This document shows positions 1 to 57,206 of a DNA stretch of 57,206 nucleotides, piece by piece (position 1 is the first letter of the stretch; the number at the start of each line of letters is the position of its first letter). Source of the stretch: Desulfovibrio sp. (lineage in GTDB: Bacteria > Desulfobacterota > Desulfovibrionia > Desulfovibrionales > Desulfovibrionaceae); assembly GCA_017454855.1 (NCBI GenBank), contig JAFTCE010000041.1, positions 1 to 57,206 of the forward strand, in the 5' to 3' direction. Both the position numbers and the translations under genes were made by a program. The notes beneath the pieces were generated by a model that searched no databases, was not told where the DNA came from, and saw nothing but the letters and a program-made list of their open reading frames with translations.

Positions 1-270
1 AAAATCGACCCTGTCATGGATGAGGGCGTTACCGTCATCAGAGAACTCAGCGCCGATGAGGAAGCCCGCTGGATTGCCGATATCAAGGAAAAACAGCGTC
101 GCGACCTAGACGCCTTCTATCAGACAGGGAGATTAAAAGGCAGAAACGAAGGCGCAGAAAACCGCAGCCGTGAAATCGCAAAGCGTCTGCTAGATATGGG
201 CCTACCCTTGGATCAGGTAACTATCGGCACCGGCCTCACTGTGGAGCAGCTGCGCGAACTCATGCACTAA
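1..270 (+). CDS. Rpn-family nuclease/putative transposase, C-terminal part (runs in from left edge)
   Basis: The reading frame is open from the first base, so the 5' end lies outside the window and only about 89 C-terminal residues are visible. They show a charged helical stretch, a G/R/E-rich stretch (GRLKGRNEGAENRSREIAKR) and an ending with LLDMGLPLDQVTIGTGL. This is the usual tail of Rpn (recombination-promoting nuclease, PD-(D/E)XK, YhgA-like) proteins, where a helix-turn-helix-like 'TGL..EQL' segment closes the protein. The nuclease core is not visible, so activity cannot be judged. A second gene of the same family lies at the other end of the window. Family assignment is inferred from the tail alone. 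Confidence 0.6.
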   Translation, partial: KIDPVMDEGVTVIRELSADEEARWIADIKEKQRRDLDAFYQTGRLKGRNEGAENRSREIAKRLLDMGLPLDQVTIGTGLTVEQLRELMH

Positions 271-297
271 ACCACGCTTATTGTGCTGCGCAACGGT

Positions 298-1497
298 TCA
301 CCGCCTGGCCATTTTCTCCGCAACCAGAGCCATAAAACGAGCGGCCTGGGTTTCGGCGTCCCAGGCTTCCTGCACCGTGCGCCGAGCTTGACAACGCACG
401 TTGTCCAGGAGCGGCGCACGTTCCAGGACATCGGTCAGGATATCCGCCATGCGCTCGCTGTTCTGAGTGGCGCAGACAAAGCCATTGACGCCGTCGCGCA
501 CCACCTCGCGCACGGGCGGCGTGTCCGAAGCCACGACAAGGGCACCGCAGGCCATGGCCTCAAGTAGGCCAGTGGAAAAAACCCGTGGCGTTGCTAGGTA
601 GACATGCGCAGTGGACTTACGCAGCATTGCCCGATAGTCTCCAGACGGACACGGCCCCAGGAGACGCACACGGCCACCAAACTCCGCTGGCATTTCTGGC
701 AAATCCAGTAAAGCCCGAGCAGTGGAATCGTCCTGCCCCTGTCTTGCCATAGACCGACCATTGTCCGGCCAGGCCAACAGAACCAAACAGCGGGGGCGGC
801 GAGAGAGCAAACGAGGCAAACAGTGCTTGAACAGGCTAAAACAGCGCGCGGGATCCTGGGGCGGTGCGCAAAAGGTCACAATTTCGCCGATGGGAGCGGC
901 TGCTTCCTGAACCGGGGCAGGTGAAAAATAGCGCGTGTTGATGCCCGCATGCACCACATGGATGCCTGCCTGCAAGAGCGGCGGATACTGTTCGCGCTGC
1001 CACAGGGATGATGTCACTGCAAGATGACAATCGCAAAGGGCATTGTATTCCCACAGATTGCGCACATGCGCCGGGGCGAAATCCACTATGGCGCGCATAG
1101 CGCCGCGTCCGCCCCCACCGTGGCGCACCGGGGTGCTGAACCAGTCCCCGTAGCACACGCAAAAGGCTTCGGGAAAAATATCGCGCACATAAAAGCTTCC
1201 GCCCATGCTGGCTGCGGCAATGACGATATCCGGCGCAAAACCCTGTCTGCGCAAGCCAAGCATGGCATTGCCCGCTCGTGCGGCGCGCCTCAACATGCGC
1301 ACACACTCCTGCTCGGCTGCGTCTGCGCTCTCATAATATTGGGGTGGCGCCAGACGCAAGCGGCGCACATGGGGCAAGGCCGCAGACTTCTGGCCCGACT
1401 CAGCCAGAAAAAGAACAAGATGCCCTGCCGCGCCGTACGCTCGGGCCAAGGCCCGAAACTGTCCGGGAAATTCGCTGTTCAAAAACAATACGCGCAT
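298..1497 (-). CDS. Family 4 glycosyltransferase
   Basis: Predicted cytoplasmic GT-B glycosyltransferase of about 399 residues. The N-terminus MRVLFLNSEFPGQFRALA has the 'FPGQF' signature of a GT4 subgroup. The C-terminal half has the donor-binding region with STGLLEAMACGALVVASDTP and an acidic residue in the EAMACG loop. A TTG four codons upstream overlaps the previous stop, but ATG at 1497 has GAGG 9 bases ahead and is preferred. It is the last gene of the type I secretion operon and follows the sensor gene with almost no gap. GT4 enzymes of this kind sometimes accompany secreted adhesins, so glycosylation of the exported protein or of a surface glycan is a guess. Confidence 0.8.
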   Translation of the reverse strand: MRVLFLNSEFPGQFRALARAYGAAGHLVLFLAESGQKSAALPHVRRLRLAPPQYYESADAAEQECVRMLRRAARAGNAMLGLRRQGFAPDIVIAAASMGGSFYVRDIFPEAFCVCYGDWFSTPVRHGGGGRGAMRAIVDFAPAHVRNLWEYNALCDCHLAVTSSLWQREQYPPLLQAGIHVVHAGINTRYFSPAPVQEAAAPIGEIVTFCAPPQDPARCFSLFKHCLPRLLSRRPRCLVLLAWPDNGRSMARQGQDDSTARALLDLPEMPAEFGGRVRLLGPCPSGDYRAMLRKSTAHVYLATPRVFSTGLLEAMACGALVVASDTPPVREVVRDGVNGFVCATQNSERMADILTDVLERAPLLDNVRCQARRTVQEAWDAETQAARFMALVAEKMARR

Positions 1498-1505
1498 GGA
1501 ATGCC

Positions 1506-3629
1506 TCAAAGAGCCTGCTCTTTGTCCTCGTGCAGGAGCTGAACAAATGCCTTACCCTCCTCAGCCTCCAGTAGGTCACGCAACGCATTGACCACAACAA
1601 TGTCGTATTTAGGTGGCTTTTCCTCAAGGATACGCAGGGCATCCTCCATGCTGTGTTCGGCACGGTAAGAACGCGGACGCATGAGAGCGCAGAAGGTATT
1701 GGCCACTGCCAGTACGCGGGCATTAAAACAGATTGTCTCCCCCTGGAGTCCTGCTGGATAGCCGGAACCGTCCGTGCGCTCATACATCTGGGTAATGGCC
1801 TCCAGCACGGGCAGTCCAAAATCAATGCCTTCGAGAACCTCCCGTGCATAGTCAACATGCCTGTGCAGCAGTTTGCGCTCCTCCGGCGTCAAGGCTCCGC
1901 TTTTGGTGAGCAGGCTGCGCGGCAGACGTATCATGCCCACCTGTGACAAACTGGCTGCCGTGCGCAGTGTCGCCAGCGTTGCGGCATCGCCCCGCCCGAG
2001 ATGGCTGGCCAAAAGCTCCGCAAGCCGAGCCGTGAGGGCAGATTGACCGCACAGATAGGCATCCACAGCCTCAATGGCGCGCACGAGAGCGCTCACCGTT
2101 TGCGTTATCATATGCTGGGCGCGCTGTTGCGCCACGGCCTGGGCTGTCACGTCATTGTATACGGAGACCACTCCAGAAAGCTTGCCCTGTCCGTCATGGA
2201 AGGGCATGCAGGAAGCCATGTAGTAATGCCTGCCCCCCCCCTGGGACAGTGTTTCTGTAAAATCCGCACGTGCGCCGCTGCCATGTACGGCCAGGGTGTG
2301 CGTGACCAGGCTGCGGGCCAATTCCATGCCCAGGGCCGTGTGCTGCTGCCCTGGCAAAGACTCGACCTTGTGGCCGCACATGGCGGCAAAGCTCTGATTG
2401 GCATAGAAAATGACGCCGTTCATATCGTTGAGAACAACGCCAGCAGGCAGGGCCGCGTTGACGCCATCAAGTATCTGTTTTTGCTGATTGACCATGAAAT
2501 AGAGGCGACGCATCTCTTCGGCCAGGGCATGTTCACTGCGCCCGACGAGCGCCCACCACAAGGCAGCAAGCACAACGCCGATAAAAGCTACGGTCAGGGC
2601 GGTGAAAAGCAAGATGTTCCTGCGCAGTGTCATTTCATCGACAGCAAGCCGTTCGGCGGAAACGCTCTGCTCCACCAGCCAGGGCAAATAGGGCACAGGA
2701 CGGGCAAGACAATATGACTTCCCTCCATCCTGACGCCTAGGGTCATTTCGGGTGGCCGGAGAGAGTCTGTCCTCATTCAGTTCCCAGCCAGGCAGATCTA
2801 CATAGCCCTGGGGCGCATCAGGATCAATGCGCTGCAGTTGTCCACCAACATGCTGCAAAATGGCCGTATCAAATGCCTCGTCTGCGGTATGACGGGTCGC
2901 GGCCCTGGCCACGGACAGCACGTTGCACGTCCCCAGGAGAATGGCCACGACGCGTTCCCCGCTGGAATCTACATAGAGCGGGGCAAACACGGGAAAGGCC
3001 ACATCCATGACCAAATCTGCATCGACGCGCCTGACGGGCATGAAGACGGGCTTCTTGCTCTGCAATGCCTGTTCAAGATATGCCTTGTCCTGATCGCCAA
3101 TGATGGGTCCGGCTGCCGGTGTCAAGTAGACCTGAAGATCCGTATTCACGAGACAGACATCCCAAAAGCCAGTTCTGTCGATAAAATCCTTAAGCAGACC
3201 ACGCATGAGCGGAAGACGTGGTGCCAGCGTACCCAAGGCCGTGCCGTTTTCGCCGTCCTGGCTGACCGACTGCCCTGCGTGTGCGGAAGCCTTGTCCTGC
3301 TCCTGGGCAAGACGCAAAAATTCCCGGGCCGGAATATGCGTTTCGTTTGCCTCAGAGGCAAAAAGACGCAGCATGTCCTGGGACACAAAAGCATGTATCT
3401 GATCCACCAGATTTCCGGCCCACACCGTCAACAAGGCAGCCTTGCTGTAAGCCTGGGCGTCCATGGATTGGGTGGTTTCACGCAGGAGCTGGGCGCGCGA
3501 ATTGGCATGATACCAGTGCGCACCATAGCAGATCACGCCGACTGACAGTGCGAACAGGGCCACCAGGAACAGCGCGGCGCGACGGTTACGCCTGGTTGCA
3601 CCCGAAAAGTGGGAATCCTGCGATGCCAT
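1506..3629 (-). CDS. Membrane sensor: periplasmic Cache-like domain, PAS, degenerate HD-GYP domain
   Basis: A protein of about 707 residues. TM1 lies near residues 18-40, followed by a periplasmic Cache-like sensor of about 290 residues, TM2 near 336-358, a PAS domain near 380-500 and a C-terminal HD-GYP-like domain. The GYP segment is intact (ERTDGSGYPAG). Metal and catalytic positions are lost: the usual 'LLHDIGK' reads SLSQVGM, 'AGHS' reads CGQS, and 'AVADVF' reads AVANTF. c-di-GMP phosphodiesterase activity is therefore unlikely, and a ligand- or partner-binding role is more plausible. The start at 3629 has AGGAGG directly upstream; an in-frame ATG at 3668 overlapping the HlyD stop has none. 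It lies inside the type I secretion operon, which suggests control of adhesin export or release. Confidence 0.8.
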   Translation of the reverse strand: MASQDSHFSGATRRNRRAALFLVALFALSVGVICYGAHWYHANSRAQLLRETTQSMDAQAYSKAALLTVWAGNLVDQIHAFVSQDMLRLFASEANETHIPAREFLRLAQEQDKASAHAGQSVSQDGENGTALGTLAPRLPLMRGLLKDFIDRTGFWDVCLVNTDLQVYLTPAAGPIIGDQDKAYLEQALQSKKPVFMPVRRVDADLVMDVAFPVFAPLYVDSSGERVVAILLGTCNVLSVARAATRHTADEAFDTAILQHVGGQLQRIDPDAPQGYVDLPGWELNEDRLSPATRNDPRRQDGGKSYCLARPVPYLPWLVEQSVSAERLAVDEMTLRRNILLFTALTVAFIGVVLAALWWALVGRSEHALAEEMRRLYFMVNQQKQILDGVNAALPAGVVLNDMNGVIFYANQSFAAMCGHKVESLPGQQHTALGMELARSLVTHTLAVHGSGARADFTETLSQGGGRHYYMASCMPFHDGQGKLSGVVSVYNDVTAQAVAQQRAQHMITQTVSALVRAIEAVDAYLCGQSALTARLAELLASHLGRGDAATLATLRTAASLSQVGMIRLPRSLLTKSGALTPEERKLLHRHVDYAREVLEGIDFGLPVLEAITQMYERTDGSGYPAGLQGETICFNARVLAVANTFCALMRPRSYRAEHSMEDALRILEEKPPKYDIVVVNALRDLLEAEEGKAFVQLLHEDKEQAL

Positions 3630-3664
3630 ATTGCCTTCCTCCTCAGCACGCCGGTCACGAGGTT

Positions 3665-5548
3665 TCAACGTTCACGCAAGGCGTTCTGCTTGGCTTTCAG
3701 TATGGGCTTGAGCAGGTAGTCAAGCACAGTCTTCTTGCCAATCAGGATATCTGCCGTGACGACCATGCCCGGTATGATGGGCAACTGCTCGTTGTGATGA
3801 ATAATGGCGTTCTTCCGCGTCCGCACCTTGACCACATAGTGGTGTTCGCCCCGCTTGTCTTCAATGGTATCCGCGCTGATGGACTCCAGTTTGCCCTCAA
3901 GGCCCCCATATATGGAAAAATCATAGGCCGAAATCTTGACCATGACATCCTGGCCTGGGCGCAAAAAAGCCACGTCCTGCGGCTTGACCCTGGCCTCTAC
4001 CAGCAGTGTGTCGTCCAGGGGTACCAGATCCATGATGGGTTCGCCCGGCTTGACCACGCCGCCTACGGTACTGATGTAAATCTGCATCACGGTTCCGCGC
4101 ACAGGAGCGCGCAATTCCGTACGTGTCACGCGGTCACGGCCTGCGGAAAGCGTTTCGCGCACAGAGTTCAATTCAAGACGGCGTTTGTTGATCTCGTCTT
4201 TGATGGCGGCGGTCTGCTCTGCCTTGCGCGACACTATGCGCTGCTGCGATTCCTCGGCAGCAGCCTGTGCCTTGGGAATGGCCGCAGCCAGGGCATCGAC
4301 CTGCCCCTCCAGCTCCACCACCTTCTGCTGCATGCCCAAATATTCTAGCTTGGAAAAATTGTTGCGCTGCACCAGGGCATGCGCGGTATTGCGCTGCTGA
4401 ATGGAAATGGCAAGGCTGCTGTCCAATTGTTTCTTACGGGCCATCTGCTCATCCACATCGTGCAGACGCTGCGCATGCTGCGACTGCAAAACCGCAATCT
4501 CGGCCTTGAGCTGGGCCATGCGGCTGTGCCAGAGATTGGTCTGATCGCGCACGATCTCACGAGCCCGCGCCAGGGCAGATTCCTCCACATCACGGCCCAC
4601 GAGCTGCCTGGCCCAGTCCTCCAGAGGTGACGGGAAAACGGGTTCCTCGCCCTTGATTTCGGACTCCAGGCGCACCAGGGCCAAGCTGTTCTCCATGGCC
4701 TTGTTCACGGCGTCGCGATAGGCGCTTTCGGCCATTTCATTGTCAAGCTGCGCCAGTACGGCCCCCTTGTCAACAATCTGGCCTTCATGCACCAGCACAG
4801 CCCGCAGAATGCCGCCCTCAAGGTTCTGTATGGTCTGGGTGCGCTGCGACCCCACCACCTGCCCCTCAGCATGAGTAACTTCATCCACAGAGGCAAAAGC
4901 GGCCCAGACGACAAGGCTGACAAACATCAGGGCCACACACACGGAAAGAACCCGGGCGCCGAAACGCGGTCGCCGCGCCAGGGCCGCATCGACCTCATTG
5001 GCAAACAGAATGTCATCAGGAGTCAGGCCGCGCAGAGGGGCATCCATGGCCGCAAAGAGTCCAGGATTGCCCTGCTTCCCCTTGTCGGCAACGGTGGAAC
5101 CCAGACGTTTGGCCGTCTCGCGCAAGGAAGAACCCAGGCCCACATCCGGACGCTGTTCGGAACCGCCGCCCATGACAACCTGACGCAAAAAAGCACCAAC
5201 CCCGCCACTGTCCTCTTCCGTCCGTGCAGCAGTCGGCGTAAGCCCCATGGGCTGCAGCATGTCTTCTGTAAGCATGGCGCCGCTGGATGCGGCAGGAGGC
5301 GCTGCATTCGCAGGGGAGGGTGCATCCCCTGGCATGGCCGGTAGGGGGGCATCCGTCGGCGTTGGCGGAGGAAAATCCACGATACCAGACAATCCGCCCC
5401 AGACGTCTGCAAAAGCCGTCGTGGCAGTGGCAAGGGGCAGGACTCCCGTTTGGACAGCGACGTCTCCTGACTGCGATGACGTAACGCCCAAGGTCGAACC
5501 GTCCGCCCTCATGCCGTCAGCCCTTGCTTGCGCTTCTGTCTTGTGCAT
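3665..5548 (-). CDS. HlyD-family type I secretion periplasmic adaptor
   Basis: Membrane fusion protein linking the ABC exporter to the outer-membrane channel. About 627 residues. A single TM is near 198-218, then the lipoyl-like half motif (TIQNLEGGILRAVLVHEGQ), a long coiled coil with EVEG-type heptads, and the C-terminal beta-barrel region ending in the HlyD motif IPGMVVTADILIGKKTVLDY. The cytoplasmic N-terminus is unusually long (about 195 residues) and its first half is rich in Pro, Ala and Thr. Start ATG at 5548 has AGGAGA upstream; the longer frame to 5650 would overlap the exporter gene. It lies 25 bases after the ABC exporter gene. Function is certain at family level. Confidence 0.9.
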   Translation of the reverse strand: MHKTEAQARADGMRADGSTLGVTSSQSGDVAVQTGVLPLATATTAFADVWGGLSGIVDFPPPTPTDAPLPAMPGDAPSPANAAPPAASSGAMLTEDMLQPMGLTPTAARTEEDSGGVGAFLRQVVMGGGSEQRPDVGLGSSLRETAKRLGSTVADKGKQGNPGLFAAMDAPLRGLTPDDILFANEVDAALARRPRFGARVLSVCVALMFVSLVVWAAFASVDEVTHAEGQVVGSQRTQTIQNLEGGILRAVLVHEGQIVDKGAVLAQLDNEMAESAYRDAVNKAMENSLALVRLESEIKGEEPVFPSPLEDWARQLVGRDVEESALARAREIVRDQTNLWHSRMAQLKAEIAVLQSQHAQRLHDVDEQMARKKQLDSSLAISIQQRNTAHALVQRNNFSKLEYLGMQQKVVELEGQVDALAAAIPKAQAAAEESQQRIVSRKAEQTAAIKDEINKRRLELNSVRETLSAGRDRVTRTELRAPVRGTVMQIYISTVGGVVKPGEPIMDLVPLDDTLLVEARVKPQDVAFLRPGQDVMVKISAYDFSIYGGLEGKLESISADTIEDKRGEHHYVVKVRTRKNAIIHHNEQLPIIPGMVVTADILIGKKTVLDYLLKPILKAKQNALRER

Positions 5549-5573
5549 GATTCCCGTTCTCCTGAGCTGGCCG

Positions 5574-7847
5574 TCACGCGCCACTCTGCTTGTGCTCCAC
5601 CCGCGCCATGCTACGGTGGGACTTCTCCTTGAGTGCTTGCAGGATTGCATCGCGCGGGCCGTCCATCTTTATCTGCCCGTTTTCCATGACGATGAGCCGG
5701 TTGACAATGCGCAGCATGGAGAGCCTGTGCGTCACCATGATGAGCGTGCGCCCGGCCATGACGGATTGCAGCCGCTTTTGAAGCAGCATTTCTGAATCCG
5801 TATCCATATTACTGGTAGGTTCGTCCAACATGAGGATTTCGGGGTCACGCACCAGCGCCCGAGCCAGGGCCACGGCCTGGCGTTGCCCGCCGGAAAGCGC
5901 CTTGCCCTGTTCGCCCACCTGGGCCGCAAAGCCAGCAGGATTGTTGCGCACAAAATCCGTCACGCCAGCCAGGGACGCAGCGCGCAAGATGAGATGGTCA
6001 GTGATGGTCGGATCGCCGAGGGCGATATTTTCACGTATACTGCCGTAGAAAAGCACCACTTCCTGCGGCAGCACACCCACACGTCCACGCAATTCCGACA
6101 CCGGAAGCTGGCGTATGTCCACGTCGCCAAACTTCACAGCTCCAGACTTGGGTTGGTACAGACCGAGCAAAAGCCTGGACAGCGTACTCTTGCCAGAACC
6201 CATAGGGCCGATGATGCCCACGCGCTCGCCGGGGTCGATACGCAGAGAAACGCGATCCAGAGCCAGCCGCTCCTGCTGCGGATAGGCAAAGGAAACATTT
6301 TCCATGCTAAAGGAAGGCCGCAAGGTTCCGAAATCCATGCAGGTCTTTTCCATGGTATTTTCGGAAGGCAGCGTCATGAGGATATCCAGGGCCTTGAGTG
6401 CCACAGCCGAGTTCTGGAGACGCGTAAAAAGCGAAGCCATCTGCATCAGGGGGGCCATGGTGCGCCCCAGCAAAATATTGCAGCCAATGAGCGCACCCAT
6501 CGTCATCAGCCCATCCCCGATGCGGTACACGCCCCAGACAATCATGGCCACGGTCACCAGCTGGGTGACGAGCATGGCGGACGTGACCGCCAGGCTGCTG
6601 TAGCGGCGAGATTCGCTGTTAGAAAGCGCAGAAAGCCCTACCACGGATTCCCAGAGCTTTTGCATACGGCTCACGGCCATGCAGGCTTTAATCGTCTCCA
6701 GACCGTTGACCATCTCCACCAGCAGGGCGTTCTTTTGCATGTTCTGCTTGTAGCCGGTTTCTGATATGCGCCTGGAACGGCTTTGTAGCACAAAGCCAAT
6801 GCCCAATAGCACGGGTATGGCCGCCAGAGACAGGCAGACCAGAGGGCCACCAATAAAGGCCGTGAGAACCAGAAAAATCACCAAAAAGGGCAAGTCAATA
6901 CAGGCCAGTAGGCTGGATGAGCTGAAAAACTCGCGCAGTTGTTCAAATTCGCGCAAATTGTTCACCAGCGCGCCGGTGGATTCCGGTTTTGCATCCAGGC
7001 GCATGGAGAGAACCTTGTCCACCAGGACACTGGAGAGAACCACGTCCGCATTGCGCCCGGCCACATCCACAAAATGCGTGCGCAAGGAGGAAAGCAAGCA
7101 GTTGAAGGCGTAGATGATGCAAATGCCTATGGCCAAAACCCAGAGTGTTTCCAGGGCATTGTTGGGCACCACGCGGTCATAGACATTCATCACAAAGAGG
7201 GGGCTGGCCACGGCAATGAGATTGATGACCACGCTGGCCAAAGCCACATGCCGATAGATGGGCGCGTAATAGCGCAGCACGTCCCAAAACCAACGCTTGC
7301 CCCGGCCCAAGGTAAGGCGCTGCGCCCTGTTGTCCGGCATTGCCTCCACGGCGGCAAAAAGCGCGTAGCCAGAATACTCTTCACGCAGGGCATCCAAGGG
7401 CACAACCTGCGCGCTCTCGCTCGTTTCGGGAAAAATGACCTCCGCCGCATCGCCGTCCAGGGCCGTCAGCACACAGGAACGGTCGTGCGTCAGGAGCAGG
7501 ATGCAGGGCAATACCAGCCCTGGAATATCCTCAATGCTCGGTCGCCAGGCAATGCGCCCGGTGAGACCGGCCTTGCGTGCGGCGCGCAGGCAGGCTTGTG
7601 GCGTCACCTTGCTGCCGGACAGCCCGGCCATCAGCGACTGCGGCGACACGGCCCGACCGCGCAGACGCAGCAACACAGCGAGGCTGCGCAACATGCCTGG
7701 CATGAAATCCACATCCGAAGGGCGCAAAGGCCCCATGCCTGCGCTTTTGCCCTGCGCCTGAGGGGCAGGTGCGGCTGCGCCGACGTCTTGAGAGTCCGCA
7801 GGACAGGGCTTTGAGGCTTGTGTAGTATTGGGCGAAGACGTTTCCAT
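5574..7847 (-). CDS. Type I secretion ABC transporter with C39-like domain (LapB/RtxB type)
   Basis: Inner-membrane permease-ATPase of about 757 residues. It has an N-terminal peptidase C39-like domain, a six-helix ABC membrane domain, and an ATPase domain with Walker A GPMGSGKST (about residues 548-556), signature LSGGQRQA and Walker B ILMLDEPTS. The C39-like domain has no cysteine at the catalytic position (the segment reads LRLRGRAVSPQSL), so it should bind rather than cleave the substrate, as in RTX adhesin exporters. ATG at 7847 is chosen because the only longer start is a TTG at 7880 with no ribosome site; the site ahead of 7847 is itself weak. The gene sits between the TolC-like and HlyD-like genes. 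Confidence 0.9.
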   Translation of the reverse strand: METSSPNTTQASKPCPADSQDVGAAAPAPQAQGKSAGMGPLRPSDVDFMPGMLRSLAVLLRLRGRAVSPQSLMAGLSGSKVTPQACLRAARKAGLTGRIAWRPSIEDIPGLVLPCILLLTHDRSCVLTALDGDAAEVIFPETSESAQVVPLDALREEYSGYALFAAVEAMPDNRAQRLTLGRGKRWFWDVLRYYAPIYRHVALASVVINLIAVASPLFVMNVYDRVVPNNALETLWVLAIGICIIYAFNCLLSSLRTHFVDVAGRNADVVLSSVLVDKVLSMRLDAKPESTGALVNNLREFEQLREFFSSSSLLACIDLPFLVIFLVLTAFIGGPLVCLSLAAIPVLLGIGFVLQSRSRRISETGYKQNMQKNALLVEMVNGLETIKACMAVSRMQKLWESVVGLSALSNSESRRYSSLAVTSAMLVTQLVTVAMIVWGVYRIGDGLMTMGALIGCNILLGRTMAPLMQMASLFTRLQNSAVALKALDILMTLPSENTMEKTCMDFGTLRPSFSMENVSFAYPQQERLALDRVSLRIDPGERVGIIGPMGSGKSTLSRLLLGLYQPKSGAVKFGDVDIRQLPVSELRGRVGVLPQEVVLFYGSIRENIALGDPTITDHLILRAASLAGVTDFVRNNPAGFAAQVGEQGKALSGGQRQAVALARALVRDPEILMLDEPTSNMDTDSEMLLQKRLQSVMAGRTLIMVTHRLSMLRIVNRLIVMENGQIKMDGPRDAILQALKEKSHRSMARVEHKQSGA

Positions 7848-7899
7848 GGCAATCAACCCACTGCAAACATTGCACTGCAATCACGCCGCACAAGACCCT

Positions 7900-9306
7900 T
7901 CAATCAAACCAGCCGGGAGCAAACTGCTCGCGGGGATCGGCGGGATCGCGCACGGGTTTTTTGTCCAGAGGCCGCAAATTGATGGACATGTCCTGAAGCA
8001 TTGTTCCTGTCAAGGCCGAAAGCCTGTAGGCTCCAACCAGGATATTGCCGCGGGCTGTTTCCGCCTGGGTAGACGAATTGTACAGCTCGCTTTGCGCATC
8101 CAGCACGTCCAAAATGCTGCGCTTACCAATCTGAAACTGTTCATCATAGGCGGCACAGGTATACTTGTTGTATTCAATGGCCTTGGCGTAGTGCTTGTAC
8201 TGCTCCTCTGCCGCCTGATAGTTTGTCCAGGTACTGTCCACATCCAGCTTCAGGTCGTCCAGATAGTTGCGCATTACCTGACGGGCCTGGCGCATGCGCG
8301 CCGAAGCCGCTCGGTGTTCGGCCAGATCCGCTCCACTGTTAAAGATGTTCCAACGGGCCACCCCCATAGCGTCAAAACTGTAAACCCAGCGGTCATCTGC
8401 CCCGCCGCGATTGGTGTAATTGGGTCCAGCTTCCAGGCTGAAGGAGGGATAGAAGGCGGCGTCTGCCTGTTCACGCGCTGCCCTTGCGGCACGGATATCC
8501 TGGAGATAGGCAGCCAGCTTGGGATTGGATTTTTCGGCCAGCTTGAGTACGGCAGCTGCGCTGGCGTAAACCTGCGGGGGCAAGGTCACGGGCTGCAGCT
8601 TGGCAGAAGCAGGAAGGCCCGTCAGCCGGGTATAGGTATTTTCGGCCACCAGCAGCGTGGCCTTGGCCTCGGAAAGGCTGGAAAGCGCGCGCTGCATGCG
8701 CGACTGCGCCTGCGTCACGTCGGCTGCGGTATCCGCGCCGAGAGCCGCACGATCCTCTGCCTGGCCCACCAATTCCTTGTGGCGCTCGACGTTTTCCTCG
8801 GACAGCTTGTAAATGGCCCGACGACGCAAAAGATCAATGTGGGCGATAATGCCGTCCAGTGAAAGGGACGTGGCCGTATCAAAGACCCTATGCTTCTGGC
8901 TTTCCAGCGTGGCTCGGGCTGAGCGCACACGCGAACGCGTGGCAAAACCGTCCCAAATGGGCTGTACGAGCTGGGCGCTCAGACCTACCATGCCATACAT
9001 GCGGTCATCCAAATCCTGACTGCGCGTGGAAGAATCACTGTACTGGCTTAAGCCCCCCCTGGCGGTCACGTCCACCCGTGGGCCGAAACCAGCTTGGGCA
9101 CGGCGTAACTCGTGTTCCAACACTTCACGGTTTTCCTGCATTTGCCTCAGGTTGCGGTGCGAACGCAGCACCCCATACACGGTGTCCTTCACCGTAATCG
9201 GTTGCCCAGGTTTCGGCGGCGGTGGATACGTACTTGCCCTGGCGGCCAGCGCAGGCGACGCTAACAAAAGCAAAAAGGCCAACACGACCGTAACAGTGCG
9301 CTTCAT
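7900..9306 (-). CDS. TolC-family outer membrane channel for type I secretion
   Basis: A protein of 468 residues with a clear signal peptide (MKRTVTVVLAFLLLLASPALAA), then two repeats of the outer membrane efflux protein fold with long helices. Typical segments are GFGPRVDVTARGGLSQYS and, near the end, FQIGKRSILDVLDAQSELY, the most conserved stretch in TolC homologues. ATG at 9306 follows GGGGGA. It is the first gene of a minus-strand operon (channel, exporter, adaptor, sensor, glycosyltransferase). No RTX substrate or LapD/LapG-like gene follows in the window, so the cargo is encoded elsewhere. Confidence 0.9.
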   Translation of the reverse strand: MKRTVTVVLAFLLLLASPALAARASTYPPPPKPGQPITVKDTVYGVLRSHRNLRQMQENREVLEHELRRAQAGFGPRVDVTARGGLSQYSDSSTRSQDLDDRMYGMVGLSAQLVQPIWDGFATRSRVRSARATLESQKHRVFDTATSLSLDGIIAHIDLLRRRAIYKLSEENVERHKELVGQAEDRAALGADTAADVTQAQSRMQRALSSLSEAKATLLVAENTYTRLTGLPASAKLQPVTLPPQVYASAAAVLKLAEKSNPKLAAYLQDIRAARAAREQADAAFYPSFSLEAGPNYTNRGGADDRWVYSFDAMGVARWNIFNSGADLAEHRAASARMRQARQVMRNYLDDLKLDVDSTWTNYQAAEEQYKHYAKAIEYNKYTCAAYDEQFQIGKRSILDVLDAQSELYNSSTQAETARGNILVGAYRLSALTGTMLQDMSINLRPLDKKPVRDPADPREQFAPGWFD

Positions 9307-9512
9307 CCATTCCCCCGATACATTCCAGACAGCAGCTAACGTGTTCTTGTACCTCTGTCACAATGCAGGTAAAAAGCAAGGTATCAATTCCATATATTTT
9401 CGCAAGGAATATTCTTTTTTCGCCGCAAGACAAAATAGCATTTCACCTTCAAAATGCGCCTCGCGGCGACTTCGATGCCAAAATCACCTTCAATGACTGC
9501 GTCTCAAAATCC

Positions 9513-9548
9513 AAAAAATCAAGAGCGGTCTCTACGAGACCACTCTTG
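9513..9548 (-). terminator. Rho-independent terminator after rubrerythrin
   Basis: Inverted repeat of 13 bases on each side (9520-9532 and 9536-9548) with a 3-base loop. Its only irregular pair is a G-T wobble in the minus-strand transcript. It is followed on the minus strand by ATTTTTT. It lies just beyond the rubrerythrin stop at 9585 and ahead of the secretion operon. Confidence 0.85.
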
Positions 9549-9584
9549 CGTACAAAAGATGCCTATCCGCTGCTGCGGAGACCT

Positions 9585-10160
9585 TTAGAAAGAGTAATTT
9601 AATTCGGCGAAATATGCCTGGGGATGCGCACAGGCAGGGCACACATCCGGCGCCTGCTCACTCTCCACAAGACAGCCGCAGTTCAGGCAACGCCAGACCG
9701 TGGGTTTGGAACGACGAAACATACGTCCTTCCTTGATGTCCTTGGCCAGGGCCAGGAAGCGACGTTCGTGGTAGGATTCGGCTACGGCAATATGGCGCAT
9801 GACATCGGCGATTTCGGGGAAACCTTCCTTTTCCGCCGTGGCAGCAAAAGAGGGGTACATGACCGTGTGTTCGTGATTTTCACCGCCAGCAGAAGCCAGA
9901 AGGTTTGCTTCGCTGTCGCCGATGATCCCAGCCGGGAAGCCAGCCGTAATTTCCACTTCACCGCCTTCCAGAAATTTGAAAAGGCGCTTGGCGTGTTCCT
10001 TCTCCTGCAGGGCCGTTTCCGTAAACACCTGTTGCACGAGTACAAGACCATCTTTCTTGGCCCGACCAGAAAAAGCGTCATAGCGGTTGCGCGCCTGGGA
10101 TTCCCCGGCAAAGGCCGTGAGCACATTTTTTTCCGTCTGCGTTCCCTTGATGGATTTCAT
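9585..10160 (-). CDS. rbr: Rubrerythrin
   Basis: Cytoplasmic non-haem di-iron peroxidase of 191 residues, the usual family length. The N-terminal four-helix domain carries the metal-binding glutamates (FAGESQARNRYDAF and later EKEHAKRLFKFLE; VAESYHERRF). The C-terminal rubredoxin-like domain has the two CxxC pairs (CLNCG and CPACAHP). It reduces hydrogen peroxide in anaerobes, taking electrons from rubredoxin or NADH-linked reductases. ATG at 10160 follows a run of G that serves as ribosome site. It is monocistronic, with its own candidate promoter and terminator. Identification is secure. Confidence 0.96.
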   Translation of the reverse strand: MKSIKGTQTEKNVLTAFAGESQARNRYDAFSGRAKKDGLVLVQQVFTETALQEKEHAKRLFKFLEGGEVEITAGFPAGIIGDSEANLLASAGGENHEHTVMYPSFAATAEKEGFPEIADVMRHIAVAESYHERRFLALAKDIKEGRMFRRSKPTVWRCLNCGCLVESEQAPDVCPACAHPQAYFAELNYSF

Positions 10161-10231
10161 ACAAGTCCCCCCCGTTTTTGTTGTCAGATGCCCCCCCGCA
10201 CTCCACATTGGGGCGTAGTTTTAGCATTTTG

Positions 10232-10260
10232 GGGATACTGTTTTTTTACTGTCCTGTCAA
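10232..10260 (-). promoter_or_regulatory. Candidate sigma-70 promoter for rubrerythrin
   Basis: On the minus strand TTGACA (10260-10255) is followed after 17 bases by TATCCC (10237-10232), about 70 bases ahead of the rubrerythrin start. The -35 is perfect and the -10 is weak. I see no convincing PerR palindrome. The rest of 10161-10404 holds no gene. Confidence 0.5.
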
Positions 10261-10404
10261 GCAGCACGATGCATCAGAAAAGCGTTGTCAAAGGCAGGGC
10301 CTGCAACCAGAGGCAGAGAGAGGTACGAACCGATAGCTATCAAACGCGGGAAAGCCACATTTGGGGCAGCGCGCACCCAAGTTCCGCGCCACCCCGGCAA
10401 AAGG

Positions 10405-12009
10405 TTATTCTTCTTCACCCTCGCCTTCAAATTTGATGAAGCCGGGGTTGGCATTGACCATGCAGTTGACGATCAGTTCCACCAGGCCGCCGTAGGCAAA
10501 ATTATTCTTGGTGTAGAGATCATTGTGTTCCAGCAATTCGCGTATCTGGCCCTTGCAGTTGGAACAGGGAGCGCAGATGTACTTGCGGGTCTCGGGGCCG
10601 AGGCAATCCTTGAAGGCTTCGGAAATCTGCCACATCTTTTTGCGGCCAGAGATGTTGCCACGCCACTGTTCAATGTTATTGCGCGTCATGATGGCAAAGC
10701 CCGAACCGCCGCCGCAACAGTAGTTGTCCACGCCATGGCAAGGCATTTCACGGAACTTGGGGGCAATGGCGCGCAGGATTTCGCGTTGCGGCTCCACAAT
10801 GCCCATAAGGCGCACGATGTTGCACGGGTCGTGCAGCGTCACCGGGAAATCATTGCGGGAAGGATCCAGCTTGAGCCTACCAGACAGGACGATGTCGCGC
10901 AGGGTGACGTAGCAGCCTTCGCGTGGCACCTGGTATTCATAGGGGATGACGCGGTCGGCGATGACGGTGAGCGCCTTGTGGGCATGCCCGCACTCGCCAA
11001 TGACGATCTTCTTTACCCCCAATTCCTTGGCAGCCTGCATATGGGCCAGCGCGATGCGTGCGAGCTGGGCGTCGTCGTAAAAGACGCCGTAATTCACGCC
11101 GTCATAGCCTATGGCCTTGCTGGAGAGCGTCCAGGAAAGACCGGCCTCCTGGAAGATGAGGGAGAAGGCGGCCACGTTTTCCGGCCAGGCCATGATTTCA
11201 CCGGCATTGTGCAGGAGTAGAATGTCCGCGCCCTTAACGTCGAAAGGCGTCGTGATACCTACGCCGGTGATCTCCGTGTAATCCTCGTCAATGAACTCCA
11301 CGTTTTCCTTGACCACCTCCGGCGTCATGCCGGTGGAGGAACCGCATTTCATCTGGTTGACGGTACCCTTCTGGTGCAATTCTGGCGGATAGAAACCCAT
11401 TTCCTGGCTGAAAATCTTGCGGATTTCGCGGGCAATGAGACCATTGTCCACGCCAATGGGGCAAGTCTGTGCGCAACGGCGACAGAGGTTGCAGCGATAG
11501 GCCAGCTCACCAAGCCGGGCCACGGTCTTCCAATTGAGATTCATGTCGCCGTAACGCCATTTGGCGAAGGGCTCTTTTTTCACATACTGCTTGTAAATGC
11601 GACGGAAGATTTCCGACCGGTAGTTCGGTCGATACATTTCGTTCTCGCCAGACATCTCGTAGAGATGGCAGGCTTCGGAACAGGAATTGCATTGTACGCA
11701 GTTATCCATGCTGGTTTCCAGCATGGGCAGGCAGGTCCAGTTGTTTTCCTTGGTGAATAGCTTGCGCATGCCGCTGATGAACTTGTTCACCAGTTCTTCT
11801 TCTTCGGCCCGATTCTTGGGCTTGGGAATGTTTAGCACGCACACATCGTCCAGAATGCAGGCAGTGTTTGCCTTCTGCTCTTCAGTGAAGGGCTTCCAGG
11901 GCATGGGCGCCACATCAATGGGCAGCTTGGGCAGATCGTTGATATCGATGCTGACCATCTGCCCTTCCACATTGGAAACATCGGTAATTTTCAAGGTATC
12001 GTTTTTCAT
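10405..12009 (-). CDS. HdrD/DsrK-family iron-sulfur oxidoreductase subunit (membrane-complex partner)
   Basis: Cytoplasmic iron-sulfur protein of 534 residues. The N-terminal half has two [4Fe-4S] motifs (CVQCNSCSEACH and CNLCRRCAQTCPIG). The C-terminal half has a heterodisulfide-reductase-type CCG domain: DPCN, then CCGGGSG about 33 residues later, then CAPC. All CCG-domain cysteines are present, unlike DsrK of the same window. It follows a NarI/DsrM-like cytochrome b gene by 11 bases, giving a two-subunit quinone-linked complex. No cytochrome c gene is adjacent. It resembles TmcB/OhcC/DsrK-type subunits of Desulfovibrio complexes, but I cannot say which. The start at 12009 is supported by GGGAG ahead of it. 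Confidence 0.85.
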   Translation of the reverse strand: MKNDTLKITDVSNVEGQMVSIDINDLPKLPIDVAPMPWKPFTEEQKANTACILDDVCVLNIPKPKNRAEEEELVNKFISGMRKLFTKENNWTCLPMLETSMDNCVQCNSCSEACHLYEMSGENEMYRPNYRSEIFRRIYKQYVKKEPFAKWRYGDMNLNWKTVARLGELAYRCNLCRRCAQTCPIGVDNGLIAREIRKIFSQEMGFYPPELHQKGTVNQMKCGSSTGMTPEVVKENVEFIDEDYTEITGVGITTPFDVKGADILLLHNAGEIMAWPENVAAFSLIFQEAGLSWTLSSKAIGYDGVNYGVFYDDAQLARIALAHMQAAKELGVKKIVIGECGHAHKALTVIADRVIPYEYQVPREGCYVTLRDIVLSGRLKLDPSRNDFPVTLHDPCNIVRLMGIVEPQREILRAIAPKFREMPCHGVDNYCCGGGSGFAIMTRNNIEQWRGNISGRKKMWQISEAFKDCLGPETRKYICAPCSNCKGQIRELLEHNDLYTKNNFAYGGLVELIVNCMVNANPGFIKFEGEGEEE

Positions 12010-12020
12010 GGTGTGACTCC

Positions 12021-12956
12021 CTAATCTTTCTTGGGGGCTGCGGGATTGGTCGTGGCCACCTCAAGCCATGTCCTGGCCTGTCCGTCACCCGTAATATGCT
12101 GGGCCGCCCACGTGGTCTTGTACTGCAAAATACCAGGGATCTTTTGCTGATTTTTTTGATCCTGGGCCGTGGGTGAATCCCCCCAACGAATGTCGTGATA
12201 CATCCAGTATTTCATGATCAAGTGCCCCATATTAGTCACGGGGATGAGTATCATGAGCAGGAAGCCCACCAACAAATGCAGACAGAACAGCGTACTTCCC
12301 AGACAGACGAAATGAAAAGTAAGCAGGTTGTGCATGAAATCACGAGCCAGAGCGTAAAAAGAAGGATTAGCCAGCCAAGCCAACAGGCCCAACACGCCGA
12401 AGACGACGAAGGCGCCCAGATTCAGGTAATGTTCCTTCGTGCTGTAACGACGCAGCCCCTGATCCGTCAGACGGCGATGGATGAGAGCGCAACCACCCAC
12501 AATAATGCAGAAGTTGCCAGCCAGGCTGCATGCGTTGAGTACGTTGCCGATAACGGTCATCAGCCAGCTCTCGGAAGAAAGTCCGAGAAGTTCAAGAACC
12601 GTGCCGCCCAGCAGGATGATGACGCCGCCCATGAGCAGATACATGCCCAAGTGGAAGGGATAGGTGCGCACCCAAAGTTTCAAATTGTGTTCAAAAGTGG
12701 CATGCAGGAAGAGTACTTCCTTGAAGATGCCCATGATATCCCCCATATGCTCCATATGGCGGGGTTTTGTCCACCACTCACCTTCTTCCATGAAACTGCC
12801 GCCGTAGCTAGCCTTGGCGCCTTCATGCGGCACAGGGTACAGTTCCCAGCGCACATGCAGGGGACTTGCCTTGTAATAGCTTTTAATCTTCACATACGCC
12901 AATGCCACGAAGCCAATTACCGCAAGATACGCGAGAAGATAAAATACTGTGGTCAT
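12021..12956 (-). CDS. NarI/DsrM-like membrane cytochrome b subunit
   Basis: Integral membrane protein of 311 residues with about six hydrophobic segments: an N-terminal anchor (TTVFYLLAYLAVIGFVALAY), then a bundle with paired histidines (FHLGMYLLMGG; FHFVCLGSTLFCLHLLVGF). This fits a b-type haem quinol oxidase/reductase subunit of the NarI/DsrM family. ATG at 12956 follows GGGAG. A longer frame reaches 13058 but adds only a polar leader. It is 11 bases upstream of the HdrD/DsrK-like gene, in the same cytochrome b-then-FeS order as HmcE-HmcF and DsrM-DsrK. Confidence 0.85.
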   Translation of the reverse strand: MTTVFYLLAYLAVIGFVALAYVKIKSYYKASPLHVRWELYPVPHEGAKASYGGSFMEEGEWWTKPRHMEHMGDIMGIFKEVLFLHATFEHNLKLWVRTYPFHLGMYLLMGGVIILLGGTVLELLGLSSESWLMTVIGNVLNACSLAGNFCIIVGGCALIHRRLTDQGLRRYSTKEHYLNLGAFVVFGVLGLLAWLANPSFYALARDFMHNLLTFHFVCLGSTLFCLHLLVGFLLMILIPVTNMGHLIMKYWMYHDIRWGDSPTAQDQKNQQKIPGILQYKTTWAAQHITGDGQARTWLEVATTNPAAPKKD

Positions 12957-13127
12957 GCTGCGATACTCCCGTTGGTCAAAATTCCCCCAAAATTTCGTCT
13001 GCGTTCGGCTACCGCCACCAGCCTGTGCAAGCATGGCGACACATCGACTCATCGACATGGCCTTTTTCGCTCATTTCTCGCTCAGACCAGGAATTGCCTC
13101 AACGCACGGTTTCTTGAAAGATACTTG

Positions 13128-13179
13128 ATATTATCCAAAAAGCAAAGCAAATAAAATACAATTAAAAAAATTGTATTTT
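13128..13179. promoter_or_regulatory. Palindrome overlapping a candidate promoter
   Basis: A perfect 11-base inverted repeat, AAAATACAATT (13153-13163) and AATTGTATTTT (13169-13179), separated by AAAAA. On the minus strand TTTATT (13155-13150) and TAATAT (13133-13128) are 16 bases apart and could drive the cytochrome b/DsrK-like pair, so the palindrome would overlap the -35. It could be an operator or simply an AT-rich bidirectional terminator-like hairpin. The rest of 12957-13344 has no gene. Confidence 0.4.
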
Positions 13180-13344
13180 TTTACATCGCATTTTTTCGCC
13201 CTGTCCCACAGGCAATGCTGTTCCCGTGAGGCATAGAGCTTTCTTCAAAATTTTGGTAGAGATGTCCCCACACAGAGAAAAAAATCAATGCCCCGGAGGA
13301 TACGGCTTTACACAGCACACAGTCTATGTCAAATTTTTTGCGTC

Positions 13345-14271
13345 ATGAAGAACATATTCGCCCGACTCTTCGCCCGCAAGGACGTCCTTCCCTCGACGCT
13401 GGAGTTTACGTTGTCAGACGGAACAGTGCTGACGGCAGCAGTGCGCCTTTCCTACAGAGCGCGCCGCATCAGCAGCCAACTCGACAGCCGTGGCAAGGCA
13501 ACACTTGTGCTGCCAGCTCATTTCCCAGCGTCTTTGCTGCAAAGCTACATGCCCGACATCCAGGCTGGTTTTGATCTCGTGTGGAAAAAATACCACAGCA
13601 GGCCAAGCCCGCAACCTCTGGAAAGCTCATTGCCAGAGAGCATTGTCTTGCCTGCCATTAACGAGACTTTTCGCATCAAGGTTGAAACCAAGACTGAAAT
13701 TGCTGCCTTGCAGAATCTTGCTCACGCCCCCAAAGGGCCAAATGTTGTGGGGAGACTGCTGGTCTATGGTTCGCAGAACCAAAATGTCCTTGTTTTGGAA
13801 AGCCCTGACGAGCTGCTGCTCCAGCAGAGCAATGACAATCTGTGCCTCTGCGCACGCTCTCTGCAGTGCTGGTGCCGTATTAAGGCGACATACCATTTGC
13901 CACTGCACCTGGAGAGACTGGCCGCCAAAGGCGGCTTTGCCCTCAACAATGTCAGTGTTCGCGACCAACGCAGTCGCTGGGGGAGCTGCTCGCGCAAAAC
14001 AGCTCAGAACGCATCACCCGCGGGCAATATCAATCTCAACTGGCGGGCGCTGCTCTTGCCCGTGCCCCTGCTGGATCACCTCTGCTGGCACGAACTCTGC
14101 CATTTGCTGCACATGAACCATTCCCCGGAATACCACAAGGCCCTGGCCAGATTCTCTCCCAACCAGGCCGAACTAGAAAAAGCCCTATCCAGGGTCTGGC
14201 GCAACCTGCCCTGGTGGACGCTGCCCGAAAATGGCCCGGCAACGCCTCCCCGCTACGAGCCCAGTCGGTAG
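13345..14271 (+). CDS. YgjP/SprT-like zinc metallohydrolase (DUF45)
   Basis: Protein of about 308 residues. It has the YgjP-type core: RDQRSRWGSCSR, then INLNWRALLLPVPLLDHL, then the zinc motif HELCHLLHMNHSPEYHK (HExxH with a downstream His). The N-terminal part, including LEFTLSDGTVL and YRARRIS, matches the usual beta-rich start. A middle stretch of about 80 residues between the two is longer than in the common 230-residue members. Start is uncertain: ATG at 13288 or at 13345; neither has a good ribosome site, and the shorter begins closer to the family start. It is convergent with trkA, 10 bases away. Substrate unknown. Confidence 0.8.
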   Translation: MKNIFARLFARKDVLPSTLEFTLSDGTVLTAAVRLSYRARRISSQLDSRGKATLVLPAHFPASLLQSYMPDIQAGFDLVWKKYHSRPSPQPLESSLPESIVLPAINETFRIKVETKTEIAALQNLAHAPKGPNVVGRLLVYGSQNQNVLVLESPDELLLQQSNDNLCLCARSLQCWCRIKATYHLPLHLERLAAKGGFALNNVSVRDQRSRWGSCSRKTAQNASPAGNINLNWRALLLPVPLLDHLCWHELCHLLHMNHSPEYHKALARFSPNQAELEKALSRVWRNLPWWTLPENGPATPPRYEPSR

Positions 14272-14281
14272 CAAAAAATAT

Positions 14282-14941
14282 TTACGCCTCCAAATCGGCA
14301 ACGGAATTGGCCTTTCCGGCCACGACCACGGTATCGCCCTTGTGCAGCACGGTCATGGCAGGCGGCACGAAGATAAATGCTCGCTGGCCCGCAGGACGGA
14401 TGCCCATGACCATGACGCTGAAACGCTTCATCAGGTTGAGATCCACAAGGGTCTTGCCGTCCCAGGCGTCCACGCGCAACTCTTGAATGGCAATGCCGCC
14501 GTACTTGGGGATGAGATCGAGCATACCCGGATAGGTCAGCTGATGCGCGGCCATGACGGCGGCCTCGGTTTCCGGAACGGTGGCTCGGTGTACGCGCAGG
14601 CGTTGTAAGATCTTGCGGTGTTCTTCATTGGACGCCTTGACCCAAATCTTGGGTCCGCCCAGCTCCTGAACATTGAGCGTAATGTTCAGGGACTGTTCCA
14701 CGCTCTGTCCCACACTGATGACCACCCAGTCTAGGTCTTGCACATGTAGGGAACGCAGTGCGGCCATATTGGTGGCATCTGCCTTATACACGGATTCCAA
14801 GACTTCCTCGGCGCGTTGTACGCGGGCGTCGGACATGTCTATGCCCACCACGGTATGCCCCAGGGCCACGAGCGTTGTGGCCATGCGCATGCCGAACTTG
14901 CCCAGCCCGATTATGCCTATTTCCAATTTTTCTTCAGGCAT
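14282..14941 (-). CDS. trkA: TrkA-family potassium channel regulator (RCK)
   Basis: Cytoplasmic gating subunit of a Trk/Ktr potassium uptake system, 219 residues. The N-terminal RCK_N Rossmann domain has IGIIGLGKFGMRMA (nucleotide-binding GxGxxG) and an acidic residue at the end of strand 2 (VVGIDMS). The C-terminal RCK_C domain covers about residues 140-219. A single RCK pair makes it KtrA-like rather than the duplicated E. coli TrkA. It lies 63 bases downstream of the channel gene and is certainly co-transcribed. Confidence 0.92.
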   Translation of the reverse strand: MPEEKLEIGIIGLGKFGMRMATTLVALGHTVVGIDMSDARVQRAEEVLESVYKADATNMAALRSLHVQDLDWVVISVGQSVEQSLNITLNVQELGGPKIWVKASNEEHRKILQRLRVHRATVPETEAAVMAAHQLTYPGMLDLIPKYGGIAIQELRVDAWDGKTLVDLNLMKRFSVMVMGIRPAGQRAFIFVPPAMTVLHKGDTVVVAGKANSVADLEA

Positions 14942-15004
14942 GATTCCCTCGCTGGCTGCGGTTCACCGGCTGCCCGGTATCCTTTCTCGCACCAAAAGCC
15001 AGCC

Positions 15005-16369
15005 CTAACCAATGGGCAGCTGCGCCTCGGCAACGGCATACGGCTTTTTGGCCTGCAGGCTCTGCACGGCCATGAGCAGGCTCAACATGCCCACGCGTCC
15101 GGCAAACATGCAACACATGAGTATGCCCTTGCCAGGCTCGCTCAAGGCGGACGTCATATTCAATGACAGGCCCACCGTTCCCAGGGCGGAGACGCATTCA
15201 AACAAAAGCCCCCCCTGGGACATGTTTTGCCGCGCATGGTCAAGGACAAGGTCGCTTTCGGTCATTTGCAGCAAAAAAAGCGCCAACACAATGGTTGTGG
15301 CATACAGAAAAAACATGGTCAGCGCACGCGCAATATTCTCGGCTGGCACGCCACGTCCTTCGAGGACGATCTGCCTGTCGCCGCGGAACTGGGAAGCTAT
15401 GTAACCCACCAGCACACGAAAGGCCACGACCTTGATGCCTCCCGCACAGGAACCCGGCCCACCCCCGATGAACATGAGGGCCATGAGTACCATCAGGGAT
15501 GCCTGACTGAATGTGGCCACGTCCACGGTGGCAAAACCTGCCGTGCGCGCCGCCGCAGTGTGAAACAAGACCACGCCGGCGAGATCCCACGGACTGTGGT
15601 ACTGGAGCTGCATGCCTTCGCGAAAATATTCCAGACAAAAAATGCTCACGAATCCTGCAAGCACGAGCAAGAGGCTTGTCTTCAGTACCAGCCGACTAAA
15701 GCGGCTCAGGCGCGCAGACGGGGCGCCCATCTTGCCGCCGGTGCATATGCCCAAGAATTCGCGCAACACCCCAAAGCCAATGGCCCCCAGAAAGACACTG
15801 CAAGCAATGATGATGTTGACGACCACATCGTCACGCCAGGGCATGAGTCCGGCACTGCAAAGCGAAAAGCCCGCATTGCAAAAGGCCGATACGGCGTGAA
15901 AGACGGCGCTGAAGGGATGAAAAAACACGGGATCGTGACACCAGAGGCCAAAGGCAGCCACAAGCTCAATGCCCAGCATGATTCCTAGAACCTGGCGCAA
16001 GAACGCGGGCAGGCTGAAATCGCCCCACAATAGGGCCTGCCCCACGGCTTCACGGCTGTTGAATGGCACATGATTGCGCCAGAGCAAAAATATCAGGCTC
16101 GTGTACGTCATAACGCCGACTCCACCCAACTGGAAGAGGCAGAGCAGTACGCCCTTGCCTAAGGGACTGAGGACGGCGCTGATGTCCACCGGCGTCAGGC
16201 CGGTGACGCAGACAGCTGATGTGGACAAAAACCAGGCATCCAGGAAACTGTGGTGAACGTTTGCCTGCCAACAGGTCGGCAGGCTCAACAGCAGCCCGCC
16301 TGCGGCAATCACTGCGGCAAAGGACAGTACCGGCCAGGTAAGGGGACTCAAAAAGCGTTTGCGCGTCAT
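15005..16369 (-). CDS. trkH: TrkH/KtrB-family potassium uptake channel
   Basis: Inner-membrane K+ translocating subunit of about 454 residues, KtrB size. It has repeated membrane-pore-membrane units with filter-like segments (STSAVCVTGLTPVD; AVSAFCNAGFSLCS; RTAGFATVD; ECVSALGTVGLS), each keeping the conserved filter glycine. ATG at 16369 is taken as start, since the longer frame to 16456 begins with TTG in a polar, basic leader. The ribosome site is weak. It pairs with the RCK regulator downstream and is transcribed away from thiC. Confidence 0.92.
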   Translation of the reverse strand: MTRKRFLSPLTWPVLSFAAVIAAGGLLLSLPTCWQANVHHSFLDAWFLSTSAVCVTGLTPVDISAVLSPLGKGVLLCLFQLGGVGVMTYTSLIFLLWRNHVPFNSREAVGQALLWGDFSLPAFLRQVLGIMLGIELVAAFGLWCHDPVFFHPFSAVFHAVSAFCNAGFSLCSAGLMPWRDDVVVNIIIACSVFLGAIGFGVLREFLGICTGGKMGAPSARLSRFSRLVLKTSLLLVLAGFVSIFCLEYFREGMQLQYHSPWDLAGVVLFHTAAARTAGFATVDVATFSQASLMVLMALMFIGGGPGSCAGGIKVVAFRVLVGYIASQFRGDRQIVLEGRGVPAENIARALTMFFLYATTIVLALFLLQMTESDLVLDHARQNMSQGGLLFECVSALGTVGLSLNMTSALSEPGKGILMCCMFAGRVGMLSLLMAVQSLQAKKPYAVAEAQLPIG

Positions 16370-16485
16370 GGCTGTCTTATGCCGGACTTGGCGCAGAAAG
16401 GCAAGCGCGCCAGACCTGCGCGCCCGGGGCAGTCCCCACACTGCGTGATGTCGCAATTTCTCATGGTGTATGGGAAAAGGTGGGA

Positions 16486-16514
16486 TTTACAGTCAGGACT
16501 TTTCCGTGTATGGG
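16486..16514 (+). promoter_or_regulatory. Candidate promoter of thiC riboswitch transcript
   Basis: TTTACA (16486-16491) and TATGGG (16509-16514) are 17 bases apart. Transcription would begin just before the riboswitch core near 16521. Confidence 0.5.
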
Positions 16515-16520
16515 GAAAAT

Positions 16521-16618
16521 GTGCTGGGGGAGCCGTCGGCCTGAGTCGGACGGCTGAGAGTGGGCCATGCCCAGACCCCATGAACCTGACGCAGTTCGCA
16601 CTGCCGGAGGGAAGCCAC
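16521..16618 (+). promoter_or_regulatory. TPP riboswitch (THI element)
   Basis: The conserved elements stand in the right order: CTGAGA at 16554-16559, a P3 hairpin (TGGGCCATGCCCA), ACCC followed by TGAACCTGA at 16581-16589, and GGAGGGAAG at 16606-16614. The helix P2 pair AGCCGTC and GACGGCT frames CTGAGA. It precedes thiC, the standard target of thiamine pyrophosphate control. Confidence 0.95.
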
Positions 16619-16619
16619 A

Positions 16620-16655
16620 GCCACTGTGCCCTTTCCGGCGCATGTGGCCTTTTTT
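16620..16655 (+). terminator. Riboswitch-controlled terminator before thiC
   Basis: GCCAC-GTGCC pairs with GGCGC-GTGGC around the loop CTTTCC, followed directly by CTTTTTT. It lies between the riboswitch and the thiC start, so ligand binding should cause early transcription termination. Confidence 0.8.
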
Positions 16656-16687
16656 GCGCCCTGCGTCGCAACACTGCGAGGCAATCC

Positions 16688-17968
16688 ATGTCCCAATCCC
16701 TGCTTGAACAAAACCCTGCCCTGCGCTCTCTGCTGGCCGCGCACGCCGACAGGCTGGCAGACCAAGAGCAGCTCCCTGCAGAGACCATCCGCGCTGCTGT
16801 GGAATCTGGCAGCATGGTTCTGCTGGGCAATCCCGCCCATGCGGGCCTCGAGCCTATTTTGGTAGGCCAACCCGCCCAGGTCAAGGTCAATGCCAATATT
16901 GGCACTTCCCCCCTGTGCAACTGCCCTGCCACAGAGGAGCGCAAGCTCAAGGCCGCTCTCGACGCCGGAGCCGACACCGTCATGGATCTCTCCATCGCCG
17001 GCGACCTGGACGCCATCCGCACTGGCATGCTCAAGCATTGCCCCAAACCTCTGGGCACGGTTCCCATCTATGCAGTGGGGCAAGGCATCCTCGATGCGGA
17101 ACGCGACATTGCCACCCTGCGCCCCGACGAACTCTTTGACGAAATCGCCAAGCATGCGGCCCAGGGTGTGGACTTCATCACCGTGCATTGCGGTCTTTCC
17201 CGGCGTGGCGCGGAACTGGCCGTCAAGGACAACCGGGCGCTGGGCATCGTGTCGCGCGGCGGCTCCATGCTCGCCCGCTGGATGCTGGAAAATGAGCGCG
17301 AAAATCCCTTGCTGGAAGATTTCGACCGCCTCCTGGACATCTGCCGTCCGTACAATGTCACCCTCTCCCTGGGCGACGGACTGCGGCCTGGGGCGGGTGT
17401 GGATGCCGGAGACGCAGCACAGTGGGAAGAAGTCATCAACCTCGGACGGCTTGCCAGCTATGCCCTAGAGCGCGGCGTACAGTGCATGATTGAGGGGCCA
17501 GGACATGTACCGCTGCACCAGGTGCGTGCGCAGATTCAGGGCATCAAGAGGCTGACCCACAACGCGCCGCTCTATGTCCTGGGTCCCCTATGCTGCGACA
17601 GCGCGCCAGGCTACGACCACATCGCCGGAGCCATTGGCGGCGCGCTGGGCGTAGAAGCCGGCGTAGATTTTCTCTGCTATCTCACCCCGGCCGAACATCT
17701 GACCCTGCCCACGGAGGAAGACGTGCGCGCTGGAGTCATGGCCTCGCGCGTTGCCGCGCATGTGGGCGAGGTGGCCCTGGGACGACCGACGGCAGTACAA
17801 CGCGAAGCCGCCATGAATGCCGCCCGCAAGGCCCTGGACTGGGCAGGCATGGCCAAGGCCGCCTTGGATCCCTCCACACTGGCCAAACGGCGTGAGGCGC
17901 ACAAGAGCGAAGAGGTCTGCGCCATGTGCGGCAAATTCTGCTCCGTTAAGATGCTGCGCGGGCACTGA
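16688..17968 (+). CDS. thiC: Phosphomethylpyrimidine synthase ThiC
   Basis: Radical SAM enzyme making the hydroxymethylpyrimidine phosphate half of thiamine from aminoimidazole ribotide. It has 426 residues, the short form found in anaerobes. Motifs: VNANIGTS near the N-terminus, VDFITVHCG, SRGG, LSLGDGLRPG, MIEGPGHVP, and the C-terminal cluster motif CAMCGKFCSVK (CxxCxxxxC). ATG at 16688 follows GAGG. Longer in-frame starts run through the riboswitch and are rejected. It stands alone and is controlled by the TPP riboswitch. Confidence 0.97.
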   Translation: MSQSLLEQNPALRSLLAAHADRLADQEQLPAETIRAAVESGSMVLLGNPAHAGLEPILVGQPAQVKVNANIGTSPLCNCPATEERKLKAALDAGADTVMDLSIAGDLDAIRTGMLKHCPKPLGTVPIYAVGQGILDAERDIATLRPDELFDEIAKHAAQGVDFITVHCGLSRRGAELAVKDNRALGIVSRGGSMLARWMLENERENPLLEDFDRLLDICRPYNVTLSLGDGLRPGAGVDAGDAAQWEEVINLGRLASYALERGVQCMIEGPGHVPLHQVRAQIQGIKRLTHNAPLYVLGPLCCDSAPGYDHIAGAIGGALGVEAGVDFLCYLTPAEHLTLPTEEDVRAGVMASRVAAHVGEVALGRPTAVQREAAMNAARKALDWAGMAKAALDPSTLAKRREAHKSEEVCAMCGKFCSVKMLRGH

Positions 17969-17977
17969 GACACAACA

Positions 17978-18015
17978 AACGCGCCCGGTCATGCTTCTGC
18001 ACGACAGGGCGCGTT
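17978..18015 (-). terminator. Hairpin between thiC and cytochrome c3 (probable shared terminator)
   Basis: AACGCGCCC (17978-17986) pairs with GGGCGCGTT (18007-18015). The minus-strand side is followed by TTGTTGTG, which fits termination after the cytochrome gene ending at 18065. The thiC side lacks a T run. Confidence 0.45.
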
Positions 18016-18064
18016 CCAAGAAAACTCGAATTGTTATTTCTCTCGTTGTCAGAACGCCCTTAGC

Positions 18065-18517
18065 TCACTTGCCATTTTGGGCTGCGATTTTCAGAGCATT
18101 GCGCGAGCCAGGAGACATGTGGCAAGGTCGGCAGCCCCTAAACTTGAGTCCATATCGGCTTTCGCTTTTTTCCACCAGGCTTGTATGACAGCCTACGCAC
18201 GAACGGCCATTGTCCTTGGCATGAAAGGCCATGAACATACTGATTGGGTCGCGCGCCCGAACGCCAGGGGTGCAATGACAGGTGGTACAGGCCACATATC
18301 TGCCTTCACTGCTCACATTGTGATGACAATGCATGCAGTTGACGCCCCGATGATCCGTATGGGCGAACACCACGCTCATGCGTTTGGACGCACCGCCCGG
18401 AATTTCAAGAGGCTGCTTGATAATAGTGGCCATTTCCCGCATGTCCCTCGCCCCTGCTGGAGGACAGCACAGCACGGCCAGCGCCAGAGCCATCACGAAC
18501 ATTGGCAAATTTTTCAT
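18065..18517 (-). CDS. Periplasmic tetraheme cytochrome c3
   Basis: A protein of 150 residues with a signal peptide (about residues 1-23) and four CxxCH sites: CMHCH, CTTCH, CVGCH, CRPCH. The first is followed by a second histidine (CHH), a cytochrome c3 hallmark, and a distal ligand segment (FAHTDH) precedes it. All four sites are CxxCH; the classic type I c3 has two CxxxxCH sites. A type II-like (TmcA-like) c3 is therefore possible but unproven. Its role would be to accept electrons from periplasmic hydrogenases and pass them to membrane complexes. ATG at 18517 follows GGAGAGGA. It lies downstream of an Rrf2 gene on the same strand. Confidence 0.9.
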   Translation of the reverse strand: MKNLPMFVMALALAVLCCPPAGARDMREMATIIKQPLEIPGGASKRMSVVFAHTDHRGVNCMHCHHNVSSEGRYVACTTCHCTPGVRARDPISMFMAFHAKDNGRSCVGCHTSLVEKSESRYGLKFRGCRPCHMSPGSRNALKIAAQNGK

Positions 18518-18618
18518 AATTCCTCTCCTAGGATAGGGATTACATCTTACAACATCTCCAAGAATACGTCAACGGTGACAATATTTTTTGCCCGCCAGAC
18601 GACAGGCTCTCTCTGTTT

Positions 18619-19041
18619 TCAGCATCCGGTGTTCGGACACGCCTTGCGCAAGACATCTTCCAGCGATATGGAATCCAAGGCCACATTGAGATTTTCCTGG
18701 AGTTCCTCCCATACCTCACGCATGGCGCAAACACAGCAACGGTCACAGGATTCGGGACAATCAAGGCAAACAGCCAGTTCCATGCCACCCTCCATGGCGT
18801 TGAGAATCTTACCAAGAGTTACCTCATGCGGACGTTGCACCAAGATATGCCCTCCTCGGGCCCCGCGCACGCTGGCAGTGATACCTGCCGCACGTAGCTG
18901 CCTCAATATCTGCTCTATGAATTGCGCACTGATGCCCGTCTGCGTAGAAAGCCAGCTTGAGGAAACCGGCATGTCATTTTTTCTTTTTGCCATACAAAAC
19001 AAAATCCTTGCTGCATACCTGGTCTTGGCAGAAAGCTTCAT
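18619..19041 (-). CDS. Rrf2-family regulator with cysteine cluster
   Basis: Transcription factor of 140 residues. The N-terminal winged helix begins MKLSAKTRYAARIL and includes the wing RGARGGHIL. Between residues about 91 and 105 there are six cysteines (CLDCPESCDRCCVC), in the place where Rrf2/IscR/NsrR proteins hold an Fe-S cluster, so redox or NO sensing is likely. ATG at 19041 follows GGGAG; the TTG three bases earlier is less likely. It is divergent from a second Rrf2 gene that lacks this cluster. The founding Rrf2 controls the hmc operon in D. vulgaris, and an Hmc-like pair lies nearby here. Confidence 0.9.
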   Translation of the reverse strand: MKLSAKTRYAARILFCMAKRKNDMPVSSSWLSTQTGISAQFIEQILRQLRAAGITASVRGARGGHILVQRPHEVTLGKILNAMEGGMELAVCLDCPESCDRCCVCAMREVWEELQENLNVALDSISLEDVLRKACPNTGC

Positions 19042-19201
19042 CAAGTCTCCCGACAGGTTAAAAGCATATCAAATTATACCAATTTATATCATATAATTTA
19101 GGAACAGTCATTCTTACCGTACTTTCATAGAAATGTATATCGTTTTCACGGTATTATATTCACTTTTTATTGGCAAAGAGCCTCAGTATTCACATTTTAT
19201 G

Positions 19202-19255
19202 TTGACTGTTTCTTTGCTAAATGATATGCAACTGAGTTAGTTTTATATCATTTAG
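19202..19255 (+). promoter_or_regulatory. Promoter with 11-base palindromic operator, probable Rrf2 site
   Basis: TTGACT (19202-19207) and TATGCA (19225-19230) are 17 bases apart and lie about 50 bases before the second Rrf2 gene. A perfect inverted repeat, CTAAATGATAT (19217-19227) and ATATCATTTAG (19245-19255), overlaps the -10. An extra pair, GTTGA (19201-19205) and TCAAC (19256-19260), extends the symmetry. Related ATATCA motifs occur at 19068-19100 ahead of the divergent Rrf2 gene. Confidence 0.7.
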
Positions 19256-19276
19256 TCAACTTATCAAAAAAAAGAC

Positions 19277-19795
19277 ATGCGCATTTCATCAATGGCTTTT
19301 CACGCCTTGCAGTTGCTCATGGAACTCGTCCGCCAGGCTGACAACACTCCCATGTCCGCATCGGAACTCGCCTTGGCTTGCGGGATTTCTGAACATTTTA
19401 CCCAAAAGATTATGCGCAGCCTGCGCTGTTGTGGCATTGTGCGCAGCGTTAAAGGCATTGCAGGCGGTCATCTGTTAGCCCGCAGTGCCGACAGGATTTC
19501 CCTGAGAGATATCATTCTCGCCGTGGAAGGGAGCGTTTCTCTACCGGATGTGAAGGATAAAACTCCTAACATTGCTGCTATTACGGACGTCTGGTCGCAG
19601 GCGTGCAACCTTATGCTTGAAGAACTTGCAACCTTCAATCTGGCTGGCATCTGTACACGCACTGTCACGCTGCATTCGGTCACAAAGCAAGATGGAGAAA
19701 GACCTGCAACAGCCCCACGTTGCAGGTTGCGTATTTCTGTGGGGCGCTTGAGATGTCGAAAATCTCAGCGCAAATCCCGTTCCCTCCCTTCTTAA
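19277..19795 (+). CDS. Rrf2-family regulator without cysteine cluster
   Basis: About 172 residues. It has an N-terminal winged helix (MRISSMAFHALQLLMELV) and wing (VKGIAGGHLLARS), typical of Rrf2. Where the cluster ligands would be it reads VEGSVSLPDVKDKTPNIAAI, so no Fe-S cluster is expected. The last 30 residues are basic and low in complexity and are encoded across a hairpin (19702-19727); homologues normally end near residue 140-150, so the tail may come from a lost stop codon. It is divergent from the Cys-rich Rrf2 gene and convergent with the HmcF-like gene. Confidence 0.85.
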   Translation: MRISSMAFHALQLLMELVRQADNTPMSASELALACGISEHFTQKIMRSLRCCGIVRSVKGIAGGHLLARSADRISLRDIILAVEGSVSLPDVKDKTPNIAAITDVWSQACNLMLEELATFNLAGICTRTVTLHSVTKQDGERPATAPRCRLRISVGRLRCRKSQRKSRSLPS

Positions 19796-19819
19796 AAATG
19801 TGTACCGCCTGGCCTACAG

Positions 19820-19862
19820 CCGAACAAAGGCCACGCGACGAAGCCGCATGGCCCCTGTTCGG
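19820..19862. terminator. Long hairpin between Rrf2 and HmcF-like genes
   Basis: CCGAACA (19820-19826) pairs with TGTTCGG (19856-19862), and inside it GGCCACGCG pairs with CGCATGGCC (one wobble), giving about 16 pairs around a short loop. No T run follows on either strand. The position, 1 base beyond the HmcF-like stop, suggests a 3' end structure. Confidence 0.45.
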
Positions 19863-19863
19863 A

Positions 19864-21252
19864 TTAACCTTGGTCAACGTGTTCAATATTTTCAGGAATT
19901 TCCATCATCTTGAGCAAAAGCGGCTTGAGAAACGTCCACTTGATATTGTGTTCCTCGTACACTTCCATCATGTCGCGGATGGCATCCCAACAGTTGTGGC
20001 AGGGCGTGACCACCATTTGCGCGCCGGTCGCCCGGATCTGATCCAGCTTGTTCTTGAGGCCCACATTGCGTTCCTTGCGGTACAGGCCAATGCCGTTGAG
20101 TCCACCGCCGCCACCACAGCAGAAATTGTGTTCGTTGTGCGGATCCATTTCGCGAAAATCTTCGGCTATATAGCCCATGATCTCACGCGTATATTTGCCC
20201 AACCCATCGTTACGCACATAGTTGCAGGCATCCTGCAAGGTGCAGGGCATCTTGAGCTTCTTGGCCGGATTGATCTTCAGCTTGCCTTCGCGCAATACCT
20301 TGGCCACCCATTCCACATAATGCAGGAAGGGCACCGGCGCGTCACCACTTTCACGTCCGGCCCAGTAGGGACCTTCCACCACCGTGGCCCGATGCGCATG
20401 GCCGCATTCCGTGCCCACCACCATCTTTGGCTTTAGGCGATCCACAGCGGCATAGATGCGCTTGAGATTCTGCGCACAGCCTTCCCAGTCACCGGCGAAC
20501 ATGGTCAAAGACGTCGTTTCCCAGCCTTCGCGCGGCACCGTCCAACTCGTGCCCGTCACATGAAAGAGAATGGCGGCAGCAGCCAAATCCTCGGGGTAAT
20601 GCTTCACTTCGCGAGCGTTGCAAATGTACATGACATCGCAACCTTCCTTTTCCACGGGGATTTCCAGGCCAGGCCATTCGTCTGCGTTTTCGTCCACCAT
20701 CCACTCAAGCGTATCCACCCAATCTTCCTCGGTCACGTCCATCTGCGCGCCATACACGCGATGCATGCCCGAACCTATCTTCAATTCCCAAGGCACAAAA
20801 CCGTGCTTGAACAGAATGCCGCGCAGATAGCTGAACATGACACCGGTATCAATGCCGTGCGGACAATACAGGCCACAGCGGTTACAGCAGGTACACTGCC
20901 CCCAGGCCACGTCCATGGCGTGCATCATGAATTCCGTGTCTACCCTGCCCTTGCGTTTGCACATTTCGCCCAATGTAGATTGGATCTTGTACGACGGGAT
21001 CTGCTTGGGATCGTTATTGTTAGTCTTATAAAAAAAACAACTGTCAGCGCACATGCCGCAATGGGCGCATATTTCCAGCCAGGTGCGCGTCCGGGACTTG
21101 CAGGTTTGCTGCAAATCAAGGTACAGGGCATTTTGATCAACCTTGAGTGCGCGCATTTGCCGGTAGTATTCCTCGCCGCCCTTGTCAGCCAGCAGGGCAT
21201 GGATGCCTTCCTTGGTCGTGACAGGCGTCGGAGAACAGAGAATCTGGGACAT
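19864..21252 (-). CDS. hmcF: HmcF-like HdrD-family iron-sulfur subunit
   Basis: Cytoplasmic protein of 462 residues, close to the 461 I recall for HmcF. Two [4Fe-4S] motifs ([13 protein letters not shown] and [14 protein letters not shown]) are followed by a complete CCG domain: LQDACNYV, then [12 protein letters not shown], then TPCHNC. It would pass electrons between the membrane cytochrome b and an unknown cytoplasmic acceptor, possibly a thiol/disulfide. ATG at 21252 follows GGAG. The upstream gene is HmcE-like. HmcA-D are absent here, so the symbol means homology to HmcF, not membership of a full Hmc complex; TmcB is the main alternative name. Confidence 0.85.
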
Positions 21253-21289
21253 GTCGTACTCCTTGCAAAATCGTCAGGGAAAAGCGTGC

Positions 21290-21970
21290 CTACCAGGGGA
21301 AGACGCCGCCGCGCGTATCGCCGCCGCGCTTGATGGCAAAATCCATGCCCAACTGCGCCCGCGACATGAAGAAAAGCACAATATGCGCCAACTTGGTAAA
21401 GGGCGCCAACACGAGGAACGCTTCCCCGGTGAACACATGCAGCAGCATCCAGGTATCATAGGCCCCCACATCCAACCTGGCCATGAAGCCGGTGAAGAAG
21501 GGCAAGAATGTCAGCACAAGGACGAACCAGTCTTGCCAGGTGTTGAGCTGCCGCAGCACGGGCGACGTGAATCGCCGCACAGCCAGCAGAATGAGTCCGG
21601 CAATGCTGGCCACGCAGAGGACATCCGCCAGGGCCGTCGGCAGCGAAGGCAGGGCGATGCCGATGGTTTGTTCCAGCACCACGGTATGCCCCAGCAGGAA
21701 AAGGGGCAGCAGCACGGCGCCGAAGTGCAGCAGGAAAAAGGCCAGCATGGCTACCGGCTGCGCACGCCAGCCTGCCGTCCCCCCGGGAAGGAGCCATTTG
21801 CCAATGGAAACAAGAGCGCCGGGTATGGATCGCTCCTTGTGGTAGGCATAGGCAACGCGTTCCAGCCGCCAATCCAGCCCCCGCACATACCATATGGCCC
21901 GAACCAGCATGCCGACAAAAAAAATGACCAGCGAGACCACAAAACATGGGCCGACAAGTGTCTGCATCAT
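21290..21970 (-). CDS. hmcE: HmcE-like membrane cytochrome b (NarI family)
   Basis: Integral membrane protein of 226 residues with about five hydrophobic helices. Histidines suited to b-haem ligation occur in AFFLLHFGAVLLPLFLLGHT and in WMLLHVFTGEAFLV / KLAHIVLFF. Length and order match HmcE of D. vulgaris. Two adjacent ATGs exist (21970 and 21967); AGGAG lies 10 bases before the first. The gene stands between the triheme cytochrome (47 bases upstream) and HmcF-like (37 bases downstream), forming a compact periplasm-to-cytoplasm electron path. Confidence 0.85.
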   Translation of the reverse strand: MMQTLVGPCFVVSLVIFFVGMLVRAIWYVRGLDWRLERVAYAYHKERSIPGALVSIGKWLLPGGTAGWRAQPVAMLAFFLLHFGAVLLPLFLLGHTVVLEQTIGIALPSLPTALADVLCVASIAGLILLAVRRFTSPVLRQLNTWQDWFVLVLTFLPFFTGFMARLDVGAYDTWMLLHVFTGEAFLVLAPFTKLAHIVLFFMSRAQLGMDFAIKRGGDTRGGVFPW

Positions 21971-22017
21971 GAGCGTCTTTCTCCTCAAGCGGCGCTGTCA
22001 CGCCGAAAAATATATGG

Positions 22018-22416
22018 CTACTTCATTGCCCTGAGCGTATTGCCCTGCGCATGGCAAGACCGACAATCCCCAATCGAGGGGCCACGCCCGCTGGCCTTGT
22101 GGCAGTCCGTACATGCAGTGTGCATATAGGTCACCTGCCTGTCCGCCTTCTGAAGGCGCACATCCAAAACAGAGACTGACAAGCCCTCGGAGGTGACTCT
22201 GTGGCAGCGCGAGCAGTCGCTGTCGTGCTTTTCCACATAGGCCACATGTGCGTCATGATTGAACATGACGACCGGCATAGTGGGACTGTCCACAGCGGGA
22301 GTTTTGACAACAAGCAGCTCGTCCGCTTGAACGCCCTGAGGGGAAGCGAGAACGAACGGAACAAGAAACAGGCTGCAGCAACACAGGCATGCGCTCCTCA
22401 AGTTGATAGATGGCAT
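22018..22416 (-). CDS. Periplasmic triheme cytochrome c (c3/c7-like)
   Basis: Small cytochrome of 132 residues. A cysteine-rich hydrophobic signal peptide is followed by three haem sites only: CSRCH, CTDCH and CRSCH. The ligand segment MFNHDAHVAYV precedes the first. Relative to tetraheme c3 one haem is missing, as in cytochrome c7. It begins with ATG at 22416 after GAGGAGAG and directly precedes the HmcE- and HmcF-like genes, so it is most likely the periplasmic electron donor of that complex. The usual partners (HmcA 16-haem, TmcA 4-haem) carry more haems. Confidence 0.85.
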   Translation of the reverse strand: MPSINLRSACLCCCSLFLVPFVLASPQGVQADELLVVKTPAVDSPTMPVVMFNHDAHVAYVEKHDSDCSRCHRVTSEGLSVSVLDVRLQKADRQVTYMHTACTDCHKASGRGPSIGDCRSCHAQGNTLRAMK

Positions 22417-22492
22417 AGTCTCTCCTCTTCAACGGGTTGACCCCGTTTCTGAACTACATGCACTCTCTCGGCAGTTGTGTTGAAAACCGAAA

Positions 22493-22786
22493 TCAAAACG
22501 ATGCTGTTTTTTCAGCCAGCAGGGCTTCCGCGACCGATCGGACAAAGACGGAAGATTTGTAGGCGTCATTCTTTAAGCAATGCAGCACATAGCAAACTGC
22601 CGCGATCAGTCCCAGCCTGGCTTCCCCGTCCAGGTTCGTAGTCTGCAACCAGTAGTCCGCCGCGCTTTCCTCAGCAGTCAGACTGCGGACAATGCGGATG
22701 TCCTCTTCGCTCAAGCCGTGTGGTAGGTTGGAAAAGACATCCAGGAGCTCTTCAGCAAGATTCTGACGATCACACACGATTGCCAT
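22493..22786 (-). CDS. Small protein of unknown function upstream of triheme cytochrome
   Basis: A 97-residue soluble, acidic, mostly helical protein starting MAIVCDRQNLAEELLDVF, with ATG at 22786 after a strong GGAGG. No transmembrane segment, metal motif or known family is recognised. It contains three cysteines, two of them in the close AVCYVLHCL. It lies 76 bases ahead of the triheme cytochrome on the same strand and may be the first gene of that operon, which would suggest an accessory or regulatory role. Confidence 0.6.
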   Translation of the reverse strand: MAIVCDRQNLAEELLDVFSNLPHGLSEEDIRIVRSLTAEESAADYWLQTTNLDGEARLGLIAAVCYVLHCLKNDAYKSSVFVRSVAEALLAEKTASF

Positions 22787-22976
22787 GACAACCTCCAAGG
22801 TTTCACTGTGGCAAAAACACAATACAGCGCTTGCCTTAATTCATAAAAATATACTCTACTTAAAATCGCACAAATATTGTCCCCTAATAAGATGTCCGTG
22901 TCAATACTATTTTGCAACATAAGGGAACCTTCGCAAAGAATCCCATTTTAAAAATATCTTATAAAATACGTATGAT

Positions 22977-23090
22977 ACAAAAGCCCCTGCGCAGACCAAC
23001 GCAGGGGCAGCATGAGGATTGGCACTTTTGTGCCGCAGATGTCGCAGCGGCATCTGCATCCCAAGAATACTGGGACTTTTTGTATGCTAT
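22977..23090. ncRNA. Candidate structured RNA: four tandem hairpins
   Basis: In about 110 bases without a gene there are four clean hairpins. GCCCCTGCG pairs with CGCAGGGGC (22983-23008), GGCAC with GTGCC (23021-23034), GCAGATG with CATCTGC (23035-23057), and TCCCA with TGGGA (23059-23075). Read on the plus strand, the last is followed by CTTTTTGT; read on the minus strand, the first is followed by TTTTGT. Either direction gives a terminator-ended RNA. On the plus strand, TATGAT at 22971-22976 could be a -10. No family recognised. Confidence 0.45.
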
Positions 23091-23226
23091 AACGCTGCAT
23101 ATGTAAAGCAAATTTTACAAATACGCATTCAGTTAGATTTTCTCCCATGCTTTCACGCCAGCAAGGCAAGCCACTTCGGGCCGCAAAACATGCCTGCACA
23201 AAGAGGACGTTTTATGATAGCAGAAC

Positions 23227-23267
23227 CACAGCGGTAGCGACAGGCATCCTGCGCTACCGAAGCTGTG
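23227..23267 (+). promoter_or_regulatory. Long leader hairpin before P1-family hydrolase gene
   Basis: CACAGC (23227-23232) pairs with GCTGTG (23262-23267), GGTAGCG with CGCTACC, and CAGG with CCTG around a CAT loop, about 17 pairs with small bulges. It ends eight bases before the ribosome site AAAGGAGG and could affect translation. No T run follows, so it is not an ordinary terminator. The stretch 22787-23290 otherwise shows only the structured RNA candidate. Confidence 0.5.
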
Positions 23268-23290
23268 AACAAACAAAGGAGGTGCCGTCC

Positions 23291-24262
23291 GTGCAAGAAC
23301 GCGCTCTTACCGACCTCAAGGACGTCTATGCAGGCAATGCCCAACATGAAACAGCCGCCACCGGAGTCACGGTACTGCTCTTCCCCCAGGGAGCGCGGGT
23401 CGGCGTGGACATCAGCGGGGGCGGTCCCGCCTCCAGGGAAAGCGCGCTACTCTCTCCGCTGACAGCGCCCACCCCCGTCAACGCCATCGTGCTTGCGGGC
23501 GGTTCGGCCTACGGCCTGGCTGCAGGCGACGGCGTGGTAGAATGGCTGGAGACGCACGGCATGGGCTACGACACCGGAGTCGCGCCTGTGCCCATTGTGG
23601 TTCAGAGCTGCCTCTACGATCTGACCTATGGCTCCGCAGACATCCGCCCAGACGCCCACATGGGTTGGCAAGCCTGTGAAGCCGCCTGGTCTCGAGATCC
23701 CTTTGCCCTGGGTTCCTTTGGCGCTGGAACCGGTGCCACGGTTGGCAAAATCTGCGGCATGCGGCGGGCCATGAAATCCGGCCTCGGTGCCTATGCCGTG
23801 GAAGTGAACGGCCTGAGCATGGCCGCTGTGGTGGCCGTCAACGCACTGGGGGATATTTATGAAGAGTTGAGTGGGCGCAAAATTGCCGGCCTACGCACGC
23901 CCGACAGAAGCGATTTTGCCGACACGCGCACAGCCATGCTTGCCATTGACAAACCCACCGATCTCTTCAATGGCCAGAACACAACCCTTGGCGTCGTCCT
24001 CACCAACGGTGACCTGGATAAGGCCAGTCTGACCAAGCTGGCGGCCATGACCCGCAATGCCTATGCCCGCTGCATCTGCCCGGCAGGCACACTGGCCGAC
24101 GGGGACAGCATTTATGCCGTTTCCACTGGAACGCATCCTGTGGATCTCAACATGGCAGGCGTCCTGGCCGCCCAGGTCATGGCCGAGGCCATACGGCGGG
24201 CCATTGTGGCATCGCGCATGGACGACACGGAATTTTTGCAACGCTGTTGGGAACACAAATAG
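23291..24262 (+). CDS. P1-family (DmpA/NylC-like) N-terminal nucleophile hydrolase
   Basis: About 323 residues from a GTG start that has AAAGGAGG 8 bases upstream; longer frames cross a leader hairpin. Family motifs: DISGGGPASRES, IVLAGGSAYGLAAGDGV, GAGTGATVGK, VNALGDIY. The segment GQN-TTLGVVLTN carries the probable self-cleavage site between Asn230 and Thr231, with Thr231 as nucleophile, as in nylon hydrolase NylC. DmpA-type relatives use Ser. Such enzymes act as aminopeptidases or amidases on small peptides or oligomers, and the substrate here is unknown. It is followed by an unrelated AT-richer gene. Confidence 0.88.
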   Translation: MQERALTDLKDVYAGNAQHETAATGVTVLLFPQGARVGVDISGGGPASRESALLSPLTAPTPVNAIVLAGGSAYGLAAGDGVVEWLETHGMGYDTGVAPVPIVVQSCLYDLTYGSADIRPDAHMGWQACEAAWSRDPFALGSFGAGTGATVGKICGMRRAMKSGLGAYAVEVNGLSMAAVVAVNALGDIYEELSGRKIAGLRTPDRSDFADTRTAMLAIDKPTDLFNGQNTTLGVVLTNGDLDKASLTKLAAMTRNAYARCICPAGTLADGDSIYAVSTGTHPVDLNMAGVLAAQVMAEAIRRAIVASRMDDTEFLQRCWEHK

Positions 24263-24424
24263 AAAGGACAATGGCGCAAGTTGCGACAGTATCCGCTGCG
24301 ACACGCATGCCACGAAGAAATTGCAGTCCATTGACAATATTTGAGCCAAAAAGTATTTTTGACGTAATGCGATTTTCGTTCCACGGCATAGAACATCGGT
24401 CAAGAAGCAGTATGGAGCGCTATC

Positions 24425-25879
24425 ATGGCCAATACTACGGAAATGCGTGTGCTGACGAGAAAGTGGTCTCAGCGCCGATTCTGGCCGAAATTTGTGGAGT
24501 GGCTTGAAATTCGCGGCATTCGTGGCTGGGCAGGGCAGCGCATCACATTTGAATTTCCCATAACTGTTCTTGTCGGAGAAAACGGTTCCGGAAAAAGTAC
24601 CATATTGCAAGCCGTTGCTGCCTGCTATAAAAACAGCCTTCCAGGCAAGCAATGGTTCGCGTCTGATTTTTTTCCAGACACTCCGTGGGATTCTATAAAT
24701 AATGCATCGCTGCGCGTCGGCATCAAGGAAGGCGAACAGCATCTAGAAACATCCATCAGAAAGGCTTCCGACCGCTGGCGTGGAAATTTGCTGCGGCATC
24801 AACGCCCTGTGTACTACATAGATTTGCGGCGTATCCAACCGCTCGTGTCCAGGTCTGGATATGTGAAACTCGCAAATAAAAATTTACAGGAAATCAGCTC
24901 AAAGAAATTTTCTCCTTCTGTCACGCAGCGCCTCTCATTCATTCTCAACAGGGAATACACCAGCGCAAAAATGGCTATTGCCGGAAGTACCGAAGGGCAT
25001 GAAGTCCCTGTTATGGAACGAGGGGAACACATGTATTCCGGCTTCCATCAGGGGGCTGGAGAGATAACAGCTACAGAGCTGCTCGCTGCGGATTTTGAAA
25101 AATATTCTCTTGTCATCATTGACGAAATAGAATCCTCACTGCATCCACGCGCACAGCGAAGACTCATGAGAGATTTGGCAAAAATCGCTGAAGATCGAGA
25201 GATACAATTCATCATATCCACCCATTCACCGTATGTACTCGAAGAAATCCATCCTGACGGGAGAATGCTTGTTATGGATACGCTGTCTGGGAAATCTCTA
25301 TTTTCAGGAGTCAGTCCGGAATTTGCCATGACAAGCATTGACGACAAAACACATCCCGAATGTGCCGTATTTGTCGAAGACTGTGCGGCAAAAATTCTCG
25401 TCACAGAGGCCGTTGTCTCGGAAGACAGACATCTCATAAAACGTTTATCCATAACTCCATTTGGCAAAGCGCACGTTGGCGGGAGTCTTGGCCTTATGGT
25501 TGCTGAGAAAAGATTCGCAAAGCCAACAGTAGTTTTTCTTGATGGGGATCAGACGCAGACGCCCGGCACATATGTCCTTCCAGGCGGCGATGCGCCGGAG
25601 CTAGTTGTCTTCAATGCGCTTAAAGAACGAAACTGGCCTGGAATAGCTGAACGTCTCGGGCGCAAGTATTCTGAAATTTCCGATGCCCTGCCTTCGGCAA
25701 TGCTGTGGGAAAATCACCATGATTGGCAAAACGTGGCAGCGGACAAACTCAGCATACCGGCAAAAACACTCTGGCAGGCAATGTGTGCTTGCTGGGTGAC
25801 GAGCTGTATGTCTCAAGAAGAGCTACACGAAAGCATTACACAGCCGATACTCGCTGCATTGAGTAAGGACAAGGCTTGA
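24425..25879 (+). CDS. OLD-like AAA ATPase with C-terminal TOPRIM-type domain
   Basis: 484 residues. Walker A GENGSGKST at residues 51-59, an ABC-like signature region (FHQGAGE), Walker B SLVIIDEIESSLHPRAQ, and the switch histidine ISTHSPYVLEE. The last third fits a TOPRIM domain, with a glutamate in VFVEDCAAKI (near 317) and a DxD in VVFLDGDQ (near 373). This is the layout of OLD-family nucleases, many of which act in phage defence, alone or with partners (Gabija, PARIS, retrons). No helper gene is adjacent. It is visibly richer in A/T and in AAA/ATT codons than its neighbours, pointing to transfer. ATG at 24425 follows GGAGC. Confidence 0.82.
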   Translation: MANTTEMRVLTRKWSQRRFWPKFVEWLEIRGIRGWAGQRITFEFPITVLVGENGSGKSTILQAVAACYKNSLPGKQWFASDFFPDTPWDSINNASLRVGIKEGEQHLETSIRKASDRWRGNLLRHQRPVYYIDLRRIQPLVSRSGYVKLANKNLQEISSKKFSPSVTQRLSFILNREYTSAKMAIAGSTEGHEVPVMERGEHMYSGFHQGAGEITATELLAADFEKYSLVIIDEIESSLHPRAQRRLMRDLAKIAEDREIQFIISTHSPYVLEEIHPDGRMLVMDTLSGKSLFSGVSPEFAMTSIDDKTHPECAVFVEDCAAKILVTEAVVSEDRHLIKRLSITPFGKAHVGGSLGLMVAEKRFAKPTVVFLDGDQTQTPGTYVLPGGDAPELVVFNALKERNWPGIAERLGRKYSEISDALPSAMLWENHHDWQNVAADKLSIPAKTLWQAMCACWVTSCMSQEELHESITQPILAALSKDKA

Positions 25880-25912
25880 CATCCTCCCCCGCCTAAAGGC
25901 GGGGGATTCCTA
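25877..25912 (+). repeat. IS200/IS605-end-like hairpin
   Basis: The sequence TTGACATCCTCCCCCGCC continues to TAAA and GGCGGGGG-ATTCC. CCCCCGCC (25886-25893) pairs perfectly with GGCGGGGG (25898-25905). This 'GACATCCTCCCC...GGGGATTCC' pattern is familiar at ends of IS200/IS605/IS1341-type elements. It overlaps the stop codon of the AAA-TOPRIM gene. No tnpA or tnpB is present. It may also serve as the 3' hairpin of that transcript. Confidence 0.55.
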
Positions 25913-25969
25913 GAGATTTTACGGCGCGTTGGATAAAATTTTTACGTCCACAGAAAATTCCTGTCTGCC

Positions 25970-27805
25970 CTATGCCTTGCCCATGGCCTTCCTGCCCGCC
26001 GCTTGATAGCGCTTGAGGGCCGAGAGTTCACTCTTGCGCAGGCGGATGGATTTCGGCGTCACTTCCACTTGCTCGTCTTCGCGCACAAAGTGCAGGGCGT
26101 GTTCCAGGGTCATTTGCTTCACTGGCGTCAGAATGACATTTTCATCCTTACCAGCCGCACGCAGATTGGTGAGTTTCTTTTCCTTGGTGGCGTTGACGTC
26201 AATGTCGTTGTCGCGGTTGTGTTCCCCAACGATCATGCCTTCGTAAACCGGATCGCCTGGCTCCACAAAGAGCGTGCCGCGTGGCTCAAGGTTGAACAGG
26301 GCATAGGCCACGGCGCTGCCCGGGCGATCGGCCACGATGGAACCTGTGTAACGCGTGGGGAAATCGCCGCGCCATTCTTCATACCCTTCCAGGTACGAAT
26401 TCATGATGCCCGTCCCCTTGGTGTCCGTGAGGAATTCGTCGCGATAGCCAATGAGACCGCGCGAGGGCACAGAAAACTCCAGTCGCACGCGCCCGGTGCC
26501 ATTGTTGACACAGTTGAGCAAACGCCCTTTGCGCTGGGCCAGCTTGTCCGTGACAACCCCCATGAAGACCTCGTCGCAGTCCACGTACAAGCGCTCAATG
26601 GGTTCCAGAGTCTTGCCTGCGTCATTCTTCCTGAGGATAACTTCGGGCCGTCCCACGGAAAGCTCAAAGCCCTCCCGACGCATGGTTTCGATGAGAATGG
26701 CCATTTGGAACTCGCCGCGTCCCTTGACCAGGTAGGCATCGTTGTCATTGGTCTGCTCCACGCGCACGGCCACATTGCGCAGCGTCTCCTTGACCAGCCT
26801 GTCCCAAATGGCGCGGCTCTGCACGATCTTGCCCTCACGACCGGCCAAAGGCGAGGTATTGATGCCGAAACGCATGGACACGGTGGGTTCGTCCACGCGA
26901 ATACGCGGCAAGGCACGGGGATTCTCCCGTGTGCAGATGGTGTCGCCAATCGTCACATCCTCAATACCGGCCATGACCACGATGTCGCCAGGATTGGCCT
27001 GTTCCACTTCCACCACCTGCAAACCGTCATAGACTTGCAGCCTTGTGGCGCGCAGGGGGCGCGCCTGGCCGTCTTCACCGATGCAGGCCAAGGCTTCCTT
27101 GGCATGGACGGTGCCGTGCATGACGCGGCCCACGGCCAAGCGCCCCAGATAGTCCGAATAATCCAGATCGGCCACCAGCATTTGAAAGGGTTGCTCTGGA
27201 TCATGCACCGGCCCGGGGATGTGCTTGAGAATGGACTCGAAGAGCGGAGAGAGATCCTGGCGCGCATCGTCGAGACCGCGCATGGCCACACCTTCGCGCC
27301 CGATGGCATAGAGTACGGGAAATTCGAGCTGCTCCTCGTCGGCGTCAAGGTCAATGAACAGGTCATAGATTTCATTGAGTACTTCCTGGGGCCGCGCATC
27401 CTTGCGGTCAATTTTGTTGATGACCACCACCACGGGCAAGCCAGCTTCCAGGGTCTTGCGCAGAACAAAGCGCGTCTGCGGCAGCGGGCCTTCGGAGGCG
27501 TCCACCAACAAAATGGCCCCTGTGGCCATGGACAGTGCGCGCTCCACCTCGCCCCCAAAATCGGCATGTCCAGGCGTATCAATAATATTAATTTTGACGC
27601 CCTTCCAGGTGACGGCGCAGTTCTTGGCGGCAATGGTAATGCCGCGTTCACGTTCCAGATCCATCTTGTCCATGACGCGCTCGTCCACCTGCTGGTCGGC
27701 GCGAAACACACCGCCCTGCTTGAACATTCCGTCCACCAGGGTCGTCTTGCCGTGGTCGACATGGGCGATAATGGCCACATTGCGAAGAGAATCATTGTGC
27801 TGCAT
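25970..27805 (-). CDS. typA: Ribosome-associated GTPase TypA/BipA
   Basis: Translational GTPase of 611 residues, full family length. G1 [12 protein letters not shown] at the N-terminus, G2/G3 RERGITI and [10 protein letters not shown]4 NKID. The C-terminal part has the EF-G-like domains III and V and the TypA-specific ending ([20 protein letters not shown]). It aids 50S assembly and stress adaptation. ATG at 27805 follows GGAAAA; the frame extends further but without a ribosome site. It is followed by no clear terminator. A 654-codon open frame on the opposite strand is a composition artefact. Confidence 0.97.
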
Positions 27806-27859
27806 GGCTATTTTCCTGCGATTTCCAAAATTCTTGCGAGCGCAGGTTGTACGCAAATT

Positions 27860-28735
27860 TCACAGTTTTGTCACCAAGGCACAGAGGAGCCGAGCCAGAT
27901 TTTCGCCCGTTTTTTGCGCCGCAGCGCAAATTTGTTCCAGCGTCGCCGGGGCCATGCAGTCGGGTAGGTTCTTGTTGGTGAGGCAGGACAAACCCAGCAC
28001 GGCCATGCCCAGGTGGCGCGCGGCAATGATTTCCAGCACGGAACTCATGCCCACGGCATCAGCCCCCCACTGACGGTACATGCGTGTTTCGGCTGGAGTT
28101 TCCAACTCCGGCCCGTGAACGCCGATATACACGCCCCGCTCCAGGCGCAATCCCAGCTCCGTCGCCGTTTCCAGGGCAAGCCTGCGCAAGCGCGCATCCA
28201 GGGGCGCACTCATGTCTGTGAAACGCGGCCCCCAGGCAGGACAGTTGTCCCCAGTCAGGGGCGAGACGCCCGTATGGTTGATGATATCGGTCATACACAT
28301 GATGCTTTCCACATCAAATAAGGGATTGAGCGCGCCAGCGGCATTGGTCAGCACCAGGGTCTTTACCCCCATGGCCGCCAGAACACGCACCCCCATGCAA
28401 ACATCGGCCGGGCTACGGCCCTCATACAAATGACAGCGCCCCTGCTGCACAAGCACGCTTCGCCCGCCCCCGTCGCCGCAGGGAGCGCGACCCCAGACAA
28501 AGACGCCGGCATGGCTTTCGACGCCAGAGGCCGGAAAACCCGGAATCTCCCCATAGGGCACACTCACGCGATTCCTAAGCATGTCTGCTAGGGAAGAAAG
28601 CCCAGTGCCCAGAACAATGCCCACGGGCGCATGATGGCCAGGGCCGCCTTCCTCTGCTGTGGAGAAGTCTGCCTGCTTGCCAAGCAAGGAACGCAAGGCA
28701 TCGGCTGCACGCTGGACTTCTTCTAAATTTTGCAT
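27860..28735 (-). CDS. punA: Purine nucleoside phosphorylase (trimeric type)
   Basis: About 291 residues. It cleaves inosine, guanosine or related nucleosides with phosphate. Motifs: GIVLGTGLSSLAD (phosphate loop), QQGRCHLYEG, LTNAAGALNP, GVHGPELETPAETRMYR, and GADAVGMSSVLEIIAARHLG. The N..K purine-binding part is at LTNKNLP. The start ATG at 28735 follows a perfect GGAGG. An insertion near residue 85-100 (GRAPCGDGGGRSV) is longer than usual. It lies directly upstream of typA, 54 bases away, and may share its transcript. Confidence 0.93.
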   Translation of the reverse strand: MQNLEEVQRAADALRSLLGKQADFSTAEEGGPGHHAPVGIVLGTGLSSLADMLRNRVSVPYGEIPGFPASGVESHAGVFVWGRAPCGDGGGRSVLVQQGRCHLYEGRSPADVCMGVRVLAAMGVKTLVLTNAAGALNPLFDVESIMCMTDIINHTGVSPLTGDNCPAWGPRFTDMSAPLDARLRRLALETATELGLRLERGVYIGVHGPELETPAETRMYRQWGADAVGMSSVLEIIAARHLGMAVLGLSCLTNKNLPDCMAPATLEQICAAAQKTGENLARLLCALVTKL

Positions 28736-28921
28736 ACAATTCCCTCCTGAAACTGCTTTTGTAGCAAACAAGCGCGTGGATTGTACAGTGTGCCGACCAA
28801 GCCTTCAGGCTGCATAAGGGCTTGCCCCAGTGAGACAAAGGGCCGCGCATCTTGAACCCAAGGCTTTGCCTGGGCCTTGATGCTGCGAGGTATTGTGCTG
28901 TGAGCTTTCTTCGAGGGGAAC

Positions 28922-30364
28922 ATGGTGGAAAAAACGCAGGGACTTGTTCCCGTAAACAAACACAGGATACTCGTGGCCAACCGCGGCGAAATCGCCATGC
29001 GCATCATGCGGGCCTGCCACAAGCTCGGCTGCTCCTTTACGGCCATATATACGGCAGAAGACACGGCCTCTGGCCATGTGCGGCTAGCGCGTGAAATGGG
29101 CGGGAAAAACAGCCTCTTTCGCGTCTCTTCCTACCACGATGCCAATGAACTCATGGCCGTTGCCGACGCCACGGGCTGCACTGCCGTACATCCCGGCTAC
29201 GGTTTTTTTGCAGAAGATTTCCGCTTTGCGCGGCGCGTGACAAAACGCGACCGCCAACTCATATTCATTGGCCCTTCGTGGAAAATCATTCGCGAACTGG
29301 GCGACAAGATCAATACCAAGCGCCTGGCGCGCAGCCTGGACGTGCCCACAGTGCCCGGCTCCGACCGTCCCATTTACGACGAACTTGAAGCCGAACGCAT
29401 AGCCAAAACGGTTTTCGCCTTTCAAGAACAGCAGGGCATTGACCACCCTCTGGTGCTGGTCAAAGCCTCAGCCGGCGGGGGCGGTATGGGCATTGAAGAG
29501 GTCTACGACCCGGATCAGTTCCGCTCCGTGTACCGGCGCATCCGCAATTATGCCCTGCGCCAGTTCAAGGACGAAGGCGTCCTCATCGAGCAACGCATCA
29601 CTGATTTCAACCATCTGGAAGTCCAGATAGTCTCCGACCGCAGCGGTCGCAGCCCGGTGCATTTCGGCACGCGCAACTGTTCTATCCAGTCCACGGGCCG
29701 TCAGAAACGCCTTGAAGTGGCACCCGGCTTTGCTGCGGACACGCTCACCTATACCTTTGACGCCGACAGAGTGCTGCGCGACATCGTTGACTATTCCCTG
29801 GCCATGGCGCGCAAGGTCGGGTACGACAACGTGGGTACTTGGGAATGGATCGTCACCCGCAAGGGCGATCCCTTTCTCATGGAAGTAAATACCCGCATTC
29901 AAGTAGAAAATGGCGTTTCCGCGCGCATCAGCCGCGTGCGTGGCCAAGGCGACATCGACCTCATCGCGGAGCAGATCCGCATCGGCCTGGGCGAGCCGCT
30001 GGGCTACGGCCAGGCGGACGTGACCTTTGACGGCCTGGGCATAGAGTACCGCATCATCGCCGAAGACCCCAACAACAATTTCACGCCCTGGGTGGGACTC
30101 ATTGAGCGCTTTACCTGGAAACCGCAACCCTGGCTTAGCGTGCTGACCCATGTGCCAGCGAACGAACCCTACGAGATTCCGACGGAATTCGATCCCAATC
30201 TGGCCCTGGCCATTGTCTGGGGCAAAGACCTGAAGGAAGCTAGCGCACGCGGACAGGAATTTTTGCGTGATCTCCAGCTCAACGGGCACAACGCCGCCGG
30301 GCAGCCCCTGCAGTCCAATGTGGACTTTCTCAAGGCCAGCACTGAGCGCATCCTGCGCTTCTGA
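28922..30364 (+). CDS. accC: Biotin carboxylase subunit of acyl-CoA carboxylase (divergent AccC)
   Basis: 480-residue ATP-grasp enzyme that carboxylates biotin. The N-terminus (ILVANRGEIAMRIMRAC), the glycine-rich loop KASAGGGGMG and the catalytic segment EVNTRIQVENGVSARIS are clear. Differences from standard AccC: RNCSIQSTGRQKRLEVAP replaces the usual 'RDCS.QRRHQK..EEAP', and the usual His after RIQVE is Asn. ATG at 28922 follows GAGGGG. It is first of three genes: biotin carboxylase, fused carboxyltransferase, biotin carrier-like protein. Acetyl-CoA carboxylase for fatty acid synthesis is the likeliest role; propionyl-CoA is an alternative. Confidence 0.85.
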   Translation: MVEKTQGLVPVNKHRILVANRGEIAMRIMRACHKLGCSFTAIYTAEDTASGHVRLAREMGGKNSLFRVSSYHDANELMAVADATGCTAVHPGYGFFAEDFRFARRVTKRDRQLIFIGPSWKIIRELGDKINTKRLARSLDVPTVPGSDRPIYDELEAERIAKTVFAFQEQQGIDHPLVLVKASAGGGGMGIEEVYDPDQFRSVYRRIRNYALRQFKDEGVLIEQRITDFNHLEVQIVSDRSGRSPVHFGTRNCSIQSTGRQKRLEVAPGFAADTLTYTFDADRVLRDIVDYSLAMARKVGYDNVGTWEWIVTRKGDPFLMEVNTRIQVENGVSARISRVRGQGDIDLIAEQIRIGLGEPLGYGQADVTFDGLGIEYRIIAEDPNNNFTPWVGLIERFTWKPQPWLSVLTHVPANEPYEIPTEFDPNLALAIVWGKDLKEASARGQEFLRDLQLNGHNAAGQPLQSNVDFLKASTERILRF

Positions 30365-30425
30365 CAGTCGGCCCTGGCATCATCTGGCAACGCACTAACG
30401 GGCATAGACAGGCCATTGACAGATC

Positions 30426-32681
30426 ATGGACAGCAATATCGAAAAACGTCTTCAAAATCTTCGCGACAGGCTTGCCTACATTAGCGACATCTTTGCCGGC
30501 AAGCATCGGGACAATACGAACCTGCTGGAAGAAAAACTGGCCAGTTTCACAGAGCGTGCCCGAACGGACAGCCTGGAGGATCCACATGCCGAACTGGCCA
30601 CGCTGGAAGATCTCTTCACCTATGTGGAACGACGCCTAGAGGACTGCATCACCCCCATGGACACGGTGCGCATTGTCCGCCACCCACAGCGCATCTGCCT
30701 GCGTGACATCCTAGAAAACGTCTATGACAATTTCACGGAAGTGGGCGGACAGGATGAGTACAGCCTTGACCCGGGCATGCTCATTGCCCGCGCTGTCATC
30801 ACCAGACGTCGGGGCAAGAAAACCTATACGCAGTCGGTCATGGTCATCGGTCAGGAAAAGGGGCATGGCGCGGAATATCGCAACGGCGGATCCGTCAAGC
30901 CCTGGGGCAATGCCAAGGCGCGCCAATATATGCGCGTGGCCGAGACAGAGGGCATCCCCATCCACACCTACATTTTCACGCCCGGCTCCTATCCCGTGGA
31001 AGACTATCCAGGCGCAGCCCAGCAGATAGCCCGCAATATTTACTGCATGGCCGGACTGCGCGTGCCCGTGGTCGCCGTCATCTCGGAAGGCGGCTCCGGC
31101 GGGGCCGAGGCCATTGGTCTGGCGGACAGGCGTCTCATGCTTTCACACGGCTATTACTCGGTCATTTCCCCCGAAGGCGCGGCCGCCATTGAAGGGCACA
31201 TCAAACCCGGACAGCGCGCCACGCAGGAACTCATTGAACAGTGCGCGGTCAACCTGAAAATAACGGCCATGGATAACCTGCGCTTCGGCTATGTGGACAG
31301 GGTTGTGCAAGAACCGCCACTGGGTGCCAGGCCCTGGCATTTTGACTTTTTCCGCCACCTGCGGCAAGAAGTCCTGCGCGCCACGGACGAGGTTGTCCTC
31401 TCCACACGCCTTGTGCCCGTACTCAAAGGGCTTGCCCTGGCCCGTGTGCGCAATCCCGAGGCCAAGCTGGATGAAATGTACACACGCTGGGGCCTTTCCG
31501 GAGCTGCCAAGGATCGCCTTTTGGCGCACCGGCAGCAAAAATTCCTACGCCTCTCACGTCTGGCCGCACGCGATCGCCGTCCCTTATTCACGAAGTTGGC
31601 CGTGGCCCTGCGGGATTGGGCAAGCAAGCCCTGGGTGCGCTTCAAATACGATTTTTACCGCAAGCATCAACGCCGCATCCGCACCTTCATGGAGGAATTG
31701 GGCAACGAATGGGAGGTCTTTAAGGATCGCCTGCTTACGCCCTGGCGCAAGCTCACCCGCAAGCTGCCCGCCAATAGGGAGGATGTCGGTAAGACCAGGG
31801 AATTGACGGCGCTCTCCAACTGGTCCGGAGCCGAGCAGCGCAAACGCTGGAACTACATCTCGCCGCGTTACAAGACCGACAGGGCCATCACCTGTCCCAA
31901 CAGCGCGGCCTATGGCTGTCTCGACCTTTGGGGTCCGGATCTTTTCGCCGAATTCGCCGGCGTATGCAGTCACTGCGGCTACCATTTCCCCATGGAACCG
32001 GAATGGTACGTGAAAAATGTTTTTGACCTCGGCTCGGTTTTTGAATTCAACAGTGAAATTGAAGCAGGCAATCCGTTGAACTTCCCGGGTTTTGACGAGC
32101 GCATCATCGACGCCCAGAAAAAAAACAAGGCCAAAAGCGGCTGCATGACCTTTGAAGCGCGCATTGACAACATCAAGTTGGTCGTTGCCATGCTCATGGG
32201 CACGTTCCGCGGTGGATCGGTAGGCGCTGCCGAGGGCTTCAAGTTCGTGGAGGCTGCCCAGCGTGCGGAAAAAAACCACTATCCATTTCTCGCCTATGTG
32301 CATGGCACTGCGGGCATACGCATCCAGGAGGGCACACATGGCGTGATTCAGATGCCGCGCTGTACGGTCGCTGTGCGGCGCTATATAGAATCTGGCGGCC
32401 TATACATGGTACTGTACGACACCAATTCTTTTGCCGGACCTGTGGCCAGCTTTTTGGGCTGCTCGCCCTATCAATTCGCAGTGCGTTCTTCCAATATCGG
32501 CTTCGCCGGAGCAGGCGTCATCAAGGAAACCACAGGGATGGACATTCCGCCCAAGTACCACCGTTCCTACCGCGCCTTATCACGCGGCCATATTCAAGGC
32601 ATTTGGGACAGGCGCGAAATACGCGCTAACCTCAAGCAGGCGCTGCTGACCATTGGTGGTCGCAATCTCTATTACCGCTAA
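30426..32681 (+). CDS. Fused carboxyltransferase (AccA-like plus AccD-like) of acyl-CoA carboxylase
   Basis: 751 residues. The N-terminal half is AccA-like, with crotonase-fold segments VVAVISEGGSGGAEAIGLAD and VISPEGAAAIE (oxyanion glycine pair). A basic, helical linker follows (about 390-460). The second half is AccD-like, beginning with a zinc ribbon (CPNSAAYGC and CSHCG) and containing GTFRGGSVGAAEGFKF and VASFLGCSPYQ. Order alpha-then-beta in one chain differs from separate E. coli AccA and AccD. It transfers CO2 from carboxybiotin to the acyl-CoA. It lies 61 bases after the biotin carboxylase gene. Confidence 0.88.
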   Translation: MDSNIEKRLQNLRDRLAYISDIFAGKHRDNTNLLEEKLASFTERARTDSLEDPHAELATLEDLFTYVERRLEDCITPMDTVRIVRHPQRICLRDILENVYDNFTEVGGQDEYSLDPGMLIARAVITRRRGKKTYTQSVMVIGQEKGHGAEYRNGGSVKPWGNAKARQYMRVAETEGIPIHTYIFTPGSYPVEDYPGAAQQIARNIYCMAGLRVPVVAVISEGGSGGAEAIGLADRRLMLSHGYYSVISPEGAAAIEGHIKPGQRATQELIEQCAVNLKITAMDNLRFGYVDRVVQEPPLGARPWHFDFFRHLRQEVLRATDEVVLSTRLVPVLKGLALARVRNPEAKLDEMYTRWGLSGAAKDRLLAHRQQKFLRLSRLAARDRRPLFTKLAVALRDWASKPWVRFKYDFYRKHQRRIRTFMEELGNEWEVFKDRLLTPWRKLTRKLPANREDVGKTRELTALSNWSGAEQRKRWNYISPRYKTDRAITCPNSAAYGCLDLWGPDLFAEFAGVCSHCGYHFPMEPEWYVKNVFDLGSVFEFNSEIEAGNPLNFPGFDERIIDAQKKNKAKSGCMTFEARIDNIKLVVAMLMGTFRGGSVGAAEGFKFVEAAQRAEKNHYPFLAYVHGTAGIRIQEGTHGVIQMPRCTVAVRRYIESGGLYMVLYDTNSFAGPVASFLGCSPYQFAVRSSNIGFAGAGVIKETTGMDIPPKYHRSYRALSRGHIQGIWDRREIRANLKQALLTIGGRNLYYR

Positions 32682-32703
32682 AGGCAGCAGCCTAGGACAG
32701 CCT

Positions 32704-33354
32704 ATGAAAGACATTTCCGCACTGCTGGAGGCCATCAAGGCCCAACCCTTTCGCGACATTGTCATCAGCAGCCCGCACACCGGCACCGTGACTTTCGCGG
32801 ACATCCGCAAGGGTGACAAAGTTCTTGGCCCGCAGGGACAATGGAAGGAAAAACCCGGTACGCTCATCGCCACGCTGGAGCGCGAACGCAATCCCAAACC
32901 CATTTACGCCGCTGAGAAGGGCGAACTCACCAGCATCCATACGGAACTCCAAGGCCGTTTCGTGGAAGCTGGCACCCCCCTCGCCGTGCTGCGCCATCCA
33001 CTCACGCGCGCCGAGGTGGAGAGCATGCTTTTGCGCCAAGCCCTGCACCTCTTTCTTGCACCTGAACGGGCCAAGTACTATTTTACTCCGGACGTGGACA
33101 AAAAAATCCGCGCTTCGGACGCCCATTCCGTCCTTGTCCGCGAAGGCATGGAGCTGCTCATCATGTCACGCATGAAACGCGAGGTGCCGCTGCTCTATAC
33201 GGGTCCAGCCGGCATAATTTATGCCGTCTATTTCAAATACAATGAGAACATAGACGCCGGCGCCCCGCTGCTGGGCGTTTGTCCGCAAGATCAGCTCCCC
33301 ACCATTCAAGAGGTGATCATGCGTGTGCAGACGGAGTGGACGGAAAAAGATTGA
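32704..33354 (+). CDS. Biotin carboxyl carrier-like protein with two hammerhead-like halves
   Basis: 216 residues, ATG at 32704 after AGGA. The C-terminal half aligns with biotinyl domains: MELLIMSRMKREVPLLYTG, then GIIYAVYFKYNENIDAG, then PLLGV. Lys158 sits where biotin is attached and has the usual 34 residues to the end of the barrel, but the common 'AMKM' is RMKR. The N-terminal half (IVISSPHTGTVTFADIRKGD; GELTSIHTELQGRFVEAGTP) looks like a second barrel without the lysine. As third gene of the carboxylase operon it should carry biotin between the two enzymes. Confidence 0.75.
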   Translation: MKDISALLEAIKAQPFRDIVISSPHTGTVTFADIRKGDKVLGPQGQWKEKPGTLIATLERERNPKPIYAAEKGELTSIHTELQGRFVEAGTPLAVLRHPLTRAEVESMLLRQALHLFLAPERAKYYFTPDVDKKIRASDAHSVLVREGMELLIMSRMKREVPLLYTGPAGIIYAVYFKYNENIDAGAPLLGVCPQDQLPTIQEVIMRVQTEWTEKD

Positions 33355-33404
33355 ACGTCCGGCCAAGAGACTCGACGTCTCGGCAAACCGACAAAAGGAG
33401 CGGT

Positions 33405-33752
33405 ATGGGACAAGCGCTGCAAATCCGCGTCATCGCAACTACCTGGAATCCCGACTTGCTGGAGGAACTCTGGCCGCGCCTTTCTGAACTGGCCTTCAGC
33501 ATTCCCATAAACCATGAGCGGCGCGGAGTCCTTGAAATGGTCAGGGCTTTGGAAGACGGACTGCAGTTCATGCCCTGGTCCGAAGCCATGCGCGCTGCCC
33601 TCAAAGCGGACATCCAGGAGGCAGGCCGCCTCAAAATCCGCATGGAGGAGATGCTGGCGCAATGGAACGCCCATGAGGCCAACAAGCTCAGCGATGCGCT
33701 GGAGAGCGTTCTTGACCGGCTGGAGCGCACATGTGCAACCTGCCCCCAATAG
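33405..33752 (+). CDS. Conserved small protein of unknown function upstream of ssb
   Basis: 115 residues, ATG at 33405 after GGAG. It is soluble, with an N-terminal segment (LQIRVIATTWNPDLLEELWP) and a charged helical C-terminal half ending TCATCPQ with a CxxC. No enzyme motif is recognised. It lies between the carboxylase operon (50 bases) and ssb (43 bases), all on the plus strand, so the three could be co-transcribed. Confidence 0.65.
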   Translation: MGQALQIRVIATTWNPDLLEELWPRLSELAFSIPINHERRGVLEMVRALEDGLQFMPWSEAMRAALKADIQEAGRLKIRMEEMLAQWNAHEANKLSDALESVLDRLERTCATCPQ

Positions 33753-33795
33753 CCGCGCACCAAACCTGCAAGAGCAACAAGAGAGGAGCAGCAGT

Positions 33796-34341
33796 ATGCT
33801 GAACAAAGTCATGCTTATCGGGCGACTGGGCCGTGACCCGGAACTGCGCTACACGCAAAACGGCACTCCCGTCGCTTCCCTCAATGTGGCCACGGACGAA
33901 TCTTATACGGATCGCGACGGTAATAAGGTGGAACGCACCGAATGGCATCGCGTTTCTGTATTTCAACGCCAGGCAGAAAACTGCGCCAACTATCTGGCCA
34001 AGGGCAGCCTCGTCTATGTGGAAGGCAGTTTGCAAACCCGCAAATGGCAAGATCAGCAAGGGCAGGATCGCTATACAACGGAAATCAAGGCGCAACGCGT
34101 GCAGTTTTTGGAACGCAAGGGTGAGCGCGAGCCTGGCAAAAGCTATCCTGGTGAGGACTATCAAGGACAGCCTGCGCCGGGCGGTGTGGCCGAACAGGGC
34201 AGCCAGTCCGGGTACGGTCAGGCAGCACCCCAACGCAGACCAGCACATGCTGAAAACCGCCGTCCTGCACAGCAATCGACAAACGACGATGTGGGTCCCG
34301 TCTTCCCCTCTGAGGCAGGCATGGACGACGTTCCCTTTTAA
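33796..34341 (+). CDS. ssb: Single-stranded DNA-binding protein
   Basis: 181 residues. The N-terminal OB fold is typical (MLNKVMLIGRLGRDPELRYT, ASLNVATDESY, WHRVSVF, YLAKGSLVYVEGSLQTRKW). A disordered Gln/Pro/Gly-rich linker follows, and the acidic tip ends MDDVPF, the standard docking tail for replication and repair partners. ATG at 33796 follows GAGGAG. It is the last gene before the sat promoter. Confidence 0.97.
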   Translation: MLNKVMLIGRLGRDPELRYTQNGTPVASLNVATDESYTDRDGNKVERTEWHRVSVFQRQAENCANYLAKGSLVYVEGSLQTRKWQDQQGQDRYTTEIKAQRVQFLERKGEREPGKSYPGEDYQGQPAPGGVAEQGSQSGYGQAAPQRRPAHAENRRPAQQSTNDDVGPVFPSEAGMDDVPF

Positions 34342-34504
34342 GGCCGTCTGCCTGTAGCCCTGGCCCAAGAGAGGGCATGACCTGTGAAAAAAAGTCCTGC
34401 TCTTACCCGACCCGACGTGGCGTGCGCCCGACGGCAGCCTCGTATTCTTTTGCAGGCCCAGGGAGATTTTTTGCTCTTGAGGCGAAGAAATCAAGGCCAA
34501 ACAG

Positions 34505-34533
34505 TTGACTTTTTGTTCGATTATTCACAAAAT
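34505..34533 (+). promoter_or_regulatory. Candidate sigma-70 promoter of sat
   Basis: TTGACT (34505-34510), 17 bases, CAAAAT (34528-34533), about 75 bases ahead of the sat start, in an otherwise gene-free 267-base gap. The -35 is strong and the -10 moderate, in an AT-rich stretch. Confidence 0.55.
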
Positions 34534-34608
34534 AGACAGCGAACACAGCCCTCCCATTCCGTAGAATCTGAGGGAGGCCATAATACTCAACACACGGAGG
34601 ATTTCGCA

Positions 34609-35880
34609 ATGTCCAAACTGGTAGCTCCTCATGGCGGCAAAGGTCTTGTCTGCTGCCTGCTGGAAGGGAAGGCTCTTGAAGACGAAAAGAAAAAAGCCGC
34701 AGGCCTGAAACAGATCGAGATCTCTTCGCGCGCCAGGGGCGACCTGATCATGATGGGCATTGGCGGGTTTTCGCCCCTGAACGGCTTTATGAACAAGGCC
34801 AACTGGGAGAGCGTTTGCGAAAAAATGCTCCTCACAGACGGCACCTTCTGGCCAGTGCCTGTGACCCTGGACGTTTCCGCAGAAGATGCCAAGGCCCTCA
34901 AGGTCGGTCAGGAAGTCGCCCTTGTGCGTGAAGGCGAACTCATGGCCACCATGAAGGTGGAAGACATCTATGAGATGGACGAAGCCGCCAAGAAAAAGGA
35001 ATGCGAGCTGGTCTTCAAGGGCTGCGGTCCTGACTCTGAAAAATTCTGGGAAGTGGCCCCCAACGATCACCCCGGCGTCAAAATGGTGCTGGCGCAGAAA
35101 GACTACAATATCGGCGGCCCGGTGAAAGTCCTCTCCCAGGGTGATTTCCCGGAGAAATTTGCTGGCGTGTACATGACGCCTGCCCAGCTGCGTGCCAAGA
35201 TGGACGAGCGCGGTTGGAAGGACGTGGCCGCCCTGCAGCTGCGCAATCCCATGCACCGCTCGCACGAATACCTGGCCAAGTTGGGCGTGGAAGTGTGCGA
35301 CGGCGTTGTCATTCACTCCTTGGTGGGTGCCCTGAAGCCTGGCGACATTCCGGCCGAAGTGCGCGTCAAGTGCATTGACACCCTGGTTGATAAATACTTT
35401 GTGAAAGAAAATGTCATTCAGGCTGGCTATCCCCTGGATATGCGCTATGCCGGTCCGCGTGAAGCTCTGCTGCACGCTACCTTCCGTCAGAACTACGGCA
35501 TCAACCGTCAGCTGGTCGGTCGCGATCACGCCGGCGTGGGTGACTTCTACGGCATGTTTGAGGCCCAGGAAATCTTTGACAAGATTCCTCAGCCCGACGA
35601 TCCAGGCAAACGCCTGCTCTGCACACCCATGAAGATCGACTGGACCTTCTACTGCAAGAAGTGTGACGGCATGGCCAGCATGCGCACCTGCCCGCACACC
35701 AAGGAAGACCGCGTCATCCTCTCTGGCACCAAACTGCGTAAGATGCTTTCTGAGGGTGCGGAAGTACCGGATCACTTCGGACGTGAGGAAGTCCTCACCA
35801 TTCTGCGCGGCTACTACTCCGGTCTGACCGAAAAGGTCGAGATCAAGATGCAGCGCGCTGCTTCCGGCTCCAACATGTAA
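34609..35880 (+). CDS. sat: Sulfate adenylyltransferase (ATP sulfurylase)
   Basis: Homomeric dissimilatory enzyme activating sulfate to APS, 423 residues. ATP-binding motifs [14 protein letters not shown] and [13 protein letters not shown] (the QxRNPxHxxHE and GRDHAG signatures), plus the Cys-rich metal segment [16 protein letters not shown] near the C-terminus. ATG at 34609 follows GGAGG; an in-frame extension upstream has no ribosome site. It is transcribed alone, with its own promoter and terminator. It provides the first step of the sulfate respiration whose last electron-transfer complex, DsrMKJOP, lies 2 kb downstream. Confidence 0.98.
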
Positions 35881-35903
35881 CTGTTTCCAGCCTCCATATG
35901 TAA

Positions 35904-35927
35904 GGCGCCCTCATGGGCGCCTTTTTT
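35904..35927 (+). terminator. Rho-independent terminator of sat
   Basis: GGCGCCC and GGGCGCC form a perfect 7-pair stem around TCAT, followed by TTTTTT, 23 bases after the sat stop. Confidence 0.95.
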
Positions 35928-36245
35928 GTGGACATCTGCTTCCCTTGACCTGTGCAGAAGGAAATCGTGCTTTACGAAGGCATCGCTTGGGGATAAAATG
36001 GAAAAAATATTTGTGCCGAGCGCATTTTGACGTTAACTCTGCACATAGCCGCAGGACGTACAGCAGTCTCTAGAATATTTTTGCAAAAATAAAAGTCAAA
36101 ACGCTCTACGCATCCACAATCGCACATGAAGGCATGAAACCTTGCCTTGCGCGTCGCAATCCCCTCAGGTTTCTATAAAGGCTGCCCGCGTTTTTGCCGT
36201 CCCCCTCCTGCGAAGGGGAGAGTTCCAAATACTAGGGAATTTTTG
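35928..36245 (+). other. Gene-free stretch between sat terminator and VKOR-like gene
   Basis: About 318 bases, AT-richer than the flanking genes. I see no ORF with coding character, no tRNA and no strong promoter; TTGACC at 35946 and TTGACG at 36027 lack good -10 partners. The last bases give the ribosome site AGGGAA of the next gene. Confidence 0.6.
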
Positions 36246-37211
36246 ATGAATCGCCCCCATACCGTTTTGCCCGGTTTAGTCCTTCTCTCCTTGCTGGCCG
36301 CCTTTTTTTGTTTTTGGACGGCTTCTGGCAATGAGTCCGGTCTCTGCGTCACGGCAGGCTGCTCCTTGTTTCAGGATACAAGCATTTTTGGCATTTCTCT
36401 TTGGTGGTTCGGCGTGTGCGCCTTTGGCGTGTTGGCATTCCTGGCGCTGCTGGGAGCCACGGGCTGGGGAACCTTGCTGGCCGGAGTATTTCTGCTGGCC
36501 GACACGGCCCTTTTGCTGCTCATGGCCATCACATCCCCATGCACCAATTGCCTCCTGGCTGCATTGTGCTTCGCCCTCCTCTATGTCGGCTTCAGACGTG
36601 CGCATGTGCAGCGCAGCCAGTCAATGCATCCCGAAGCCCCCCGACGCTCTCTGCTGCTCCTGATCTGGGGACTGTTCTTTGTCCTCAATCTGGGCGAAGC
36701 GCTACGTACGGCTCCTGGTCTCTGGGCCATTAGTGACAATGCCCAGGAAGCCACTGTGCATATGTTTTTCTCCCCATCCTGTCCGAGCTGCCGGGAAGGT
36801 ATCGCGCTCTTGTCGGGACATGTGGACGTGGCCTTTTACCCTGTAGCCGAACGCGACCAGGACCTCGCCATGATCGCAGAGATGCAGCAATTGCTTGCCC
36901 AGGGCGAAAGCATGGCCACAGCCGTAAACAAAGCCCAAAGCGCGCAAGAACTCGGCGGACTGGCTGCGTTTGCTCCCAAGGCGCTCTTCTTGCGGCTGCG
37001 CCTCTTGCGCAACAAGGCGCATGTCTTTCTGGCCGGCTCCTCTGCCATTCCCTTCTTTGAATTTCATGGCTTGCCTGCCATGCTCACCAGAACATCCCGA
37101 AACACCAGACCGCCGAGAGCAACACCGGATTCAGCCTACAGGCCAAGCCCTGATTTGCCCCTGGATCCTCAGATCGCCGGACAGTGTTCCGGAACTGCGC
37201 CCTGCCCCTAG
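36246..37211 (+). CDS. VKOR-like membrane protein with thioredoxin-like domain (DsbB/DsbA-type fusion)
   Basis: 321 residues. The N-terminal half has about four helices with the vitamin K epoxide reductase pattern: a loop cysteine pair (LCVTAGCSLFQ) followed by FGISLWWFG, and a membrane CxxC (SPCTNCLLAAL). After a fifth hydrophobic segment near 145-165, a thioredoxin-like domain has MFFSPSCPSCREG (CxxC) and cis-Pro candidate SSAIPFFEF. It probably oxidises thiols in the periplasm, where many cytochromes and cysteine-bearing redox proteins mature. The last 40 residues are Pro/Arg-rich and disordered. ATG at 36246 follows AGGGAA. It lies between sat and the dsr operon. Confidence 0.72.
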   Translation: MNRPHTVLPGLVLLSLLAAFFCFWTASGNESGLCVTAGCSLFQDTSIFGISLWWFGVCAFGVLAFLALLGATGWGTLLAGVFLLADTALLLLMAITSPCTNCLLAALCFALLYVGFRRAHVQRSQSMHPEAPRRSLLLLIWGLFFVLNLGEALRTAPGLWAISDNAQEATVHMFFSPSCPSCREGIALLSGHVDVAFYPVAERDQDLAMIAEMQQLLAQGESMATAVNKAQSAQELGGLAAFAPKALFLRLRLLRNKAHVFLAGSSAIPFFEFHGLPAMLTRTSRNTRPPRATPDSAYRPSPDLPLDPQIAGQCSGTAPCP

Positions 37212-37230
37212 CAAGAAAAAGTACGGGGAC

Positions 37231-37259
37231 TTGACGCGCTTTGCCATTCCCATTTATAG
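37231..37259 (+). promoter_or_regulatory. Strong sigma-70-like promoter of RsbRD_N-dsrMKJOP operon
   Basis: TTGACG (37231-37236), exactly 17 bases, TTATAG (37254-37259), followed by a short leader of about 32 bases to the ATG at 37298. Confidence 0.75.
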
Positions 37260-37297
37260 GAATACGGTTCGTAAAAAAAAATTTGCACGGGGTCGCC

Positions 37298-37876
37298 ATG
37301 AGGGCAATTGATATTTTTCGCAAGCACAAGGATGAAGTGACGCGACTTTGGACAGAGTCCGTTTTCAAAACGTATCCTCTTGAAACAACAGGTTTTTTGC
37401 GCACGAAACAGGATCCCTTTGGCAATCCCGTGGGGCACATGACCAAGGAAGCAGCCGCTGCGCTCTACGACGCAGTTATTGGTGAAAGCGTTGACATCGA
37501 AGACACGCGCAAGGCTCTGGACAGATTCATCAAACTGCGTGCCGTGCAAAAATTCACGCCCAGTCAGGGGCTGGGGGTGTTCAGCCTTATGAAGCCCTTA
37601 TTGCGGACGCATGTTCTGCCCGAACTGCTGATCAAAAAAAAACTTCATGACTATCTGGAAGCGGAATCACGTCTTGACAGCTTGACGCTGCTGGCCTTTG
37701 ACATGTATGTAAAAGACCGTGAAATTCTTGCAGAATCACGTATCACGGAGATAAGAAATCAGTACGCGCAACTGGCTCGCTGGGCGCAAAGGCTCAATGC
37801 CGCATCGCCTCTGGCGGTAGAAGACCAAGGCGCTGAGGCAGAGATGCACAGCACAGAAGGCCAGGGCAGCGTTTAG
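37298..37876 (+). CDS. RsbRD N-terminal-domain protein
   Basis: 192 residues. The body resembles the RsbRD_N domain (helical, near IFRKHKDEVTRLWTESVF, and FIKLRAVQKFTPSQGLGVF), found in stress-signalling proteins. No STAS or kinase domain follows. A gene of this type precedes dsrM in several sulfate reducers. It lies directly downstream of a strong promoter and 73 bases ahead of dsrM, so it is the first gene of the dsr operon and may regulate or stabilise the complex. ATG at 37298 follows GGGG; longer starts would overlap the promoter. Confidence 0.8.
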   Translation: MRAIDIFRKHKDEVTRLWTESVFKTYPLETTGFLRTKQDPFGNPVGHMTKEAAAALYDAVIGESVDIEDTRKALDRFIKLRAVQKFTPSQGLGVFSLMKPLLRTHVLPELLIKKKLHDYLEAESRLDSLTLLAFDMYVKDREILAESRITEIRNQYAQLARWAQRLNAASPLAVEDQGAEAEMHSTEGQGSV

Positions 37877-37949
37877 GTTTTTCTTGTATCCTCTAGCCCA
37901 CACTCCCGTTGTGGGATGTTGAGATAACCTTAGTGGAAGCGAGGTAGGA

Positions 37950-38969
37950 ATGTTACACTCATTACTGCTGGTGCTGCTCATAGGCGCCATCGCCTGGGGT
38001 GGAGCGACCATAGGGCTCGCGAGCCTGTTTGGCGTGGTCTTGCCTTATGTGGCAGTAGTCGTCTTTGTCGTCGGAGTTGTCTGGCGCATGGTGTATTGGG
38101 CAAAATCTCCGGTGCCCTTCCCCATCCCCACCACCGGCGGTCAAGAAGCCTCTCTGGACTTTATCAAACAGGCGAAATATGACTGTCCAACCACCTGTTG
38201 GGGTGTAGTGAAGCGCATGTTTCTGGAAGTCTTCTGCTTCCGTTCTCTGTTCAGGAACACCCTGGGAGAGGTTCGCGTGGACGACCCCATAAACAAGGGA
38301 CCGCGGGCCATCTATTATTCCTCCAAGTGGCTTTGGGCCTTTGCCCTGCTCTTCCATTACTGTTTCCTTCTGGTTTTTTTACGCCATTTTCGCTTTTTCA
38401 TGGAGCCGGTTCCGTGCTGTATCAGCTTTCTCGAAAGCCTGGACGGCATCATGCAGATAGGTTCGCCGCGTTTCTTCATGACCGGCGGTCTGCTCTTCGT
38501 GGCCCTGCTCTTTCTGCTCTGTCGGCGCATGTTTAATCAGCGCCTGCGCTATCTTTCGCTGGCCAATGACTATTTCCCGCTTTTCCTGCTCCTTGCCATC
38601 GTGGGCACGGGCCTGTGTCTGCGCTATTGTGACAAGACGGAAATCGCCCAGGTCAAGGTCTTCATCATGGGACTCACGCATTTCGCGCCAGTGGGTGTGG
38701 AAGGCATCAATGCGCTCTTCTTTACGCATCTGGCCCTTGTCTGCGTCCTGCTGATCTATTTCCCCTTTTCCAAGCTCATGCACATGCCGGGCATTTTCTT
38801 CAGCCCCACGCGAAACATGGCCTGCAACACCAGAGCCGTACGCCACGTCAATCCGTGGAATCCGCCCAAGCAATTCTTCACCTATGCCGAATATGAAGAC
38901 ACCTACCGCGACGCCATGGCCGAGGCCGGGCTGCCGCTGGAAAAGCAACCTGAAAAGGCCGCCCAGTAA
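37950..38969 (+). CDS. dsrM: DsrM, membrane cytochrome b of DsrMKJOP
   Basis: 339-residue NarI-type membrane subunit with about six helices. Histidines in the helices (LLFHYCFLLVFLRHFRFF; LTHFAPVGVEG; FFTHLALVCVLL) fit b-type haems. It takes electrons from menaquinol and passes them to DsrK. ATG at 37950 follows GAGGTAGG. It is followed after 11 bases by dsrK, and the order M-K-J-O-P is complete. Identification rests on the full gene order. Confidence 0.95.
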   Translation: MLHSLLLVLLIGAIAWGGATIGLASLFGVVLPYVAVVVFVVGVVWRMVYWAKSPVPFPIPTTGGQEASLDFIKQAKYDCPTTCWGVVKRMFLEVFCFRSLFRNTLGEVRVDDPINKGPRAIYYSSKWLWAFALLFHYCFLLVFLRHFRFFMEPVPCCISFLESLDGIMQIGSPRFFMTGGLLFVALLFLLCRRMFNQRLRYLSLANDYFPLFLLLAIVGTGLCLRYCDKTEIAQVKVFIMGLTHFAPVGVEGINALFFTHLALVCVLLIYFPFSKLMHMPGIFFSPTRNMACNTRAVRHVNPWNPPKQFFTYAEYEDTYRDAMAEAGLPLEKQPEKAAQ

Positions 38970-38980
38970 GGAGTTTCCCC

Positions 38981-40618
38981 ATGGCAAAATTACCCACGCC
39001 ACAAGCGCTTATGTCCAGCCGACCGGCCTTCCCCGACAAGGCCTGGCTTGACATAAAGCCCGAATTTGCGCCGGGCAGCTATTGCTACCCTGCCAAGAAA
39101 GAAACCATGGAACTGCTGCACATGCCCAATCCGCACGATTGGGATCCGTCTGCAGAAGATTGGAACCTGCCCGACAATTGGGAAAAAATTCTCTGTGACG
39201 CGTTTGAGGAACGGCTCGAAAAACACCGTTCACTCAAACTGTTCATGGATATCTGTGTGCGTTGCGGGGCATGCGCCGACAAATGCCATTTTTTCCTGGG
39301 CACCAATGACCCCAAGAACATGCCCGTGTTGCGCGCCGAACTGCTGCGTTCCCTGTACCGTCGAGACCATGCCATGCTGGGCAAGCTCCTTGGGAAACGC
39401 ATTGGCGCACGCAGCTGGGACAAAGAGGTCGTCAAAGAACTCTTCTACTATGCCTACCAATGTACCGAATGCCGCCGCTGTTCGCTCTTTTGCCCCTACG
39501 GCATCGACACGGCGGAAATCACGGCCATTGTGCGTGAATTGCTGCACGAAGTAGGTTTGGGCATACACTGGATCATGGATCCGGTGAAAAATTGCAGCTT
39601 CACCGGCAATCACCTGGGTATTCAGCCCCATTCCTTCAAGGAAATCGTGGAAATGCTGGCCGACGACTGCGAGACAGTGACCGGCATCCGTCCCAAGACG
39701 CCTTTCAACGAAAAAGGCCACGAAATCCTGTTCATCACTCCGTCAGGCGATGTCTTCGCCGACCCTGGCATCTATACCTTCATGGGCTACCTCCTGCTTT
39801 TCCACGAGCTGGATCTCGATTATACGTTTTCCACCTATGCTTCCGAAGGCGGTAATTTCGGTTCCTTCACCACCTTCAACATGGCCAAGAAGCTCAACGC
39901 CAAAATGTATGCCGAGGCCGAGCGCCTTGGCGTCAAATGGATTTTGGGCGGGGAATGCGGGCACATGTGGCGCGTGATTAACCAATACATGGGCACCTAC
40001 AATGGCCCGGCGCCCGACAACATGGTTACGCCGGTTTCACCGTTTACGGGCACCGTGTTCAAGAACGCGGCCTCGACCAAGATGGTACACATCGCCGAGT
40101 TCACGGCCGACCTCATTCAGCACGACAAGCTGAATCTGGATCCCAGCCGCAACGACCACATCATCACCACCTTCCACGACTCCTGCAATCCGGCCCGCGC
40201 CATGGGCTTGCTGGACGAACCGCGCTACGTGCTCAAGGCCGTGTGCAACAATTTCGTGGAAATGCCCGAAAACACCATCCGCGAACAAACATTCTGCTGC
40301 GGAGCCGGCTCTGGCCTGAACACAGAGGAAATCATGGAGTTGCGTATGCGCTCGGGCATGCCGCGCGGCAATGCTCTGCGCTATGTGCAACAGAAATATG
40401 GCGTGAATCACATGGCCTGCGTCTGCGCCATTGACCGCGCAACCTTGCCGCCGCTGGCCAACTACTGGGCTCCAGGCGTCACGGTCAGCGGCTTGCACGA
40501 ACTGGTGGCCAATGCCCTGGTCATGAAGGGCGAGTCCAAGCGCACCATGGATCTGCGTCAGGAAGATCTGCCCAATGTCGCAGAAGACGACGATGCCGCG
40601 CAGGGGGAGGGTCAATAA
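38981..40618 (+). CDS. dsrK: DsrK, catalytic iron-sulfur subunit of DsrMKJOP
   Basis: 545-residue cytoplasmic HdrD-like subunit. Two [4Fe-4S] motifs (CVRCGACADKCHF and CTECRRCSLFCPYG), then a CCG domain: HDSCNPARAMG, FCCGAGSGLN. The closing pair reads CVCAID, so the usual last Cys of CxxC is Asp, a change described for DsrK but not seen in the two paralogues in this window. It is thought to reduce the DsrC trisulfide/disulfide produced in sulfite reduction. dsrJ follows with its ATG starting right after the stop. Confidence 0.96.
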   Translation: MAKLPTPQALMSSRPAFPDKAWLDIKPEFAPGSYCYPAKKETMELLHMPNPHDWDPSAEDWNLPDNWEKILCDAFEERLEKHRSLKLFMDICVRCGACADKCHFFLGTNDPKNMPVLRAELLRSLYRRDHAMLGKLLGKRIGARSWDKEVVKELFYYAYQCTECRRCSLFCPYGIDTAEITAIVRELLHEVGLGIHWIMDPVKNCSFTGNHLGIQPHSFKEIVEMLADDCETVTGIRPKTPFNEKGHEILFITPSGDVFADPGIYTFMGYLLLFHELDLDYTFSTYASEGGNFGSFTTFNMAKKLNAKMYAEAERLGVKWILGGECGHMWRVINQYMGTYNGPAPDNMVTPVSPFTGTVFKNAASTKMVHIAEFTADLIQHDKLNLDPSRNDHIITTFHDSCNPARAMGLLDEPRYVLKAVCNNFVEMPENTIREQTFCCGAGSGLNTEEIMELRMRSGMPRGNALRYVQQKYGVNHMACVCAIDRATLPPLANYWAPGVTVSGLHELVANALVMKGESKRTMDLRQEDLPNVAEDDDAAQGEGQ

Positions 40619-41002
40619 ATGTATAATGCCAAAGCTGTCACCATTGGGATCATCATCTTTGTGATCCTGTTTACCTCCCCATTTTGGGCGAGTCTGCTGG
40701 GCAAAAATTACACGGAAAGCGGTATTACCCTGCCTGCCAGAGAAAAGGAATGCGTGGAAAGTGCCGAGTTCATGCGCAACAAGCATATGCAGTTGCTCAA
40801 TGAGTGGCGTGACGAAGCCCTGCGCAATGAACATCGTGTCTATGTGGCATCCAATGGCAAAAAATGGGCCATCAGCCTACAAAATACCTGCCTCAAATGT
40901 CATAAGGAATATACTGAGTTCTGCGATAAGTGCCATGTGGCCAACAGTGTTGATCCCTATTGTTGGACATGCCACCTCATTCCTCAGGGGAGCAAGAAAT
41001 GA
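40619..41002 (+). CDS. dsrJ: DsrJ, triheme periplasmic cytochrome c
   Basis: 127 residues: an uncleaved N-terminal membrane anchor (about residues 8-28) and three CxxCH sites at the end (CLKCH, CDKCH, CWTCH). Periplasmic subunit of the complex, one haem with unusual ligands in the family. ATG at 40619 follows AGGGGGAGGG. Its stop overlaps the dsrO start (ATGA). Confidence 0.96.
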   Translation: MYNAKAVTIGIIIFVILFTSPFWASLLGKNYTESGITLPAREKECVESAEFMRNKHMQLLNEWRDEALRNEHRVYVASNGKKWAISLQNTCLKCHKEYTEFCDKCHVANSVDPYCWTCHLIPQGSKK

Positions 41003-41784
41003 ACAAGAGCAGAAGAAGCTTTCTCAAAGTGGCGGGCATTTCCGCCTTTGCCCTGAGCACCAGCGTGGCGAGTTCCCTCTCTGCAACCGCGCAGGCCAAG
41101 GTAGCCCCAGGCAGCTATGAAAAAGGTGCCAGTGCCCTGCATGCCAAGCGCTGGGCCATGGTCATTGACACGCGTCGTTTCCTTACGGCCAAGGACTACA
41201 AGCCGATCATTGAAGCCTGTCACAGGGCGCACAACGTACCCAACATTCCTGACGATCAGAACATCAAATGGTTCTGGTTGGATTCTTTCGAACACGCCTT
41301 CCCGGACGAGATGAACGAATTCCTGGACAATAGGCGCAAAAGGGCCAGCTATCCCCTGCTGTGCAACCACTGCACCAATCCCCCCTGCGTCCGCGTCTGC
41401 CCCACGCAAGCTACCTACAAGATGGAAGACGGCATCGTGGCCATGGACTACCACCGCTGCATCGGCTGCCGCTTTTGCATGGCCGGCTGTCCCTATGGCG
41501 CACGCTCGTTCAATTTCAAGGATCCGCGCAAATTCCTGTCCAACCCCGTGCCCAATCCGGCCTTTCCCACGCGCATGATCGGCGTTGTGGAAAAATGTAC
41601 CTTCTGTGCCGAGCGCCTGGCCGTGGGTCAGATGCCTGCCTGCGTTGAGGCTTCGGGCGGGAAAATCCTCTTCGGCGACCTGGCTGACCCCAATTCCACG
41701 GTGCGCAAGGCTCTGGCCGAAAACTACAGCATACGCCGTAAGCCCAATCTGGGGACGCAACCCGGCGTGTACTATCTTATCTAG
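40999..41784 (+). CDS. dsrO: DsrO, periplasmic ferredoxin-like subunit with Tat signal
   Basis: 261 residues. Tat signal with twin arginine (NKSRRSFLKVAG) and a cleavage region near SATAQA. Cysteine motifs for four [4Fe-4S] clusters are spread over CNHCTNPPCVRVCP, CIGCRFCMAGCPYGA and CTFCAERLAVGQMPAC. It connects DsrJ to the quinone-linked DsrP. ATG at 40999 follows GGGGAG and overlaps the dsrJ stop. It is exported folded, so its clusters are inserted in the cytoplasm. Confidence 0.95.
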   Translation: MNKSRRSFLKVAGISAFALSTSVASSLSATAQAKVAPGSYEKGASALHAKRWAMVIDTRRFLTAKDYKPIIEACHRAHNVPNIPDDQNIKWFWLDSFEHAFPDEMNEFLDNRRKRASYPLLCNHCTNPPCVRVCPTQATYKMEDGIVAMDYHRCIGCRFCMAGCPYGARSFNFKDPRKFLSNPVPNPAFPTRMIGVVEKCTFCAERLAVGQMPACVEASGGKILFGDLADPNSTVRKALAENYSIRRKPNLGTQPGVYYLI

Positions 41785-41796
41785 GGGGAACAGTCC

Positions 41797-42966
41797 ATGC
41801 TTGAAAAAATTCTCGAAGGTCCCAGGACCTATTTTGTGTGGCTGCTCTTCCTGCTGCTCTGCATAGCGGGATGCGGCCTGGTCTATCTGACGCAGCTCCA
41901 GGAAGGACTCTCCGTCACGGGCATGAGCCGTGACGTCTCTTGGGGTCTCTATATCTCACAGTTCACCTATTTTGTGGGTGTGGCGGCCTCTGCCGTCATG
42001 CTCGTGCTGCCAACATACTTCCACCACTACAAAAAATTCAAGCGCATGATCATCTTCGGCGAATTCATGGCCGTGGCTGCCGTGGTCATGTGCGCCCTCT
42101 TCATCGTGGTGGACCTTGGACAGCCGCAGCGCATGCTCAATGTCATGCTCCATCCCACGCCCAATTCGGTCATGTTCTATGACATGATCGTCCTCATCGG
42201 CTATTTGTGCCTGAACATCGTCATCGGCTGGGTCACGCTGGAAGCCGAACGCCATGACGTTCTGCCGCCCAAATGGATCAAGCCCCGTATCTATCTTTCC
42301 ATCCTCTGGGCTTTTTCCATCCATACGGTCACGGCCTTCCTCTATGCCGGCATTCCCGGTCGCCACTACTGGCTCACAGCCATCATGGCGGGCCGCTTCT
42401 TGGCCTCTGCCTTCTGTTCCGGCCCGGCCATCCTCCTGTTGCTCATGCTCTTGGTGCGCAGGCTCACTGGTTTTGACATTGGCGAAGAAGCCAAGAAAAC
42501 CCTGGCGACCATCATCGTCTACGCCATGTGCGTCAATGTCTTCTTCTATCTCCTGGAGCTGTTCACGGCCTTTTACAGCGGCATTCCCGGCCATGCCGAA
42601 CCTATCCGCGTCCTCTTCTTTGGCCATGACGGCCATATGCTTTGGGTGAGTTATTGGATGTGGGCCGCCGTCATCATGGCCATTGCCTGCCTGGCCATTC
42701 TTATCCCGCCGCAGACGCGCACACATCCCACGCTCATGCCTGCGGCCTTGATCATGCTCGTGGCCGCCTCCTGGATTGACAAGGGCCTGGGCCTGCTCAT
42801 CGGCGGTTTTACGCCCAACATGTATGAGACCATCACGCCCTACCTGCCCACGTGCCGCGAAGTTGCCGTGGCCCTGGGCGTGTACGCCGTGGGCGCGCTG
42901 GTGCTTTCCCTCCTGTGGCGCGTTGCCCTGGGGGTCAAGAAAGAAACTGGACACTATACGGATTAG
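41797..42966 (+). CDS. dsrP: DsrP, NrfD-type quinone-interacting membrane subunit
   Basis: 389 residues with about ten transmembrane helices of the NrfD/PsrC family; no cofactor ligands are visible, as usual. It begins MLEKILEGPRTYFVWLLF and contains the NrfD-like DVSWGLYISQF. It binds menaquinone on the periplasmic side and is the last gene of the operon, before a strong terminator. Confidence 0.95.
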   Translation: MLEKILEGPRTYFVWLLFLLLCIAGCGLVYLTQLQEGLSVTGMSRDVSWGLYISQFTYFVGVAASAVMLVLPTYFHHYKKFKRMIIFGEFMAVAAVVMCALFIVVDLGQPQRMLNVMLHPTPNSVMFYDMIVLIGYLCLNIVIGWVTLEAERHDVLPPKWIKPRIYLSILWAFSIHTVTAFLYAGIPGRHYWLTAIMAGRFLASAFCSGPAILLLLMLLVRRLTGFDIGEEAKKTLATIIVYAMCVNVFFYLLELFTAFYSGIPGHAEPIRVLFFGHDGHMLWVSYWMWAAVIMAIACLAILIPPQTRTHPTLMPAALIMLVAASWIDKGLGLLIGGFTPNMYETITPYLPTCREVAVALGVYAVGALVLSLLWRVALGVKKETGHYTD

Positions 42967-42996
42967 TCACATAAACACGGCATCAGCTTAAAGACA

Positions 42997-43035
42997 ACAG
43001 GCCCCCGCGCTTTTGGCTCGGGGGCCTGTTCTTTG
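42997..43035 (+). terminator. Rho-independent terminator of dsrMKJOP
   Basis: ACAGGCCCCCG and CGGGGGCCTGT form an 11-pair perfect stem around an 11-base loop, followed by TCTTTGT, 30 bases after the dsrP stop. Confidence 0.9.
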
Positions 43036-43126
43036 TCAATCCTCCGACTTTGCCCATCCGCCGACTTTGGATTGCAAGAGAAAACATTGGCACTGCTCTT
43101 CCGTGTGCTTGCGATAAGGCATAGAA

Positions 43127-43160
43127 AAAGCGCGGGAACTACTGTCTTCCCCCGCGCTTT
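43127..43160. terminator. Second hairpin in dsrP-gltX gap
   Basis: AAAGCGCGGG (43127-43136) and CCCGCGCTTT (43151-43160) with a 14-base loop. Ends in TTT on the plus strand and in AAA/TTT symmetry on the minus strand; could be a backup or bidirectional terminator. No gene is seen between the two hairpins. Confidence 0.5.
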
Positions 43161-43335
43161 GTATGGTTACACAGAAGGAATTGTACGATTGTTAGGCTGA
43201 CGCCAGACCGGCCTTCTGCCAGACCTCGTTACGTGTGGCAGTGAAAATTTTTTTTAAATAGTGCATATTCAAGGATGGTAAGAGGCACAGGCCGCGCCTC
43301 CTTGCAATCGTCCCATGTTGCACGTTTTCCATCTC

Positions 43336-43364
43336 TTGCTTCGCGCTCTTCCTTCGTGTAACAT
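43336..43364 (+). promoter_or_regulatory. Candidate promoter of gltX
   Basis: TTGCTT (43336-43341), 17 bases, TAACAT (43359-43364), 45 bases before the gltX start. The rest of 42967-43408 has only the two hairpins above. Confidence 0.5.
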
Positions 43365-43408
43365 GGGTAGCTTGTGCGAAACCGTTGAACTTGACAAAGG
43401 AAGTCATC

Positions 43409-44803
43409 ATGACGCATGTGGTTACCCGCTTCGCGCCCAGTCCCACGGGACATTTGCACATCGGTGGGGCGCGCACGGCGATTTTTTGCTGGCTTTTGGC
43501 CCGGCATTATGGCGGCCAATTTCATTTGCGCATTGAAGATACAGATTTACTCCGATCCAAACAGGAATACACGGATTCCATCCTCGCATCCATGCGCTGG
43601 CTCGGCCTGGACTGGGACGGCGAACTCACCTATCAGACTCAGCGTGCCGACGTCTACAGCCGCTATGTGGACAAGCTCTTAGACAGCGGGCACGCCTACT
43701 GGTGCGACTGCACGCCGGAGGAAGTGGAAGCCATGCGCGAGGAGGCACGGCAAAAGGGGTGCAAGCCGCGCTATAACGGTCGTTGCCGTTCGCGGGAACT
43801 GGGTCCTGGCCCTGGCCGCTGTGTGCGCCTCAAGACGCCTTTGACAGGCAAGGTGGTTTTTGACGACATGGTCAAGGGCCGCATCGCCGTGGATGTTGCC
43901 GAATTGGACGACATGGTACTCCGCCGGGCCGACGGTATGCCCACCTACAACATGGCCGTTGTGGTGGACGACTACGAAATGGGCATTACCCATGTTATCC
44001 GTGGCGACGACCACGTTTCCAACACGCCGCGGCAAATCCTCATTTACGAGGCATTGGGACTGCCTGTGCCCCGCTTCGGCCATGTGCCCATGATCCTGGG
44101 ACCGGACAAACAAAAACTGTCCAAGCGCCACGGGGCGCGGGCCGTCATCGAGTACCAGCAGGACGGACTCCTGCCGCAGGCCCTTGTGAACTACCTGGTA
44201 CGCCTGGGCTGGTCCCACGGCAATCAGGAATTGTTCACCCAGGAAGAGCTTATCGAATATTTTGATGGCAACAATCTCAATCCGGCCTCGGCGGCCTTTG
44301 ATCCGGCCAAGCTGGAATGGTGCAATGCACACTATATGCGCAACATGCCCGTGGAAGAACTAGCCAGGCTTGCGGCTCCCTTTGCCAAGGAGGCAGGCTT
44401 TGGTGATGTGCCCCAAGAGCGGCTAGAAGGATTGTGTCTCATGTTCCGTGAACGGGCCAACAACCTCAAGGCCCTGGCTCACGCCTTCCGCCCCCTGCTT
44501 CTGCCAGCCGCTGAACTGACCTATGTGGAAAAGGACGCCAACAAGCACTTCACCGACCAGGGCAAGGCACATTTGCGCAAACTGGCCGACATCTTCTCGG
44601 CCTGTGAACCCTTTACGGCAGAAGCCTTGGACGCCGCACTCAATGCCTATGTGGCCCAAAATGGCTTGAAGTTCAAGGAAGTCGCGCCCCCGCTGCGCAC
44701 GGCGCTCATGGGCTTCATGGGCGGGTCGCACCTCAAAGATATTATGGCCTTTCTGGGGCGGGCAGAAACACTGGCGCGCCTGCGCCGTGTCACTGGAGAA
44801 TGA
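43409..44803 (+). CDS. gltX: Glutamyl-tRNA synthetase
   Basis: 464 residues, class I synthetase. HIGH-type motif in APSPTGHLHIGGARTA and the KMSKS-type loop KLSKRHGA. The catalytic domain is followed by a standard helical anticodon-binding C-terminus. ATG at 43409 follows AGGAA. Whether it is the discriminating or non-discriminating form cannot be judged here. It stands alone and ends convergently with the Sel1 gene. Confidence 0.97.
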   Translation: MTHVVTRFAPSPTGHLHIGGARTAIFCWLLARHYGGQFHLRIEDTDLLRSKQEYTDSILASMRWLGLDWDGELTYQTQRADVYSRYVDKLLDSGHAYWCDCTPEEVEAMREEARQKGCKPRYNGRCRSRELGPGPGRCVRLKTPLTGKVVFDDMVKGRIAVDVAELDDMVLRRADGMPTYNMAVVVDDYEMGITHVIRGDDHVSNTPRQILIYEALGLPVPRFGHVPMILGPDKQKLSKRHGARAVIEYQQDGLLPQALVNYLVRLGWSHGNQELFTQEELIEYFDGNNLNPASAAFDPAKLEWCNAHYMRNMPVEELARLAAPFAKEAGFGDVPQERLEGLCLMFRERANNLKALAHAFRPLLLPAAELTYVEKDANKHFTDQGKAHLRKLADIFSACEPFTAEALDAALNAYVAQNGLKFKEVAPPLRTALMGFMGGSHLKDIMAFLGRAETLARLRRVTGE

Positions 44804-44816
44804 TAGCGCTGATTGC

Positions 44817-44866
44817 AAAGGAAATCCTGGTTGCTCTGGGCGACGTCACGAGGATTTCCTTTCTTT
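44817..44866. terminator. Shared terminator of gltX and Sel1-repeat gene
   Basis: AAAGGAAATCCT (44817-44828) pairs with AGGATTTCCTTT (44851-44862), a 12-base perfect stem followed by a CT-rich tail on the plus strand. Its right arm overlaps the 3' end of the Sel1 coding region. Confidence 0.7.
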
Positions 44867-45967
44867 CTTCTTCTCCTTATCCGGATTCTTTTCCTTGCCC
44901 TTCCTCTCTCTATCTTTCTTTTCCTTTCGATCGCTTTTCTCTTTACGCTCGTTTTTCTCTTTGCGCTCGACCTTTTCCTTCTTTTGGCGTGAAGCTGCCG
45001 AAGGTCTTTGGGCATGACCGCGCATGGCCGCTCTGGCATCGGGATCGCCGTTCTTGGCCCCCAATTGGTACCAGCGCAGGGCTTCCGTCAGGTTGCGACC
45101 AACGCCCGTCCCCTGTTCATACATCAAGCCCAGGCTGTACTGCGCTGCGGGTTCGTTCTGTTCGGCTGCCTTGCGATACCATTCCACGGCGCGCACATAG
45201 TCCTGGGGCACGCCCAGGCCCTGCTCGTACATATAGCCCAGATTGTACTGGGCTTCTGCATAGCCTTGATCGGCAGCGCGCGTATACCAGGACACGGCCT
45301 TAGCAGGATCGTGGGCATAGCCCCGGCCCTCGGCATACATATAGGCCAAATTGTTCTGCGCCTTGGCATGATCCTGTTCCGCTGCCTTCTCAAACCAATG
45401 GGCAGCCTTGGTGTCGCTCTGATTTTCGGAACTGCCATTGAGATAGAGCCAGCCCAGGGAATACTGTGCCGAAGCCAAGCCCTGGTTGGCTGCACGGGTA
45501 TACCAGTCAATAGCGGCGTTCTCGTCCTTGGGTACGCCCTTGCCATAGGCGTAGAGATAGCCAAGATTGTACTGCGCCATGGCCAGTCCCTGGTCGGCGG
45601 CCTTACGAAACCAGCGGGCTGCCTCGCGAAAGTTGCGCGGCACACCTGCCCCGGAGGCCAAGGTCGTGGCCCAAGAATTCATGGCGCTCACATCGCCCTT
45701 TTCGGCTGCCAGGCGGAAAAATTCCGCTGCGCGCACGGCGTTTTTTTTCACGCCCTTGCCCTCGAGGATCAAGCGTCCCATCACATACAGGGCTTCGCCA
45801 TTGCGGGCGTCCACCAAGGGCTTGAGCAGGCGTACGGCCTGTTCATAGTCCTCCTTATCCAGGGCCTGCTGCACAGCGGTAAGCTCTGCGCCATCATCGC
45901 AGAGAGCCGATTTTGGCGCCAGGACAAGCGCGCAACACAGGGCCACAAACACAATGCGCATACGCAT
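44846..45967 (-). CDS. Secreted Sel1-repeat protein with basic tail
   Basis: 373 residues from ATG at 45967 (a second in-frame ATG lies at 45961). A signal peptide (MRMRIVFVALCCALVLAPKS) is followed by about eight Sel1-like repeats, for example AAEFFRLAAEKGDVSAM and ARWFRKAADQGLAMAQ, which form a superhelical protein-binding solenoid. The last 55 residues are almost only Lys, Glu, Arg and Ser. Export is to the periplasm or cell surface, partner unknown. It lies just after the LIC12162 gene and may belong to the same operon. Confidence 0.8.
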   Translation of the reverse strand: MRMRIVFVALCCALVLAPKSALCDDGAELTAVQQALDKEDYEQAVRLLKPLVDARNGEALYVMGRLILEGKGVKKNAVRAAEFFRLAAEKGDVSAMNSWATTLASGAGVPRNFREAARWFRKAADQGLAMAQYNLGYLYAYGKGVPKDENAAIDWYTRAANQGLASAQYSLGWLYLNGSSENQSDTKAAHWFEKAAEQDHAKAQNNLAYMYAEGRGYAHDPAKAVSWYTRAADQGYAEAQYNLGYMYEQGLGVPQDYVRAVEWYRKAAEQNEPAAQYSLGLMYEQGTGVGRNLTEALRWYQLGAKNGDPDARAAMRGHAQRPSAASRQKKEKVERKEKNERKEKSDRKEKKDRERKGKEKNPDKEKKKERKSS

Positions 45968-45972
45968 GATTT

Positions 45973-47670
45973 TCACAACCTTCGCAAAAGTTGCACCCAG
46001 TATGGATCCGGACTGCCGGGCACCAACATGGCCTGGGAGGCACAGTATGTCCTGCGGGCCTGCTGCACCTCGTCGCTGGCCCACCATTGCCAGGGATGCT
46101 CCCAGACTTCACTGGCCTTGGCTGCAGCCAAGCTTGGCTCCGGCAGCCAAATGCCCGCCCTGGCCAGGATGTCCAGCAACATTTCGCCTTCCTCCACAAG
46201 CGGCCAGTGTTCACGGCGCCAAAAGGCCAGCACGGGCCTGTTGGCCGCCATGGCCTCGAGCAGCGTCGTGCCATTGTGATCCAGGATCAGCAGGCGGCAC
46301 TGTGCCAGATGCCTGTCCAATGGCCCGTCGGCTCTGCGTACTTGCGGAAAGCGCCGCAACAGCCACTCCGCATCCTGCAATGTTCCGGGCACGGGAAAAT
46401 AGGGCCTGTACACTGACTTGTGCAGCAGCTCCGCAGGTAAGGCCGCCAGAAAGCGGGCCTTGTCACGGCGATAGTCCAGGTTCTGCAGGGGCGTTGGCAG
46501 GGATTCCAGGCGATAGCCAAAGGTTGGCATCTCGGCTCCCAGGAAAAGCAGGGCGTCAGCCGTACGCCTAGGACCCTGCTGGTCATGGGCCTTGGCAAGT
46601 TGTGGATAGGGCACGGGAAGGAAATTTCCCCGACACTGGCCGTGCCGCGTCCAGCCCCAGGTGCCAAAGGCATGTTGGCTGTACTCGACAAGGTCACTGT
46701 CGCAGACAATGCGCGCCTGTCCGTAGTTGCCGCCGTGCTGCACAAACATGAGACGGTTGCCCCGGCCCCGCCAGATGGCCAGTTCTTGCCGGTAGGCAGC
46801 ATCCTCATAGGCACACACCGAGGCTACGCGCACACGCGGCCCCAGGGGATCACGACGCAGTTTCGCGGGATGGCGCAATGCCGCCACATCGTGCGGCAAT
46901 GCCCAGAGGAATATGGGCAGCGTCTCCAAGGGCAGTCCGACATCAGCGGCATGTGCCTGGAGGGGCGTGGACATGTCCGCCCCACGACTGCGGTGCATGA
47001 GCGCCAGGGAATAGCGCAATGCCTGCGTGCAGCTCATGCCCTTGAGCGGCGGGAAGGGCAGGCGCAAAGTCATATTCCGCACCAGAGCGCGCACGCGACC
47101 CAGGGCCGAGACTGGCCTGGCGTATTCCCGCACGACGGGTGGCAGATATTCCTTGCTCCAGGCAGGGGGAAAGACGGTTTCTAGCAAGCGCGACAAGAGC
47201 CAGTGGTTCCAGTCGTGGCCCAGAGCGCCGTAGAGGACAAAATCCTGTCCCGTGGCAAAACCCATGACGCAGTCTGTCGGCAGCAGGGCCACATGCAGGC
47301 GCTCCTTACCCCAGGCTTGCACCAGACTCCGAACGCGCCACCAGCGCTCCACGATTTGCCTGGCCACGGCAATGACCGGCGGCAGGAGCAGGGTCTCCCA
47401 GTAGGCCGACGGCAAATCCGACGCATGGTCACAGAGCCGTTGCGCCATGCGCGGCAATACATAGGCGGCCAGGCCCTTGGCCTCAGCACAGGCGCGGGCC
47501 TGCAGCATTCTGTCAGCCAGTGGTTCCGGAGCAAAAACAAAGGCCGTATCCCATTGGGGGAAAACGTCTTCCTGACCGGCAAAGCACCAGGGTCCTGCCG
47601 CCCAATGCGTGGCAGGAAGCGCGTTGCGCGGCATGCGGCCCAAAGCCAGCGTAACGCGACCGCTATCCAT
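45973..47670 (-). CDS. LIC12162-family putative transferase
   Basis: 565 residues resembling the LIC12162 family, a group of putative transferases found in surface-glycan clusters. Visible segments include NRLMFVQHGGNYGQ in the central region and LDHNGTTLLEAMAANRPVLAFW near the C-terminus, which is like the end of a GT-B donor-binding loop. It follows neuB with a one-base overlap (TGATG), so it likely uses or transfers a nonulosonic (sialic-acid-like) sugar. No membrane segment. Family assignment is good, precise activity unknown. Confidence 0.75.
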   Translation of the reverse strand: MDSGRVTLALGRMPRNALPATHWAAGPWCFAGQEDVFPQWDTAFVFAPEPLADRMLQARACAEAKGLAAYVLPRMAQRLCDHASDLPSAYWETLLLPPVIAVARQIVERWWRVRSLVQAWGKERLHVALLPTDCVMGFATGQDFVLYGALGHDWNHWLLSRLLETVFPPAWSKEYLPPVVREYARPVSALGRVRALVRNMTLRLPFPPLKGMSCTQALRYSLALMHRSRGADMSTPLQAHAADVGLPLETLPIFLWALPHDVAALRHPAKLRRDPLGPRVRVASVCAYEDAAYRQELAIWRGRGNRLMFVQHGGNYGQARIVCDSDLVEYSQHAFGTWGWTRHGQCRGNFLPVPYPQLAKAHDQQGPRRTADALLFLGAEMPTFGYRLESLPTPLQNLDYRRDKARFLAALPAELLHKSVYRPYFPVPGTLQDAEWLLRRFPQVRRADGPLDRHLAQCRLLILDHNGTTLLEAMAANRPVLAFWRREHWPLVEEGEMLLDILARAGIWLPEPSLAAAKASEVWEHPWQWWASDEVQQARRTYCASQAMLVPGSPDPYWVQLLRRL

Positions 47671-48731
47671 CAGGCGTGATCCAGATCCGCCCAGGTGAGA
47701 ACATGGTCTTCGGCCAGATCGTGCCTGGCGCGCATGCCCAGAACCTCGTCATAATTGCGCGGAGAAATGCCGTGTGCAGGTCGTTTCCAGGTAAGATCCG
47801 CTGCGCACAGGCTTTGCCCGGCAGGGATGGCGCGGGCCGTCACCAGCGAACGCCGGGCATGACGGCGCGCAGGTTCTTCCTCGGGCAGGGCACGCACTTC
47901 TAGACTGCCCACACTGGCCAAGGTGGCCTTGAGACGTGTGCGGAAATGCTTGAGGTCTTCCTTGTCCATGGCGTGATAGTGGTCATTGCCTGGCAGGGTT
48001 TTGTCATGAGTGAAGTGCTTTTCCAGAATACGCGCGCCCAGCAATGTGGCCGTCTCGAGAATGTGCATGTCCCCTGGCAGAGTATGGTCGGAATAGCCAA
48101 TGACATGCCCGGGGAAATGCCGTCGCAGGGCGGGAATCATGCCCAACGCCGCATTTTCATCCGCTGTGGGATAATTGAGGACGCAGTGCAGCAGGGCCAG
48201 CTTGTTGCCCTTGGCTTCAATCCATTCCACGGCCTCGGCAATTTCGTGCAAATGCGCCGCGCCCGTGGAAAGAAGAATGGGTTTGCCAAAATCACAGAGC
48301 AGGCCAATGAACGGCTTGTTGGTGATATCGGACGACGATATCTTGAACACATCCATAAGATCGTTCAAGAAGCGTGCGGATTCCACATCAAAGGGGGTGG
48401 ACAGAAAGGCAATCCCGACGGCATCGCAATGCTTTTTGAGTGCCTCAAATTCATTTTTCCAAAAAGAATCGTGTTTCTTAAACAGCTCATACTGGCTTGG
48501 CGTCGGTTCCTTGGACGTATCCCAATAGGCCGGAGAATCCTTCGCTGCCAGGGTTTGGGCCTTGTACGTCTGAAACTTGATGGCATCGGCCCCGCCCTCC
48601 TTAGCCTCATCAATGAGACGGCGGGCAATGTCCATGCTGCCTTCGTGGTTCACCCCCGCCTCGGCAATGATATAGGGCGTGGGAATGTCCTTTTCCACAA
48701 CCGGAAGCGCAAAGATATCCTTCAAAATCAT
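47670..48731 (-). CDS. neuB: NeuB-family nonulosonic acid synthase
   Basis: 353 residues. The TIM-barrel part (YIIAEAGVNHEGSMD, ADAIKFQTYKA, STPFDVESA, SSSDITN, GYSDHTL, EKHFTHDK) condenses phosphoenolpyruvate with an amino sugar to make a sialic, legionaminic or pseudaminic acid. The C-terminal antifreeze-like SAF domain (RSLVTARAIPAGQSL) is present. ATG at 48731 follows GAGG; a GTG nine bases upstream is less likely. No neuA (CMP transferase) or neuC is in the window, so the exact sugar is open. Confidence 0.9.
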   Translation of the reverse strand: MILKDIFALPVVEKDIPTPYIIAEAGVNHEGSMDIARRLIDEAKEGGADAIKFQTYKAQTLAAKDSPAYWDTSKEPTPSQYELFKKHDSFWKNEFEALKKHCDAVGIAFLSTPFDVESARFLNDLMDVFKISSSDITNKPFIGLLCDFGKPILLSTGAAHLHEIAEAVEWIEAKGNKLALLHCVLNYPTADENAALGMIPALRRHFPGHVIGYSDHTLPGDMHILETATLLGARILEKHFTHDKTLPGNDHYHAMDKEDLKHFRTRLKATLASVGSLEVRALPEEEPARRHARRSLVTARAIPAGQSLCAADLTWKRPAHGISPRNYDEVLGMRARHDLAEDHVLTWADLDHA

Positions 48732-48788
48732 GGCATCCACCTCAAAAAAACGCAGGCATAGGGCCTTTGGAACGCAGAGGAAAACAGC

Positions 48789-49394
48789 CTAGCTGGCCAA
48801 ATAGGCCAACCCCAATTCGAGAGCCTTGAGGTTCACGGTCTGCAGCCTGGCTGGCAAATGCTTCTTGATGGCGGCCTCCAGGGCAGCCACCCCCAGGGGC
48901 AGCACACCGGAAGCACAGGCCGCGCCGAGCAGCACGGTATTGCCGCTCTGCACAGAACCGGCCTGCGCGCCCAGCTCGCGACAGGGGAGAAAACGGTACT
49001 GGCCAGCCACCTGCCGGGTTTTTTCCTCAATATGCGCCATGTCAGGATAGGCCGCCTTGCCCAAGGAAACGCTGAGTGGCGGCAGCACGTCGCTGCTGGA
49101 AAACACCGTTCCACCCTGGCGCAGATAGGGCAGGGCGCGCAGTGTTTCCAGAGGTTCAAAGCCCAGCAGCATGTCGGCCTCCCCCAGATCCAACTTGGGC
49201 GAGCGCCAGCCCCCCAGCAGGAGGACGGATTCCACAACGCCTCCGCGCTGGGCCATGCCATGCACCTCACCGGCCACCACGTCCAGTCCGGCATCCAGGG
49301 CCGCCCGTGCCAACAGGGTCGTGGCGGTCAATGTGCCCTGTCCGCCCACACCGGTGAAAAAAATACGCATCTTCTTGTCTTGCGGCTTTTCCAT
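48789..49394 (-). CDS. iorB: Indolepyruvate:ferredoxin oxidoreductase, beta subunit
   Basis: 201 residues, the gamma-domain-type partner of IorA. It begins MEKPQDKKMRIFFTGVGGQG, with the GVGGQG cofactor loop, and contains GEVHGMAQRGGVVESVL, typical of this family. It takes part in oxidative decarboxylation of aryl pyruvates from aromatic amino acids, reducing ferredoxin. ATG at 49394 follows GGGAGAGAA. It lies 52 bases after iorA and 57 bases ahead of neuB. Confidence 0.95.
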   Translation of the reverse strand: MEKPQDKKMRIFFTGVGGQGTLTATTLLARAALDAGLDVVAGEVHGMAQRGGVVESVLLLGGWRSPKLDLGEADMLLGFEPLETLRALPYLRQGGTVFSSSDVLPPLSVSLGKAAYPDMAHIEEKTRQVAGQYRFLPCRELGAQAGSVQSGNTVLLGAACASGVLPLGVAALEAAIKKHLPARLQTVNLKALELGLAYLAS

Positions 49395-49446
49395 GCTCTT
49401 CTCTCCCTTGCCATTGCTGAAGGTGAACCTGCTCTGATGCACGTGC

Positions 49447-51297
49447 TTACCGCTTCCGCGCCGTGAATGCCTTGGGCGCAACCTGCAGGCAGACCATGCA
49501 GCCCGAACACAGGGAAGGATCCACTGCGAGATTGTCCCCTTCGCGATAAAACGCGGGACAGGCGAGCTGCTCCAGACAGCGCGTGGCCTCCGCACCCTGT
49601 TGGGCCACTTCTGCCACTTGCGGCGACGTCTTCTTGAGCTGTCGCCTGGCGTAGAGGACGCAAGGTTCCTGGGCGATGAGGACGCGCACCCCGGTCTTGT
49701 CCTTCATAGCCTCCAGGGCCTTGATCACGGCACGCACATTGTAGGCGCGCACCGTGACGCAGTCTTCCACGCCCAGGGCACGCACAATGGCTTCAATGTC
49801 CAAGTGGGCATTGTTCGGCCCCAGTTTCTCCTGCAACATGCCGGGATTGGGTTGATGGCCGGTCATGGCCGTTGTGCCATTGTCCAAAATGACAAGAATG
49901 ATGTCATGCTTGTTGAAAACGGCATTGGCCAGGCCCGTCATGCCGGAATGGAAAAACGTGGAATCGCCGATAAAGGCCACGACCTGACCGCCACTGGCAC
50001 GGGCAAAGCCACTGCCTGCGGAGACGGACGATCCCATGCAGACGAGGAAATCGGCCGTGCGTAGGGGGGGCAGCAGACCCAGCGTGTAGCAGCCAATGTC
50101 GCTGGAATAGACGGCATCGTCCCCAAAGACCTGTCGGGTCGCGTAATACACGGCGCGGTGGGAACAGCCTGGGCAGAGGTTGGGTGGACGTCCGGGCAGG
50201 TTTTTGTCCACGGCAGGCGCACTGCCCACAGGACAGGGCAGCTCCAGCCACTTGGCCAGACGCCGCAGAACCAAGGTCGTGGAATACTCCGCCAGCTCGG
50301 TCAGGATCTCGTCCTTGCCTTCCAGCTGGGTGGCAATGGCGCAACGCTGGGCCAGGGCGCGCACATCCTGTTCCAAGAGGGCGGCGCCTTCTTCCAGCAC
50401 CAAAACGCGCTCACAGCTACGCAGAAATGCGGCCATGCGCTCCTCAGGCAGGGGCCAGGTCATGCCCAACTCCAGCACATGGACGCGATCTTCCCAGCCG
50501 CCCACGGCCAGGGCGTCGGCCAGATAGTCGCGCGCCACACCGGAAACAATGATGCCCAGGCGCGTAGGCGTCCGAGCCTCGCGCAGGGTATTGAAAGGAC
50601 TGTCCTCGGCCTTGCGTCGAGCGTGTTCCAGCATATGACGCAAAGCCTCATGCCGCCGCAGAGCAACGGCCGGCACGGGCACGAAACGCCCGGGATCGCG
50701 CGTAAAGGGCACTTTCGGCTGGGATGTGGGCAGGTCGCCAAAGGCCACGGGGCCGCGCATATGGCTCACGCGCGTGGTTGTCCGCAGCATGACAGGCTGC
50801 TGAAGCTCGCGTGCCAGGCGTAATGCCTCGCGCGTCATATCCTTGGCCTCTTGCGCTGTGGCTGGCTCAAAACACGGCAGCATGGCGAAACGGGCATAGG
50901 CCCTATTGTCCTGCTCATTCTGACTGGAGTGACAGCCGGGATCGTCCGCAGTGAGGACGAGCATGCCGCCGGGCAAGCCCGTGTACACAGAGGTAAACAA
51001 GGGATCGGCAGCGACATTCAAGCCCACATGCTTCATGGTCACGAGGCTCATGGCACCGCCAAGCGCAGCCCCGGCCGCCACTTCCAGGGCGACCTTCTCG
51101 TTGACGGAATATTCCATGCGATAGCGGCCCTCGCCGCCGAGACGATGGAAGGTGTCCGGCACTTCCGACGAAGGCGTTCCCGGATAACAGCTGATCATGT
51201 GTACGCCAGCCTCCAGTGCGCCGCGCACAATGGCTTCATTGCCGAGCAGCAGATGACGCTCTCCGGCAACTCCGTGCAACAATGGATTGTCGCTCAT
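49447..51297 (-). CDS. iorA: Indolepyruvate:ferredoxin oxidoreductase, alpha subunit (altered ferredoxin domain)
   Basis: 616 residues. The N-terminal pyrimidine-binding domain (VRGALEAGVHMISCYPGTPSS) and the C-terminal thiamine diphosphate domain (IGDSTFFHSGMTGLANAVF, ILDNGTTAMTGHQPNPG) are complete. The tail usually holds two [4Fe-4S] motifs; here it reads CLEQLACPAF and CSGCMVCLQVAP, so the first has only two cysteines and the second has Ala in place of the fourth. Cluster binding may be reduced to one cluster or lost. ATG at 51297 follows AGGGGGGAA. Confidence 0.93.
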   Translation of the reverse strand: MSDNPLLHGVAGERHLLLGNEAIVRGALEAGVHMISCYPGTPSSEVPDTFHRLGGEGRYRMEYSVNEKVALEVAAGAALGGAMSLVTMKHVGLNVAADPLFTSVYTGLPGGMLVLTADDPGCHSSQNEQDNRAYARFAMLPCFEPATAQEAKDMTREALRLARELQQPVMLRTTTRVSHMRGPVAFGDLPTSQPKVPFTRDPGRFVPVPAVALRRHEALRHMLEHARRKAEDSPFNTLREARTPTRLGIIVSGVARDYLADALAVGGWEDRVHVLELGMTWPLPEERMAAFLRSCERVLVLEEGAALLEQDVRALAQRCAIATQLEGKDEILTELAEYSTTLVLRRLAKWLELPCPVGSAPAVDKNLPGRPPNLCPGCSHRAVYYATRQVFGDDAVYSSDIGCYTLGLLPPLRTADFLVCMGSSVSAGSGFARASGGQVVAFIGDSTFFHSGMTGLANAVFNKHDIILVILDNGTTAMTGHQPNPGMLQEKLGPNNAHLDIEAIVRALGVEDCVTVRAYNVRAVIKALEAMKDKTGVRVLIAQEPCVLYARRQLKKTSPQVAEVAQQGAEATRCLEQLACPAFYREGDNLAVDPSLCSGCMVCLQVAPKAFTARKR

Positions 51298-51334
51298 GGT
51301 TCCCCCCTATCCCTGACCGGTGTGCCCCGGTCGT

Positions 51335-51359
51335 ACGACCTGCGTCACACGCAGGTCGT
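51335..51359 (-). other. Intercistronic hairpin between TPR gene and iorA
   Basis: ACGACCTGCG and CGCAGGTCGT form a perfect 10-pair stem around TCACA, with no T run, in the 65-base gap. It could stabilise or separate the two messages. Confidence 0.5.
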
Positions 51360-51362
51360 GCG

Positions 51363-52115
51363 TTATTTGTTGCCGCCTGCCTGCCCTGTCCCGGCTTGCG
51401 GGACGGCCTGGGTTTCCGTTTTCACCACGTCCGGCGCAAGTTCCTTGGCCCGCGCACGAAAATACTCGCTGTCCAGCCCCTGGGTGTCCTCGGCAAGATG
51501 CCAGTAGAGGCGCGCGGCCTGTTCCGGCTTTTGGGCAAGACGTGCGGCCTCTGCGGCCATGAGGCGCAGCGGCTGCGTTTGCACCTGCGCGGGCAGGGTG
51601 GCCAGCAGCTTTTGCAGCAGAACCAGGGCTTCGTCGGCCTTGCCAGCCTTGAGCAGGGCAGCGGCTTCATTGACTTGGGCCACAAAGACAAATGCGCCCC
51701 CGCCTTCCCCAACCGCCTTGGAAAAAGCTGCTGAGGCATTTGCGCTCGCATCGCCGCGCAAGGCGCTCTGCCCCACTGCCAGCCAGGCGGCAAAGCGCAC
51801 ATCCTCAGGTGCCTTTTCGGCGAAGCTCGTCAATGCCTGAAGCTGATCCGCAGTTGCGGACTGCATGGCCAGACGCGCCAGCTCCTGTTGTGCCTCGTCA
51901 TTGCGGTTGGCAGTGTACCAGCGCCAAAGGCCGGTAGCGGCCAGAACCAACACAAAGAGCGCAACAAAGCCGACAATGGCCCCGCCATGCCGCAGGATAA
52001 ACTGCAGAAGCGGAGCGCTTTCCGTACTGACTTCGGCCTGAAGGTCACGCAGCAGCGTGGACTCTTCCGGGCCTTGAGCGCCACCTTGTGTGCCTTGATT
52101 CCTTTGCGCATTCAT
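51363..52115 (-). CDS. YfgM-like membrane-anchored TPR protein
   Basis: 250 residues. It has a polar N-terminus, one transmembrane helix (about 42-62, GGAIVGFVALFVLVLAATGL), then a periplasmic TPR-like region with repeated A/L-rich helices (QALTSFAEKAPEDVRFAAW and following). This fits the YfgM/UPF0070 type, which assists envelope-protein folding. ATG at 52115 follows GGAAAA. It is the first gene upstream of iorA; the stretch 52116-52449 holds no gene and no clear promoter. Confidence 0.8.
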   Translation of the reverse strand: MNAQRNQGTQGGAQGPEESTLLRDLQAEVSTESAPLLQFILRHGGAIVGFVALFVLVLAATGLWRWYTANRNDEAQQELARLAMQSATADQLQALTSFAEKAPEDVRFAAWLAVGQSALRGDASANASAAFSKAVGEGGGAFVFVAQVNEAAALLKAGKADEALVLLQKLLATLPAQVQTQPLRLMAAEAARLAQKPEQAARLYWHLAEDTQGLDSEYFRARAKELAPDVVKTETQAVPQAGTGQAGGNK

Positions 52116-52449
52116 TACTTTTTTCCTTTGCAGTCTGAGACCTTCCCCCCTTGAGGGGAAGCAAAACTGGCCTGAAATTATCCCGAAAATATCATTGACG
52201 AAGGGCAAAGCCAATGGCATCTTTCTGCCTAACTGCCCATGAAGACGAGGACATCCGTCCCAAGCAGGCAAGCAGCGCGACGGAATGTTTCATGGGATTG
52301 TGCAAACGCCTTGCGGCCACGCCGGGCGTCCAGACCCCTGTCATGGCAAAGCCGAACGCAAATATTTAGCCGCAACCAGCATTTCTGTCAAAACAATTCC
52401 CGCTCTTCGCGGCGCGACGCGTCGGGATGCGGGTTCACAAGGAGCCGAC

Positions 52450-53709
52450 ATGACGCCTGCAGAAGCAATGTCCCATCTTGGCGCACAGGCCAAGGCAGCA
52501 GCAAGAGACATGTCACGAGCCAGTCCGCAGGCCAAATGCCGTGCCCTGCAGGAGCTGGCGCGCCTGCTTGAGTACCACGAAGAATCCATTCTTGCCGCCA
52601 ATGCGCTCGACATGGCTGCGGCCCGCGCAGCGGGCATGGATGCCGCACGACTGGACAGGCTGCGCGTCACGCCGACCATCATGGCGGAGATGCGCGCTGC
52701 CTGCCTGCATGTGGCCGCCCTGCCAGACCCCGTGGGCGCCATGACACATCAGTGGCAGCGTCCCAACGGCCTTCTGGTGGGACGCATGCGTGTGCCGCTG
52801 GGGGTCATTGCCATGATCTACGAGGCCCGGCCCAATGTCACCATTGACGCGGCCATTTTGTGCATCAAGGCGGGAAATGCCGTCATTTTGCGCGGCGGCA
52901 GCGAAGCGTTGCAATCCAACAAGGCCCTGGCCCAGACACTGCGTGAAGCCCTTGCCCTGGCTGGCCTTCCGGAAAATGCGGCCCAACTGGTAGACATGCC
53001 CGGGCATGAAGCCGTTGCCGCCCTCTGCAAACTCGACAGCTTTATCGACGTTCTCATCCCGCGCGGTGGGGAAAATCTGGTACGCACGGTCACTGCGGCT
53101 GCCACCATGCCTGTACTCAAGCATTTCAAGGGCGTCTGCCACATTTTTGTGGATGCCGACGCAGACCTTGCGCAGGCAGTGGACATCGTGTTCAATGCCA
53201 AGGTGCAGCGGCCCGGCGTCTGTAATGCCCTGGAATGCCTGCTGGTTCACAATGACGTTGCCGAGCGCTTCCTCCCCCTGGTGGCTTCTAAGCTCGGATC
53301 AGTAGGTGTGACCTTCCGCGCCTGTTCGGCTTCCCTCCCCCTTCTGGGTTCTGCGGCCACGCCTGCGACGGCCCAGGACTGGGGCTGTGAATTTCACGCG
53401 CTTGTGCTGGCCGTGCGCGTGGTGGCGGACGTGGATGCGGCTCTAGATCACATAGCCCGCTACGGCTCCAACCATACCGAAGTCATTTGCACCAACAACC
53501 ATGCCCATGCCCTGCGTTTTCTGCGCGAAGCCGATGCGTCCATGGTGGGCGTCAATGCCTCCACCCGCTTCAATGACGGCGGACAGTTGGGGCTGGGTGC
53601 GGAAATCGGCATTTCCACCTCCAAGCTGCACGCCTACGGACCCATGGGCGTGGAGGAACTTACGACCACCAAGTTTGTGGTTCTCGGGCAGGGACAGGTG
53701 CGACAATAG
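52450..53709 (+). CDS. proA: Gamma-glutamyl phosphate reductase
   Basis: 419 residues, NADPH-dependent reductase of proline synthesis. Aldehyde dehydrogenase fold with the catalytic cysteine in VQRPGVCNALECLLVH and the motif YEARPNVTIDAA. It ends in GPMGVEELTTTKFVV, standard for ProA. ATG at 52450 follows AAGGAG. Longer upstream frames have no ribosome site. nadD follows at once. proB is not in the window. Confidence 0.96.
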   Translation: MTPAEAMSHLGAQAKAAARDMSRASPQAKCRALQELARLLEYHEESILAANALDMAAARAAGMDAARLDRLRVTPTIMAEMRAACLHVAALPDPVGAMTHQWQRPNGLLVGRMRVPLGVIAMIYEARPNVTIDAAILCIKAGNAVILRGGSEALQSNKALAQTLREALALAGLPENAAQLVDMPGHEAVAALCKLDSFIDVLIPRGGENLVRTVTAAATMPVLKHFKGVCHIFVDADADLAQAVDIVFNAKVQRPGVCNALECLLVHNDVAERFLPLVASKLGSVGVTFRACSASLPLLGSAATPATAQDWGCEFHALVLAVRVVADVDAALDHIARYGSNHTEVICTNNHAHALRFLREADASMVGVNASTRFNDGGQLGLGAEIGISTSKLHAYGPMGVEELTTTKFVVLGQGQVRQ

Positions 53710-53710
53710 G

Positions 53711-54406
53711 ATGTACGCAGCGCCAAGTCCAGGCCCGGGACGGGCCATATTGGGGGGAAGTTTCAATCCCCCGCACATCGGACATTTACGCCTGGCCATT
53801 GAAGCCAGGGAATGCCTCGGCGATCTTGTCAACGGTGTGGATCTCGTCCCCTGTGCCGTGCCGCCGCACAAGGATGCCAAGGGCCTCCTGCCTTTTGGCC
53901 TGCGTGCGGACATGGTGCAGGCATGTACGGACACATTGCCCTGGCTGGCCTGCAATCGCCTGGAAGAACAACGCCAGGGTCCTTCGTATACCTGGGACAC
54001 CTTGGTAACATACAAGGCGCAGGCACCGCAAAGACCACTGTACTTTATTCTGGGCAATACGGATTTCGCCCAACTCCCCCTCTGGCATCGGGGCTTGGAA
54101 TTGCCCACGCTCTGCCACTTCGTGGTCGTTGCCCGCGAGGAAGCACGTCCCTTTGCCGCTGTCGTGCGCGAGGCCTGGCCTGAGGCCCAGGAACGCGCCC
54201 CCCTGCTCCCCGGCTGCCCCTGCTTAGCCCTGCCCGGCGGCGGTCTGGCGCATTTCCTCCCGCTGCCGCGCCTGGACGTCAGCTCCTCCCAAATCCGCCG
54301 TCTTTGGCTTGCCGGTCGCTGCGTCGATTTCCTCCTGCCGGAACCGGTGCTGCAGATGCTGCACGCACATGCCAGCGAAATTCGGGAACACTGGGGGACG
54401 CCATGA
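53711..54406 (+). CDS. nadD: Nicotinate-nucleotide adenylyltransferase
   Basis: 231 residues, NAD biosynthesis. It has the adenylyltransferase HxGH motif in GGSFNPPHIGHLRLA and the ISxSSxIR-type motif LDVSSSQIRRLW near the C-terminus. The start ATG lies one base after the proA stop, and its own stop overlaps the next start (ATGA), so the three genes are one transcript. Confidence 0.95.
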   Translation: MYAAPSPGPGRAILGGSFNPPHIGHLRLAIEARECLGDLVNGVDLVPCAVPPHKDAKGLLPFGLRADMVQACTDTLPWLACNRLEEQRQGPSYTWDTLVTYKAQAPQRPLYFILGNTDFAQLPLWHRGLELPTLCHFVVVAREEARPFAAVVREAWPEAQERAPLLPGCPCLALPGGGLAHFLPLPRLDVSSSQIRRLWLAGRCVDFLLPEPVLQMLHAHASEIREHWGTP

Positions 54407-55221
54407 TGCTTCGCGCTCCCAAGGACATTCGAGAAAACATTGCCCGAGCCAAAGGGTATTTACAACGTCAAGAAGTTGAGAAGGCGCTGCTCGCCATGTG
54501 CGAAGCCCTGCGCGCCCTGGCCGACATTCGTCTGCCTGCGTCCGTGCGGGAGAACCTGCATGTGCGCATTGGCGAATTTCTGCGCGCTCTGGAAACACAT
54601 CCGGCCCTGCGCCCTCTGCTCGACCCGGGGAACACTGGCCAACCCCGTGCATTCAAGCTGCATGTCGGCAAGGAAGCCACGCTGGCCACGGTACTCAACG
54701 GCATGGCCCGCATTCTCAAGCGTGAAAAAGAAGATGTTTTGCAACGCAAGAGCCAGGATCGCATTGCGCGCAAACGCCGACTTCTCGAAGAGGGATTGGC
54801 GGCATTACGCCACGGCCAGACGGCCAGAGCCTTGGCTTTTTTGCGGCGCATTGTCGAAGAATTCAGCGACGAGGAAGGCATACGTCTGCAGATAGCCAAC
54901 ATTCTGCAGGCTGCGGGCATGCCCGGCGAAGCTGCGGAACTCTATGAGGAAGACATGCGCCTGCATCCGCGCAATGCCGCTGCTTACACCGGGGCCGTGG
55001 ATGCCTGGATGGAGCTGGGCGACTACGCCCGCGCCGAACGCATTTATAAAAGTGCCTTGCATGTGTTTGGCGGCCACCCTTCCACCTTCGGCAAGATGGC
55101 CGCCATGTACGTGGCCTGGGGGAAAATGCCTGAAGCTGCTGAAGCCGCGCAGCATGCCCTGCAAGAAGACCCGACGCAGGCCGATGCCCTGGAAGCGCTG
55201 GCCAAGCTGACAAGCCTGTAA
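54403..55221 (+). CDS. TPR-repeat protein
   Basis: About 272 residues, starting MMLRAPKDIRENIARAKGYL. An N-terminal helical segment of about 130 residues, rich in Arg and Lys near the middle, is followed by several TPR units (EEGLAALRHGQTARALAFL; AAELYEEDMRLHPRNAAAYT; AERIYKSALHVFGGHPSTFG). No membrane segment. Role unknown, but it is translationally coupled to nadD. Confidence 0.8.
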   Translation: MMLRAPKDIRENIARAKGYLQRQEVEKALLAMCEALRALADIRLPASVRENLHVRIGEFLRALETHPALRPLLDPGNTGQPRAFKLHVGKEATLATVLNGMARILKREKEDVLQRKSQDRIARKRRLLEEGLAALRHGQTARALAFLRRIVEEFSDEEGIRLQIANILQAAGMPGEAAELYEEDMRLHPRNAAAYTGAVDAWMELGDYARAERIYKSALHVFGGHPSTFGKMAAMYVAWGKMPEAAEAAQHALQEDPTQADALEALAKLTSL

Positions 55222-55235
55222 GCAGGAGGTTATGC

Positions 55236-56237
55236 ATGTCCATACCGTTCTTAGCCTGCCGCAGAAGGCGTTACGCGCTCGCCCTGTTCTGCCTGGCTTT
55301 CTGTCTTTGCCCCCTGACGGCGCCAGCGCAGGTGACCCTGCTGGTGCCCAGCCAACCGAGCATTGAGGCACCAGCGCCCAAAGCCGCTCCCCGCGAGGAC
55401 AAACGCACTGAGGACAAGCGCACTGAGGACAAGCGTCCCGATGCCGCTGCCCCCAAGGCCGAACAGGCTGGCCCTGGCAAAGATGAGAATCCGCAGTCAC
55501 CGGCGCACAAGGCCAGCAGTGAACCCTCCATTGATCGGGAAGTCGATGTCCTCATCACCATGATGCAGCCCTTCCGCTATGAGGGCCTGGACATGGACAT
55601 GCCGCAGCTCTTCGCTGTCTTGCGCTATGACGCAGCAACGCCGCTCAAGGATGGCGTGGAACAACCGGAACGCCAGGACTTGCTGGGCGACGTGGAAGAA
55701 ATACGCTACCTGAACCGCAAGGCCTGGGGCGCCAACGTGGCCCTGACCAAACCGGGACTGTATCAATTCGCCATAGAGGCGCGCCCGTGGTGGGACGCGC
55801 AGAACGAACGTTTTTTGCGCCATTTTGTCAAGGCCATCCTGCCCGTACATGGCGTGGAACACGGCTGGCGTCTGCCCGTGGGCCAGCGCTTTGAAATCGT
55901 GCCCCTGACGCGTCCCTTTGGGTTGACGCTGCCTGCCTTTTTTTCCGGCACGGCCTTGCTGGACGGCAAGCCCTTGGCCCAGGCCAGTGTGCGCATGATG
56001 CGTATCAATATGGAGAAACGCCCGGCACCCACGCCGTGGCACGAAGACCTAGCGGCCAGAACCAATGCCCAGGGCGAATTTGCCTTTGTCCTCAGCCAGC
56101 CAGGCTGGTGGTGCTGCGAGGCGCAGGCCCAGGACGCCCCGCTCAAGGGTTCCGACGGCCAGCCCAAACCCGTGCGGATGAGCGCCTTGCTCTGGCTGTA
56201 TGTGGACAGCCCGGTAGAGCCGCCCAAGAAACGCTGA
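55236..56237 (+). CDS. Secreted DUF4198-like protein
   Basis: 333 residues: signal peptide (about residues 12-31), then a low-complexity segment with a short TEDKR repeat and many Pro, Ala and Lys, then a beta-rich domain with GLYQFAIEARPWWD and AARTNAQGEFAFVLSQPGWW, which fits DUF4198 (periplasmic proteins often linked to metal uptake). ATG at 55236 follows AGGAGG. It lies 14 bases after the TPR gene. No transporter gene is adjacent, so metal uptake is only a family-based guess. Confidence 0.65.
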   Translation: MSIPFLACRRRRYALALFCLAFCLCPLTAPAQVTLLVPSQPSIEAPAPKAAPREDKRTEDKRTEDKRPDAAAPKAEQAGPGKDENPQSPAHKASSEPSIDREVDVLITMMQPFRYEGLDMDMPQLFAVLRYDAATPLKDGVEQPERQDLLGDVEEIRYLNRKAWGANVALTKPGLYQFAIEARPWWDAQNERFLRHFVKAILPVHGVEHGWRLPVGQRFEIVPLTRPFGLTLPAFFSGTALLDGKPLAQASVRMMRINMEKRPAPTPWHEDLAARTNAQGEFAFVLSQPGWWCCEAQAQDAPLKGSDGQPKPVRMSALLWLYVDSPVEPPKKR

Positions 56238-56275
56238 TGCTCCTTGCCTTTTTGCGCACAGCACCCGCACGCTCG

Positions 56276-56539
56276 TGAACTGAGGTACTCCCCAAATGTT
56301 GGACATGTATGATAGCTTGAACATGTCGCAAGGAGGAGCGTACAATGCAGAAGCGTAGAACTCATGCACCGGCCTTTAAGGCCAAGGTCGCGTTGGCCGC
56401 CCTGAGCGGCAACAAGACGATTGCGGAACTCAGCAGTGAATACGGTATCCATCAGACTCTAATCAATAAATGAACCAGGCAGCTCAAAGATGGCGCTGCG
56501 GGTGTATTCTCTGGTGAGAATCTTAAACTCTACGCGTAG
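56276..56539 (+). mobile_element. IS3-family insertion sequence remnant, left end
   Basis: TGAACTGAGGTACTCCCC at 56276 is typical of an IS3-family terminal repeat and is followed by the leader and the start of orfA. Only the left part remains; there is no orfB and no right terminal repeat before the next gene. Confidence 0.7.
56345..56539 (+). pseudogene. IS3 transposase OrfA, broken
   Basis: It starts MQKRRTHAPAFKAKVALAAL, like IS3-family OrfA helix-turn-helix proteins, after AGGAGG. An in-frame TGA at 56471, where homologues have Trp (IxxW), stops the frame after 42 residues. The reading continues in frame (TRQLKDGAAGVFSGENLKLY) to TAG at 56537. It is non-functional. Confidence 0.8.
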
Positions 56540-56614
56540 CAACGCCGGTTTGGCAAGGGGCGTGACGCAGCGTCGCTTTGTAGGCACTTGTGCGACTTGG
56601 CTTGCCTGGACTGG

Positions 56615-57206
56615 TTACTCCTGCGTTGAAACCTTGCTCTCCAAAAGGGCGTTGAAAGCCGCCATGTCCTGGACGCGATAGACGGCGCTGATAAGTTCTT
56701 TTAACGTGGAGCGTTGCTGCAGGCTGCGGATAGCCTTGGACGTGCTTCTGGAAACATGCGAAAAACGTTCGCGCAGCATGGAAAAGAGAAGATCCTTCAT
56801 GTCAGCAAGAATACTGGCCTCGGCCTTTTTGAGGCCCTGTTCCAAACCTTCCTTCTTGCCCAGCTTCATGCCTTCCTTCTTGCCACGCTTTTCGCCGCGC
56901 TTTTCGCCGAGCTTTTTGCCCTTGAGGATCAAGTCATCTTCCCATTCCTTGAGCGCTTCGCCAAACATGGAACTGTCTCCTTTGATACGCTGGTAGTCGG
57001 CTTCGCTGGTGATGATCTTCCGTTCCTTGAGAAAAATGTAGATCCAGTCCTCGTATTTTTGCCGCAGGGATGCCGGATAGCGCTGTAAATCCGCATTGAG
57101 TCTCTGCAAGAGGCAGACAAAGGGATCGCCCATGCGCAGACGTTCCAGGCGAAAAAGATGCGCAGACACGCCCCTGGCGGCGTCCAGCATCTCTTGCGAC
57201 AGAGCG
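56615..57206 (-). CDS. Rpn-family nuclease/putative transposase, C-terminal part (runs off right edge)
   Basis: The frame stays open to the window edge, so the N-terminal nuclease core is not visible. About 196 residues are seen: helical C-terminal region with SMFGEALKEWEDDLILKGKK, then a stretch of tandem G-E-K-R repeats (GKKLGEKRGEKRGKKEGMKL) and a basic helical tail. This matches the C-terminal part of Rpn/YhgA proteins with PD-(D/E)XK nuclease cores. The tail is much longer than in the left-edge gene. It stands next to IS3 debris. Confidence 0.65.
   Translation of the reverse strand, partial: ALSQEMLDAARGVSAHLFRLERLRMGDPFVCLLQRLNADLQRYPASLRQKYEDWIYIFLKERKIITSEADYQRIKGDSSMFGEALKEWEDDLILKGKKLGEKRGEKRGKKEGMKLGKKEGLEQGLKKAEASILADMKDLLFSMLRERFSHVSRSTSKAIRSLQQRSTLKELISAVYRVQDMAAFNALLESKVSTQE

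Follow-up and report, generated by a model that had tools for sequence, protein, structure and literature searches.

The locus described here raises the question of what an HmcE and HmcF pair does beside a cytochrome with only three haems, and of where the remaining parts of an Hmc complex are. It lies in the window, that is the whole stretch of 57,206 nucleotides analysed, which is contig C154 of a Desulfovibrio genome of 2.95 Mb (completeness 99.97%). Four genes follow one another on the minus strand, separated by 76, 47 and 37 nt: a small protein of 97 aa (22493..22786), a secreted triheme cytochrome c of 132 aa with a signal-like N-terminus and exactly three CxxCH motifs (22018..22416), the NarI-type cytochrome b membrane subunit HmcE (21290..21970), and HmcF, a cytoplasmic Fe-S protein with a CCG (HdrD-like) domain (19864..21252). 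The 47-nt gap between the cytochrome and HmcE assumes the first ATG of the latter, which starts at 21970 or 21967 and ends at 21290. HmcE and HmcF scored over their NCBIfam cut-offs (287.8 bits against 275 for NF045716, and 876.4 against 750 for NF045711), and the coordinates, strand and order given in an initial annotation for a triheme cytochrome, a cytochrome b and an HdrD-like protein were correct, as was its report of a small gene of no known family ahead of them. No HmcB or HmcC match was found beside the triheme gene. We consider it probable that Hmc was split, with this locus as the half that faces the cytoplasm and Nhc as the other, and that domain II of HmcA was lost, and we infer the role in electron transfer discussed below.

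Our surveys covered 149 genomes of the family and 61 genomes of the genus to which the window belongs (g1). The 97-aa product had no Pfam or NCBIfam match at a convincing E-value. Homologues were found in six of the 149 family genomes, all of the same genus and all adjoining the triheme gene, and at 19 of the 28 HmcE loci of the genus, two of these matches being weak. Its candidacy as an HmcD equivalent was unsupported, both by this confinement to a single genus among the 149 genomes and by the presence of an HmcD-like peptide beside NhcC instead. As for the two larger subunits, four His of HmcE, probably the residues that ligate two haems b, were kept in 92 of 92 rows with the paralogues L148 and L149 excluded. 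HmcF kept eight Fe-S Cys plus the CCG Cys 343, 378, 379, 418 and 421 in 92 of 92 rows. By analogy with their families, the cofactors bound would be two [4Fe-4S] clusters, the CCG cluster and two haems b; because these His and Cys are kept, the electron route from the periplasmic to the cytoplasmic side appears to be complete. Other CCG-type systems fitted less well: HmcF reached 165.5 bits on the DsrK model (cut-off 400), and the locus 344.8 of 735 bits for TmcB and 161.6 of 240 for TmcC. DsrM, DsrK, DsrO and DsrP were over their cut-offs at 37950-42966, separate from the triheme locus.

The cytochrome corresponds to the N-terminal domain of HmcA (domain I). On the HmcA model (NF045713) it scored 60.7 bits, where the cut-off for the entire protein family is 400, along positions 37-144, a stretch with three haems, and its best match on each of six real HmcA proteins also held three haems. 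The other Hmc parts are encoded elsewhere in the same genome. On contig C140 (genome G000) a nine-haem protein is followed by NhcB, NhcC and then a 45-aa peptide, HmcD-like as judged by eye. The nine-haem protein covers positions 265-540 of the HmcA model (260.5 bits), and its best match was to the last nine haems in six of six HmcA proteins. On the nine-haem model it scored 564 bits against a cut-off of 640, so that we regard it as a somewhat diverged NhcA. NhcB reached 433.6 bits (HmcB cut-off 420) and NhcC 594 (HmcC cut-off 550), and no HmcF was found in the stretch fetched around them. A genome search for hmcABCD, proposed in the initial annotation, thus finds HmcB, HmcC, an HmcD-like peptide and the nine C-terminal HmcA haems together at C140. 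The sixteen haems of HmcA can be accounted for as 3 + 4 + 9: the triheme locus has three and Nhc has nine, while for domain II, with its four, the HmcA search of this genome gave no match. With its cytochrome matching the N-terminal end of HmcA and the remaining parts encoded at another locus, the cluster is best seen as half of a split Hmc. The division of Hmc into a triheme-HmcE-HmcF part and Nhc is well supported.

The arrangement is not peculiar to one genome. HmcF was over its cut-off in 94 of the 149 family genomes; these 94 loci comprised 71 with an HmcA of 14-16 CxxCH upstream, 13 with a triheme cytochrome (seven from the genus of the window and six from a second genus, g40), two with a seven-haem one (L064 and L077) and eight others. 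The last group consisted of five loci that are interrupted, by a contig end or a split frame (L062, L079, L092, L094 and L107), two with the 16-haem gene downstream of hmcF (L074 and L082), and one with no cytochrome near (L090). A scripted recount reproduced the manual tallies. Within the genus, HmcE of at least 244 bits was found in 28 of the 61 genomes (two of them at 244-245 bits, below the cut-off of 275), and all 28 of these HmcE genes stood between an immediately preceding three-haem gene and a downstream HmcF. With completeness of at least 90% and contamination of at most 5% required, 44 genus genomes remained, of which, by a hand count, 22 carried HmcE and 22 were without it. The same three genes were present in six of six g40 genomes, so that the neighbourhood search suggested at the outset turned up the arrangement in every HmcE locus of one genus and in every genome of another. 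The seven nearest named relatives of HmcE (78-91% identity) came from Desulfovibrio MAGs, four of them titled 'Rumen' and one D. desulfuricans.

The Nhc half is more widespread. A stand-alone nine-haem part (frames of 323-459 aa) was present in 61 of 61 genus genomes, and none of the 61, our own included, had an HmcA over the cut-off. Both halves were thus found in 28 of the 61 genomes, and otherwise the Nhc half alone. Nhc without an HmcF over the cut-off was also seen in g4 and g27, as well as in G087 and G146 of the genus itself. Three genus genomes (G040, G193 and G159), together with G068 and G114 of the family set, carried a diverged, fused HmcA-like protein below the cut-off, of which our genome had no match. 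In G068 and G040 this protein had 16 CxxCH and HmcC-like and HmcE-like neighbours, with no HmcF within the 7-kb stretches, and the HmcC beside it fell outside the Nhc clade in the HmcC tree.

These distributions bear on whether the two loci still make one machine. It could be that triheme-HmcE-HmcF binds Nhc to assemble a single physical Hmc, the split being confined to the genes and the cytochrome polypeptide. Consistent with this, A (in two parts), B, C, a D-like peptide, E and F are all encoded in our genome, and the nine-haem half accompanies the EF half in 28 of 28 genus genomes. However, the halves assort separately: 33 of the 61 genus genomes, some of them incomplete, have the nine-haem half but no HmcE of at least 244 bits, and the six g40 genomes all have triheme-EF but, among the matches listed, nothing above 30 bits on the nine-haem model. 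Furthermore, the four-haem domain II that would bridge the two cytochromes is unmatched in our genome. We therefore hold a single complex to be unlikely, and lean, although less firmly than on the identity of the locus, towards a fission of Hmc into two independently kept machines: Nhc, working between c3 and quinone, and triheme-HmcEF, working between c3 and the cytoplasm, with the triheme protein docking on HmcE. A full Hmc would then couple both reactions.

The triheme protein might instead have no HmcA ancestry, being an independent c7- or TmcA-type cytochrome recruited to HmcEF in a simplified, Tmc-like complex. TmcA was indeed its second-best family (40.7 bits, cut-off 114), it passed both Pfam Cytochrome_C7 (28 against 24.8) and Cytochrom_CIII (26.2 against 22.9), and PMC4215793 describes Tmc itself as a possibly simplified Hmc. 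Those TmcA and c7 scores were nevertheless weaker than that for HmcA domain I, and on NF043011 (CytC7, the PpcA-type c7) the protein reached only 17.6 bits of the 120 required, so that we rejected a Tmc- or c7-derived cytochrome and give a recruitment of this kind a rather small chance. The structure model was modest (mean pLDDT 72), and since its alignment contained three HmcA rows among 19, the fold match counts as supporting evidence only; VIA-align ranked acidic c3, c3 and c7 chains lower for this model, a ranking that excludes nothing. The invariant Cys and His of the cytochrome, in 13 trihemes of two genera as in the 28 of the genus, were those of the three CxxCH plus three further His and no others. 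A fourth haem, the case that the initial annotation had named as fatal to its reading, was rejected on this pattern, and there were exactly three CxxCH in 28 of 28 genus loci and in six of six g40 genomes.

Descent from a full Hmc, rather than recruitment, is also what the phylogenies suggest. For the trees (60, 56, 55 and 53 rows), genera other than the groups under study were sampled at one or two loci each; the careful HmcE+F tree (56 rows) omits L096 and the far HmcF-like rows, and the careful HmcB+C tree (53 rows) omits L099 and L100. Support is given as bootstrap/SH-aLRT. In the HmcE+F tree the genus of the window formed a clade (100/99) that was joined by g40 (95/86), then by g31 (96/93) and then by g7 and g42 (100/99), and the clade of trihemes plus g31 sat inside full-Hmc lineages. 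A quick tree rooted on three HmcF-like outgroup rows agreed, with triheme-EF deep among full Hmc and a support of 80 for g1 with g40. In the HmcB+C tree the 13 Nhc rows made one clade (100/100), sister to g31 (100/100) and again inside full Hmc, and a tree of HmcC only, with 11 Nhc rows, agreed with it. The HmcA of g31 is fused: 12 CxxCH could be followed from the N-terminus to the contig end in G062, and the last eight in G030. Two MAGs represent this group, with completeness of 64% and 58%; the hmc region is broken in both, and the rpoB tree does not contain g31. Two unlinked halves therefore join the same fused relative, as a split predicts. A tree of domain I put 16 trihemes in one clade (98/99), although it has few columns and carries a long-branch warning.

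The position of g40 is less simple. In the rpoB tree, whose rows were collected by tblastn, g40 grouped with g7 and g13 (100/98), both of which carry full Hmc, and apart from the genus of the window. AU tests on HmcE+F, for groups chosen after inspection of the trees, gave p-AU 0.03 for g40, g7 and g42 as one clade, a grouping that these genes hardly accommodate, and p-AU 0.22 for g1 and g31 without g40, which was not rejected. From this conflict between rpoB and HmcE+F it follows that the triheme complex moved between lineages or that the reduction occurred twice. A single reduced clade of triheme and seven-haem loci was rejected (p-AU 0.0006). The initial annotation had also considered that the triheme gene might be a degraded member of a full hmc; by descent this is correct, as the trees nest it among full Hmc, but by condition it is not, the genes being conserved and intact in the loci seen, and for the same reason we rejected a decaying gene. 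That triheme-EF and Nhc are instead ancestral blocks later fused into Hmc, with the seven-haem and three-haem versions readable as steps towards sixteen, is very improbable given the nesting of triheme-EF deep among full Hmc in the tree rooted on three HmcF-like rows, the nesting of Nhc in the HmcB+C tree and the rejection of a triheme plus seven-haem group.

The surroundings of the locus are in keeping with an Hmc origin. An Rrf2-family regulator gene adjoins hmcF on the plus strand (19277..19795; Pfam Rrf2, 84.6 bits), and a second lies on the minus strand (18619..19044; 115.3 bits). Both were found in the same order downstream of hmcF in five of six other loci of the genus. Of the 71 full-Hmc loci, 30 have an Rrf2 homologue no more than 1.5 kb from hmcF; the g40 loci have none, which counts against our reading. 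Genes called rrf1 and rrf2 are named as hmc regulators in PMC10924467. Because Rrf2 genes adjoin both the triheme locus and many full hmcF genes, an hmc-like regulatory neighbourhood has been kept in the genus. At 1.3 kb from the genes of the complex, also on the minus strand, is the gene of a four-haem class III cytochrome c3 (18065..18517; four CxxCH; PF02085, 63.3 bits), a candidate periplasmic partner, and coordinates place a PF02085 protein within 4 kb of HmcE in at least three genus genomes (G175, G202 and G161). The PF02085 search of our genome reported this c3 and the nine-haem protein as sole matches, but it missed the triheme protein, which hmmscan scored over threshold, so that an 'only c3' result has to be read at that lower sensitivity; the same caution applies to the lack of a QrcA match in this genome. 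No TmcB was over the cut-off there, and DsrC was present. The cytoplasmic partner of Hmc is described as not known in PMC4215793, where DsrC or a ferredoxin is suggested.

On these grounds we propose that an ancestral Hmc, with a 16-haem HmcA and HmcB to HmcF, probably divided into two loci, the N-terminal triheme domain remaining with HmcE and HmcF and the nine C-terminal haems with HmcB, HmcC and HmcD (the Nhc of C140), while the four-haem domain II was lost. The triheme protein would dock on HmcE and carry electrons between the haems b of that subunit and the c3 pool of the periplasm, possibly the four-haem c3 encoded nearby; the haems b would exchange them with the HmcF centres (Fe-S clusters and CCG site), and these with a cytoplasmic thiol partner, most simply DsrC. 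Flow could go in either direction along c3, triheme, HmcE, HmcF and partner, and the NrfD-type quinone-site subunit would act separately, within Nhc. Electron transfer between the c3 pool and cytoplasmic HmcF, and perhaps DsrC, without a quinone-site subunit appears likely.

If so, the quinone half and the cytoplasmic half are separated within one genus, and each half-reaction could be measured and deleted alone. PMC6303296 describes the physiological role of HmcC, and the direction in which it transfers electrons, as still uncertain; a genus whose members have either both halves or just Nhc makes this question testable. The split also links Hmc and Nhc, which are usually treated separately, and it yields a prediction of the membrane subunit that each haem domain touches. 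In the literature searched, mostly open-access so that an earlier mention is possible, we found no description of triheme-HmcE-HmcF or of an Hmc-Nhc split.

Among known systems, the closest is Hmc of Desulfovibrio (HmcABCDEF), which shares with the locus an HmcE and HmcF over the cut-offs, a cytochrome equivalent to HmcA domain I, and nearby Rrf2 regulators. It differs in having 16 haems instead of three, and in HmcB, HmcC and HmcD, which are absent from the triheme locus and stand with the nine-haem gene instead. Nhc (NhcABCD), described as a TpIc3:quinone oxidoreductase in PMC8076601, is the sister half in the same genome, both halves joining the same Hmc lineage in the trees. Nhc has the nine C-terminal haems and a quinone-site subunit, with no HmcF in the fetched stretch, and the triheme locus is the reverse, without a nine-haem NhcA or an NrfD-type gene like NhcC or HmcC. 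The initial annotation saw here the smallest member of a series, and it is indeed a complex of Hmc/Tmc type with three haems and three subunits, below the size of Hmc and Tmc; a simple step in a progression of 16, 9, 8, 4 and 3 haems is not supported, the triheme protein corresponding to the N-terminal domain of HmcA with the other Hmc parts at C140. Tmc (TmcABCD; see also PMC4215793) shares the plan of a small c-type cytochrome, a cytochrome b and a CCG protein across the membrane, but its TmcA is a tetrahaem protein, and the scores for TmcA, TmcB and TmcC were under their cut-offs here. Ohc, which according to PMC4287179 has an octahaem cytochrome and no cytoplasmic CCG protein, differs from the triheme locus in both respects, as three haems and a CCG protein are present here. 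Finally, the two loci with a seven-haem HmcA, HmcE and HmcF are also reduced Hmc with no HmcB or HmcC in the locus, but they keep domains I and II of HmcA (L064 covers HmcA positions 4-254), form no clade with the trihemes and, in G017, show no nine-haem protein among the matches listed.

Genes for DsrM, DsrK, DsrO and DsrP, each matching over its cut-off, were found at window positions 37950-42966, and the region is a predicted DsrMKJOP operon. A DsrK-like protein encoded within 9585-13058 reached 330.8 bits, below the cut-off of 400; its neighbours are rubrerythrin and a 345-aa protein that gave no NCBIfam match. The window also encodes a 484-aa protein (24425-25879) whose score of 77.8 bits, against a cut-off of 500, marks a weak likeness to PtuA from the anti-phage systems of retron Ec78. 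Directly ahead of the ribosome-binding site of the triheme cytochrome gene, inspection by eye disclosed a short inverted repeat, AACGGG...CCCGTT, within 22416-22492.

In two genera other than that of the window, a seven-haem HmcA-type cytochrome (3553-4476 in locus L064, 6151-6936 in locus L077) is found with HmcE and HmcF; these loci do not form a single clade with the trihemes. Two genomes of genus g20 (loci L074 and L082) carry the 16-haem HmcA gene downstream of hmcF and not first in the cluster.

A subset of the window's own genus encodes a diverged, fused HmcA-like protein (L148 in G068:C13 and L149 in G040:C1, and also G193:C4 and G159:C112), which in L148 and L149 has 16 CxxCH motifs in frames of 715 and 841 aa. 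In G068 and G040, HmcC-like and short HmcE-like genes adjoin it, and HmcF was absent from the stretches read around it. Finally, loci L099-L100 of genus g10 have genes for a nine-CxxCH cytochrome, HmcB-like and HmcC-like proteins near HmcF-like and HmcE-like genes, and in the tree of HmcE plus HmcF sequences they lie on a long branch, apart from Hmc.
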